Assembly (NCBI RefSeq): GCF_900188225.1
Contig: NZ_FZOC01000012.1
Coordinates: 1-42,191 of the forward strand
Source: Humidesulfovibrio mexicanus
Lineage (GTDB): Bacteria; Desulfobacterota; Desulfovibrionia; Desulfovibrionales; Desulfovibrionaceae
Direction: 5' to 3'
DNA length: 42,191 nucleotides
Shown one piece after another: positions 1 through 42,191 of this stretch. Within the stretch, counting starts at the first letter, position 1, and every line of letters starts with the position of its first letter. The notes under the pieces were generated by a model, which saw nothing but the letters and a program-made list of their open reading frames with translations, was not told where the DNA came from and searched no databases. The translations under genes and the position numbers were made by a program.

Positions 1-330
1 AAGAGTGGACATCTCATCGAATATCAAGGCAATCCGGTTGCCGACATCGGCACGGCCTTCAGCAATGCCGCCAAGCGTGCCGAGTTGGATTACGATGTCT
101 GCCCGTACGACATCCGGCACCTTTGGATCACGACAATGCTCGACAAGCAGGTGGAGATTTCCGCCATCGCCCACTTGGCCGGCACCAGTGTGCGCATGAT
201 CATAAAAAACTACTACGAACCGCATTCCTCGGAGACGGAAAAGGCGGCCGCACTGTTGCCGAAGCTCGGAACCGCGCAGGAGACGCCGCTGCGGTTGGTT
301 GACCGTGTCAGGCCGGTTCAGGTGGCATGA
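1..330 (+). CDS. Tyrosine recombinase (phage-type integrase), C-terminal fragment
   Basis: The reading frame is open from base 1, so the 5' part lies outside the window. The visible 109 residues hold the end of a tyrosine recombinase catalytic domain. A YDIRHLWIT segment supplies the H-x-x-R pair, followed about 25 residues later by LAGTSV (the usual LGH/LAG box position) and then NYYEP, whose tyrosine would be the DNA-cleaving nucleophile. The family integrates or excises mobile DNA. The C-terminal tail after the tyrosine is about 45 residues with no recognised domain. A strong hairpin follows the stop. Its neighbours are Rhs toxin cassettes, so it may belong to the mobile element that carries them. 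Whether it is intact upstream cannot be seen. Confidence 0.85.
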   Translation, partial: KSGHLIEYQGNPVADIGTAFSNAAKRAELDYDVCPYDIRHLWITTMLDKQVEISAIAHLAGTSVRMIIKNYYEPHSSETEKAAALLPKLGTAQETPLRLVDRVRPVQVA

Positions 331-350
331 GGATTTGACACGGCAAAGAT

Positions 351-384
351 GAAGGGGCTTGCCTTTGCGGAGGCAAGCCCCTTC
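351..384 (+). terminator. Intergenic terminator-like hairpin
   Basis: A perfect 13-bp stem (351-363 with 372-384, GAAGGGGCTTGCC pairing with GGCAAGCCCCTTC) closes an 8-base loop. It lies between the end of the recombinase and the end of the convergent minus-strand gene at 432. No long T-run follows on either strand, so it is a plausible bidirectional terminator of moderate strength. Confidence 0.65.
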
Positions 385-431
385 ATTTGGAAAGTTGGGC
401 AACCAGAGAAAGGACAGAGCCCACGTTACGA

Positions 432-896
432 TTATTTCGCCTGGCGGTTCAAGTAAGGAGGCATGCGAACGCCTTTGAGCCAGAGCGAAAGCGTCCCGCC
501 AAGGCCCAAGGTGCAGGCGGCATAGTTGGCCATGCGCGCAAATTGTTTTTTCCAAATCAATGGGTCTGACACGGGAGTGGCTGTGAGCCATGCCGCGAAC
601 AGGGCTCGGTACAGGAACTGCGACCATAGCAAAAGGGTCAGCACGAGCAATATATTGCCTGCAACCCTGCGAGTACGCGACAAGGAGGCAAGGGCTTGCG
701 GACATGGCCGCCACGCCCACCACAGCAGAATCAAACTGGCAGGGATGGAGAAGGTGACGAAGAGCCCTCCCCATGCAGGGAGGCTGTACACAGCTCCAGG
801 GCTCCAGCCGTCAAGAAAACGATCGAAGTACAATCGCTCGGCGACGTTGGCCAGCAGGGTGACACAAAGGAACAGCAATGGAAGCCATCTTTTCAT
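432..896 (-). CDS. Four-helix membrane protein, candidate Rhs immunity protein
   Basis: The product is 154 residues and very hydrophobic. It has an N-terminal helix (about 5-18) and further membrane segments around 41-62, 80-102 and 125-145, with short loops. The ATG is preceded by GGGAGCG, a good ribosome binding site. It lies 27 bases behind the orphan Rhs tip at 924-1442 on the same strand, the position occupied by immunity genes in Rhs and contact-dependent inhibition loci. I recognise no named family. Immunity is inferred from position and from the parallel arrangement one module upstream (1439-1816 behind the main Rhs gene). Alternatively it is an unrelated small membrane protein. Confidence 0.6.
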   Translation of the reverse strand: MKRWLPLLFLCVTLLANVAERLYFDRFLDGWSPGAVYSLPAWGGLFVTFSIPASLILLWWAWRPCPQALASLSRTRRVAGNILLVLTLLLWSQFLYRALFAAWLTATPVSDPLIWKKQFARMANYAACTLGLGGTLSLWLKGVRMPPYLNRQAK

Positions 897-923
897 GTTT
901 CGCTCCCTGCTGGCCGCGTGCGC

Positions 924-1442
924 CTATGGCACATCCGTTCTGCAATAGTCCAGCACTTCCGTGGGGTTTGTGTGACAGTCATTGATTCCAGGGAGCCACC
1001 TGCCGGTATCGTTTCCAGGGCGTATCAACGCGTCGACGCATTGCTCATCAACGTTGGGCACAGTCCAGCATTTCGTGTCAGGCCGCTTTGATTGTCCGGT
1101 GTGGTCGACCCATTGCGTTTGGGCAAAGAGATCGTTGATGCTGTCGCTTTGGTTGGCGGCCCGGCCAGGAATGCCCATGCCCGATTCCGTACTGTCCGTC
1201 TTGATGAAGTAGTGGTCCGCAACGTTACGCACAAAATCATTATCAACGTCCACAGGCCGTTTGCATACCTGCACTTCCAGCCCCCACACGTCCACCCGAT
1301 TCACCGGATCGTCGACACAATAGCCGTACCAATCCGTATCTCCGCCCTTTGCGCCCATGGGGTCAAGGGCGGTGAAGCGACCGGTGTCGGCGTCACAAAG
1401 CAGGGCGGGGAGTCCAAAGACTCTCCGCCCCATTCGAATCAA
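924..1442 (-). CDS. Orphan Rhs C-terminal toxin module
   Basis: About 172 residues counted from a TTG at 1442; an ATG at 1433 is an alternative and neither has a clear ribosome binding site. Residues about 18-55 are the Rhs core end (GRFTALDP, then WYGYCVDDPVNR and GLE), nearly the same as in the full Rhs protein at 1842-3014. The rest is a different tip with ADHYFIKTD, QWVDHTGQS and NDCHTNPTEVLDYC. Similar His/Cys-containing tips occur behind Rhs cores, and a cysteine-protease-like activity is possible but not shown. The core itself is missing, so this is a displaced cassette that becomes expressed only by recombination into the upstream core, or a relic. Its start overlaps the preceding membrane gene by four bases (TTGA). 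Confidence 0.7.
   Translation of the reverse strand: MIRMGRRVFGLPALLCDADTGRFTALDPMGAKGGDTDWYGYCVDDPVNRVDVWGLEVQVCKRPVDVDNDFVRNVADHYFIKTDSTESGMGIPGRAANQSDSINDLFAQTQWVDHTGQSKRPDTKCWTVPNVDEQCVDALIRPGNDTGRWLPGINDCHTNPTEVLDYCRTDVP
1274..1394 (-). repeat. Rhs core-end repeat, copy A (orphan module)
   Basis: About 121 bases closely match 2068-2189, by eye around 85% identity. The repeat encodes the conserved end of the Rhs core, the segment through which new tips recombine. Homology stops abruptly at 1394 on the core side. Confidence 0.75.
1403..1430. repeat. 12-bp inverted repeat at the orphan-module junction
   Basis: GGGCGGGGAGTC at 1403-1414 pairs with GACTCTCCGCCC at 1419-1430 (one G-T pair) around a CAAA loop. 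It sits exactly between the end of the Rhs repeat (1394) and the end of the upstream membrane gene (1439). It has no T-run on the minus strand, so it is a weak terminator at best and could be a recombination scar. Confidence 0.5.
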
Positions 1443-1816
1443 CTATGCACAGGAGGCTCCACTGGTGGATCAGTGAAGCGTGTCGGGAGTTCCTTGATGC
1501 GCCAGAGCTTGATGGCACCGATGAAAAAGTACGTATGTACAAGAATGTTGTACGCTCGGTATATGTCGAACCCAGGGGGCTTGAATCCATTTACCCAGGT
1601 GAAGTAAACGGCATTGGAGATTATGTAGAGGGCGAGTATGCGACTTGCCCATCGTTTTGCCCTGAAGGTAAGCCATGTAAGAAGGAGCGTTGCCCCAGTG
1701 ACGCCGACGACGATTGCGAGGAGTATTGGATCGCACAATGTCGCTCGCATACTTCTAAAGGCATCAAGGAGATGCAAAAAACAGAATACTTCCACAACAA
1801 ACCAAGCGTCCTTCAC
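1439..1816 (-). CDS. Membrane protein, candidate immunity protein of the main Rhs tip
   Basis: 125 residues from a GTG at 1816, 25 bases behind the Rhs stop. Hydrophobic segments lie at about 5-18, 29-48, 59-75 and 90-108, giving three or four helices. The C-terminus (residues 109-125) is Pro-rich and polar. The ribosome binding site is weak, so the start is uncertain; an internal ATG at 1750 is possible but also poorly placed. It is the only gene between the toxin-tipped Rhs gene and the next module, hence the immunity reading. The family is not recognised. An open frame on the opposite strand (1445-1909) is judged to be its shadow because the minus-strand product has coherent membrane helices. 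Confidence 0.6.
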   Translation of the reverse strand: MKDAWFVVEVFCFLHLLDAFRSMRATLCDPILLAIVVGVTGATLLLTWLTFRAKRWASRILALYIISNAVYFTWVNGFKPPGFDIYRAYNILVHTYFFIGAIKLWRIKELPTRFTDPPVEPPVHS

Positions 1817-1841
1817 GACGGCACCCCGCTATCGCCAGATG

Positions 1842-3014
1842 TTAGTCTTCTTCCTTTTGGTTCCGCTCGTAGTATTCCCGGAAAGGATCAATCTCCGACG
1901 GTAAAATAGTGTACCGCTTTCCGCCGACCGGAACGGAAAAGTCCAACAGGAAAGGCAGGGCGGCTTTATCGCCCTCAATCGGTTTATAGTCACCTTGCAA
2001 CGTCCCGTTGTCGTCACATTTGGACCACCTGCAGTAGTACGGCTTGTCGCCGCCCTTTGCGCCCTCGCTTTCCAGCCCACACGCATCCGTCCTATTGACC
2101 GGGTCATCGACGCAATAGCCGTACCAGTCATCATCTCCGCCTTTTGCGCCCACGGGGTCGAGGGCGGTGAAGCGGCCGGTGTCGGCGTCGTAGTCGCGCC
2201 AGACAAAACGCGTCAGGCCGGTGTCGGCGTCATATTGCCCGCCTGCGAAGCCTATGGGCAGGCGCACCACATCGCCCCGGACCTGCAACAGGTTGCCGAA
2301 GCTGTCGTATTGCATCGTTTGTACAGTATGGCCATCCACTGTGGCAAGGGCCAGCGGTGTGCCGACTTGGTCGCAGCACAGCAAATACGAGTCGTCGCCG
2401 TTCGTCACGCCAACGGGCGTCCGGCCCTCAAGGTACGCCAGCCGCCACCACTCGCGTCCGTCGTGAAATTCCGAGAGCCGCAGCGGATCGAGCCAGCGAT
2501 AAGCTTCGACAATGCCCCCATTCACACGTTTCTCGGTGCGCTGGCCCTTGGCGTCGTAGGCGTATTCGATGCGCCTGCCGTCCGGCAGGTCCACCCGCAG
2601 CAGCAGACCCGAAGGTTCGTACTGGTATCGAGTCTCGCGTGGATTTGAGGAAGTGTCCTCAATCTTCAGGTTGCGGAAGCCCGCCTTGGCGTGGCCGTAC
2701 TGGACGGGTCCGGCCTGGAGCAGCCGGTCGCCCAGGCTGTAGCTGTAGCGCCGCTCGCCCCGACATCCTCCAAGTGGGATGCGCTGCGGGTTGATGTCGG
2801 CGAGGCGGCGACCTTCGTGGTCGTACTGGTAGGACTCCAGCAGGCCGCCCGAGCCATCGGCGACGCGGGCGAGGCGACCGGCGGAATCATACGCGTAACG
2901 CCGGATTTCGGCCTCGCCGCCGAGGTTCAGGGTGCGCTCTGCGATGCGCCCCCTTCGGGGGTCTCTGGCGTCGCGTTTAATCAGAAGGAATGGGGAGGGC
3001 GCGGGCGTGGTCAT
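1842..3014 (-). CDS. Short Rhs/YD-repeat protein with C-terminal toxin tip
   Basis: 390 residues. The ATG at 3014 is chosen because AAGGAG sits 5 bases upstream, although the frame stays open to 3209. YD repeats run from about residue 25 to 270 (YAYDSAGRLARVADG, YQYEPSGLLLRVDLPDGR). The hallmark core end follows at about 275-315 (GRFTALDPVGAKGG, WYGYCVDDPVNR). The last 75 residues form a variable tip with no family I recognise. The Rhs core normally forms a shell of about 1000 residues or more around the toxin. Here the N-terminal PAAR/VgrG-docking part and most of the shell are absent, so the protein is a truncated carrier or a cassette. A candidate immunity gene follows directly. Confidence 0.8.
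   Translation of the reverse strand: MTTPAPSPFLLIKRDARDPRRGRIAERTLNLGGEAEIRRYAYDSAGRLARVADGSGGLLESYQYDHEGRRLADINPQRIPLGGCRGERRYSYSLGDRLLQAGPVQYGHAKAGFRNLKIEDTSSNPRETRYQYEPSGLLLRVDLPDGRRIEYAYDAKGQRTEKRVNGGIVEAYRWLDPLRLSEFHDGREWWRLAYLEGRTPVGVTNGDDSYLLCCDQVGTPLALATVDGHTVQTMQYDSFGNLLQVRGDVVRLPIGFAGGQYDADTGLTRFVWRDYDADTGRFTALDPVGAKGGDDDWYGYCVDDPVNRTDACGLESEGAKGGDKPYYCRWSKCDDNGTLQGDYKPIEGDKAALPFLLDFSVPVGGKRYTILPSEIDPFREYYERNQKEED
2068..2189 (-). repeat. Rhs core-end repeat, copy B (main Rhs gene)
   Basis: This is the partner of 1274-1394. It encodes the same DADTGRF...DDPVNR stretch inside the main Rhs gene. The pair would allow homologous recombination that swaps the toxin tip. Confidence 0.75.
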
Positions 3015-3262
3015 TGAATCTCCTTGCTTTTGCGCGCCGGGCAGGATGCCCGACGCAACTTGTGCAAGGATAGCGAGAGGTTTGAAGGTCGGCAAAAAAG
3101 GCATGGTTTTGGCCGGTAAAAGGAAAAGAATAGCGTGTTGACAGGGGTTGAGGGGGGAAACGCGTAGAGCAGCGCAACCCCCGGCCCGCGTTCTCGACTT
3201 GAATGACACGGATTCTCATTTATCGTGCGCGCTCACAGCGACGCTGTCGTGCAGCAACGAAA

Positions 3263-3292
3263 AAGGGCTTGCGAATCGCTTCGCAAGCCCTT
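3263..3292 (-). terminator. Rho-independent terminator of tRNA-Ala
   Basis: A 13-bp perfect stem (3263-3275 with 3280-3292, AAGGGCTTGCGAA) around a TCGC loop lies 12 bases past the tRNA 3' end on the minus strand. It is followed on that strand by a T-run (complement of AAAAA at about 3260-3264). The other side is also T-rich, so it may act in both directions. Confidence 0.85.
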
Positions 3293-3304
3293 GCTTTTCT
3301 TTAG

Positions 3305-3380
<76 letters not shown>

Positions 3381-3518
3381 ACACCGTTGGGAAGCACTGT
3401 CTAGCCGCATGTGGGGGGGCGTGTCAAGGATTTTGCGCCAATCTTGCTGGAAAAAGGAAATGTTGGCTCCGGCCGTGGACCGTGGAGTGTCGCCGGGGGC
3501 GATCGGAAGCAGGCGGCG

Positions 3519-6500
3519 CTAAAAGGCCCAGCCCAGGGTGACGCCGCCCAGGATGGACGAATAGCCCGTGCGGAAGAGCTCCGTGCCCGCGAAGGCCGTG
3601 CAGCTGAAGTCGCCGCCGCGCAAGAGCGTCAGGTCCCCCTGCAGGGCCAGGCTGTCGCGCCCGGTGGTGGGGGCCATGGCCTCGAAGGACTGCGAGCCGT
3701 TGCTGACGAAGGAGGCCTTCGACGTGTGCCCGCCGCCGAGGAGTTCGCGCATCCAACGCGCGCTGAGCCCGGCCTCCAGTCCGTATCCGCCACCCACATC
3801 TGCGCCGATGCCCGTTTGCATTCCCAGGGCCGAGCGCAGGGTCTGCGTTCCGGCGGATTCGAGCTTGAGGTCGGCCGCGCCGCCGCCGCGCTCCTCGAAA
3901 CCCGGCCGCCAGGACCAGCCGTAGTCCAGCCCGGCCACGGGGCCGATGCTCAGGGGGCCGAGCGTCCAGCCCCAGCCCGCGCCCAGGCTGGCCGCGCCCG
4001 CAAGGCCCACCCATTCGCCCCGGCTGGTGCGCCGGAAGCCGCCAGCAACCACCTTGCGCTCGGAGGCGCTGTTCTCAATGCCCACGCGGCCGATGCCGTA
4101 CACGAAGCCGCCGCCCCAGGCCGCTGGCCGCAGCAGGGCCTGTGCGCCCAGGTGCAGGCCGTCGGTGCGGGTCTGCGACCCCAGCCCCAGTCGCGTGTCC
4201 ACCTGCCGGTGGGAATAGGCTGCGTGCAGGCCCGCGGTGAGACCGCCGTCGAAGCTGCGCTCCACCCCGCCGAAAAGCCCCACGTCCGAACCGGAGTAGC
4301 CGGGCGTGGAGCCGATGGTCTTGCTTGTCTGGCTGCCGCCGTAGGGCATGACGAAGGCGGTCCAGGGTTCCTGCTCCTGGCCGGAGCTGCGGCCCGCCAT
4401 GGCCGGGGCCGGGGCGGCCAGCATGGCACCGAGGAGCGAACCCGTGAGCATCTGGTTGCCGTCCAGGGAGGCCTGGGCGGCGCTGTTGAAGGCCTGGGGC
4501 GAGAGCTGCTGCAGGGCTGCGGCGATGCCGGAACCGTCGGCGGCGGAGAAGTCGAGTGCGGCCAGCAGGTTCTGCATGTCGCCCGTGGCCTGGCCGGAGA
4601 GGGCGTCCAGGGCCTTGCCCACCCCGGCGGCGTTGCCGCTGGAGGCGAACTGGCTGTAGGCCGCCGCCGCGCGCGTGGTGGTGACGGTGTACACCGGCCC
4701 GGCGGAGAGCACCATGGTGAGGGTGGGCGAGCTGGGCGCGGCCAGGGCGTCTATGCCCGTGGGCAGGGAGCTGCCAGCGCCGCCGCTGAACATCCCGGCG
4801 AAGGGGATGGTCACCGTGCCCAGGTAGTAGCCTGCCTCGGGCGTCACCGTGACGGTGGCGCCGGTCCCGCCGTTGTGCACAAAGGCCCCGCTGGCTGTGA
4901 TGGTGTCGGACTGGCCTGCATCGTTGAACTCCATGCGCAGGTCGCCGTTATTGGTGAAGTCGCCGTCTATGTTCATGGTGCCGATGCTGTTCCCCGGGGC
5001 CACGGTGCCGTTGTTCACCAGCGCGCCCTGGCCCGCCGCCGCCTGTCTGGGATCCGTGCCGTCGCCGTAGAGCAGGTAGCTGCCCGAGCCCTTCAGGGTG
5101 GCCCCGGCGTCCACGGTGGCGTCCAGGCCCTTGAATTCGCCGTTGAAGGCGAAGACCCCGCCCTTGACGTTCAGGCTGATGCCTGCAGGGCCGGTGATGT
5201 CGTCGTCGTAGCGCATGGAGAAGGCCGGGTCCGGGGTGAGGGCCGCGTCCAGCACGCCCACGTTGAGCTGCGTGACGTAGCCGCTGGCCGCTCCGGGGAT
5301 GAATGTGCTCTTCCAGGGATTCCAGGCCGAGAGGATGTCGCCGTCCAGGCTGGCCCCTCGCTTGAGGTTTATGGCCGCCACATGGGAGTCGTCCTCGATC
5401 TTGACCGCGGCCAAGTTGCCGGACAGCGTGCCGGAGATGTTCAGCTCGCTTACAAGGGCGCCGTTCAGGTCCGAGCCCATCTTGTTGTAGAAGTAGCGGT
5501 CGTCGGCGTTGGTGAGGGCGTTCACGCCCGCTTTGTGGAAGTAGGAGACCACACCGTCCATGCCTATGCCCATGTGCACGCCGATGCCCATGTCGCCTGC
5601 GGCGGAAACCCGGCCGTCGAGGTTCAGGACGTTTTCCCTGCCATAGGACACCAGCACGCCGGTTCCGTACGAGCCGTCGGCCGCCACCGTGACCCCAGCG
5701 GGCACGGTGACGGTGTTGCCCACGCCGTCCACGCGTATGCCCCCGGCACCGTGCCCGCTGGCGTTGATGTCCGCCGCCTGGGTGACGTCCAGCCGGTCGC
5801 GGTACACGTGCAGGCCCGTGGCGTAGGAGGCCGCGCCGTTGAATCCCAGGGTGTTGACCACCGTGGCCGCGCTTTCCGCCAAGTAGGCTCCGGAGCGCCC
5901 GGCTGGCATGGCCGTGTCAGTGGTCAAGAAGCCGCCAAGGTTGGTGGGGAAGTAGCTCTTGCCGAAGAACTCCGAGAGGGTGATGGAGTAGCCCATGTCC
6001 TTGAGCACGGCGAGCTCAAGCTCGGTGAAGAGCATATTGCGTATTGGGGAGTAGGACATGATGGAGCCGAGCAAGGCCGGGTGCCCCAGCACGTTGCCTT
6101 CGTCCAGGTCGTAGTTGCCGTAGAGTCCGGCCATGACAGGCATTCCCTTGCCCCCGGTGAGGGCGTCCACCGCGTCGCCGTGGAAGGTGGGGAAAAAGCT
6201 TACCTGGCCCGGATGCGCGGCCATGGCCTGGGTGGGGTCGGCGTTCAGGTTCGGCATGACGAAGTCGCCGTTGGAGCGCGCGGCGGATCTGGCCGGATCG
6301 AAGACCGTTGTGCCGGTGACGGCCCGGACCCCGTTGACGTCGTACAGGCGCGAACCCCAGGCGGAGTCGGCGTTGATGGTCCATTTGGTCAGCTCCCACG
6401 AGGCCGCGCTTTCGTCCGCCGCATGCAGCGTCCCCCCCATGCCCAGGGCGTGCATCATTTCGTGGGTCATGGTGGAGGTGATGGAGTTGTCGTCCAGCAG

Positions 6501-6932
6501 CAGGCGCGTGGGAGTGGTGGTGTAGTCGACCTCGAAAACGATCCCCGTGTGGTAGCCGTAGGCGGGGAGCGGGGCGTGGTACTGCCCCCGGGCGATGTAG
6601 AGCAGGGCGTCCTCGTCGGCCCTGCCCGTGTCGGGGCTCCAGCTGTAGGCGGAGCCGCTGGCGTTGGCCACCTTGGCCAGGTTGACGATGAGCTTCGAGT
6701 CGAACTGGCTGCCCAGGCGCTCCACCCAGTAGTCCATGCCGCCCCGTATGCTGGCCAGCTCGGCGGCGGAGAAGTCGCCGGTGGCGGTCTTGGTCCCCTC
6801 CTCCTCGTGAAAGCTTTCTCCGGTGCTGCGCACGTACAGGACGAATGGTCCCATGTTGTAGGGCGTGGCGGCATGGGCGGCGGCGGCGCAGAGCAGCAGG
6901 GCCAGGAGCGGGGCGATGATTTTTCGGAGCAT
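3519..6932 (-). CDS. Autotransporter with N-terminal zinc metalloprotease domain
   Basis: 1137 residues. A signal peptide (MLRKIIAPLLALLLCAAAAHA) precedes a passenger with HEMMHALGMGG at 157-167: H157, E158 and H161 form an HExxH zinc site, and H170 is a possible third ligand at unusual spacing. An IMSYSP turn around M292 resembles the metzincin Met-turn. After about residue 340 the passenger turns into Gly/Asn-rich beta-helix sequence (repeated NxGTVAPGNSIGT-like motif near 640). The last 270 or so residues form a 12-strand-type autotransporter barrel ending in an aromatic residue (LGWAF). Secretion through the outer membrane and cell-surface or secreted proteolysis follow from the family. 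The substrate is unknown. The ribosome binding site is weak. The gene stands alone and converges on nothing. Confidence 0.88.
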   Translation of the reverse strand: MLRKIIAPLLALLLCAAAAHAATPYNMGPFVLYVRSTGESFHEEEGTKTATGDFSAAELASIRGGMDYWVERLGSQFDSKLIVNLAKVANASGSAYSWSPDTGRADEDALLYIARGQYHAPLPAYGYHTGIVFEVDYTTTPTRLLLDDNSITSTMTHEMMHALGMGGTLHAADESAASWELTKWTINADSAWGSRLYDVNGVRAVTGTTVFDPARSAARSNGDFVMPNLNADPTQAMAAHPGQVSFFPTFHGDAVDALTGGKGMPVMAGLYGNYDLDEGNVLGHPALLGSIMSYSPIRNMLFTELELAVLKDMGYSITLSEFFGKSYFPTNLGGFLTTDTAMPAGRSGAYLAESAATVVNTLGFNGAASYATGLHVYRDRLDVTQAADINASGHGAGGIRVDGVGNTVTVPAGVTVAADGSYGTGVLVSYGRENVLNLDGRVSAAGDMGIGVHMGIGMDGVVSYFHKAGVNALTNADDRYFYNKMGSDLNGALVSELNISGTLSGNLAAVKIEDDSHVAAINLKRGASLDGDILSAWNPWKSTFIPGAASGYVTQLNVGVLDAALTPDPAFSMRYDDDITGPAGISLNVKGGVFAFNGEFKGLDATVDAGATLKGSGSYLLYGDGTDPRQAAAGQGALVNNGTVAPGNSIGTMNIDGDFTNNGDLRMEFNDAGQSDTITASGAFVHNGGTGATVTVTPEAGYYLGTVTIPFAGMFSGGAGSSLPTGIDALAAPSSPTLTMVLSAGPVYTVTTTRAAAAYSQFASSGNAAGVGKALDALSGQATGDMQNLLAALDFSAADGSGIAAALQQLSPQAFNSAAQASLDGNQMLTGSLLGAMLAAPAPAMAGRSSGQEQEPWTAFVMPYGGSQTSKTIGSTPGYSGSDVGLFGGVERSFDGGLTAGLHAAYSHRQVDTRLGLGSQTRTDGLHLGAQALLRPAAWGGGFVYGIGRVGIENSASERKVVAGGFRRTSRGEWVGLAGAASLGAGWGWTLGPLSIGPVAGLDYGWSWRPGFEERGGGAADLKLESAGTQTLRSALGMQTGIGADVGGGYGLEAGLSARWMRELLGGGHTSKASFVSNGSQSFEAMAPTTGRDSLALQGDLTLLRGGDFSCTAFAGTELFRTGYSSILGGVTLGWAF

Positions 6933-7162
6933 GATTGTGATTCTTTTGGTTTGGGCGCGGCTTTGCGGCCCCCGGCGTATGCGCCCAAGGAGCGGCTGGA
7001 CGCTACATGGTTTTCAATTGCGCCCAACGTACCCGAAATCGCAAGAAAGCGCAGCCCCGAAAGGCGGTTCGCGGGTTGGTTCTGCTGAGAAATACGTAGT
7101 CCAACGCTGCTGGCCGAAAAAATACGTATGGCGGGGTGCCGGGCTGTGCGGTCAAATAAAAA

Positions 7163-7190
7163 GGGCCTGCGGCAAAAGAACCGCAGGCCC
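7163..7190 (-). terminator. Rho-independent terminator of feoAB
   Basis: A GGGCCTGCGG/CCGCAGGCCC stem (7163-7172 with 7181-7190) with an 8-base loop begins 26 bases past the feoB stop. On the minus strand it is followed by TTTTTATTT. Confidence 0.9.
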
Positions 7191-7216
7191 TGGGAGCGCC
7201 GCGCCAGGGTGGGCGG

Positions 7217-9814
7217 CTACTGCGCCCGGAGCGCCGGGGCGGAGCGGACGCTGTCCGTGGCGCGAGCCTTTCGGCGGCGCTCCTCCGGCAGCAGGGCCAT
7301 GCCGAGGGTGGCCGCTACGCACAGGGCGTAGAAGGCCCACATGGCCTGCCAGCCGGAAAGGCCGAGCAGCTTTGCGCCGGTGTACACCAGGCTCGCCACG
7401 GCCAGGCCCAGCAAAGTCTGGAAGGCCATGGAGAAGAGCATCCAGCGCGTGCTGCCGCTGGCCAGGCGTACGGTCATGGCTGCGGGCAGGCAGGGCGGAT
7501 ACAGGGCCATGAACAGCATGAGCGACAGGGCGTGCAGGGGGGTGAAGCCCGACCCGGCCAGCATTCCCGCCTCCACGCCGCGCTCCGCCGCCGCCGGGGC
7601 TCCGGCCACGGGCATGACCTCGCCTTCCGCAGCCAGCAGGTCCGCCGGGGAGGGCTCGTCCTCCTCCCCGGCCTCCAGGCCATAGATGGCCCCCAGGCTC
7701 ATGGCGGCGTTCTCTTTGGCGGCGAAGGCCGAGAGCAGGGCGATGTTGATGCGCCAGTCAAAGCCCGCAGCGCGGGTCACCGGTTCCAGCGCGCGGCCCG
7801 CCATGCCCAGGAAGCTTGCGGCGAAGACCTTTTGGCGCAGTTCCGCGCGCAGGGCCTTGCGCGTGGCGGCCAGGTCGCGCAGGGCCTTGGCCGGGCCCTG
7901 GGCAGAGGGGCTTTGCCCCGCCGCCAGGGCCAGCCACAACGGGTTTTTCGCCGCAAAGCGGCTGTCCACCACGGACTGGGCGGCGGGGGTTTCCGCCGCG
8001 GCGCGCTCGGAGCGCCAGTCTGCGGCAAAGGCCAGCAGGCGCACCGTTTCCGCCTGGTTCAGGCCCTCCAGGCCGGGCAAGGCGCGGGCCTCGGCAAGAA
8101 AGCGCTCCAGGGCAGCGTCGCCGGCCTTGCGGGAGCGTTGGGCGTCTGCCTCGTCCAGGCCGGGGAAGGTGATGAGCGCGAAGACCACAACGGAAACGGC
8201 CAGCACCACGCCCATGATCTTCTTCACGAACAGCAGGCTGCGCTCCAGGGCGCGCGCGGCCACCGCCCGCGCGGTGGGCAGGTGATAGGGCGGCAGTTCC
8301 ATGAGGAAGGGCGCGCGGGGGAGCGAACTGGCCGCCGTGAGCGACAGGGCCTTGGCCACGGGCAGGGCCATGAACAGCGTGACCGTGGAGATGAAGAACA
8401 GGGCCAGGCCCTGGGTGTCCGCGAAATAGGCGCCAATGAGGATCAGGTGCAGGGGCACCTTGGCAAGGCAGTTCATCATGGGCGCGACGAGTATGGTGGT
8501 GAGCCGCGCGCGCTCGTCCGGAATGCCGCGCGTGGTCATGATGGCCGGGATGGCGCAGCCGCCCAGGTACACGCCGCCCAGAATCAGCGGCAGGGTGGAC
8601 TGGCCGTGCAGGCCGAAGCGGCGGAAGAGCCTGTCCAGCAGAAAGGCCATGCGCGGCATGTAGCCGCTGTCCTCCAGCAGGGCGATGCAGCCGAAGAGCA
8701 GCAGGAACACCGGCAGATAGCCCAGAATGGCCGTGACCCCCTGCACGGTCCAGATGCCCAGGGAGCGCAGCAGCGGGTCCTCCAGAAAGCCCTGGGCGGG
8801 CAGCGCCAGCCCCACCCAGTCCTCCACGGACGTGAGCGCGCCGCGAAGTTCCTCGCCCAGCCCGTCGCCCACGCCGATGGCCGCCTGGTAGAGGGCCAGC
8901 AGCACCCCGACCAGGAACACAGGCCCCCAGAACCGATGCAGGACCACGGCGTCCAGACGCTCGGTGACGGTGGTCCGGCACTGCGCAGACGGCGCCATCT
9001 GCGCGTGGGCGGCCACATTACGCGCGGCCCGGTTGCGCACTGCGGCCACATGCCGCGCCGGGTCCATGCCCGCGCCGGAAGCGAAGGCCGCGCGCAATTC
9101 CAGGCACAGGTTGCGCACCCGCGCCGGGGATGTGTGCAGACGCTCAAGCAGTTCACAGGCGGCCTCGTCGCCCTCAAGAAGTTTTATGGCCAGCCAGCGC
9201 GCGGAATAGGCCACGCGCAGGCGCACCTCCTCGTGTATCGCCGCCTCAAGCGGGGCGATGGCCTCTTCCAGAGGACCGTAGTCGAGGATGTGTCCTGATC
9301 GGGACTGCGGCTGCCTCTGGATGAGCTCCGCCAGGACCATTCTGATGTCCTGCGCGCCCGTCCCGCGCGAGCCCACGGAGCGGACCACGGGCACGCCCAG
9401 CGCGCGAGAGAGCGCCTCGGCGTCAACCGGGGTTCCCCGGCGCTCGGCCACGTCGGTCATGTTCACGTCCACGGCGAGCGGCAAGCCCATCTCCAGCAAC
9501 TGGAGCACCAGGTACAGCCCCCGCCGCAGGTTTGCGGCGTCCAGCACGGCAAGCACGGCGCGCGGCCTGTCGTGCAGCAGAAAGTCGCGGGCCACGCGCT
9601 CTTCCAGGGAGTACGATGTCAGTCCGTAGATGCCCGGCAGGTCCACCAGCTCCAGTTCGTAGCGCCCGACCCGCGTGCGGCCGGAGCGCTTTTCCACCGT
9701 GACGCCGGGGTAGTTGGCCACATGCTGGCGCGCCCCGGTGAGCATGTTGAACAGGGTGGACTTGCCGCAGTTTGGCTGGCCCGCAAGGGCCACAAGATGG
9801 CTTTGGCGGCTCAC
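7217..9814 (-). CDS. feoB: Ferrous iron transporter FeoB
   Basis: 865 residues from a GTG at 9814 that overlaps the feoA stop (GTGA). FeoB is the inner-membrane GTPase-coupled Fe(II) importer. The N-terminal G domain shows G1 GQPNCGKST (12-20), switch ANYPGVT (33-39), G3 DLPG (58-61) and G4 NMTD (118-121). The membrane part carries the two Gate regions, the first with LGGVYLGGCAIPAIMTTRG. It is longer than the E. coli protein (773), mostly through an Ala/Arg-rich insertion in the second half (about residues 545-665). Transcribed with feoA and ended by the hairpin at 7163-7190. Iron control by Fur is expected, given a fur-family gene about 3 kb away and a palindrome in front of feoA. Confidence 0.97.
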   Translation of the reverse strand: MSRQSHLVALAGQPNCGKSTLFNMLTGARQHVANYPGVTVEKRSGRTRVGRYELELVDLPGIYGLTSYSLEERVARDFLLHDRPRAVLAVLDAANLRRGLYLVLQLLEMGLPLAVDVNMTDVAERRGTPVDAEALSRALGVPVVRSVGSRGTGAQDIRMVLAELIQRQPQSRSGHILDYGPLEEAIAPLEAAIHEEVRLRVAYSARWLAIKLLEGDEAACELLERLHTSPARVRNLCLELRAAFASGAGMDPARHVAAVRNRAARNVAAHAQMAPSAQCRTTVTERLDAVVLHRFWGPVFLVGVLLALYQAAIGVGDGLGEELRGALTSVEDWVGLALPAQGFLEDPLLRSLGIWTVQGVTAILGYLPVFLLLFGCIALLEDSGYMPRMAFLLDRLFRRFGLHGQSTLPLILGGVYLGGCAIPAIMTTRGIPDERARLTTILVAPMMNCLAKVPLHLILIGAYFADTQGLALFFISTVTLFMALPVAKALSLTAASSLPRAPFLMELPPYHLPTARAVAARALERSLLFVKKIMGVVLAVSVVVFALITFPGLDEADAQRSRKAGDAALERFLAEARALPGLEGLNQAETVRLLAFAADWRSERAAAETPAAQSVVDSRFAAKNPLWLALAAGQSPSAQGPAKALRDLAATRKALRAELRQKVFAASFLGMAGRALEPVTRAAGFDWRINIALLSAFAAKENAAMSLGAIYGLEAGEEDEPSPADLLAAEGEVMPVAGAPAAAERGVEAGMLAGSGFTPLHALSLMLFMALYPPCLPAAMTVRLASGSTRWMLFSMAFQTLLGLAVASLVYTGAKLLGLSGWQAMWAFYALCVAATLGMALLPEERRRKARATDSVRSAPALRAQ

Positions 9815-10155
9815 GGGCGCGCCCCCGGATGCGTGTTGCCGGTCTGCGCCAGCCTGTGCACCAGCACCTGCTCCGCTTCTGCGGCGCGGATGCAGATGCG
9901 CGCGCCTTCCAGGTCGATTTCAAGGGGATCGCCCAGCGGCGCGCGGCGCACCACGCGCAACGCCGCGCCGGGGCAGAAACCCATGTCCGCAAGGCGCTGG
10001 CCCAGGCGGTCCGCCTCGGGCAGGCGGCACAGCACGCAGTGCACGCCTTCCCCCTGGGCCGCCAGGGGTTCCAGGCCGGGCTGCGCGTCCGCCGCGTCGT
10101 CCTTCGGCTCGGCGGGGTGTGCGCACCGCCCGACAACCGTCTCCAGCATGTTCAT
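9811..10155 (-). CDS. feoA: FeoA-domain protein of the Feo system
   Basis: 114 residues. The ATG at 10155 has AGAGG 6 bases upstream; a GTG at 10161 is also in frame but badly spaced. The C-terminal 75 residues are the SH3-like FeoA fold: LPEADRLGQRLADMGFCPGAALRVVRRAP, then GDPLEIDLEGARICIRAAEA. The first 35 residues are an extra low-similarity stretch. FeoA is a small cytosolic partner thought to modulate the FeoB GTPase. Translationally coupled to feoB by the four-base overlap. Confidence 0.93.
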   Translation of the reverse strand: MNMLETVVGRCAHPAEPKDDAADAQPGLEPLAAQGEGVHCVLCRLPEADRLGQRLADMGFCPGAALRVVRRAPLGDPLEIDLEGARICIRAAEAEQVLVHRLAQTGNTHPGARP

Positions 10156-10201
10156 GGGCACCTCTTTGGGATCAGGCCGTCTTGTGGACAGCTTTGGTGA
10201 G

Positions 10202-10214
10202 ATTGAATTTCAAT
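10202..10214. promoter_or_regulatory. Palindromic operator candidate (possible Fur site)
   Basis: ATTGAATTTCAAT is an interrupted palindrome in the 232-base gap between divergent feoA and the plus-strand gene at 10388. Read on the minus strand it continues as CGAAATTGAAATTCAATC. A related ATTGAAATTC occurs in front of exbB (about 24615). A Fur role is inferred from gene content only. Confidence 0.4.
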
Positions 10215-10387
10215 TTCGATTAATCCGACGAACCGGCGCTGTCAACGTGCGTGCAGGCACAATGAAAATTCGTCTCACGATTTGCACCGCTGACGGAAAG
10301 GGGGCATGGTTGCGCAAACGGCGCAGAGTCTCGCGTTGCCCGCAGGATTGGGCGGCGGAGCATCGCGCCAAGCTGGAGGTCGATACA

Positions 10388-10726
10388 ATGGGACTGCATA
10401 TACGTTTTGGCGTGGTCGCCGTGGCGGGAACGGCGTTGCTGGGACTGGCCGCCTATGCCGCCCTCAGGTCCGAGAAGCTGCGGCCGGTGCTTGTGGGAGC
10501 GGTGCGCGGCGGGGTGAAGGCTGCGGACTGGCTGGGCGAGAAGGCCTCGACCATGAAGCAGGGCGTTTGCGACATGGTGGCCGAGGCGCGGGCGGACATC
10601 GAGACGCCCAAGGCTGCCAAGCCCGCTGCCAAGTCTAGCGCCAAGCCCGCTGCCAAGTCTAGCGCCAAGCCCGCTGCCAAGTCGGTGGCCAAGGCTTCGG
10701 CCAAGCCCGCTGCTGCGGAAGCCTAG
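10388..10726 (+). CDS. Membrane-anchored Lys/Ala-repeat protein (DUF5132-like)
   Basis: 112 residues, ATG with GGAGGT 8 bases upstream. One membrane helix (about 5-25) is followed by an amphipathic stretch (LRPVLVGAVRGGVKAADWLGE) that resembles the region after the membrane helix in the proteins at 16598 and 17548. Next comes a tail of about 35 residues built from KPAAKSSA units, encoded by 24-base tandem repeats. The tail looks like histone-H1-type basic repeats and would be strongly positive. It is divergent from feoA, and its stop codon overlaps the stop of the convergent P-type ATPase gene. The same kind of Lys/Ala/Pro tail occurs in the MamC-like protein at 17042, suggesting one functional set. 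Function unknown; a role in the putative iron compartment is inference. Confidence 0.75.
   Translation: MGLHIRFGVVAVAGTALLGLAAYAALRSEKLRPVLVGAVRGGVKAADWLGEKASTMKQGVCDMVAEARADIETPKAAKPAAKSSAKPAAKSSAKPAAKSVAKASAKPAAAEA
10619..10690 (+). repeat. 24-bp tandem repeat in coding sequence
   Basis: Two exact copies of a 24-base unit (AAGCCCGCTGCCAAGTCTAG plus CGCC) at 10619-10642 and 10643-10666 and a third diverged copy encode the KPAAKSSA tail. The copy number could vary between strains. Confidence 0.8.
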
Positions 10727-12945
10727 AGACTCTTGTCCGCCCGGTCCGGAAAGCGTTCCGGACCGGCGGCGGGCAGAGGGCGGCCAGAGGCCAGGCCTGC
10801 TGCGGAAAGGATGGCGAAGGTGGTTCCATTGTGCAGGGCCGCCGCGGTCAGCGGGGAGAGCCTCCCCGTCGCCGCCGCCACAAGCAGGGCCGAGTTGACC
10901 GCGACGCCTGTGGCAAAACAGCCGCGCAGCACGCGTCCGGCGCGTTCCGCTGCATCGCGGGCGGTGAGCAGGCCGTGCAGACCGCCGCGCAGCAGCACGA
11001 TGCCGGCCGCATCGCGCGTGAGGGCGGCCACGGTTCCGTCGCCGAGTTCGTCCCCGGCCACGCAGACGCCCACATCTCCAGCCAGCAGGGCCGGAGCGTC
11101 GTTGACGCCGTCGCCCACCACGGCCACCCGCGCGCCGGACTGGCGCAGCGCGCGCACTGCGGCTTCCTTGTCGTCCGGCGTCAGCCCCGCGCGGACCTCG
11201 TCCGGCGCGGCGGGACCGTCAAGCCCGGCCAGGACCGCTTCCGCCGCGTCCTGGTGGTCGCCCGTGAGCAGCAGCACACGGCGCACTCCGCGCCTGCGCA
11301 ACGCCGCAATGACTTCTCCGGCCTCGAGGCGCAGCTCGTCGCGCAGGGCCACCATGCCCGCGGGGCGTCCGTCCACGGCCACATGGACCAGGGTCTTGCC
11401 TTGGGCGCGCAAAGGATGTTCCTGGGAACACAAGGCGTTTTCGCCGCAGGACTGGACCAGAAAGCGCGCGCTGCCAACGGCCACGTCGCGGCGGCTGCCC
11501 GACGCCCCCACCTGGGCGCGCGCGCCCAGGCCCGTGGCGCAGTCCGCGTCGCAGGCGGGCAGAAGCGCCAGTCCCCGCCGTTTCGCCTCCGCCGCGAAGG
11601 CGCGGGCCACGGGATGCGTCCAGCGTTCCTCGGCCGAGGCGGCCAGCCGCACAAGCTCGTTTTCGTCCAGGCCGCTGCCGGGCGCAAGAACGATGTCGGC
11701 CACGGTCATGCGGCCGGTGGTCAGCGTGCCGGTCTTGTCGAAGACGATGGTGTCGGCGCGGGCCAGTTCGTCCAGGGCGCTGCCGCCCTTGACGAGGATG
11801 CCCGCGCGGGCGGCCGTGTGCATGGTGGCCTTCACCACCACCGGGGCCGAGAGCTTGACCGAGCAGGCGTAGTCCACCGTGAGCACGGACAGGGCGCGGC
11901 TGGCGCTGCCCGTGGCGGCATAAATGCCCGCGCCAAAAAGAAGGCTCAAGGGCGCCAGACGGTCGGCCAGACGGTCGCTCAGGCGTTCCGGCCGCGATTT
12001 TTCGCGCAGGCTTTTGTCCATAAGCGAGGCGATGCGCGCGGTGGCGCATTCGGCCCCGGTGCGCACGGCGCGCACGGCCAGGGAGCCATGGGCCACCACT
12101 GCTCCGGCGGGAACCTCGTCGCCGGGAACGGTTTCCACGGGCGCGGATTCGCCGCTGATGACGCCCTTGTCCACCAGCGCCGCGCCGCGCTCCACCACGC
12201 CGTCCACGGCCAGCATCTCTCCGGTTCCCGCCAGCACCAGGTCTCCGGGGCGCACCGATTCCGCGGGAAGCCGGATTTCCTCCGGGCGGCCGTCCGGGGC
12301 GACGCGCTCCACGCGCACGGTTTCCACCGGCGGGGCGAGCAGGGTCCGGAGCAGGGCCCCGGCCTTGTCCTCCGTCGCTTGGCGCAGGTATTCGCCCATC
12401 ACGACCATGGCGCATATGCCCAGGGCCGAGGAGCTGTCGCCCGTGGCCAGGGCGAAGCCCACCGAGGCCATGTCCAGGCTTTTGGCCTTGAGCCCCTGGT
12501 TGGCCAGGGAGTCCGCGCCGCGCAGCAGCACCGGAGCCGCCATGGCCGTGGCGAGCGCCATGCGCGGGGCCGGTGGCAGGAACATCCCCCCCGCCGCCAG
12601 GGCCGAGGCGGCAAGCGCATCGGCCAGGCGGCGCGGCTGGCGCGTCGTCTGCGGCTGGCGCGCGGCGTAGGCCTCGGGCGGAAGGGAGGCCAGGGCGGCG
12701 GCGATGTCCTCGAACACGCCAGGCCGTTCGCCTCCGTCTTCGTCGAACCGGGCCACCAGGCAGCCCCCGGCCGCGTTGACGCGCACCTGGGCCAGCCCGG
12801 CGCGGTGCGCCAGCCAGGCCTCCAGGTAGTCCGTCCGCAGGTCCGGATGCCGGAGGCCCGTCCAGCCCAGGCGCAGGCGTCCCGGACTGCGGTGCAGCAG
12901 TCTGGGCCGTGCGGCCGATGGCGCGAGCGGGGAGGGCGAGCCCAC
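10723..12945 (-). CDS. P1B-type ATPase with HMA_2 domain and YAC motif
   Basis: 740 residues from a GTG at 12945, five bases after the fur stop. The N-terminal 85 residues are an HMA_2-type domain (LLHRSPGRLRLGW) without Cys ligands. The P-type core follows: actuator loop SGES at 264-267, transport-site helix DYACSVKLSAP with C361, phosphorylation Asp D403 in DKTGT, and hinge GDGVNDAP with D612. The usual CPC of copper or zinc pumps is replaced by Y-A-C followed six residues later by Pro, and TGES by SGES, so the metal is not predictable from standard classes. It is the last gene of the ten-gene minus-strand run and meets the plus-strand gene stop to stop. Iron transport into an internal compartment is a hypothesis. 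Confidence 0.9.
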   Translation of the reverse strand: MGSPSPLAPSAARPRLLHRSPGRLRLGWTGLRHPDLRTDYLEAWLAHRAGLAQVRVNAAGGCLVARFDEDGGERPGVFEDIAAALASLPPEAYAARQPQTTRQPRRLADALAASALAAGGMFLPPAPRMALATAMAAPVLLRGADSLANQGLKAKSLDMASVGFALATGDSSSALGICAMVVMGEYLRQATEDKAGALLRTLLAPPVETVRVERVAPDGRPEEIRLPAESVRPGDLVLAGTGEMLAVDGVVERGAALVDKGVISGESAPVETVPGDEVPAGAVVAHGSLAVRAVRTGAECATARIASLMDKSLREKSRPERLSDRLADRLAPLSLLFGAGIYAATGSASRALSVLTVDYACSVKLSAPVVVKATMHTAARAGILVKGGSALDELARADTIVFDKTGTLTTGRMTVADIVLAPGSGLDENELVRLAASAEERWTHPVARAFAAEAKRRGLALLPACDADCATGLGARAQVGASGSRRDVAVGSARFLVQSCGENALCSQEHPLRAQGKTLVHVAVDGRPAGMVALRDELRLEAGEVIAALRRRGVRRVLLLTGDHQDAAEAVLAGLDGPAAPDEVRAGLTPDDKEAAVRALRQSGARVAVVGDGVNDAPALLAGDVGVCVAGDELGDGTVAALTRDAAGIVLLRGGLHGLLTARDAAERAGRVLRGCFATGVAVNSALLVAAATGRLSPLTAAALHNGTTFAILSAAGLASGRPLPAAGPERFPDRADKSL

Positions 12946-12949
12946 GGAG

Positions 12950-13396
12950 CTAGGACCGTCCGCCGGTCTTGCCGCCGCAGCGGGGGCACAGGCCGTAGAG
13001 GATCATGCTGTGCCGGGTGAGCACGAAGCCGTGCTCGGCCGCAAGGTGTTCCTGGCGGGTTTCGATCACCGGGTCGACGATCTCCACCTTTGCCCCGCAG
13101 TCCAGGCAGACGAGATGGTCGTGGTGCTCGTGGCCGTAGCTGTGCTCGTACAGCACCGGGCCGTCGCCCGCGGCAAGGTGGCTGGCGAGGCCGGAGTCCA
13201 CCAGGAGCTTCAAGGTGCGGTACACCGTGGCCTGGCCGATGGCCGGATCCGCGCGGCGCACGCGCGCGCTCAGCTCGTCGCAGGAGAAGTGGCCTTCCGT
13301 GGCCAGAAAGGTCTCCACGATGACGGCCCGCTGGGGCGTCATGTTGAGGCCTTTCCTGCGCAGGTATTCCAGAAAGACTTCATGGGGGGGCTTCAT
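12950..13396 (-). CDS. fur: Fur-family metal-dependent repressor
   Basis: 148 residues. The ATG overlaps the stop of the upstream FeoA-like gene (ATGA) and has GAGGAGG upstream. A winged helix (about 1-80, with TPQRAVIVETF and IGQATVYRTLKLL) precedes the dimerisation domain carrying a HEHHDH cluster (89-94). The structural zinc cysteines are C97, C100, C137 and C140. These features place it in Fur/Zur/PerR. The embedding among iron genes favours iron sensing, but the subclass cannot be fixed by eye. It probably controls this cluster and the Feo genes. Confidence 0.92.
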   Translation of the reverse strand: MKPPHEVFLEYLRRKGLNMTPQRAVIVETFLATEGHFSCDELSARVRRADPAIGQATVYRTLKLLVDSGLASHLAAGDGPVLYEHSYGHEHHDHLVCLDCGAKVEIVDPVIETRQEHLAAEHGFVLTRHSMILYGLCPRCGGKTGGRS

Positions 13397-14157
13397 CGTT
13401 CCTCCTCGGCCGGGCGAAGGTGGGGCTCTTGCTGGACCTGTCCGGCCCAGCGCACGATGACCAGGTCGGCCTGGTCGCGCCGGAGAAAGAGCCGCAGCCC
13501 TCCCCGGCTGGAGAGCACCACGCGATCCCCGGCGGTCATGCGGTAGCTGGAGGCCTTGGACACGTGGTCGAGCACCAGATGGTCGCCCACGGCGATGTCC
13601 AGGGCGGCGATGGCCTTGCGGGCGCGCTCTCCGCCCAGGATGCGCGTGACGACGAACTCCGCCCCGGCCTGGGCGTTGGCGAACTGGCATTCCAATTCGC
13701 CCATGCGGCCCAGGATCTTGGCGGCCATGCCTTCCGGCAGGCGCACGCGGCCCCGGCCCGTCACCCTGGCGACGTATTCCATGGGCGGCAGCGCGCGGAC
13801 CATGGTGATGCGGTCGTCGTCCTTCAGGCCCAGGGCGGCCAGGGTCGCGGCCAGGCTTTCCCCGCCGGTGACGGCCTCGATGTGCCCGGATTCTCCCGGA
13901 GACAGCTCCGTGAGCGGGGCCATGCGGCCATCGTCCAGATGCACCACCACCTTGCCGCCCATGCCGCCGCCCAGAAGCACCTCGCCCTTGGGGCCGCGCA
14001 GGCGCACGGTGTTCAGGGCCACCTCTTCATCCAGACGCGTCACCGCGCTTCCGGGCTGTATGCCCATGCGCCCCAGCTGGATTTCCAGCCGTTCGTCGGC
14101 CACGCGCGTCACCGTGAGGGGCACGCCGCAGGGGGCATGGGCCAGATTCGCTTCCAT
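13393..14157 (-). CDS. Protein with three tandem FeoA-type domains
   Basis: 254 residues with AGGAGCG before the ATG. Three SH3-like FeoA-style units follow one another: about 10-75 (LEIQLGRMGIQPGSAVTRL), 82-150 (LAATLAALGLKDDDRITMV) and 163-240 (RKAIAALDIAVGDHLVLDH). The first two keep the LxxMG(I/L)xxGxxV pattern best. Single FeoA proteins are about 75-80 residues. Tandem versions are unusual and could be cytosolic adaptors for the adjacent P-type ATPases, as FeoA is for FeoB. Nine bases separate it from the preceding ATPase, and its stop overlaps the fur start. No metal-binding residues stand out. Confidence 0.78.
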   Translation of the reverse strand: MEANLAHAPCGVPLTVTRVADERLEIQLGRMGIQPGSAVTRLDEEVALNTVRLRGPKGEVLLGGGMGGKVVVHLDDGRMAPLTELSPGESGHIEAVTGGESLAATLAALGLKDDDRITMVRALPPMEYVARVTGRGRVRLPEGMAAKILGRMGELECQFANAQAGAEFVVTRILGGERARKAIAALDIAVGDHLVLDHVSKASSYRMTAGDRVVLSSRGGLRLFLRRDQADLVIVRWAGQVQQEPHLRPAEEER

Positions 14158-14166
14158 GCATCGCTC

Positions 14167-16314
14167 CTAGGCTTGGGGTTGGGGTTCGCCCGTGTGGGCC
14201 TTCGCGCCGGTTGCGGATCCCCCGGAAAGGGCCGCATAGCCGAGAATGCCCAGTGTGCAGGCGTTGTGCAGAATTGCGGAGGTGACGGGAGAAAGCCTGC
14301 CCGCGGCGGCCAGCAGCATGACGGCGGAGTTCACCCCAACAGCCGTACGGAAGCTGTTGGTGAGCACGCGACGGGTGCGGGCGGCGATGTCCCGGGCGGT
14401 GACCAGGGCCAGGAGGTTGTCCTCCAGCAGCACGACCTGGGCGCTTTCGCGGGCCAGGTCCGCCCCGCCGGGCATACACACCCCAACATCGGCGGTAAGC
14501 AGGGCTGGCGCGTCGTTGACGCCATCACCAGCGAAGGCCAGTTTGCGGCCTTGGCTTTGCAACTCGCGCACGATGTCGGCCTTGTCCTCGGGCTTGAGCT
14601 CCCAGCGGATCTCGTCCACGTCAAAGCCCTTGAGCACGGCCAGGGCGGTTTCCCGGTGGTCGCCGGTGAGCACCACGATGCGCGTGATGCCGCGTGCGCG
14701 CAGCTTTTGCAGGGCCTCGGCCGCTTCCGGACGGGGTTCGTCGCGCAGGGCGATGAGCCCGGCCAGCCTGCCCGCCCTGGCCACGCACAGGAGGCTCTTG
14801 CCCTCGCCGCGCAGCAGCTTTCCGGGCGTGTCCGCGGCGGCGCAGTCCACGCCTTCATCGTCCTCCAGGAAGTGGCGGCTGCCCACAAGCACGCGGTCGC
14901 CGTCCACGAAGGCCGAAACCCCGTGGGCCACGATGAAGTCCACCTGGCTGATGGGCGGCAGCGCAAGGCCCCTTGCCTTGGCCTCGGCCACAACGGCGCG
15001 GGCAACCGGGTGGGAGTAGTGCTCCTCGGCCCCGGCGGCCAGGGCCAGCAGCTCCGGCCCGGTCAGCGCCGGGTCCAGGGGCAGCACGTCGGTGACGCGC
15101 AAATCCCCGCGCGTCAGTGTGCCGGTCTTGTCGAAGACCAGGGTGTCGATGGCGGCCAGGTTGTCCAGGGCCTGCCCGCCCTTCAGCAGCACGCCCCGGT
15201 GCCCGGCGGCGTGCATTCCGCTTTTTACGGCCACGGGCGCGGCCAGCTTGAGGGCGCAGGAGTAGTCCACGGTAAGCACGGCCGAGGCCCGGCGCACATC
15301 GCGCGTGAGCACGAAGAGCCCAAGGCCCAGGGCCAGGGTCACGGGAACCAGGCGGTCGGCCAGCTCGTCGGAGTGCTTCTGCGAGGCGGATTTGCTGCGC
15401 AGGGAGTTCTGCAGAAAGCGGCGGGTGCGGGCCATGCTTGTTTCCGAGCCCACGGTGCTGGCCGCGATCTTGAGGCGTCCGTCCTCCACCAGGGAGCCGG
15501 AGAGCACCTCGGTCCCAAGCTCCGCGTGCACGGGCAGGCTTTCCCCGGTGATGGAGCTGCGGTTCACCGCGGCCTCGCCGTCCACCACCACGCCGTCCAC
15601 GGGGATCAGCTCGCCCGCGCCGCAGATGATCACATCCCCGATGCGCAGGTCCGCGAAGCTGATGCGCTCTTCGTGCGCATCGCGCTCCACCCACACGGAC
15701 TCCACCTGTGGCCGCAGCAGGTCTTTCAGAAGCTGGTCGGACTTCTGCGTGGTCCATTGTTCCAGCCAGTTCCCCAGGCCCAGCATGGCCACGATGGCGC
15801 TGGCGGTGAAGGTGTCGCCGCGCAAGAGCGATGCGCCCACGGCCGCCGCGTCCAGCACCTCCACCTTCACGCCCTCGGAGAGCAGCGTGCCCATTCCCTG
15901 GGCGATGGTGGGCAGCCCCAAGGCCAAGCCCAGGGGCGCGGCCACGCTGCTTGGCAAGAACGGCGTGGCCGCCGCCGCCAGCCCCTGGCCCACCACCGTG
16001 GGCAGGGCCAGGGGCCGCGCGCGGCCATGTCCGGGCAGGAAGGCCTCCCCGGGGATGTCCTCCACCATGGCCAGCACGCGGGCGCGCACCGCTTCGCCCC
16101 CGTCGTGGCGCACCGTCACGCAGGAGGCGGCCGGGTTCACCCGTGCGTTGACCACGCCGGGAACCGCCTCCAACATGCCCTCCAGGAATCCGGTGTCCAG
16201 CGAGGGATCGGACAAGGCCGAGGTGCGCAGCCGCAGGCGTTTCGGGGTCTCGTGGACCACCTGCACCCGCCTGCGCCGCCCCGCGGGGGAGGCTACTGTG
16301 CGGTATCCGGACAT
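14167..16314 (-). CDS. P1B-type ATPase with YSC motif (FezB-like candidate)
   Basis: 715 residues. The ATG at 16314 (MSGYRTVAS) is chosen because it opens just inside the upstream gene behind AAAGGCGG; the frame itself extends to 16509. An HMA_2-like domain lies at about 18-85 (VVHETPKRLRLRTSALSD). The P-type core has ITGES, DYSCALKLAAP with C353, D395 in DKTGT and GDGVNDAP. The transport-site motif is S-C in place of CPC. From memory this fits the P1B-6 class, to which the ferrosome protein FezB belongs, and it is the best FezB candidate of the three ATPases here. The predicted role is ATP-driven metal (probably Fe) movement across the inner or a vesicle membrane. It overlaps the upstream small membrane gene by 22 bases. 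Confidence 0.9.
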   Translation of the reverse strand: MSGYRTVASPAGRRRRVQVVHETPKRLRLRTSALSDPSLDTGFLEGMLEAVPGVVNARVNPAASCVTVRHDGGEAVRARVLAMVEDIPGEAFLPGHGRARPLALPTVVGQGLAAAATPFLPSSVAAPLGLALGLPTIAQGMGTLLSEGVKVEVLDAAAVGASLLRGDTFTASAIVAMLGLGNWLEQWTTQKSDQLLKDLLRPQVESVWVERDAHEERISFADLRIGDVIICGAGELIPVDGVVVDGEAAVNRSSITGESLPVHAELGTEVLSGSLVEDGRLKIAASTVGSETSMARTRRFLQNSLRSKSASQKHSDELADRLVPVTLALGLGLFVLTRDVRRASAVLTVDYSCALKLAAPVAVKSGMHAAGHRGVLLKGGQALDNLAAIDTLVFDKTGTLTRGDLRVTDVLPLDPALTGPELLALAAGAEEHYSHPVARAVVAEAKARGLALPPISQVDFIVAHGVSAFVDGDRVLVGSRHFLEDDEGVDCAAADTPGKLLRGEGKSLLCVARAGRLAGLIALRDEPRPEAAEALQKLRARGITRIVVLTGDHRETALAVLKGFDVDEIRWELKPEDKADIVRELQSQGRKLAFAGDGVNDAPALLTADVGVCMPGGADLARESAQVVLLEDNLLALVTARDIAARTRRVLTNSFRTAVGVNSAVMLLAAAGRLSPVTSAILHNACTLGILGYAALSGGSATGAKAHTGEPQPQA

Positions 16315-16595
16315 TTCGCCGCCTTTTTGCTTGTGTAGAGGCTGTTGTGCCACAGGCTGAAGCCGATAAGCGCCACGCCGCTTGCCAGGTGCAGCGAGCG
16401 CGACAGCCCGCGCCTGCGCACCCCGGTCATGGCCGTGACGGTGAGCACGGCCATGCTGATCGTCATGGCGTCTTTGGCCAGCTTGCGCTGTTGGGCCATG
16501 CTCAGGCACGGTCCGGCCGCCTTGGCGGGAGGCTTGCCGCCCCCCCCGGCTGTGGCGGCGGCCTTGACGACGGCCGACTTTTTGCGCTCGGCCAC
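16293..16595 (-). CDS. Small two-helix membrane protein
   Basis: 100 residues from a GTG at 16595 with GGAGGGC upstream, beginning two bases after the stop of the preceding gene. An Ala/Lys-rich cytosolic head of about 45 residues is followed by two membrane helices (about 44-60 and 70-84). The second reads LHLASGVALIGFSLWHN, with a His at each end that could ligate haem or metal. Its 3' end overlaps the FezB-like ATPase, so the two are probably coupled in translation. I know no family for it with certainty. Helical-hairpin accessory subunits next to P-type ATPases are a reasonable comparison. Confidence 0.72.
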   Translation of the reverse strand: MAERKKSAVVKAAATAGGGGKPPAKAAGPCLSMAQQRKLAKDAMTISMAVLTVTAMTGVRRRGLSRSLHLASGVALIGFSLWHNSLYTSKKAAKCPDTAQ

Positions 16596-16597
16596 GG

Positions 16598-17014
16598 CTA
16601 GCCCTCCCGGCTCAGTTCCGCCTTCACGTCCTCTATCTGTTCCTTGACTTCCTCGATGCCGCCCTGCACCGCGGCCCACACGCGCACCGCGCCGCCCACA
16701 AGCGCCTTCTGCACGGTGGGGTTGGTCAGCACCAGCGCCACGCCCGCGCCGAGGAGCAGGCCTTTCAGGTAGGCGGGCTGCGTGACGTTGAACCAGGAGG
16801 CCAGGCCCGTGCCCGGGGCGTCGGCCTGGACGCGCGAGGCGTCGGCCTGCTGGATGTGCTGCTGCAACGGGTACTGCTGCGCGTACTGGGGCTGCGCAAA
16901 GGCCGGATCGTACTGGGCCTGGGCATAGGCCTGCTGGGCGTACTGGGGCTGTTGGGCGTACTGGTATCCGGCCGCTCCGGAAGGAGGATAGGAACCGTAG
17001 GTCTGGTCGCTCAT
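16598..17014 (-). CDS. Tyr/Gln-rich low-complexity membrane protein
   Basis: 138 residues, strong AAGGAGA site before the ATG. Residues 1-65 are a prion-like low-complexity domain of repeated QPQYAQQ, AYAQAQYD and similar units. Residues 77-112 form a membrane or amphipathic segment (YLKGLLLGAGVALVLTNPTV, then KALVGGAVRVWAAV). The C-terminus is an acidic/basic amphipathic helix (EEVKEQIEDVKAEL). The KGxxxGA...LTNxxVxxAL pattern is shared with the larger protein at 17548-18330 and resembles DUF5132-type sequences. Such domains can self-assemble, so a scaffold at an iron-compartment membrane is a hypothesis. Confidence 0.8.
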   Translation of the reverse strand: MSDQTYGSYPPSGAAGYQYAQQPQYAQQAYAQAQYDPAFAQPQYAQQYPLQQHIQQADASRVQADAPGTGLASWFNVTQPAYLKGLLLGAGVALVLTNPTVQKALVGGAVRVWAAVQGGIEEVKEQIEDVKAELSREG

Positions 17015-17041
17015 GTGGGGTCTCCTTTTGCGCCTGCGGAA

Positions 17042-17545
17042 TTATTCGGTGATGAAGGCTTCAGCCTTGGGCGCGGCCTTGGGCTTGGCGGCCTTGGGCG
17101 CGGCCTTGGGCTTGGCGGCCTTGCGGACGGGCTTCGCCGCAGGCCTGGCGGCCGGATTGGACACGGCGGGAACGGCGGCTTTGGCAGCCGGGGTCGAAGC
17201 GGCCAGGGGCGCCGCAGGGGCCTTGCCGGTTTTCGCCAACACGCCGTCGATGACGGAATCGAGCAGGTACTTGGTGCCGACGGCCACGGTGGCAATGCCC
17301 GCCAGGCCGACCACGCCGCCCACGCGCAGGGCGGCCATGGCGGCCACGCCCACGCCGGAGGCGACGCCAGTCGTTCCGGCCTCGCGCAGGGAGCGCAGGG
17401 CGGCCTGGCTGGCGCTCATCTCGCCATTCTTGACCTTGCGGACGTTGGCCGCTGCCGCGGCGACGCCGCCAACCACGGCGCCGAAGAGCATGGCTCCGGC
17501 GGTTGCGGGGGAAACGGCGCGGGCTGTTTTGTTGTCATGGGACAT
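17042..17545 (-). CDS. MamC/Mms13-like membrane protein with Lys/Ala/Pro tail
   Basis: 167 residues with GAGGAGG before the ATG. Two Gly/Ala-rich membrane helices (about 13-34 and 60-95) are joined by a basic loop ANVRKVKNGEMSASQAAL. The pattern GAVVGGVAAAAANVRKVK, then GLAGIATVAVGTKYLLDS closely follows, from memory, the magnetosome protein MamC (GALVGGAAALAKNVRLLK, later VAAKYAWD), in which the inter-helix loop contacts the mineral. A basic Pro/Ala/Lys tail (about 110-163, KAAKPKAAPKAAKPKAAPKA) is not part of MamC. No other magnetosome genes are visible, so a related role at another iron-rich compartment is more likely than magnetite formation. Confidence in the gene is high, in the homology moderate. 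Confidence 0.78.
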   Translation of the reverse strand: MSHDNKTARAVSPATAGAMLFGAVVGGVAAAAANVRKVKNGEMSASQAALRSLREAGTTGVASGVGVAAMAALRVGGVVGLAGIATVAVGTKYLLDSVIDGVLAKTGKAPAAPLAASTPAAKAAVPAVSNPAARPAAKPVRKAAKPKAAPKAAKPKAAPKAEAFITE

Positions 17546-17547
17546 GG

Positions 17548-18330
17548 CTAGGCCTCCTCGGTTTCGGGCGCGGCCGCGCCGGTTTCGTCAGCGGCCTTCT
17601 GGCCGAACATGGAGCCGACGACGCCCGCGAGGGCGTCCTTCACCGCGCCGTTGGTCAAAAGCAGCACGGCGGCAGCGCCGACGATGGCGCCCTTCCAGAA
17701 GTCCCCGCCGGAGGCCTGCAGGAAGCTCATGATGCGGCCGGGATCGGCGTCGCCCTTGAGCACGTCCTGCACCATGCCGTACATCTGGCCCATGTCCGGG
17801 CCGTTCTGCTGGCCGAACTGGTTCTTGTCGTGCAGCCGGTCCTCGGCGGATTTGGCGTCGTGGCCGCTTGCGCCGGAGGACTGGCCCATGGCGCCGCCCT
17901 GCTGGCCCATGAACTGGCCCTGAGGCTGGGAGCCCGCAAACTGGGGCTGATACTGCGGCTGGCCCATGAAGCCGCCCATGGGCGCGCCGTACTGCGACTG
18001 GCCCATGAAACCCTGCGCGGGCTGTTGCATGGGCTGCTGTGGCTGCTGTCCCATGGCGCCGTACTGGGGCTGGTATTGTGGCTGGCCATAGCCCTGCGGG
18101 GCCTGCATGGGCTGCTGATACGGCTGGCCCATGAAGCCGCCCATGGGCGCGCCGTATTGCGGCTGGCCCATGTACTGGGGCTGGAACTGGTGCTGGGGCT
18201 GCACGCCAGCGGGGCTGGCGGGCTGGCCCATGTACTGCTGCTGGCCCATCTGGCCCATTTGCCCCATTTGTCCCATGGCACCGTCCGCGCCCATGGCCTG
18301 GGCTTCGCCCTTCTGTTCGTCCTTGCTCAT
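17548..18330 (-). CDS. Gln/Gly/Met-rich low-complexity protein with C-terminal membrane segment
   Basis: 260 residues. GGAGGAG precedes the ATG at 18330, although the frame is open far upstream. Residues 1-165 are dominated by Gln, Gly, Met, Pro and Tyr, with GQMGQMGQMGQ and two copies of QYGAPMGGFMGQP. Charged residues are nearly absent until about 165. The last 80 residues contain a short helical part (MVQDVLKGDADPGRIMSFLQ), a membrane segment (FWKGAIVGAAAVLLLTNGAV) and an acidic end. The segment matches the one in the 16598 protein. Met-rich runs could bind soft metals, but a condensate or coat function is equally possible. There is no known family for the N-terminal part. The gene sits inside the ten-gene run between the HMA_2 and MamC-like genes. 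Confidence 0.82.
   Translation of the reverse strand: MSKDEQKGEAQAMGADGAMGQMGQMGQMGQQQYMGQPASPAGVQPQHQFQPQYMGQPQYGAPMGGFMGQPYQQPMQAPQGYGQPQYQPQYGAMGQQPQQPMQQPAQGFMGQSQYGAPMGGFMGQPQYQPQFAGSQPQGQFMGQQGGAMGQSSGASGHDAKSAEDRLHDKNQFGQQNGPDMGQMYGMVQDVLKGDADPGRIMSFLQASGGDFWKGAIVGAAAVLLLTNGAVKDALAGVVGSMFGQKAADETGAAAPETEEA
17959..18172 (-). repeat. Pair of 49-bp direct repeats inside the low-complexity gene
   Basis: 17959-18007 and 18124-18172 differ at only two bases by eye and encode QYGAPMGGFMGQP twice. The near identity at DNA level points to recent duplication of the low-complexity unit. Confidence 0.8.
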
Positions 18331-18371
18331 GTTCTCCTCCTGTGTGCAGTGGTGATTCCGAAATGTTCGCC

Positions 18372-18695
18372 TCAACGCGCGGCCTGGGCCGCCAGCGCCG
18401 TGAACTCCTCCACCAGGGCGGCCAGCCTCGGCCGGTCGCCGGTTGTGAGCGCCTCGTCCAGCTTGTCCGGGGGGATGACCACGGGGTCGTATTCGATGAC
18501 CACCGAGCGGGCTGCGGCGTTCAGCCTCATGCCCCGAAAGCCGGGCACGCCGCGGCCGTCGCCGCTGGCGGCCAAAAGTGCCTTGGCCTCGGGCCGGGCC
18601 AGCAGGGCCAGGCTGAAACGGATGCGGATGCGGCCGGGCACGTGGTGGGCCACGGTCAGGCAGTCGCGCAGGGCGATGATGTCGCCGATGTTCAT
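18372..18695 (-). CDS. Free-standing HMA_2-domain protein
   Basis: 107 residues. AAGGAG precedes the ATG, which overlaps the stop of the CPC-type ATPase (ATGA). The whole protein is one HMA_2-like ferredoxin-type fold with VAHHVPGRIRIRFSLALLA and GVPGFRGMRLNAAARSVVIEYDP. It has no CxxC, so it is not a classical copper chaperone. The same domain heads each of the three ATPases here, so a soluble partner that docks on them is likely. Ferrosome operons, as I recall, include a small HMA-domain protein. Confidence 0.85.
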   Translation of the reverse strand: MNIGDIIALRDCLTVAHHVPGRIRIRFSLALLARPEAKALLAASGDGRGVPGFRGMRLNAAARSVVIEYDPVVIPPDKLDEALTTGDRPRLAALVEEFTALAAQAAR

Positions 18696-20953
18696 GCGTT
18701 CTCCTTGTTGGCTTCGCTTTGCGGCGGCAGGGCAGGGGGCGTGTGCTGGAAGCGCAGCAGGCGCGCGGAATTGGCCAGCACGCCGGCTGTGTGGATGATG
18801 TGCAGCATTCCGGCCGCCACGGGCGAAAGCAGCCCCAGGGCCCCCATGGCCGCGCCGCCGATGTTGGTGCTGGTGGCAAGCATGAAGTTCTGCCGCGCCA
18901 CGGCCAGGGTCTGGCGCGAAAGCGCCTGCACGTAGTTGAGGCCCGTGAGGTCGTCGCCCACGAGCGCGATGTCCGCCGCTTCGATGGCGGCCTCGCTGCC
19001 GCCAACGCCCACGGCCACGCCCACGTCGGCCTCTGCGAGGGCCAGGGCGTCGTTGATGCCGTCGCCCACCATGAGTACGCGCGCGCCGTTCGCCCGCATG
19101 TCGCGCACGATGGCCGCCTTGTCCTCGGGCAGCAGGCCCGCGTGCACGCCGTCGATGCCGAGCCGCGCGGCCAGGGCCTGGGCCGCTCCGGCCTCGTCAC
19201 CGGTGACGATCTCCACCCTGGCGGCGCCGCCTTTGCGCAGGCCGTGGAGCACGGCTTCGCTTTCGGGGCGGATGGTGTTGTCGAAGGCGAAGAGGCCGAT
19301 GACCTCACCATCCCTGGCCATGGTCAGCACGGTGAGGCCACGGGCGCGCCAGCTTTGGGCCCTGGCCGCGCTTTGGCCCAGGTTCACGCCATGGCGTTCC
19401 ATGAGCCTGCGGTTGCCCAGCAGCAGTTCGTTCTCGCCCACCTCGGCCCGCATTCCCATGCCCATGAAGTACTGGCACACGTGGTGCGGCGTGGCGGAAA
19501 CCCCGCGCCTTTCGGCCTCGGCCTTCACGGCCTGGGCCAGAGGATGGTGGTTGTGCGCCTCCACCGAGACGGCCAGATGCAGCAGTTCGTCCTCGTCCAC
19601 CCCGGCCAGGGGGAGAATGCGACAGAGCTCGGGCTGCATGGTGGTCAGGGTGCCGGTCTTGTCGAAGCACAGGGTGTCGAGTTTGCCGACTTCTTCCAGG
19701 TAGCGGCCGCCCTTGATGAGGATGCCGCGCGAGGCGGCGGCGCTCATGGCGGCGCTGACGGCGGTGCTGGCCGCCAGCACCGTGGCGCAGGGGCAGGCCA
19801 TGACCAGCATCACCGTGAAGGCCCGCCACAGGCTGCCGGTCAACAGCAGGGTGCCGCCCGTGGCCCAGAAGCCGATGCGCACCATGCGTTGGGCCAGCTG
19901 GTCGGCCACGCCCTCTATGGGCGCGCGGTTTTCGATGGCGTCCTCCACCTGACGGAGCACCCGGGCCAGGTAGGTGCGGTCGCCCACCTCGTGGGCGCGC
20001 ACGTTGACCACGCCCTCGCGCACGAAGGTTCCCGCAAGCACCCGGTCGCCTGCGGCCTTGAGCACGCTGTCGGCCCGGCCGGTGATGGGCGACTCGTCCA
20101 GCAGGGCCTGCCCGTGGACGATGACCCCGTCCACGCAGACCTTTTCGCCCGTGTGCAGCACCACCACGTCGCCGGGGACCAGGGAGTCCACCTCGGCCTC
20201 CACCTCCACCCCCTCCACCAGGATGAAGGTGTGGTGCGCGCTTTGCCGCAGAATGCCCGCTATGGAGCGCCGGGAGCGTTCCGTTACCCAGGCCGAGAGC
20301 AGGTCCGCGCCGGACTGCACCCAGAGGATTTCCATGGCGGTGAGGGCCTCTCCTGCGGCCACGGCGGCCACCACGCCCGCGCCCAGGAAACTTTCCAGGG
20401 TGACCTTGCGGCGGCGTAACTGCCGGGCGGCCTTGCGCAAAAGGGGCAGGCTCGCGGCCAGGGCGGCCAGGCCCAGCGGGCTGAACAGGCTGGCGCTTGT
20501 GGCCACGCCAAGCACGGTCGAGCGGAAGAACACCACGCCCATTACCGCGCTGCTGGCCACAAAGCGCCGCAGCGCGGGGCGCACGGGGTCGCAGCCTTTT
20601 TTCGTGGCGGCGCAGGCGCAGGCCGGGGTGTCGCAGGCCCCGCAGGATGCCCCCGCAGCGGCCGGAGCGCACAGGGGGGTGCGGCACAGGGGCTGGCCGG
20701 GCAGGGGGCGGGTCTGGCGCGGCAGGCAGGCCAGGGCCTCGGCCAGCAGCGCCTGCGCCGGAAGCAGCTCGGCATCGTGCAGGACCACGAGGCTGCCGCA
20801 GGCCAGGTTCAGGCGCAGGCCGTGCATTCCGGCCAGGCCGTTCAGCCGTCCGGAAAGCAGCTCGCCCAGGCCGGGATTGCGTTTGAGGGCCGGGCCGCCC
20901 AAACGGGTGCGACCGGGCAGCGTGTGCAGGATGGTAAGCGGATGTTTTGCCAT
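18692..20953 (-). CDS. P1B-type ATPase with CPC motif and Cys-rich linker
   Basis: 753 residues, first gene of the ten-gene run. The N-terminus is an HMA_2 domain (ILHTLPGRTRLGG, about 8-75). A linker at about 102-131 holds nine Cys (LCRTPLCAP, CGACDTPACAC, KKGC). Membrane helices follow, then the actuator loop with ITGR in place of TGES, transport-site ACPCATVLAAS with C387 and C389, D431 in FDKTGT and GDGINDALAL. The CPC site is typical of soft-metal pumps, while the ITGR change at the Glu used for dephosphorylation in P-type ATPases is odd and could slow or abolish turnover. The start lacks a strong ribosome site. It lies 98 bases behind siaC on the same strand, so it may be co-transcribed with it. 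Confidence 0.9.
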   Translation of the reverse strand: MAKHPLTILHTLPGRTRLGGPALKRNPGLGELLSGRLNGLAGMHGLRLNLACGSLVVLHDAELLPAQALLAEALACLPRQTRPLPGQPLCRTPLCAPAAAGASCGACDTPACACAATKKGCDPVRPALRRFVASSAVMGVVFFRSTVLGVATSASLFSPLGLAALAASLPLLRKAARQLRRRKVTLESFLGAGVVAAVAAGEALTAMEILWVQSGADLLSAWVTERSRRSIAGILRQSAHHTFILVEGVEVEAEVDSLVPGDVVVLHTGEKVCVDGVIVHGQALLDESPITGRADSVLKAAGDRVLAGTFVREGVVNVRAHEVGDRTYLARVLRQVEDAIENRAPIEGVADQLAQRMVRIGFWATGGTLLLTGSLWRAFTVMLVMACPCATVLAASTAVSAAMSAAASRGILIKGGRYLEEVGKLDTLCFDKTGTLTTMQPELCRILPLAGVDEDELLHLAVSVEAHNHHPLAQAVKAEAERRGVSATPHHVCQYFMGMGMRAEVGENELLLGNRRLMERHGVNLGQSAARAQSWRARGLTVLTMARDGEVIGLFAFDNTIRPESEAVLHGLRKGGAARVEIVTGDEAGAAQALAARLGIDGVHAGLLPEDKAAIVRDMRANGARVLMVGDGINDALALAEADVGVAVGVGGSEAAIEAADIALVGDDLTGLNYVQALSRQTLAVARQNFMLATSTNIGGAAMGALGLLSPVAAGMLHIIHTAGVLANSARLLRFQHTPPALPPQSEANKENA

Positions 20954-21051
20954 TGTTCTACATTACCTTATTGAAGGATGTCTGCAATGTGTGGTGTTGA
21001 CTGTCGTTCTCCATCGTGAAGGCCGATTTCGTTTTCATTGGCGTCTCAACG

Positions 21052-21432
21052 TCATAGGGGAACCAGGTTGAAGCGCAGCCCGCTCAGGTCCTGCATGAAT
21101 TCCTCGCCGCATTCCTGGGCCATCTCGTTTTGGGCATGGTAGCGCCAGTTCACCTCGACGGACCGGCCATTGGCGGCTTCCTGGTCCAGCATGTCGAAGA
21201 GGTCCATGAAGGTCTTGGAGGTGGAGCTGTTGAAGTAGCCGACCTCCATGTCCAGGGTCAGGCGCTGCGCCCGCTGCTCCCGGAGGTACTCCTCCAGCCA
21301 GGCCAGCGCAGGGCCGTAAAAGCGCTGGCAGTTTTCCGGGTACGACTCGCCGTGGATGGCAAGGCGTCCGGTATCGGGGTCGAAATCGATGCGTGGCGAG
21401 GACTTCGTGCCCTCTATGGTGAGGCGTGTCAT
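21052..21432 (-). CDS. siaC: SiaC-family regulatory phosphoprotein (DUF1987)
   Basis: 126 residues. SiaC-type proteins are switch partners: phosphorylated by a SiaB kinase, dephosphorylated by a SiaA phosphatase, and in the free form stimulating a diguanylate cyclase. The family signatures are SSPRIDFDPDTGRLAIHGES and PENCQRFYGPALAWLEEYL. The probable phosphorylation site is in GYFNSSTSKTF at about S69-T71. It is the last gene of a four-gene run and lies 15 bases behind siaB. Confidence 0.9.
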   Translation of the reverse strand: MTRLTIEGTKSSPRIDFDPDTGRLAIHGESYPENCQRFYGPALAWLEEYLREQRAQRLTLDMEVGYFNSSTSKTFMDLFDMLDQEAANGRSVEVNWRYHAQNEMAQECGEEFMQDLSGLRFNLVPL

Positions 21433-21447
21433 GCGCGTGCGGACCTC

Positions 21448-21993
21448 CTAGGCCACGACCTTCATGGCGAAGAAGGACGTGTCCGTGTCCAGTGGGGTGA
21501 TACGAAAATCGAGGGGCCGTGCGGATTGCCTCGCCATTTCGATGAGGCCCAGGCCCGCCCCGAGGGAGCCTTGCGGGGCTTGCGCCCGGCGCATGGCGCG
21601 GTAGTGGTCCTTCAGGGCCGGTCCGCTCAGCCCCCGGATGTGCTCGATGCGCCGGGCCAGTTCGGCGCATTCGCCGCTGCGCACGCGGTTGCCGCAAGCC
21701 ACGAAGAACCGGCCGTCCTCCTCGCGCCCGACCACCACCTGACCGTGGGCCAGGGCGTCCCGGTCCCGACCGCTGGCGCGATCGGCGGAGTAGCGCACGA
21801 TGTTCTGCATCTGCTCCACCAGGATGGCGAAGACCTTCTGCATCATGGCCATGCCTGCGTCCTCGGCGCGCATCTTTTCGCGCATCAGCTCGGCCATGCC
21901 CTCCACCACGGGCTGGGACACGGGGCCGTTGAAGTAGAGGATGACGCCGCTTTTGCGCAGGTTTTCGTAGTAGTCGAACAATTCGCCCGTCAT
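21448..21993 (-). CDS. siaB: SiaB-family protein kinase
   Basis: 181 residues, overlapping the siaA stop by four bases. It has a GHKL-like ATPase fold with an N-box around EQMQNIVRYSA (about 60-70) and a Gly-rich loop GSLGAGLGLIEMA (about 143-155). Members phosphorylate the SiaC partner on Ser/Thr. There is no sensor domain, so it acts as a cytosolic anti-partner kinase. The immediate neighbours are the phosphatase and the substrate, which makes the pathway assignment firm. Confidence 0.9.
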   Translation of the reverse strand: MTGELFDYYENLRKSGVILYFNGPVSQPVVEGMAELMREKMRAEDAGMAMMQKVFAILVEQMQNIVRYSADRASGRDRDALAHGQVVVGREEDGRFFVACGNRVRSGECAELARRIEHIRGLSGPALKDHYRAMRRAQAPQGSLGAGLGLIEMARQSARPLDFRITPLDTDTSFFAMKVVA

Positions 21994-23279
21994 TGCGCGC
22001 TCCTTGCGTGGATTTCAAAGGCCAGGGCGGTGATGTCGTCGCGCTGCGTCTCGGCCCCGCGGTATGCGTCGAACCGGTCCAGAAGGGTTTGTCCCAGGTC
22101 CGCAAGCGGGGTGCGCGCGCCTTCGGCCAAAAGGTCCATGAGCCTTCTGCGCCCGAAGGGAAGGCGGTCCGCGCCGCCGGGTTGGTCCACAAGCCCATCG
22201 GTGGTCATGCAGTAGCGGGCGTTCGGCTCAAGGGGCATGTCCACGTCATTGAAGCGGGCTTCCCGCGGGGTGCGCACATAGCCTGCGCCGCGCGGCGTGC
22301 CCTTCACCACGCGCGTTGCTCCCCCGGTGGCGATGTAGAGCGCGCCCCTGGCCCCGGCGAAGGTCAGCCGTCCGGCGGCAAGGTCCACGCGGCACAGGGA
22401 ACAGTCCATGCCGTCGTCGGACAGGGCGTCGGCTCCGGTCTGCCCAAGGGCTTCCTTGATGAGGCGGTTGACCCGCGAGAGCAGCGCTCCGGGGCTTGCC
22501 TCCGCGCCGGATTCCTCCTCTGCGCGGGCCGCGCGATCGAAGAGCGCGTGCACGATGAGGGTCAAGAAGGCTCCGGGGACGCCGTGGCCCGTGCAGTCTA
22601 TGACCGCAAGCCAGAAGCCGCCGGGAAAGGAGCGGGCCCAGCAGGCGTCGCCGCCAACGGCCCCCAACTGCCGCAGGGCAAGAACGTGCGTGGCTCCGCC
22701 AGGGCCAGCGGCCTCTTCCAGCACGGCGGCGATGTCCGCCTGGCCGGGCAGAAAGGCGCGCTGGATCTGGCTTGCGTATTCGATGCTTTCCCCTATCTGG
22801 CGCTGGGCGTCAGCCAATTCCGCCACCGCCCCGGCCAGGCGTTCCTCGCGATTCTTGAGAGCGTAGCCCATCCAATGCAGATTGCGCTTGAGGCGCTGGA
22901 AGTCGTGTTCTTCGCCGCGTTCCGGGGGCAGGTCGTCCAGGGCGAAGTCTCCCTGCTTGAGGCGCTGGCACTGCCGGTTCAGGCTGCGGATGCTGCGCAG
23001 GGCCAGCACGTGGCTGGAAAATGCGGAAAGCGGGGCGAGCAGGATGAGCATGGCCGCCAGGAACAGCACCAGGGCCGAGGTCGCGGCTTCGCGCCCGGAC
23101 CCGTGAAGGGCGAGCAGGAAGCCGAGCGGCGCCGCCACTCCGAGCAGCAGCAGCGTGGCCGTGACCTTGCGGCGCACAGGCATCTCGGCCAGGGCGTCCA
23201 GAAGGCGGTCGGCCGGGGTGGGCCGGGCGCGCATGTCCATGGCCGGAGACGCTTGATCCATGGGGCGGGACGGCTTCAT
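21990..23279 (-). CDS. siaA: SiaA-like membrane PP2C/SpoIIE phosphatase
   Basis: 429 residues. The ATG at 23279 overlaps the stop of the cyclase gene and has GGGAG upstream; the frame is open beyond it. Two membrane helices (about 37-60 and 66-92) with almost no periplasmic loop are followed by a HAMP-like linker with coiled coil (about 95-170). The SpoIIE-type phosphatase domain (about 175-428) carries LGAVGGDACWA, DCTGHGVPGAFLT, TTDGLVDQP and RDDITALAFE, which supply the Asp residues for Mn/Mg. It should dephosphorylate SiaC. In Pseudomonas SiaA a large periplasmic sensor precedes the HAMP. Here it is missing, so the input must come through the membrane or the cyclase. Confidence 0.9.
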   Translation of the reverse strand: MKPSRPMDQASPAMDMRARPTPADRLLDALAEMPVRRKVTATLLLLGVAAPLGFLLALHGSGREAATSALVLFLAAMLILLAPLSAFSSHVLALRSIRSLNRQCQRLKQGDFALDDLPPERGEEHDFQRLKRNLHWMGYALKNREERLAGAVAELADAQRQIGESIEYASQIQRAFLPGQADIAAVLEEAAGPGGATHVLALRQLGAVGGDACWARSFPGGFWLAVIDCTGHGVPGAFLTLIVHALFDRAARAEEESGAEASPGALLSRVNRLIKEALGQTGADALSDDGMDCSLCRVDLAAGRLTFAGARGALYIATGGATRVVKGTPRGAGYVRTPREARFNDVDMPLEPNARYCMTTDGLVDQPGGADRLPFGRRRLMDLLAEGARTPLADLGQTLLDRFDAYRGAETQRDDITALAFEIHARSAQ

Positions 23280-24391
23280 CAGGCGGCTCCCTCGCACAGC
23301 TCCACGCGGTTTCTCCCCGCGTTCTTCGCGGCATAGAGTGCGGCGTCGGCCCGGCGGATGAGGTGTTCGAGGCTGTCCTGGGCGCAGGGGCTTATGGCCA
23401 CGCCGAGACTCACCGTGAGGCAAAAGCAGTCCCCGGACGGGCAGCGCAGGCACGTTTCGCGGATGGTCGAGCGGATGCGTTCGGCCACGGCGGTTGCGGC
23501 GGCGCGCTCCGCGCCGGGCAGCAGCACGACGAACTCCTCGCCGCCCAGCCGCGCGGGGAGGTCGGCCTCGCGCACGCTGTCCGAGAGCACCCTGGCCAGG
23601 CAGCGCAGGGCCTCGTCCCCGACCTGGTGGCCGTGGGTGTCGTTCACGCGCTTGAAGTGGTCGGCGTCGACCATGATGATGGATGCGGGCTGGCGTTCGC
23701 GCCGCACGCGGGCCAGCTCGCGCTGGGCCATGTCCATGAAGTAGCCGCGGTTCCACAGTCCGGTGAGGCTGTCGGTGCGGGCCAGACGGTAAATTTCTTC
23801 CATCATCCTGCGGCGCTCGGTGACATCGGCCACCACGACCACCATTCCCGGTCCTTCGGCGTCCGCGCCGCCTTCGGGCAGAATGCTGGCGCTCAACTCC
23901 GCCCAGAAACGCGTGCCGTCGGGCCGGAGTATCTCCGCCGGAAAGCCCCGAACCCTGCCCGTTTCGGCAAGGCGCTGGGCAAAGCCCTCGCGTTCCGCTG
24001 GGCTGGCGAAAAGCGCGCCCACGCGCATTCCCTCCGCAAGCGGCGCCATGTCCGCCGTGCGGCCCAGCATGGAATCCAGGGCCGGGTTGGCTTCCACCAG
24101 CACGGCATCGGCGGCGGCGCCGCGCGCGCGAAAAATGCCCTCCACCACGTTTTCAAAGATGCCCCGATAGCGTTCCTCGCTCGCGGCCAGGCGGTGGTTC
24201 AAATCATTCAGGGTGCGCTGCATCCGGTCGCCCATGCCGGCCATGCGGCGCGCATGGCGGAAGAGCCGTGCGTATTCCTGCACCAGCTCGGCGCGTATTC
24301 CCTGCGCCGCGCTCCCTTCCTGCCGGATGAGCAGATCGTGCTGGGCTTTTCGCAGAAAATTTTCTTCGCGGAAAAAAACGTCGTTGGCCAC
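23279..24391 (-). CDS. PAS-GGDEF diguanylate cyclase heading the Sia operon
   Basis: 370 residues from a GTG at 24391 with AAAGGA upstream; the open frame itself reaches 24532. An N-terminal helical part precedes a PAS domain (about 72-195) and a GGDEF domain (about 200-368). The active site is GGEEF (283-287), which is a functional variant, and an intact inhibitory RxxD site lies at 274-277. DSLTGLWNRGYFMDMA marks the domain start. It should make cyclic di-GMP. In Pseudomonas the cyclase SiaD is activated by unphosphorylated SiaC. Here the cyclase is first in the operon and carries its own PAS sensor. A sigma-70-like promoter lies just upstream. Confidence 0.92.
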   Translation of the reverse strand: MANDVFFREENFLRKAQHDLLIRQEGSAAQGIRAELVQEYARLFRHARRMAGMGDRMQRTLNDLNHRLAASEERYRGIFENVVEGIFRARGAAADAVLVEANPALDSMLGRTADMAPLAEGMRVGALFASPAEREGFAQRLAETGRVRGFPAEILRPDGTRFWAELSASILPEGGADAEGPGMVVVVADVTERRRMMEEIYRLARTDSLTGLWNRGYFMDMAQRELARVRRERQPASIIMVDADHFKRVNDTHGHQVGDEALRCLARVLSDSVREADLPARLGGEEFVVLLPGAERAAATAVAERIRSTIRETCLRCPSGDCFCLTVSLGVAISPCAQDSLEHLIRRADAALYAAKNAGRNRVELCEGAA

Positions 24392-24420
24392 CGCATGTCC
24401 TTTGCTTCCGTCGTTGGCCT

Positions 24421-24450
24421 GTGTATAATTGAAAATGATGTTCAAAGTCA
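24421..24450 (-). promoter_or_regulatory. Sigma-70-type promoter of the Sia/cyclase operon
   Basis: On the minus strand TTGACT (24450-24445) and TATACA (24426-24421) are separated by 18 bases, about 30 bases before the GTG start of the cyclase. The surrounding sequence is markedly AT-rich compared with its neighbours. Confidence 0.6.
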
Positions 24451-24610
24451 ATGATGATTTTTGTGTTGAATGCCGCGGAACTGGCCCGGCGAGGCCGGTC
24501 TGAAGCGAGTGCTGAAGCCGGTTTCTGCGCATTCGGCAGGAGAGCGGATCGTTTTGGGGTATTTTTGCTCCTGCTTGGGGCAGAGTTCGGTTTTCGGTTG
24601 GGGTAAGTCT

Positions 24611-24625
24611 TGATATTGAAATTCG
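24611..24625 (+). promoter_or_regulatory. Candidate Fur-type operator before exbB
   Basis: TGATATTGAAATTCG partly matches a 7-1-7 Fur box, better on its left half, and shares ATTGAAATTC with the palindrome in front of feoA. It lies about 55 bases before the exbB start. Suggestive only. Confidence 0.35.
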
Positions 24626-24678
24626 TCCTCATAAAGGATAGGCGGGGGCCGGAAGGCCCTTTCCTCAAGGAGCAGCTC

Positions 24679-25413
24679 ATGTTGTCAGAAATACTTCCGT
24701 TGCTCTCCAAGGCGACGCTTGTGGCGCAGGTGATCCTGGCTTTCCTTGTGTGCATGTCGCTGGTCAGCTGGGCTATCATGATCGCCAAGTGGCGCGAGCT
24801 GACCCGCGCCAAACGCGACATGGAGGGCGGCGTGGCCACGCTGTTGTCCAGCGCGCCGCTTCCCGACGCCATGCGCGCCATTAATCAGGCCCGGTTGCCC
24901 ATGACCCGGCGCATGACGGTCCTGTGGATCCGCGAGTACGACCGCCTTGCGCGCAACAACGAGTTCGAGCACCTGCTGGCCGACAACATGCGCCGGGTGT
25001 TGCGGCACGGAGTGGCCGAGGAGCTGCGCGGCATGGCCAGGCTGCTGCCCATTCTGGCGACAACGGCCAATACCGCGCCCTTCATCGGCCTTTTTGGCAC
25101 GGTGTGGGGCATCATGCATTCCTTTCACGCCATCGGGCAGATGAAGACCGCCGCGCTGGCCACCGTGGCCCCCGGCATCTCCGAGGCGCTCATCGCCACT
25201 GCGGTGGGCTTGGCCGTGGCCATTCCCGCCACCGCCGGGTACAACATCTTCCAGGGGATGCTGGGGAGTTTGGAAGGACAGTGCGTGAGTTTCGCCGGGC
25301 TCTTCCTGAACCGCCTGCGCGAGGAGGGGAGCGCGTCTGGCCCGTGCGCCGAGAGCAGCGCCAGCACGGCGCAGCCCAAGGTGAGCCTGCGCACCGCGGT
25401 GGCGGGGCAGTAG
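24679..25413 (+). CDS. exbB: ExbB/TolQ-family proton-channel protein
   Basis: 244 residues. The ATG at 24679 is preceded by AAGGAG, which decides the start over an upstream in-frame ATT/ATG region. Three membrane helices lie at about 15-38, 125-147 and 158-185. The conserved TANTAPFIGLFGTVWGIM and ISEALIATAVGLAVAIPA segments line the proton path. With ExbD it converts proton-motive force into work for TonB. The cognate exbD and tonB follow immediately, which favours ExbB over TolQ. Confidence 0.93.
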   Translation: MLSEILPLLSKATLVAQVILAFLVCMSLVSWAIMIAKWRELTRAKRDMEGGVATLLSSAPLPDAMRAINQARLPMTRRMTVLWIREYDRLARNNEFEHLLADNMRRVLRHGVAEELRGMARLLPILATTANTAPFIGLFGTVWGIMHSFHAIGQMKTAALATVAPGISEALIATAVGLAVAIPATAGYNIFQGMLGSLEGQCVSFAGLFLNRLREEGSASGPCAESSASTAQPKVSLRTAVAGQ

Positions 25414-25414
25414 C

Positions 25415-25822
25415 ATGGGCGCGTCTTTCGGAGGCAAGGGCGGCCTCATGGCCGACATCAACGTTACGCCTTTTGTGGACGTGATGTTGGTTCTGCTTAT
25501 CATCTTCATGGTCACCGCGCCAATGATGACCGAAGGCATGGACATCGATTTGCCCAAGGCGCGCGCCACGGAAACCCTGACACTGGACGACGGGGTGCTC
25601 CTGACCCTTTCGCGGGACGGTTCCATGCGCCTTGACGAGTTGCCGCTGGAACGCCAGGACTTGCCAACGGCGCTGGCGAGCCTTGCTCCCGGCCGAAACT
25701 TGTTCTTCAAGGCCGACAAAGACGTTCCCTACGGGCTGGTGGTGGAGATTTTGGGCGCCGTGCGCGAGGCGGGCGTGACCAAGTTCGGCGTGGTGGCCGA
25801 GAGCGCCCCGGAGCAGCGGTAG
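25415..25822 (+). CDS. exbD: ExbD/TolR-family protein
   Basis: 135 residues, starting one base after the exbB stop. It has a single N-terminal helix with the conserved membrane Asp D22 in INVTPFVDVMLVLLIIFMV, followed by a periplasmic domain with DIDLPKARA and VSRDG/KADKDVPYG-like signatures. The Asp carries protons in the motor. It is part of the exbB-exbD-tonB unit. Confidence 0.94.
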   Translation: MGASFGGKGGLMADINVTPFVDVMLVLLIIFMVTAPMMTEGMDIDLPKARATETLTLDDGVLLTLSRDGSMRLDELPLERQDLPTALASLAPGRNLFFKADKDVPYGLVVEILGAVREAGVTKFGVVAESAPEQR

Positions 25823-25829
25823 TACGCCC

Positions 25830-26516
25830 ATGCGCCCGCGCGACATCGCCATCTCCCTAGTGGCCCACGCAAGCCTGGCCGCGCTTGTGCTTGCCTGGCC
25901 CGTGTCCGAGCCCCCGGCCCAGCCGAAAATCTATGAAGTCGCTCTGGCCGAGGCGGCTCCCGCCCCGGCAGGGCCTCCTGCCCAACCCGCTCCGCAGGCG
26001 GCGCAGCCCGCGCCGCCGAAGCCCACCCCGCACAAGACGGCACCGCCGCCAGCGGAGCGGGTCATCAGCGCAAAGAAGGCCCCGGACGCGCAGCCCCCGG
26101 CCCCGGAGGAGCAACCGCCAGCACCGTCGGCGGCGGCGGCCTCCGGCCAGCCGGGGGCGCCCACGCAGGGCGCTTCCGGGGGCGGAAGACCCGGCGCGCA
26201 GATGCGCAGTTTTGGGGGGGTGCAGGCCTACGATGGCGATGTTGTGGACGAGCGTCCTTCCGTGCTGCGCGGGGTGGTGCCGGAGTATCCCTACCAAGCG
26301 CGAAGAATGCGCCAGGAAGGGCGCGTGCTGGTGCGCGTGGTGGTGGACGAGCAGGGCAGCCCGGTGACCGCGCTGGTGCAGGAGGCCAAGCCCGCCGGAG
26401 TGTTCGACCAGGCGGCCCTTGGGGCGGCCAGGCGCTTCCGCTTTCTGCCGGGCAAGATCGCGGGCAGGCGCGTGGTCACGGCAGTGCTCATTCCCTTCGA
26501 GTTCACCCTGCGCTGA
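25830..26516 (+). CDS. tonB: TonB-family energy transducer
   Basis: 228 residues, seven bases after exbD. An N-terminal anchor (about 6-23, with the SxxxH-type Ser9 and His13 in ISLVAHASLAA) precedes a Pro/Ala-rich periplasm-spanning region (about 26-110) and a C-terminal TonB domain (about 140-228). The domain shows YPYQARRMRQEGRVLVRVVVD and AALGAARRFRFLPGK. It energises outer-membrane receptors for iron chelates or similar cargo. No receptor gene is present in the window. Confidence 0.94.
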   Translation: MRPRDIAISLVAHASLAALVLAWPVSEPPAQPKIYEVALAEAAPAPAGPPAQPAPQAAQPAPPKPTPHKTAPPPAERVISAKKAPDAQPPAPEEQPPAPSAAAASGQPGAPTQGASGGGRPGAQMRSFGGVQAYDGDVVDERPSVLRGVVPEYPYQARRMRQEGRVLVRVVVDEQGSPVTALVQEAKPAGVFDQAALGAARRFRFLPGKIAGRRVVTAVLIPFEFTLR

Positions 26517-26533
26517 GGCCGCCTTCCGGACGC

Positions 26534-26821
26534 TTACATCCGCACCTGGAAGCCGTTGTATGCTTCGGCCCGGTCCACGCGCTGCACCAGGACATCGCAC
26601 ACCAGGGCCGAGGGCGGTCCCTGGCGCAGCAGGTCCTGAAAACGCTTTAGCGCCTCGTGCCCGCGCGCATCGTCCGCAGCCTGGGCGCAGCCTTCAACAG
26701 AGCCGTCCGGCATGTTGCGCACCCATCCGGTGAGCCCGAGTGAGTGGGCGGTCATTTGCGTCCAGCCCCGGAACCACACGTGTTGGACGCGACCGGTGAC
26801 GCGGAAGGACAGCGTGGGCAT
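26534..26821 (-). CDS. acyP: Acylphosphatase
   Basis: 95 residues, an exact family length. The catalytic residues are R18 in GRVQHVWFRGW and N36 in GWVRNMPDGSVEG. It hydrolyses acyl phosphates such as carbamoyl or acetyl phosphate in the cytosol. It converges on tonB with a 17-base gap and no clear terminator. A stand-alone housekeeping gene. Confidence 0.95.
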   Translation of the reverse strand: MPTLSFRVTGRVQHVWFRGWTQMTAHSLGLTGWVRNMPDGSVEGCAQAADDARGHEALKRFQDLLRQGPPSALVCDVLVQRVDRAEAYNGFQVRM

Positions 26822-26961
26822 GGGCGGGCCTCCTTTTGCTCCTGACTATGCGGATTCGGGTTTCGCAGCAACGGGAATTGCCATTGGCAGCGAGGGCTGC
26901 TAGCAACTGGGAGCGTCCGCCGGACAGTCCCCGCGCGGCGCTCATACCGCCGGAGGTCTCC

Positions 26962-27498
26962 ATGCCCCGCCGACAGCCCCGCCGAATCGCTTTTTCGTTG
27001 GTGCTCCTTGTGCTTCTTGTGTCCTGTCTCGCGTCGCTCGCATCGGCCGAGGAATTGACCCCGGAAAAGCGGGCCGACATCCGCGCGCTCATAGAGGCCA
27101 CCGATGGCGCGGGCGCCGTCAGGCAAAAAGTCAACGCCCTTGGCGACCAAGCCGCCTTGGCCTTGCGCCGGAAGCGGCCGGACACCCCGGAACGCGCCCT
27201 TGAACTCGTGCGGCGCGAGGTGCGCGCTGTGCTGGAGGAGAAGTTGATCGGCCCGGGAGGGCTTTACGACAGACTGACGCCCCTGTACGCCAAGACCTTT
27301 ACGCACCGGGAAATACGCGAGCTGTTGGCGTTTTACGCCTCGCCAACGGGCAGGAAGGCCGTGGAGTCCATGCCTGGCCTTTCCGCCGAAAGCAGGGCAG
27401 CTGCCGAGGCGCTGGCACGGGAGATCGCCCCGGAGCTCAAGCGCCGCATCGAGGCCGCGCTCACGGCCGAAGGCCTGGCCCGACCCCGCCAGCAGTAA
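26962..27498 (+). CDS. Secreted DUF2059-type protein
   Basis: 178 residues. ATG with GGAGGT four bases upstream; the frame is open from 26836 but that start has no site. The N-terminal signal is Arg-rich then hydrophobic (about 8-27). It ends either in LVSC (possible lipobox) or in ASLASA (signal peptidase I), and I cannot decide which. The mature part is all-helical and polar, with LYDRLTPLYAKTFTHREIRELLAFYASPTGRKAV, the usual DUF2059 core. The function of the family is unknown. It is the last chromosomal gene before the island edge. Confidence 0.85.
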   Translation: MPRRQPRRIAFSLVLLVLLVSCLASLASAEELTPEKRADIRALIEATDGAGAVRQKVNALGDQAALALRRKRPDTPERALELVRREVRAVLEEKLIGPGGLYDRLTPLYAKTFTHREIRELLAFYASPTGRKAVESMPGLSAESRAAAEALAREIAPELKRRIEAALTAEGLARPRQQ

Positions 27499-27582
27499 AC
27501 CGGCTCGTCAATCAGTGCCGAATTGCGCGCCGGTTTGCAAATTTGCCCCGCAGGTTGGGATGGCGGTTGGAAAAGAAAAAGA

Positions 27583-27606
27583 CCTTACGGTTTTCTTACC
27601 GTAAGG
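27583..27606 (-). terminator. Terminator of the original tRNA-fMet gene
   Basis: CCTTACGGT (27583-27591) pairs with ACCGTAAGG (27598-27606). On the minus strand it is followed by TTTTTCTTTT. It lies 11 bases past the CCA of the tRNA fragment. Confidence 0.85.
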
Positions 27607-27617
27607 CCATTTCTTCT

Positions 27618-27668
<51 letters not shown>

Positions 27669-28366
27669 CACCTTCCGCGCCATCCTCTTTCTACCCTGCT
27701 TAACCGAGCATAAAATTCGCTTAATATCCTTGACTCATTGCATACACACCGGGTGGCAGCCAACCCGTACCGTGTTTAACCATTGTTAGCCATTTTAAAG
27801 CGTTGGGGTAGCAATAGGGTCGCAATGGTTTGCCCAAGAAATGGCGCTCACCAATGGTTTCTGTAAGGCGACACATCAAGGAGCGGTTTGTGACGACAAG
27901 TAACCGCAGCCCTAGCTCCGCCTCTGGTCGGTTCTCTGATTCCCAACTGCTCGTGCGGTTTCAAACCGGCCTTTTCAGGTCTTGCCAACCAAGGGGCCCA
28001 GAGAAGTGTCGGAGATGGAATGTGTGTTCGTTTCGTGGCTGAACAAGAAATGGCAGAAAAGACTCTTGATAAAAAAAACGTCCGGGCGGTATGTTTACAC
28101 TTGCTGCTTGGTTGCCTACAGCTTGCAGGATCGTTAACTGTGCCGGATAGCGCCCTTTTTGCGTACTGCAATAAAGAGGATCCATGCAAGCGAAGCCCGC
28201 GCAGGCCAAAGTCTGTCCGACTTTTAAGGCACCGGGCGGCGCATGGAACGCGATGAAGCAGCCCAATGCATAGACATTGTGACATGCCGCACCATGAATT
28301 TCAGAAATCCAACACCGGGTCAACCAGGGGACGCTCGCGCCTCGCGCCTGTAGTCCGGAGGGTTAC
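27669..28366. other. Non-coding island edge
   Basis: About 700 bases of lower GC than the flanking chromosome. Near 27765-27825 there are direct repeats of TTAACCATTG/TTAGCCATTT and GTAGCAAT/GTCGCAAT that look like integrase arm sites, but no integrase gene is present. No open frame here has a convincing start or product. The last 15 bases hold the GGAGGG site of the next gene. Confidence 0.5.
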
Positions 28367-29779
28367 GTGGCAACATCATCGATGAAAAGCGCTTTAGACA
28401 ACAGGTATCTGCTAGAACGTGGCCCAATCAGCAGGGTCTTTCTGAAGTACTCGCTCCCAAGCGTCGTCACGATGGTGTTTTTTGGCGTGCAGACCCTGGT
28501 GGACGGCGTAGTGGTGGGAAACCATTTAGGGCCGGATGCTTTGGGAGGGATCAACATCGTCATGCCGCTATACAGCTTCATCATGGTGTTGGCTCTGATC
28601 GTCAGTATCGGAAGCCAGGTTCTGGTCAGCATGGAGCTGGGGCGCAAAAATTCGGACAAGGCCCAGGACGCGATGTCCACTGGCTTCAAGGCGCTGGTAG
28701 CAATCAGCTTGATTGTCACGGTGTTCCTGCTGCTGCTCGCAGAGCCGCTGATCAAATTGATGGGCGCTGACGAGCGGCTGCTGCCGTTCTCTCTCGCCTA
28801 CCTTAAAGGGCTGGTGCCGTTCATCATGCCACTGACCCTATGCTTTTATTCCGACGCCATGTTGAAGGCACTCGGGCATCCCAGGTTTTCGATGCTCACC
28901 ATGTCGCTAAGCGTGGTGCTCAATGTGCTGCTAACCTTCTGCTTCGTGATCGGGCTTGGCTGGGGCAATACTGGGGCGAGCGTGGCCACCGGTGTCGCTT
29001 TCACCCTCGGGCTATTGATTTCTGGCAGTATCACCTTCAACCCCAGACAGCGGCTGTCGGTGCTGAAGGGGCGGTTTCACATGCCGCTCTTGCGACGTGC
29101 TGTTTACAACGGCTCATCCGAAGGCGTTTCGGAAATGGCGGCCTCGGTCAGCATTCTGATCATCAACCTCACCGTAGTTCGCCTCTTGGGAGCCGATGGA
29201 GTGGCCGCGTTCACTGCCATCAACTACATCAACTTTACGGGCATACTGCTGTTCCTGGGTATTTCGGATGGCCTGATTCCGGTGCTGAGCTACAATTACG
29301 GAGCTGGGAACTACCAGCGGATCAAGAGGTTGCTTCGTTTTGCCGCGATAATCAACATGAGCATCGGAGCAATGGTATTCATCGTGCTCCAAGTGTTTGG
29401 GAGGCATGTGGTCCTGTTGTTCTTCGACGGCAGCGAGAGCCAGGCATTCCAGATTGCAGTAGACGGCTTGCAGATCTTCGCTTTCGTCTTTCTGGTCAAC
29501 GGACTCAACGTACTGATCATCGCCTACTTTACCGCACTGGGCGAAGCGAAGACTTCAATCATCATTTCTGCGGCGCGCGGGTTGGTATTCGTGCTTGCCG
29601 GCGCCACGGTGTTGCCAATATTCATGGGCATTACTGGTGTGTGGGCGGCAATCCCGCTGGCGGAGTTGCTGACACTGGGAGTTGCACTCATAGCGTGCAA
29701 ACGATTTGCACTTGGCGCCGACCCGCTTCGCGGGACAGGCTTACCGGTTAAGCCTGTTGATTGTGGAAAGCATTTTTAG
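28367..29779 (+). CDS. MATE-family multidrug/cation exporter
   Basis: 470 residues from a GTG at 28367 with GGAGGG five bases upstream. It has twelve predicted helices in two homologous halves. The family signatures are SLPSVVTMVFFGVQTLVDGVV near the start, GADERLLPFSLAYL, and YNYGAGNYQRIKRL in the loop before helix 8. These proteins export organic cations or drugs with Na+ or H+ antiport. Codon use is less GC-biased than the chromosomal part, consistent with transfer. A TetR gene follows and probably regulates it. Confidence 0.92.
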   Translation: MATSSMKSALDNRYLLERGPISRVFLKYSLPSVVTMVFFGVQTLVDGVVVGNHLGPDALGGINIVMPLYSFIMVLALIVSIGSQVLVSMELGRKNSDKAQDAMSTGFKALVAISLIVTVFLLLLAEPLIKLMGADERLLPFSLAYLKGLVPFIMPLTLCFYSDAMLKALGHPRFSMLTMSLSVVLNVLLTFCFVIGLGWGNTGASVATGVAFTLGLLISGSITFNPRQRLSVLKGRFHMPLLRRAVYNGSSEGVSEMAASVSILIINLTVVRLLGADGVAAFTAINYINFTGILLFLGISDGLIPVLSYNYGAGNYQRIKRLLRFAAIINMSIGAMVFIVLQVFGRHVVLLFFDGSESQAFQIAVDGLQIFAFVFLVNGLNVLIIAYFTALGEAKTSIIISAARGLVFVLAGATVLPIFMGITGVWAAIPLAELLTLGVALIACKRFALGADPLRGTGLPVKPVDCGKHF

Positions 29780-29856
29780 GTAGAGTATTTAGTGCACATG
29801 GCTAGTCGCCACTCTAGTCCAACGGGTTATGCTTAAGAAAAACGTGGAGCTCTCTT

Positions 29857-30411
29857 ATGCCAACAGCCCATAAACGGAAAAAACAACCTGAAATAGTCCG
29901 CAGCAAGCTTATTGAGTGTGCCGCGCGAATCATTACCGAGCAAGGCCCTAATGCTGTCACACTCCAGGCCGTCGCTGACGCGGCTGGTGTCACCAAAGGA
30001 GGACTCCTCCATCATTTCAAGAACAAGAATCAACTTAGCGAAGCGGTATTAAGGTGTTTTATAGAACAGCTGGATGCCGAACTTGGCAAGTTGATGGCTG
30101 AAGATTCAGTAGAATATTGGCGATTTACAAGGGCTTATATTGATTCAATATGGAAAGACGTTGCCTCAGGGCAGGAAGAACAGTGGATTTTTTTTGCCTT
30201 CTACGCACTTTCCGAGCCACAGTTAAAATCCATGTACAACGAATGGATGAAAGAAAAACGAAGACTCCACCACAATACGGATTCAGACCAGATGCTGCAA
30301 GTTCCGAGATATGCTGCCGACGGAATATGGTTTGAGGTTTTGATGAAGGCTGGCTGTCAAAAGGAGCATTCTACTTTGTTGTCCAGCCTTATCAAAATGA
30401 CATACAGTTAG
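29857..30411 (+). CDS. TetR-family transcriptional regulator
   Basis: 184 residues, GGAG before the ATG. The N-terminal helix-turn-helix (about 15-62) reads IECAARIITEQGPNAVTLQ, VADAAGVTKGGLLHHFKNK. The C-terminal ligand domain resembles the TetR_C group with WIFFAFYALSEPQLKSMYNEW. The GC content is low for this genome. Its position right behind the MATE gene suggests it represses it in response to a substrate. Confidence 0.9.
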   Translation: MPTAHKRKKQPEIVRSKLIECAARIITEQGPNAVTLQAVADAAGVTKGGLLHHFKNKNQLSEAVLRCFIEQLDAELGKLMAEDSVEYWRFTRAYIDSIWKDVASGQEEQWIFFAFYALSEPQLKSMYNEWMKEKRRLHHNTDSDQMLQVPRYAADGIWFEVLMKAGCQKEHSTLLSSLIKMTYS

Positions 30412-30469
30412 GGGTACAGAGGCAGCATGCACCTGACACGCCGCCGCCGTTGCGACACCTTCCATTTGC

Positions 30470-31170
30470 AAACATTTCGGCCCGGCGCCGCTCGGCATCG
30501 ACTACTTCGATAAGCTGCTCGAACGCATCCGCGACATACGCAGCTCGGAGAAGGTCTTCAACCGCAAGGTTCGCGACATCTTCGCGCTCTCGACCGATTA
30601 TGGCGACCACGCCCAGGAGGCGTTGCCCCACTTCTTCCAGAAGATGCAGAACAAGATGCACTGGGCGGCCACAGGCCAAACCGCCGCCGAACTCATTCGC
30701 AGCCGGGCCAAGGCCGAAAAACCGAACATTGGCCTGACCGCATTTGCTGGTGACAAGGTGCAGCGCAAAGCCGTGACCACGGCTAAGGACTACCTCGACG
30801 CGGAAGAGCTGGACACCCTCAACCGTATCGTCTCCATGTACCTGGAATACGCGGAGATGCAGGCAAAACGCCGCCAGGTCATCTACCATGGCCGAGTGGG
30901 AGGAGCGCCAGGATGGCTTCCTGACCTTCAATGAACTGCCCGTGCTGACCCATGCCGGGCGCATGCGCATGGACGCGGCCTAAGCCCCACGCCCTGGAGC
31001 AGTACGAGGCCTTCCACTCCGCCCGGCTGGAGCGCATCCGGCAGGTGGAGGTCGAAGAGGACGCGCGCCAAGACGCAGCGCTGGATCAGGCAGCCAAGGC
31101 CGTTGAAGCGTTTGCCCCCAAGGGCGGGGATGGAAAGACGCCCAAGGGCGGCAAGGGAGGCTCAGCATGA
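30470..31170 (+). pseudogene. Frameshifted rhuM-type gene
   Basis: The sequence reads in one frame as GIDYFDKLLERIRDIRSSEK, then VFNRKVRDIFALSTDYGD, WAATGQTAAELIRSRAKAEK and NIGLTAFAGDKVQRKAVTTA up to about 30885. It continues in a second frame (WEERQDGFLTFNELPVLTH) and in a third (HALEQYEAFHSARLERIRQV) to 31170. That order is the second half of RhuM-family proteins, which commonly accompany type I restriction genes. The N-terminal half is missing and two frameshifts break the rest, so no full product can be made. A stretch of AP(K)GGDGKTPKGGKGGS ends it. Confidence 0.8.
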
Positions 31171-31225
31171 GCTCCCCGCGCGACGAGGGCTTGGCTCCGG
31201 GGTGAAATGGCTGGACGAGGTGGCA
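31168..31225 (+). pseudogene. Trace of an hsdS (type I specificity subunit) start
   Basis: An ATG overlaps the end of the rhuM remnant, and shortly afterwards GSGVKWLDEV is readable in a neighbouring frame. Similar GVxWLxEVP motifs open type I specificity domains. Nothing recognisable follows to 31490. A deletion probably removed the gene. Confidence 0.35.
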
Positions 31226-31491
31226 ACAGCCGAGGATTTCTCTGAAGTTCAGCCAAGGCAAGCGCAGCATGCGCGAGGTGACGGCATGGTCGCTACATCA
31301 GTGACAGCTGAAGGCGCCCGACTTGTCGATGCGTATACCTTGGGAGCCCAGGGACAACGAATGGCCCGGTATAGTGCAGGAAAAAGAAAGGCTCCCCGAG
31401 GCTTGGAGACTGTTCCGGCTGCAATTGCCGGGGGTTGCCAAGGCGGGGAGCGCTGAGATGACTTAAAGAATATCCCCGGACAATCAGCATG

Positions 31492-32055
31492 TCAATGGGG
31501 GCACGGACAACGCTTCAGAATGCGGTACAAGGTCTGCCGACTCACTCCGAACTCCTGGGTCAGGGCCTTCTTCTCCTCGCAAGCATCCGCCCGCATCTTT
31601 ATCGTGCGCTCCAATTCAGGGGTGAGCTTCCGCTCCCGGCCCAGGTGCTTGCCCAGGGACTTGGCCTTGGCAATGCCCTCACGCTGGCGTTCCTTGATGA
31701 GCGTCCGCTCGAACTCGGCCACGGCCCCGATGATCTGGAGCTGAAGCCGCTGGAAGGGATCATCTTGCCCAGAGAAGGCCAGCCACTCCTTTAGGAACTG
31801 GACCGTCACGCCCTTGCCTGTAAGCTGTCCCAGGAGCCGCAGGAGGTCTTGGAGGTTGCGGGCAAGGCGGTCGATGGAGTGGACGTGCAGGGTGTCGCCT
31901 TCGCGCACATAGTCCAGGCAGAGCAGGAGCTGTGGCCGGGCTGTGTCAGCCGCGCTGGCCTTGTCCTCAAAGATCTTGTCCAGGGCCACCCCTTCAAGCT
32001 GCCTGTCCGTCTTCTGATCCGTGGTGCTGACTCGCACGTACCCGATGTTTGTCAT
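31492..32055 (-). CDS. Serine recombinase (resolvase/invertase family)
   Basis: 187 residues. The ATG at 32055 is chosen since GAGGAGG is 8 bases upstream; an ATG six bases earlier is too close to it. The N-terminal catalytic domain has NIGYVRVSTTDQ with nucleophile S10 and IDRLARNLQDLL. The long E helix and a C-terminal HTH (ALTQEFGVSRQTLYRILKR) complete a full small resolvase. It resembles Tn3-type resolvases and DNA invertases. No transposase or obvious inverted element ends are seen nearby, so it is a lone remnant or serves the island. Confidence 0.93.
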   Translation of the reverse strand: MTNIGYVRVSTTDQKTDRQLEGVALDKIFEDKASAADTARPQLLLCLDYVREGDTLHVHSIDRLARNLQDLLRLLGQLTGKGVTVQFLKEWLAFSGQDDPFQRLQLQIIGAVAEFERTLIKERQREGIAKAKSLGKHLGRERKLTPELERTIKMRADACEEKKALTQEFGVSRQTLYRILKRCPCPH

Positions 32056-32811
32056 GTCCATGTCCTCCTCGTGGTGGTGTCGCCGGTCGCGCGTCACGAA
32101 AGGTCACAGGCAATTCGCGAAGACGTGTCAACGTGATCCAAAAGAACATTATGCGACATGGCAAAAGGCCGCTTGCTGGGCAAGGGCGGTACGTTGCGAA
32201 AGGTTTACCTTTTGAGCAATTATTCTCAAACACTCTCCGCATTACGGCTCCCTAGACAAAGGAGCGAATATGAGGCTCAGAGCCAAAGCGGCTGTAGATG
32301 AAGTTAGAGCCCACGGACGTGGTGTAAATTCTGAGGTTGCCCGGTGGGATATCCCTCTCCCCCCGCCTGAACTTCTTGCTTCGTACGTACATCGCAAAGA
32401 TGCGGAAAAACCAGGACAACGCCAGCGCAGCTCATTACGCCGCCATAGAGGCTCCAGGACGCGTCACATCGCCTTGGACACCTATCTTTGTGGCGACCCT
32501 TCACGACATGCCTGCATAGGGCCCTTTACGCTAACTCTAGCGGGTGAGGACAGCCCCCCCGGGCTTCTTTGCGGCGTACACCGCCCAAGGCATTTACCGA
32601 AACCTCTTTGCTATAATACAAGTCAATACAAATAGAAAATCGTATTGACAGAACGAATCGGCCGAGCTACTCAGCGCTTCCGATCAACTCGCGGATAGCG
32701 GTTGGGCGTTTGTTGTAGAAGCGCTTGGCATCGTCCAGGAAACCTTGCGGCTCCCATCGCTTTGAGACTCCCCCGGACCGCCTTCCGCCTTAACGTGGAG
32801 GCTTGGGACGC
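32056..32811. other. Gene-free gap between resolvase and two-partner secretion genes
   Basis: About 750 bases without a credible gene. Open frames here lack starts and have no recognisable products. The final part holds the regulatory-looking sequence listed at 32612-32649. Confidence 0.5.
32612..32649 (+). promoter_or_regulatory. TATAAT box and inverted repeat upstream of the secretion operon
   Basis: A perfect TATAAT (32612-32617) is followed at once by GTCAATAC (32622-32629) and its inverted copy GTATTGAC (32642-32649), spaced 12 bases. The -35 region is poor. The layout suits a repressed or activated promoter about 160 bases before the transporter gene. Confidence 0.4.
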
Positions 32812-34578
32812 TTGCAGCGACGTCATATAACCATCGCCCTGACATTCAGAACCATGCTGCTCTGCGCGGCAAGTGGTGTCCTCTTCCCGCTCCTGGCGGC
32901 CCATGCCGCTCCAACGGCGGAGGCAATCCGCCAGCAGGAGCAGATCGTCCGTGGCGAGGAAGAGCGCCAGCGCCAACTGGAAAAACAGCACAAGGAGATG
33001 CTGGAGCGCCAGCCGCAAGCCATCGACCTCGGGCAGCAGAAAACTGCGGAGGAGCCTGTGGACGACTCCGTGTGCGTGCAGATCGACAGCATCATGCTGC
33101 GCGGGGCGGCGCTGCTCAGCGCTTCCGCCAAGGCGAAGCTCACCGCCCCCTATGCCGGGCGCTGCCTGTCCATGCGCCACATCAAGGAACTCATCCGCGA
33201 CATCACCAACCATTACGTCGAGCAAGGCTACGTCACCACCCGCGCCTATGTCGCCCCGCAGGACCTAGCCTCACGCATCCTTGAAATCACTGTGGTCGAA
33301 GGGACCATCGAGGGCATTCAGCTCAACCAAAACGATCCCTCCGACCAGCGCCGCGTACGTTCCGCCTTTCCGTGGCTGCAGGGCAAGCCGCTGAACCTGC
33401 GCGACATCGAGCAGGGGCTGGACCAGCTGAACCGCCTGCCTTCCAGCAACGCCAAGATGGAGATCGTGCCGGGCGCGCAGCAGGGGACAAGCCGCATCGT
33501 CATCACGGACCAGCAGGCCAAGTCCTGGCGGGTGCGCGCCAGCGTGGACAACTCCGGACAAAAGAGCACGGGCGTGAACCAGTATACGCTGTCCTTCGAC
33601 AAGGACAATCTGCTGGGCGTGAATGACATGCTCACCGTCAACTGGAACGCCGACGCCGACACCTTGGCGAGCTTCGAGCGGCACAAAAGCGAGAGCTCTT
33701 CGTTCTACTATTCCGTGCCTCTCGGCTACTGGACCATCACGGGCAGCGCGAGCTTCTTCGACTACCACACCCATCTTGAGAGCGGCGGGGCCGCGTACCT
33801 CAGCACCGGCAACACCACGACCTACACCCTTGATGTGAGCCGCGTGCTGCACCGCAATGCGGACGGCAAGACCAGCGCCGGGGTGTCGTTCACCACCAAG
33901 AAGATCAACAACTTTCTGGAGCACGAGCGGCTGGAGGCCAGCAGCTATGACCTGAGCATAGCCAAGGCCTCGCTGGACCACAGCCAGCGCCTGCTTGGCG
34001 GCGTGCTCAGCCTGGGCGGCGAGTACCACCTGGGCCTGCCGGTGCTTGATGCGCCCAAGGACAAGACTACCGAGCTCAGCGCGCCCAAGCATGAGTTCTA
34101 CAAGCTGGTCTTTTCGGTTGGCTACATGCGCCCTTTCGCCTTGCTGGGGCATGAGTTCACCTTCAGCACGCGCGGACAAGCGCAGTGGACGCCGGACACC
34201 TTGTACAACTCCGAGCGTCTGAACCTCGGCAGCCGCTACACTGTGCGCGGCTTCCAGCGCGACACCATTTCCGGCGACTCCGGCGGGTATGTGCGCAACG
34301 AGCTTTCCACCCCGGTGCTGCCGGAAAAGCAGCGCCCCGCCTGGCTCACCGAGACCTTCGGCGTGCCGCAGGCCTATCTCGGCTACGATGCCGGGTTCAT
34401 CCACAAGGACGAGACGGACACCTACGAGCGCGGCACCCTGCAGGGCGCCGCCTTGGGCCTGCGGGCCTCTGGCGAGCGTTTCGCAACTGACCTTTGCCTT
34501 TCACACGCCCTGGATGCTCCAGCCTTTATGAAGAATCGAGATTGGGAACTCTATTGGACGTTCAGCATTAAAATCTAA
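32812..34578 (+). CDS. Two-partner secretion transporter (CdiB/ShlB/FhaC type)
   Basis: About 588 residues. The TTG at 32812 is placed 10 bases after GGAGG, while another TTG at 32803 is too close. A signal peptide (to about AAHA) is followed by a Glu/Gln-rich helix, then two POTRA-like domains (about 75-230; VEQGYVTTRAYVAPQDL, LPSSNAKMEIVPG) and a 16-strand outer-membrane barrel. The barrel carries TVRGFQRD near residue 478, the VRGF motif of Omp85/TpsB. It exports the adjacent 2082-residue TpsA protein. The gap to that gene is 27 bases. Confidence 0.93.
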   Translation: MQRRHITIALTFRTMLLCAASGVLFPLLAAHAAPTAEAIRQQEQIVRGEEERQRQLEKQHKEMLERQPQAIDLGQQKTAEEPVDDSVCVQIDSIMLRGAALLSASAKAKLTAPYAGRCLSMRHIKELIRDITNHYVEQGYVTTRAYVAPQDLASRILEITVVEGTIEGIQLNQNDPSDQRRVRSAFPWLQGKPLNLRDIEQGLDQLNRLPSSNAKMEIVPGAQQGTSRIVITDQQAKSWRVRASVDNSGQKSTGVNQYTLSFDKDNLLGVNDMLTVNWNADADTLASFERHKSESSSFYYSVPLGYWTITGSASFFDYHTHLESGGAAYLSTGNTTTYTLDVSRVLHRNADGKTSAGVSFTTKKINNFLEHERLEASSYDLSIAKASLDHSQRLLGGVLSLGGEYHLGLPVLDAPKDKTTELSAPKHEFYKLVFSVGYMRPFALLGHEFTFSTRGQAQWTPDTLYNSERLNLGSRYTVRGFQRDTISGDSGGYVRNELSTPVLPEKQRPAWLTETFGVPQAYLGYDAGFIHKDETDTYERGTLQGAALGLRASGERFATDLCLSHALDAPAFMKNRDWELYWTFSIKI

Positions 34579-34605
34579 TTGTCTGACATCTTTGGAAGGT
34601 CTTAA

Positions 34606-37600
34606 ATGAATACCAAACTGAAGCATGTTCTTGCCAATCTTCTTGTCGTCTTACTGGTCCTGGAGCCGTTCTCCTTTGCCATGGCCGGGGGCATCACCGT
34701 GGCCCCGGGCGCTCCCGCTTCCAAGCAGCCCACCATGGACGCCGCACCCAACGGCGTACAGGTCGTCAACATCGTCAAGCCGAACGCCTCCGGCCTTTCG
34801 CACAACCAGTTCGACCAGTTCAACGTGCCCAGCCAGGGCGTGATCATCAACAACAGCAACAAGGTGGGCGTGTCCCAGCTCGGCGGCGCCATTTCAGGCA
34901 ATGCGAACTTCGGCGGCGGGGCCGAGGCCCGGATCATCCTCAACGAGGTCACAGGCAGCAGCCGTTCGCGCATCGAGGGCTACACCGAAATCTTCGGTTT
35001 TGCCGCACAGTACATTTTGGCCAACCCCAACGGCATCAGCGTCAATGGCGGCGGGTTCATCAACACGCCCAAGGCCACGTTGACCACGGGCGTGCCGCGT
35101 TTTGACGGCGCTGGCGGGCTCCTGGGCCTCGACGTGCGCCGGGGCGATGTGCTCATCGAGGGCCAGGGACTCAACGCTGGCAACCTTGACGCCTTTGAGA
35201 TCGTCAGCCGCACGGCGAAGATCAATGCCGAGCTCCACGCCAGGAACCTGAGCATCATTGCCGGGCAGGGCAGCTATGACCCGGCCACGGGGCAAAGCAC
35301 GCCGCTTGCGCCCGACGGCTCCACCGCGCCAATGTTCGCCCTCGACTCCACGGCTCTGGGCGGCATGTATGCCCAGCGCATCACGTTCGTGGGCACGGAG
35401 GCCGGGGTGGGCGTCAATCTTGGCGGCATCATCCGCGCCACGGACCAGCTCACCCTGACCGCCGACGGCAAGATCCAGCTCGCCGGGGCGGTCTCCTCGG
35501 ACAAGGACGCTGCTGTGGCGTCCCGAAGCGGCTCTGTCGAGATTTCCGGCAAGCTTGGCGCGGGCGGGACTGCGGGCGTCGAGGCGGCGCAGGAGCTGCG
35601 CCTAACTTCCCCGGCCGTGGGCGACGCGCCTCTGCTCTACGGCCAGAACGTCAACATCACCGCAAAGACGCTGAACAATGTCGATGGGCAGGTGCTTGCT
35701 GAAACTGCCCTTGCTGCTGCGGTCAGTGCTGACGCAGCCAACTCCGGGACCATCTATTCCGGCTCCGGACTCACGCTCGCCACGACCGGCTCCCTGCGCA
35801 ACGCAGGCCAGGTTCTGGCCAAGAACAGCCTGGACATCACCACAACAGGCCGCATGGAGAATTCCGGGAAGGTGCAGTCCGGCGGCACAGCCTCCGTGCG
35901 GTCCGCTGGCGACATCGACAACGCGGGCGGCGAGATTCTCGCTCAGGGCGGCATGGCCCTGGAGGCAACGGGGAACGTCGCCAACACGGGCACCATCAAC
36001 ACCACCGGTCTGGCGAGCATCAGCGCCGGGGGCATTCTGTCCAACACCGGTGGGAGCATCTCTTCGCACGGCGATCTCGAACTGGCCGCAACCGGCAGCC
36101 TGAGCAACACCGGCGCCATCTACTCCGGCGCTTCCGGCGTCGTGCGCGCCCCCAGCCTGCTCAACAGCTCCACCGGGCAGATTCTGGCTCTGGGCAATCT
36201 GCTGTTTGAAAACGCCGCGAGCTTGGAGAATCGGGGACTCCTCCGCGCTGGCCAAGTGGCCACCATGACCACGGGTGGCTTCTCCAACCAAGGGGGCCAG
36301 ATTCTTGCCCAGTCCGGCATCGCACTGAATGCCTCGGCGGATGTCGAAAACACCGGCACCTTCAATTCCGGCGGGTTCGGCGCCTACCGCACCACCGGTC
36401 TGCTGCGCAACACCGGAAGCATCCTCACCCAGGGCGATGCGACGTTCAGCAGCGCCGGAGACCTTGTCAATACGGGCATTTTGCAGTTTGGTGGGCGGCT
36501 TGAGTATGTTTTGGGCGGCAATCTGCTGAACACCGGCGGCCAGATTCTCGTCACCGGCGACAGCCTGCTGACGGCCAGCGGCGACCTGACGAACACGGGC
36601 CTTCTCTTCACCGGGGGAACAGCCACGTACGCGGTTGGCGGCACCCTGCTGAACAACCGGGGCCAGATGCTGTCATCCGGCGACATGCTGCTGCGGGGCG
36701 CTGCTCCCGGAACGCGGATGCTCAAGCTCCAGAACGACTCCGGCCTGATCGAATCCCTGCACGGTTCCATCGGCATCAAGGCCGACAGCGTGGTGAACAA
36801 CAACCTGGATTTCAGCCTGGAAGAAGGGGCCATTCAGGGGACGAGAAAAGAAGGCGGGCTCGCTGTCTATTCGAACGATTATTCCGCGGCCTACTATACG
36901 GTGTTCAACTGGGCCACCGGGCACTCCCCCGACTCTGGGACATACGCCTCGGACGCCAAGCGGTTGCCTGCCGATTACGCCCAGACCATTGGCCTGGATA
37001 TCGCCCGGAACATCTTCTCCCTGGCCGAGATAACCGCCGCAGTGGCCAAGACGGAGGAAGAGCTCGCCGCAACGCCGGACACAACCCGGCAGACCCATGT
37101 CAACTGGATCAAGAACAATATCGTCGCCACTCAGGGGCCTTATTCTGTTGTGTGTCGTGCTGGCCAGCGTTGTGAGCTCTTGGCCTACGAGGCCATCACG
37201 ACCACCGACCGTGTCACCGGCCTGGACAAGGGGGGAAGCATCGCCGCCAGCACGAGCATCGCCGTCGATGCCGGGCAGTTCACCAACACGGTCAGCAAAG
37301 TCTTCACGACTACGGGCGACATCACCATCAATGCCGCCAACTTTGAAAACATCGGCAAGGATGTCTATGAGCGCACCACGGTCAAATGGGGACGCGGATT
37401 CAGGAATACTGTAAAAAACAAGGGCACGTATTCCGAGGGCAACGGCCAGGAACTGGTGCAGACCCCTGTGGGCTACGCCTATGGCAGTCTCAGCGCGGGC
37501 GGCAAGGTGACCATCACCGCCGCGCATGTGCAAAACGGCATTGCCGAGAATTCCGGCGTGGCCAGCTCCACCAGCGGCAGCGCCACAACGCCGGACGCTC

Positions 37601-40600
37601 CACAGGGGGCCATCATCGCCCCGCCGAGCCAGGCCGCCAACGGCCAGACGCTCAGCGACATGGGCAGCGTCATCGGCGCGCTCCCCCAGGGCGGCCTGTT
37701 CAGCCTCAACGCCACGCCCGGCCACCACTACCTGGTGGAGACCAACCCGGCGCTGACCAGCATGGCCAGCTTCTACGGTTCGGACTACTTCCTCAGCCGC
37801 GCGGGCATCGATCTGGACAAGACCCATCAGCAGCTCTTGGGCGATGCCTTTTATGAAACCACGCTGGTGCGTGAGCAGGTGTTCTCCCTCACCGGCAAGC
37901 GCCTCTTGAGCTCCTCCGCCACCAGCGATGCCGAGCAGATGCAGGCCCTCATGGACAGCGCCCTGCGCGCCAAAGCCTCCCTCGATCTCACCATCGGCGT
38001 GGCCCTGAGCGAGGCCCAGCTTGCCCAGCTCACCGAAGACATCGTCTGGCTGGAGAAGACCGTTGTCGACGGGCACGAGGTGCTGGCGCCCAAGGTCTAC
38101 CTGGCAAGCGCCAGCCTGGAGAAGATCGCCCAGGGCGGCTCGGTCATCGTGGGCAAGGATGTCGCCATCAGCGCCACCGGCGACGCCAGCAACACAGGGC
38201 TGATCCAGGCGGCCAACACCCTCACCATCAACGCGGCCAACATCTTCAATACCTCCGGCGCGCTTCAGGGCCAGGCCGCCGCCCTGGCCGCAACGGACTC
38301 CCTCACCAACACCAGCGGGCTCATCAAGGGCGGGGAAGTCACCCTCGCCGCAGGCAAGAACATCGTCTCCGATACGGCGAGCATCACCTTCGCCTCGTCC
38401 AACACCACGAGCACCGTCGCGGGCACGCGGGGCCGCATCGAGGCCGGCGGCAACCTGAACATGCAGGCGGGAGAGAACATCTCGCTTCTTGGCAGCGACG
38501 CCGCGGCGGGCGGCAGCGCCACCTTGAGCGCGGGCAAGGACGTGGTCGTCTCCGCCCAGCAGACCAAGAGCAGCTTCGCCACCTCGCAGGGCTCCAAGTA
38601 CAGCGCCAGCAGCAGCGTGGTGGCCAACCAGGCCGCGACGCTGACCTCCGGCGGCGCGCTCGCCGTCACCGCCGGGCAGGACCTCCTCGTCCACGGCAGC
38701 ACGGTGCAGGCGGGCGGCGACGCCAGCCTTTCCGCCGGGCGCAACCTCTCCATCACCTCGGCCACGGATAAGTACGAGTTCTCCCGCCACCTCCAGTCCA
38801 AGAGCGGCGGCCTGTTTGGCGGCAAAAGCTCGGAGTCCGCCTCGGGCAGCAGCAGCACCAGCGTGGCCTCCCGGGTCTCCGCAGGCGGCGCGCTTACCGC
38901 CGAGGCGGGCAAGGCCGGCGCGGGCGATCTCGTGGTGGCGGGCAGCAAGGTCAGCGCCACACAGGACGTCAAACTGGCTGCAGCAAGCAACGCAAACATC
39001 TTGGCGGCGCAGATGACGAGCTCCAGCCAGTCCCAGAGCAGCAGCTCTGGTTTCGGTGGGCTCATCTCCTCCTCTGGTTCGAAGGAGAACCGGAAGGTGA
39101 CCACGGAACGCAGCGAGATCGCCGCAGGGGGCGATATCAGCGTTGAGGCGCAGAAGGACATCACGCTGACCGCCGCGAAGATCACCTCCGGCGGTGAGAC
39201 CCAACTTGTGGCGAAAAACGGCAACGTCTCCCTCCTGACCAGCAAAGACAGCGAGTATAACCGCAGCGTCTCCTCCAACGTCGGCTGGCTGACGTGGTCG
39301 TCCCAGGACAAGGGCAAGAGCGCCGAGACCGTCGTCAATACGCTCATCGCCACAGGCAAGGGCCTCACCATCACCAGCCGCGACGGCGTCACGGTCGAGT
39401 ACAAGCAGACCGGCGACTTGCGCCAGGATATTCAGCAGCTTTCCCAGGCCCAGGGCCTGGAATGGATGGGCGAGCTGCTCAAGCGCGACGACGTCAACTG
39501 GAAAGGAGTCCAGGAACAGTACGAGAGCTGGAACAAGAAGGATGGCGGGCTTTCTCCCGCAGCTACCATCGTGCTGGCCATTGCGGCTTCTGCGGCTACC
39601 GCTGGCGCGGCTTCAGAGCTTGCCCTGTATGTTACGGGCCTGCAGATTGGAGAAGGCGGCGCTTTGTTGGCCTCAGGGGTTGCGGCCAATGCCATGCAAA
39701 TCGCCACCTATTCAGCATTACAGGCGGGCATCGTCTCCATAGCCGCTAAAACCGCCACCGGAGTAGTGGATGCCGCCGCTGGCGGCGACCTGGGCAAGAA
39801 CCTGGGCTCCATGCTGACCGAGGAAGGCGTCCGTTCACTCTTGGCCAGCATGGTGCTGGCGGGGAATATGAGTGCCATGGGCAGCACCTTTGCCACCTAT
39901 CCCGCAGCAGGCAGAGTATTGGCGACAACGGCGGTAAAAACGATTACCAGCAACATTGTCGGCGGGCAGGAATTGGAAAAAGCCTTTCTCACCTCCCTGG
40001 GCTCCTCCTTCGGCAGCTACGTCAAAGGCGAAATCACTGCAGCAGAGTTGAATAAAACCGTCAGCCTCGTCCTGAATGGCGCGGCTGGCGCGGCTGGCGC
40101 GGCCCTGGCCGGAGGCGACCCGCTTCAAGGCGCCATGAGCGCCATTGCGGGAGAGCTGGCAGAGAACATTAAAGTTGCGCCGCTCACAGCGGAGCAACTT
40201 GAAAAAGACAAGGATTTTGCGGTGCAAAGTGCGTGTGCTTACTCCGGAGAATGCCCAGAACTTGGAAACAGCAAAGTGGTGTCCAAGGCAGAATTGGAAA
40301 AAGCAGGTATTGCCCTGGATAAGCTGATAGATCCCAAAAGTGGACTGAGCATGACCGTCTATTACAACGACGCAAGCAAAGTTCTTTCTGTGGCAGTGCG
40401 CGGCACCGACGAGCTTGTGGACGTCAAGGCTGATATCGAGCAGGCGATTGGCAAGGTCGGCGACCAACTTCGCGAAGCCGCATTTAAAGATAATATTGCA
40501 GCATTACGTACCATGGCCAACACCCTCGGAGCAACCTTGGTGGCCACCGGGCATTCCCTGGGCGGCGGTGTCGCCACAGCCCTTGCCTCATTTAAAGAGT

Positions 40601-40854
40601 TTGACCGGGCCGTGGTCTTTAATCCCGCAGCCTTGCACGTAAACACTATCGCGGCTTTAGGCGGTGATAGCGAAAGGGCACAGCTCCTCACCACCGCTTA
40701 TGTCAGCAGGGGCGATATGCTCACAAACCTTCAGGACCTTATCTTAAATCACGTTGTGGACACCAAAACCGTTGGTACGCGGGTAACGGTGGAAGGCGGC
40801 GGCCTGCATGGCGTTAACGGGGTGCTCAACGCCTTTGGCGTTGCCACAAAGTAG
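34606..40854 (+). CDS. CdiA/TpsA-type giant exoprotein with lipase-like C-terminal toxin
   Basis: 2082 residues. A signal peptide (to about AMA, 27) precedes the TPS secretion domain (30-250) with NIVKPNASGLSHNQFDQFNV and NPNG at 140-143. Filamentous haemagglutinin repeats (about 370-730; NTGxI, GGQILAQSG units), a Gln/Ser/Ala-rich second repeat block (about 1270-1550) and a Gly/Ala hydrophobic segment (about 1650-1850) follow. The last 200 residues are an alpha/beta-hydrolase of the class-3 lipase type: AVRGTDEL, nucleophile S1984 in GHSLGGG, probable acid D2037 in SRGDMLT and H2068 in GGLHGVNG. No VENN motif is seen. Phospholipid attack on a target cell is inferred. The next gene is a candidate immunity lipoprotein. 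Confidence 0.92.
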   Translation: MNTKLKHVLANLLVVLLVLEPFSFAMAGGITVAPGAPASKQPTMDAAPNGVQVVNIVKPNASGLSHNQFDQFNVPSQGVIINNSNKVGVSQLGGAISGNANFGGGAEARIILNEVTGSSRSRIEGYTEIFGFAAQYILANPNGISVNGGGFINTPKATLTTGVPRFDGAGGLLGLDVRRGDVLIEGQGLNAGNLDAFEIVSRTAKINAELHARNLSIIAGQGSYDPATGQSTPLAPDGSTAPMFALDSTALGGMYAQRITFVGTEAGVGVNLGGIIRATDQLTLTADGKIQLAGAVSSDKDAAVASRSGSVEISGKLGAGGTAGVEAAQELRLTSPAVGDAPLLYGQNVNITAKTLNNVDGQVLAETALAAAVSADAANSGTIYSGSGLTLATTGSLRNAGQVLAKNSLDITTTGRMENSGKVQSGGTASVRSAGDIDNAGGEILAQGGMALEATGNVANTGTINTTGLASISAGGILSNTGGSISSHGDLELAATGSLSNTGAIYSGASGVVRAPSLLNSSTGQILALGNLLFENAASLENRGLLRAGQVATMTTGGFSNQGGQILAQSGIALNASADVENTGTFNSGGFGAYRTTGLLRNTGSILTQGDATFSSAGDLVNTGILQFGGRLEYVLGGNLLNTGGQILVTGDSLLTASGDLTNTGLLFTGGTATYAVGGTLLNNRGQMLSSGDMLLRGAAPGTRMLKLQNDSGLIESLHGSIGIKADSVVNNNLDFSLEEGAIQGTRKEGGLAVYSNDYSAAYYTVFNWATGHSPDSGTYASDAKRLPADYAQTIGLDIARNIFSLAEITAAVAKTEEELAATPDTTRQTHVNWIKNNIVATQGPYSVVCRAGQRCELLAYEAITTTDRVTGLDKGGSIAASTSIAVDAGQFTNTVSKVFTTTGDITINAANFENIGKDVYERTTVKWGRGFRNTVKNKGTYSEGNGQELVQTPVGYAYGSLSAGGKVTITAAHVQNGIAENSGVASSTSGSATTPDAPQGAIIAPPSQAANGQTLSDMGSVIGALPQGGLFSLNATPGHHYLVETNPALTSMASFYGSDYFLSRAGIDLDKTHQQLLGDAFYETTLVREQVFSLTGKRLLSSSATSDAEQMQALMDSALRAKASLDLTIGVALSEAQLAQLTEDIVWLEKTVVDGHEVLAPKVYLASASLEKIAQGGSVIVGKDVAISATGDASNTGLIQAANTLTINAANIFNTSGALQGQAAALAATDSLTNTSGLIKGGEVTLAAGKNIVSDTASITFASSNTTSTVAGTRGRIEAGGNLNMQAGENISLLGSDAAAGGSATLSAGKDVVVSAQQTKSSFATSQGSKYSASSSVVANQAATLTSGGALAVTAGQDLLVHGSTVQAGGDASLSAGRNLSITSATDKYEFSRHLQSKSGGLFGGKSSESASGSSSTSVASRVSAGGALTAEAGKAGAGDLVVAGSKVSATQDVKLAAASNANILAAQMTSSSQSQSSSSGFGGLISSSGSKENRKVTTERSEIAAGGDISVEAQKDITLTAAKITSGGETQLVAKNGNVSLLTSKDSEYNRSVSSNVGWLTWSSQDKGKSAETVVNTLIATGKGLTITSRDGVTVEYKQTGDLRQDIQQLSQAQGLEWMGELLKRDDVNWKGVQEQYESWNKKDGGLSPAATIVLAIAASAATAGAASELALYVTGLQIGEGGALLASGVAANAMQIATYSALQAGIVSIAAKTATGVVDAAAGGDLGKNLGSMLTEEGVRSLLASMVLAGNMSAMGSTFATYPAAGRVLATTAVKTITSNIVGGQELEKAFLTSLGSSFGSYVKGEITAAELNKTVSLVLNGAAGAAGAALAGGDPLQGAMSAIAGELAENIKVAPLTAEQLEKDKDFAVQSACAYSGECPELGNSKVVSKAELEKAGIALDKLIDPKSGLSMTVYYNDASKVLSVAVRGTDELVDVKADIEQAIGKVGDQLREAAFKDNIAALRTMANTLGATLVATGHSLGGGVATALASFKEFDRAVVFNPAALHVNTIAALGGDSERAQLLTTAYVSRGDMLTNLQDLILNHVVDTKTVGTRVTVEGGGLHGVNGVLNAFGVATK

Positions 40855-40868
40855 AGAAGGAACAGGAT

Positions 40869-41762
40869 TTGAAAACATACCACAACATCGTGCTGTTGCT
40901 TGCCGTGCTGACGCTCTCCGCTTGCGGGGTGGTCAGGAACTCGAATTCCCATACCCCTATTCGCCGTATGGGCGAGGCAGAGATGTTTGCCGGGAATCCT
41001 CAGGCGCAGGCTTTGGCAGAAGCCGCAGTAAAGGGGAACATCAAGGAAATCGACCGGCTGATAGACGCCGGGGCTGATCCCAATGCCGTGGGCCTGTATG
41101 GCATGACCGTACCCGGCTGGCTGTTGTACCACCCGAACAAGGCCGGGTTCCGCAGGTTGCTGGAGCGCGGCGCAGACCCGAACAAGATCTGGTACAATGA
41201 GACGAGCCCTCAAACCTCATTGTTGCACGAGGCGACATATATGTCGCCGACATTTGGAACAGACTACTTGAAAATGTGCTTGGAAGTCGGCAAGGGCAAC
41301 CCAAATCTACTGCCGCCAGATAAGCACTACCGTCCCATCAATCTTGCCGTCAATGCAATGTGCCATGACGCATTTATCATCTTGTACAATGCCGGTGCTG
41401 ATCTCGACTTCCACTCTGATACAGCCATTGGAAGGTACACCCTTGTACAGGCAGCGGCACAATCAGGGAATTTCGAACTTACCTATTTTTTGTTGCAGCG
41501 TGGTGCGGACTACACCTATGTCGGAAAGACTGGAATCAGAAGCCTTAAGGACGTCTTTGATTATAACTTCAAATACACGGGAAAATCCGCCACTGATTCT
41601 CGCGACCCTCAATACATGTGGTTTTGGCGTTGTGTGGACTTCTTGGAAAAGCGCGGCATGACCTTTAACATCATGTCAGCCAAGGACAAAGACTATGCTG
41701 TCCGCCCTGCTGTGCTGGACACCACCCCTGTGGACTATCTGCGCAAAGCGCATCAGCCATAA
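40869..41762 (+). CDS. Ankyrin-repeat lipoprotein, candidate immunity protein
   Basis: 297 residues from a TTG at 40869 with AAGGA upstream, 14 bases after the toxin gene. The signal ends in LTLSAC, so C19 should be lipidated and the protein tethered in the periplasm. Ankyrin units run from about 45 to 230 (EAAVKGNIKEIDRLIDAGAD, RRLLERGADPNKIWYN, AAQSGNFELTYFLLQRGADY). A periplasmic lipoprotein is the right compartment for protecting membranes from a lipase-type toxin, and ankyrin immunity proteins are known for phospholipase effectors of other systems. The lower GC content fits a toxin-linked cassette. Confidence 0.82.
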   Translation: MKTYHNIVLLLAVLTLSACGVVRNSNSHTPIRRMGEAEMFAGNPQAQALAEAAVKGNIKEIDRLIDAGADPNAVGLYGMTVPGWLLYHPNKAGFRRLLERGADPNKIWYNETSPQTSLLHEATYMSPTFGTDYLKMCLEVGKGNPNLLPPDKHYRPINLAVNAMCHDAFIILYNAGADLDFHSDTAIGRYTLVQAAAQSGNFELTYFLLQRGADYTYVGKTGIRSLKDVFDYNFKYTGKSATDSRDPQYMWFWRCVDFLEKRGMTFNIMSAKDKDYAVRPAVLDTTPVDYLRKAHQP

Positions 41763-41859
41763 TAAATCGGAGTGCTCGGTCGGGGCTCACCGTTCTGCCT
41801 GTGAACTAGGCGAGCGAGCTGGATGCAGCGATACTCAGACACGAAACGAGGAATTTAAA

Positions 41860-42191
41860 GTGAAAGCCACCACAGGTTCTAAACGCGCCGCAACTCTTAC
41901 TGTTCTTGTGTGCCTCTTCCTTGCCTGCTCCGTTGCCCAGGGGCTTGCCGAAGCACAGCACAATGCAACCCAGGCCAAGGCGCAGGCTGCGGCAGGGGAG
42001 CAGCCCAATCTTGTCCTGACGATGAAGCTTTACGACGGAGTCATCAAGTGCCCCTTCCCCCTGTGGGTGAAGGAGTCAAAGCAGATCGGCGAGTCCAAGA
42101 TGTTCCGCAATCAGAAAAAGAACATTTTCTCTTTTGAAATGGTCCCCAAGTCGCAGGAGTTTTCCAGTTGGACGCGCCTGTACGGGATATA
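41860..42191 (+). CDS. Secreted protein, 3' end outside the window
   Basis: Open from a GTG at 41860 (GAGGA 8 bases upstream) to the last base, 110 residues visible. The N-terminus is basic then hydrophobic (AATLTVLVCLFLACSVAQGLA), so a signal peptide, with LAC as a possible weak lipobox. The mature part has KLYDGVIKCPFPLWVKESKQ and no family I recognise. Position behind the ankyrin lipoprotein suggests either a second immunity factor or the next cassette. Confidence 0.7.
   Translation, partial: MKATTGSKRAATLTVLVCLFLACSVAQGLAEAQHNATQAKAQAAAGEQPNLVLTMKLYDGVIKCPFPLWVKESKQIGESKMFRNQKKNIFSFEMVPKSQEFSSWTRLYGI

Follow-up and report, generated by a model that had tools for sequence, protein, structure and literature searches.

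The window, a stretch of 42,191 nucleotides from Humidesulfovibrio mexicanus, a probable sulfate reducer (contig NZ_FZOC01000012.1), holds ten open reading frames that all lie on the minus strand, run from 20953 to 10723 and follow one another with overlaps or short gaps, as an earlier reading made from the sequence alone had claimed (Table 1). The feoA and feoB genes that it placed next door are likewise there, on the same strand. A Pfam scan returned E1-E2_ATPase and Hydrolase domains for P0001, P0007 and P0010, three FeoA stretches for P0008 and FUR for P0009, in agreement with the triple-FeoA protein and Fur regulator of that reading. The HMA_2 heads and the free HMA_2 protein it named were recovered in P0001, P0002, P0007 and P0010, but in the protein scan they stayed below the Pfam cut-off of 30 bits (29.0, 19.9, 16.1 and 12.9 bits, respectively); in a genome search the P0001 copy scored 32.1 bits and was the only one above the cut-off there. 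No Pfam match at E ≤ 1 was returned for P0003, P0004, P0005 or P0006.

Table 1. Features of the locus and its flanks, in window coordinates.
Feature	Position	Strand	Description
FeoB	7217..9814	-	same strand as the ten-gene run, after feoA
FeoA	9811..10161	-	same strand, after the ten-gene run
FezA-like gene	10388..10726	+	convergent; one helix, Lys/Ala-rich tail, 112 aa; start set by eye
P0010 / ATP_C	10723..12945	-	second FezB-clade ATPase; paralogue of P0007
P0009	12950..13396	-	Fur-family regulator
P0008	13393..14157	-	three FeoA domains
P0007 / ATP_B	14167..16314	-	FezB-clade (P1B-6-type) ATPase; TM4 SCA, TM6 HN
P0006	16293..16595	-	two-helix protein; His69, His83; akin to the heme module at the FezC C terminus
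P0005 / LC2	16598..17014	-	Q/Y/A-rich N terminus, then FezA-like (YtxH/DUF6110-like) membrane helix and amphipathic tail
P0004	17042..17545	-	MamC-family protein; Lys/Ala/Pro-rich tail
P0003 / LC1	17548..18330	-	Q/G/M-rich; conserved C-terminal membrane anchor beginning FWKG
P0002	18372..18695	-	free HMA_2-like protein, 107 aa
P0001 / ATP_A	18692..20953	-	HMA_2-headed P1B-like ATPase
SiaC-family regulatory phosphoprotein	21052..21432	-	PF09345, E 4e-43
SiaB-like protein	21448..21993	-	DUF6272
SiaA-like PP2C/SpoIIE phosphatase	21990..23261	-	
PAS-GGDEF diguanylate cyclase	23279..24391	-	start set by eye: GTG with AAAGGA ribosome site; mechanical call reached 24451
Fur box	24429..24445	.	TTGAAAATGATGTTCAA, one mismatch against WTGAAAATNATTTTCAW
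ExbB-ExbD-TonB genes	24610..26516	+	divergent; Fur-box region common to both sides

The minus-strand run continues past 20953, with Sia-type and GGDEF genes directly upstream (21052 to about 24391), among which we take the DUF6272 gene to be SiaB and the PP2C/SpoIIE gene to be SiaA. Given these same-strand genes and the Fur box beyond them, the upstream boundary first set at 20953 is probably too short, and the transcription unit may start at the SiaABC/GGDEF-type genes below the box. The consensus used, WTGAAAATNATTTTCAW, was taken from an excerpt of PMC545781. Directly at P0001 in the window no Fur box was found, the best site matching 10 of 16. Across the 24 of 30 compared loci with a called P0001 start, Fur-box-like sites (at least 13 of 16) lie upstream of ATP_A in 17, against 1.2 expected, the loci being related and not independent; upstream of ATP_B the count is 0 of 26.

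These 30 loci, the window included, come from 29 genomes in 13 Desulfovibrionaceae genera. The head ATPase P0001, the middle ATPase P0007 and the LC1, LC2, MamC-like and two-helix proteins occur in all of them, the free HMA_2 protein and the triple-FeoA protein in 28, P0010 in 12 and the Fur gene in 4; because it is kept across the loci, the gene arrangement is not due to chance. The counts derive from six-frame profile searches, the home-made gene caller having missed genes in L069, L073, L078, L176 and L184 among others. They omit L076/L077 and L079/L080, where the operon lies on more than one contig, and L187, an isolated second copy from genome G074; L178/L188 and L179/L182 are near-duplicates. 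A P0007-type pump (at least 52% identity) was found in 44 of 288 genomes, from 14 genera, and 29 of these 44 fall in the 30-locus count. Cultured strains are probably among the carriers.

In the ATPase tree (SH-aLRT, quick method), P0007 and P0010 lie in a clade of 40 rows with a support of 100, which joins nine pumps from short fez-type operons (49 rows, support 99) and then forms part of a wider clade with Firmicutes and other pumps and FezB of D. magneticus, a genome identity that we infer (62 rows, SH-aLRT 98). Both pumps stand apart from E. coli CopA and ZntA, and both carry the HN motif in TM6. Judged by their sequences, they represent the FezB-clade (P1B-6) ATPase of a fez operon. The outcome named beforehand as contrary to the sequence-only reading, with all three ATPases among copper or zinc pumps and no fez relatives, was not found, since P0007 and P0010 group with FezB; on the tree we also rejected the reading of all three pumps as copper or zinc exporters. 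The HN motif was seen as well in one further pump of the window's own genome and in L127, both outside the HN count of 66, which leaves out CopA, ZntA, two own-genome pumps and L127.

A profile comparison of the P0005 set with the FezA set gave a probability of 96.7% (E 3.8e-10). Controls against the MamC-like set returned only 4.3% and 3.5%, and we rejected a glycine-rich-helix artefact as the source of the likeness, although the profiles are small. P0005 is thus a putative FezA-type one-helix protein, and the convergent gene at 10388-10726 aligned too. At E ≤ 0.1, neither the LC2 nor the FezA set showed a match to DUF1490 (PacL scaffold). The P0006 family profile matched D. magneticus FezC with 36 bits (4e-10), and two histidines are invariant in 18 of 18 P0006-family proteins; DUF4405 matches in this family are weak (10 of 18 at E ≤ 0.1, best 0.0016), with none for P0006 itself. 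Excerpts of PMC10979944 and PMC11334425 describe heme b binding by the FezC of Desulfurispirillum indicum. P0006 is predicted to be the FezC-type heme protein of the operon, while P0002 corresponds to small HMA_2 genes in short fez-type operons and, in D. magneticus, to the N-terminal half of FezC. P0004 matched the NCBIfam MamC model (NF038051) with 42.6 bits (E 5.8e-11), and 17 of 20 MamC-like proteins did so, with a best E of 3.1e-15. The MamC-like protein of the sequence-only reading therefore holds as a homologue but not as a true MamC, the score falling below the equivalog cut-off of 100.

Because P0007 and P0010 belong to the FezB clade, P0006 matches the FezC heme module, P0005 matches FezA and the MamC-like proteins match MamC, we regard the locus as probably an enlarged fez (ferrosome) operon. 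Ferrosomes are membrane-bound iron stores, and we know of no iron body in any carrier of the enlarged operon. Its sequence shows relatives of FezA (P0005 and the gene at 10388-10726), FezB (P0007 and P0010) and FezC (P0002 with P0006). LC1 and the MamC-like protein also occur in short fez-type operons from other phyla; the additions here are Fur, the triple-FeoA protein and an ATPase of CPC type lacking the TGE glutamate. The earlier proposal of an enlarged ferrosome-related locus thus survives for the FezB-clade pumps and the FezA-, FezC- and MamC-like proteins, with LC1 partly shared, but not for P0001, which is not FezB; the protein coat that it suggested stays hypothetical. Such operons would be common in one family (44/288 genomes).

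In the mechanism that we propose, low iron would lead Fur to permit expression of the operon and of the TonB genes, FeoAB would import Fe(II) into the cell, and P0007 (and P0010) would then move it into a vesicle, through whose membrane P0006 dimers could pass electrons via histidine-bound heme and so set the balance of Fe(II) and Fe(III); with the two-helix protein explained as a FezC-type heme module standing on its own, this redox step would become directly testable. P0003 and P0005, one-helix scaffolds whose arms are of low complexity, would together with the MamC-like protein bring the pumps into one place and mould the membrane or the mineral, and their Lys-rich tails perhaps bind phosphate. 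On this model P0008 would gate the pumps, in the way proposed for FeoA and FeoB. P0001 would probably bind metal and be phosphorylated without the usual dephosphorylation, and we therefore propose that it serves the neighbouring proteins as a partner or sensor dependent on metal.

P0001 has CPC in TM4 and an intact DKTGT motif, with TGE changed to TGR and the HN of TM6 to HI. CPC and DKTGT are intact in all 27 members of its family, in every one of which the TGE glutamate is replaced by Arg or Asn; the HN motif occurs in 0 of 27, and the hinge proline is also altered. This glutamate is retained in 71 of 71 other pumps aligned and absent from 12 of 13 more distant P0001-like ORFs (>540 bits), the exception being the lowest-scoring, L218 ORF 5636-7966, which was counted as an other pump. 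In the tree, P0001 forms a separate CPC-type clade, outside the FezB clade and not with E. coli CopA or ZntA. This third ATPase is not a FezB: its separate clade and the HN count speak against FezB (P1B-6) membership, and the grouping and the changed TGE against CopA or ZntA identity. Relatives outside the family occur without the fez core in 6 of 12 loci, so P0001 is not ferrosome-specific; two more loci (L215, L217) are cut by contig ends and, with one core gene each, were scored neither way. P0001 itself was found in only 3 of 15 same-genus genomes, and a plasmid search with it gave 18 records, none reaching 80% coverage of P0001.

A conserved pump-like protein that lacks the catalytic glutamate of TGE emerges from the analysis, and it accompanies the P0007-type pump in 44 of the 44 genomes of the family that hold one. 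Since the relatives examined have lost a residue normally needed by pumps, P0001 may sense or regulate and not pump. It is quite possible, if somewhat short of an even chance, that the P0001 class, having kept the phosphorylation Asp and CPC under strong purifying selection, consists of sensors or regulatory subunits, gated by metal and locked by phosphorylation, that work alongside true pumps; their partners would be iron-store vesicle pumps here and other HMA_2-type pumps elsewhere in the phylum. That P0001 is instead an ordinary active pump, its phosphoenzyme hydrolysed via another residue, and the locus a ferrosome operon with an extra Cu-/Zn-type pump, is a fair possibility, though less likely than not. 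The intact CPC and DKTGT, a dN/dS of 0.04-0.17, similar to that of P0007, and a predicted fold that agrees with the structures of CopA and ZntA (best 4bbj, E 1.8e-41, 666 columns, TM 0.54) fit such a pump, whereas the glutamate missing throughout the family and from nearly all distant ORFs yet kept by every other pump aligned, the changed HN motif and hinge proline, and the role of TGE as the motif responsible for dephosphorylation (an excerpt of PMC8880997) do not.

The locus as a whole might also encode a multi-pump efflux platform of the plasma membrane, PacL/CtpC-like, in which low-complexity one-helix scaffolds cluster P1B6-type exporters and no organelle is formed. PacL1, which carries Glu/Ala repeats as well as a membrane helix, gathers CtpC in foci at the membrane (excerpt of PMC9374683), and DUF6110 (FezA-type) proteins are encoded alongside P1B6 pumps (excerpts of PMC9374683 and PMC13043812). 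P0001 shares CPC with CtpC, the closest of twelve pumps compared with it is a mycobacterial CPC pump (36% identity, on a weak joint branch with support 84), and three pumps per operon suit a multi-metal role. We nevertheless consider this platform unlikely: two of the three pumps are of the FezB clade, the LC2 and FezA sets lack a DUF1490 match, the Fur box, feoAB, FeoA domains and Fur suggest iron scarcity and not metal excess, and neither a FezC-type heme module nor a MamC-like protein is named as a PacL-system part in the excerpts of these two papers. A mineral-forming compartment nearer to magnetosomes, with crystals controlled by the MamC-like protein, agrees with the 17 of 20 matches to the magnetosome MamC model, but is very improbable, as the MamC-like protein also sits within short fez-type operons of Rhodobacter and Vibrio, which to our knowledge are not magnetotactic. 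No magnetochrome domain was found in the window's genome, and a magnetosome island was rejected. A copper/zinc resistance operon, to which the P1B-ATPase folds and the CPC of P0001 might point, can be practically dismissed in view of the ATPase tree, the lack of PF00403 at the Pfam cut-off in the three pumps, and the surrounding iron genes and Fur box.

Among the matches listed in literature searches on degenerate TGE motifs, MamC and ferrosomes, Desulfovibrio P-type ATPases with MamC and FeoA, and P1B6 with DUF6110, no title dealt with the present combination. Absence from print is not claimed.

Compared as an enlarged fez operon, the locus shares FezA-like, FezB-clade and FezC-type modules with the three-gene fezABC of D. 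magneticus RS-1 (genome identity inferred as above), but FezC, there a single protein with HMA_2 and two helices, is split here into P0002 and P0006. The 18 kb fez locus of D. magneticus gave no match to LC1, the MamC-like protein, triple FeoA, Fur or P0001, and P0001 was not among the hits in its genome; because its locus has three genes and a single FezB-type pump, the D. magneticus data do not cover LC1 or MamC. C. difficile has a Firmicutes-type fez cluster. In this type, as in Coprococcus and Butyribacter, a FezA-type protein precedes a FezB-clade pump; the clusters are short, and the fetched loci gave no match to LC1 or the MamC-like protein.

A six-gene fez operon is known from S. putrefaciens. 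RPA2333-2338 of R. palustris is another, as given in an excerpt of its source. Their presumed relatives (Vibrio, Cereibacter, R. capsulatus, Hahella and others) have LC2 and FezB, mostly a MamC-like protein and in part LC1, with the HMA_2 protein before or after the pump. A contig scan gave at least 80 loci, with no R. palustris, S. putrefaciens or Desulfovibrio with the enlarged operon among the matches listed; the short loci are called fez-type from FezB clade and architecture, not from comparison with R. palustris or S. putrefaciens proteins. MamC-like protein and LC2 were found in the short loci of Vibrio, Hahella, R. capsulatus, Rhodomicrobium, Arcobacter, Sulfurospirillum and Pseudothauera. 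LC1 is present in the short loci of Hahella, Cereibacter, R. capsulatus and Rhodomicrobium, with a weaker match in Vibrio, and did not turn up in those of Arcobacter, Azospirillum or Pseudothauera; MamC was near noise in the Cereibacter locus and not found by profile in that of Azospirillum. HMA_2, LC1, MamC-like protein, LC2 and FezB, all present here, match these presumed fez loci, LC1 in part only, whereas P0001, P0010, triple FeoA and Fur occur in the enlarged operon and in none of the short loci fetched.

The mycobacterial PacL/CtpC effluxosomes, as described in the excerpt of PMC9374683, resemble the locus in that a scaffold of low complexity with one helix accompanies a P1B6-like pump of CPC type, but respond to zinc excess and form foci in the plasma membrane; TGE, changed in P0001, is kept in the one mycobacterial CPC pump that was aligned. 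MamC (NF038051) is homologous over residues 14-100 of P0004, which differs in its score far under the equivalog cut-off, its Lys/Ala-rich tail and its location in an iron-store-type operon. Three literatures, on ferrosomes, on PacL/CtpC efflux platforms and on the magnetosome protein MamC, are thereby linked by sequence.

The ten-gene locus appears to be an enlarged fez operon, which may serve to build ferrosomes. The genes lie in a 3.52 Mb genome, where the sequence-only reading had placed them, with feoA and feoB downstream on the same strand. Pfam bore out the three P-type ATPases, the Fur assignment of P0009 and the three FeoA stretches of P0008. The HMA_2 heads that had been proposed for the pumps are present in divergent form: they fall below the Pfam cut-off in the protein scan, and that of P0001 lies just over it in the genome search. 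The proposed MamC-like protein P0004 matches MamC (NCBIfam, 42.6 bits, E 5.8e-11), at a score under the equivalog cut-off.

Features of the locus and its surroundings
Feature	Position	Strand	Remarks
RHS/YD-repeat fragment	1842-3104	minus	adjoins a lower-GC stretch
Autotransporter beta-domain protein	3519-6932	minus	1137 residues
Further FezA-like gene	10388-10726		convergent to the operon; Lys/Ala tail
Ten-gene run	20953-10723	minus	overlaps or short gaps
PAS-GGDEF cyclase, SpoIIE phosphatase (SiaA-like), DUF6272 (SiaB-like), SiaC	21052-24391	minus	directly upstream of P0001
Candidate Fur box	24429-24445		between the divergent ExbB-ExbD-TonB genes and the minus-strand run; one mismatch
ExbB-ExbD-TonB genes	within 24429-26516		divergent; share their region with the near-perfect Fur box
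MatE transporter, TetR regulator, serine resolvase	28382-32097		lower GC (0.54-0.60)
ShlB/FhaC-type transporter and filamentous haemagglutinin-type exoprotein	32812-40854	plus	two-partner secretion pair; exoprotein of 2082 residues

In a tree of 100 ATPases (quick method, SH-aLRT support only, midpoint-drawn), the second and third pumps, P0007 and P0010, share one clade (40 rows, support 100). Its nearest neighbours are nine pumps from short fez-type operons, which bring the group to 49 rows (support 99); next to join, at 62 rows (support 98), are FezB of the presumed D. magneticus genome (G267) and pumps from Firmicutes, among other sources. E. coli CopA and ZntA fall outside the FezB-containing clade, as do the window genome's two other pumps; for P0007 and P0010, the ferrosome-like assignment is thereby upheld.

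The small proteins point in the same direction. A profile of the two-helix P0006 family, built without FezC, matched D. magneticus FezC (36 bits, 4e-10), which consists of an HMA_2 half fused to a two-helix half, and the free HMA_2 protein P0002 and P0006 therefore look like a split FezC. P0006 is thus a predicted FezC-type heme module. His69, Gly73 and His83 are invariant in 18 aligned sequences; when the family was searched at E <= 0.1, ten of its 18 members hit DUF4405 (best 0.0016), and P0006 itself hit nothing. For the FezC of Desulfurispirillum indicum, the sources describe heme b binding and a homodimer model (PMC10979944, PMC11334425). The low-complexity protein P0005 (LC2) and its relatives aligned with the FezA set at a probability of 96.7% (E 3.8e-10) in a profile comparison, and the two sets gave only 4.3% and 3.5% against the MamC-like set as controls. 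DUF6110 is matched by 7 of 14 FezA-set members; the genes of DUF6110 proteins are known to accompany those of P1B6 pumps, and the proteins have been compared to PacL, the scaffold of efflux platforms in mycobacteria (PMC9374683, PMC13043812). The other low-complexity protein, P0003 (LC1), combines a variable Q/G/P/A-rich arm with a constant anchor starting FWKG (21 of 24 family rows). The MamC model matched 17 of 20 MamC-like proteins (13 from the family, seven from short fez-type loci), and 11 of 20 in a separate set, all from the family, have tails with a net charge of +5 or more. Beside the P0010-type pump, six loci (L067, L068, L178, L185, L188, L194) also carry HMA_2, MamC-like and FezA/LC2-like genes as a second, convergent mini-cluster.

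The most surprising part of the operon is its putative head pump, P0001. Its clade is separate (27 rows, support 100, CPC in TM4) and stands loosely beside a mycobacterial CPC pump (support 84). The TGE motif of the A domain, described as responsible for dephosphorylation (PMC8880997), is changed in all 27 members (TGR in 18, SGR in seven, TGN in two); TGE or SGE is kept in all 71 other ATPases of the alignment. The DKTGT phosphorylation site is retained throughout the clade, the hinge Pro of GDGxNDxP is gone in 27/27, and TM6 reads HI in every member, where FezB-type and related pumps have HN (64 of 66). The Glu is also absent from 12 more distant relatives in other families (TGR, SGR, NGR, NGV, TGQ, TGC), one of which reads DKTGA. 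TGE is intact in a thirteenth ORF, which gave the weakest match and adjoins a TGR pump. Since dN/dS for close pairs of P0001 (0.04, 0.07, 0.17) is similar to that of P0007 (0.04, 0.07, 0.15), P0001 is constrained. Its predicted structure (13-sequence input; mean pLDDT 77.5, pTM 0.63) matched CopA and ZntA, best 4bbj (E 1.8e-41, 666 columns, TM 0.54, r.m.s.d. 8.3).

The P0007 query matched 184 of 288 genomes of the family, taken to be Desulfovibrionaceae, at E <= 1e-100, and 44 of the 288 carry a P0007-type pump at an identity of at least 52%. Every one of these 44 also has P0001, which occurs in 46 genomes of the family in total; the two additional genomes are 82% and 84% complete. Its presence within the window's genus is patchy, as it was found in 3 of 15 genomes. 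Loci were fetched from 31 of the 44 genomes and profile-scored; 30 of them, from 29 genomes in 13 genera, were free of contig breaks. Genes of the P0001, P0003, P0004, P0005, P0006 and P0007 types are present in each of these, P0002 and P0008 types in 28 each, P0010 in 12 and Fur in four. All eight core genes keep the exact window order in 19/30; in the others, a gene is displaced, repeated or absent. Outside the family, three genomes (L213, L214, L216) from two further families of the same phylum carry the complete block, and a Desulfarculaceae MAG (L100), with a contig starting at LC1, has it from there as far as triple FeoA. The 12 P0001-type loci beyond the family divide as follows: the block is complete in three, L218 has it with another pump replacing P0007 and without a FeoA protein match, L215 and L217 are cut by contig ends, and six lack the core in the stretch fetched. 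Four of these six (L219, L221, L222, L224) pair, by eye, a TGE-less P0001-type pump with a TGE-bearing pump of another type (~1000 residues, HMA_2-like head) and small helix proteins, an arrangement that looks like a second kind of HMA_2/pump cluster. A MetK-like gene was also seen by eye in L219, L221 and L222.

For the delta-proteobacterial Fur consensus, WTGAAAATNATTTTCAW (PMC545781), the candidate box is the sole window site within three mismatches (0.05 expected). Directly upstream of P0001 the window has no Fur-type site (10/16). In relatives, 17 of 24 loci score at least 13/16 there (1.2 expected), and upstream of P0007 none of 26 does (0.18 expected). Taken with the window box, this enrichment makes iron control of the operon likely across the family. 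In the window, control would probably act from 24.4 kb through a putative shared transcript: the minus-strand GGDEF-to-SiaC run reaches P0001 across a 98-base gap in which no terminator-like site is listed. The SiaB/SiaC pair lies inside the fetched locus in six of 30 cases including the window (five genera; opposite strand in L185), and a c-di-GMP link to iron storage is possible. The MatE-to-resolvase stretch is perhaps mobile.

Short fez-type loci came from plasmids (Cereibacter, Azospirillum, Arcobacter, Vibrio) and from genomes including Rhodobacter capsulatus, Rhodomicrobium, Pseudothauera and a Hahella MAG, and were scored with small-protein profiles built solely from loci of the window's family. 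The Vibrio locus matched HMA_2 (70 bits), MamC-like (47) and LC2 (58), its LC1-like protein reaching only 20 bits to LC1 and 26 to LC2. Hahella gave 92, 53 and 36 bits and R. capsulatus 60, 20 and 20 for LC2, MamC-like and LC1, respectively; the LC1 profile found no match in the Arcobacter, Azospirillum or Pseudothauera loci. The HMA_2 gene precedes FezB in Vibrio and follows it in Cereibacter and R. capsulatus. Three fez-type loci (L091, L096 and L111) have, about where LC1 would stand, a gene encoding 227-248 residues, which carries the annotation DUF2202 in L091. Magnetochrome domains matched three times in G267, which we take to be D. magneticus RS-1, and not in the seven other genomes tested, the window's among them, or in 14 controls. 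In R. palustris CGA009, six fez genes are described as giving rise to ferrosomes (PMC12016538). The present locus comprises fez-type parts (FezB, FezA, FezC, LC1 and MamC types) and an extra set of P0001, triple FeoA and sometimes P0010 and Fur.
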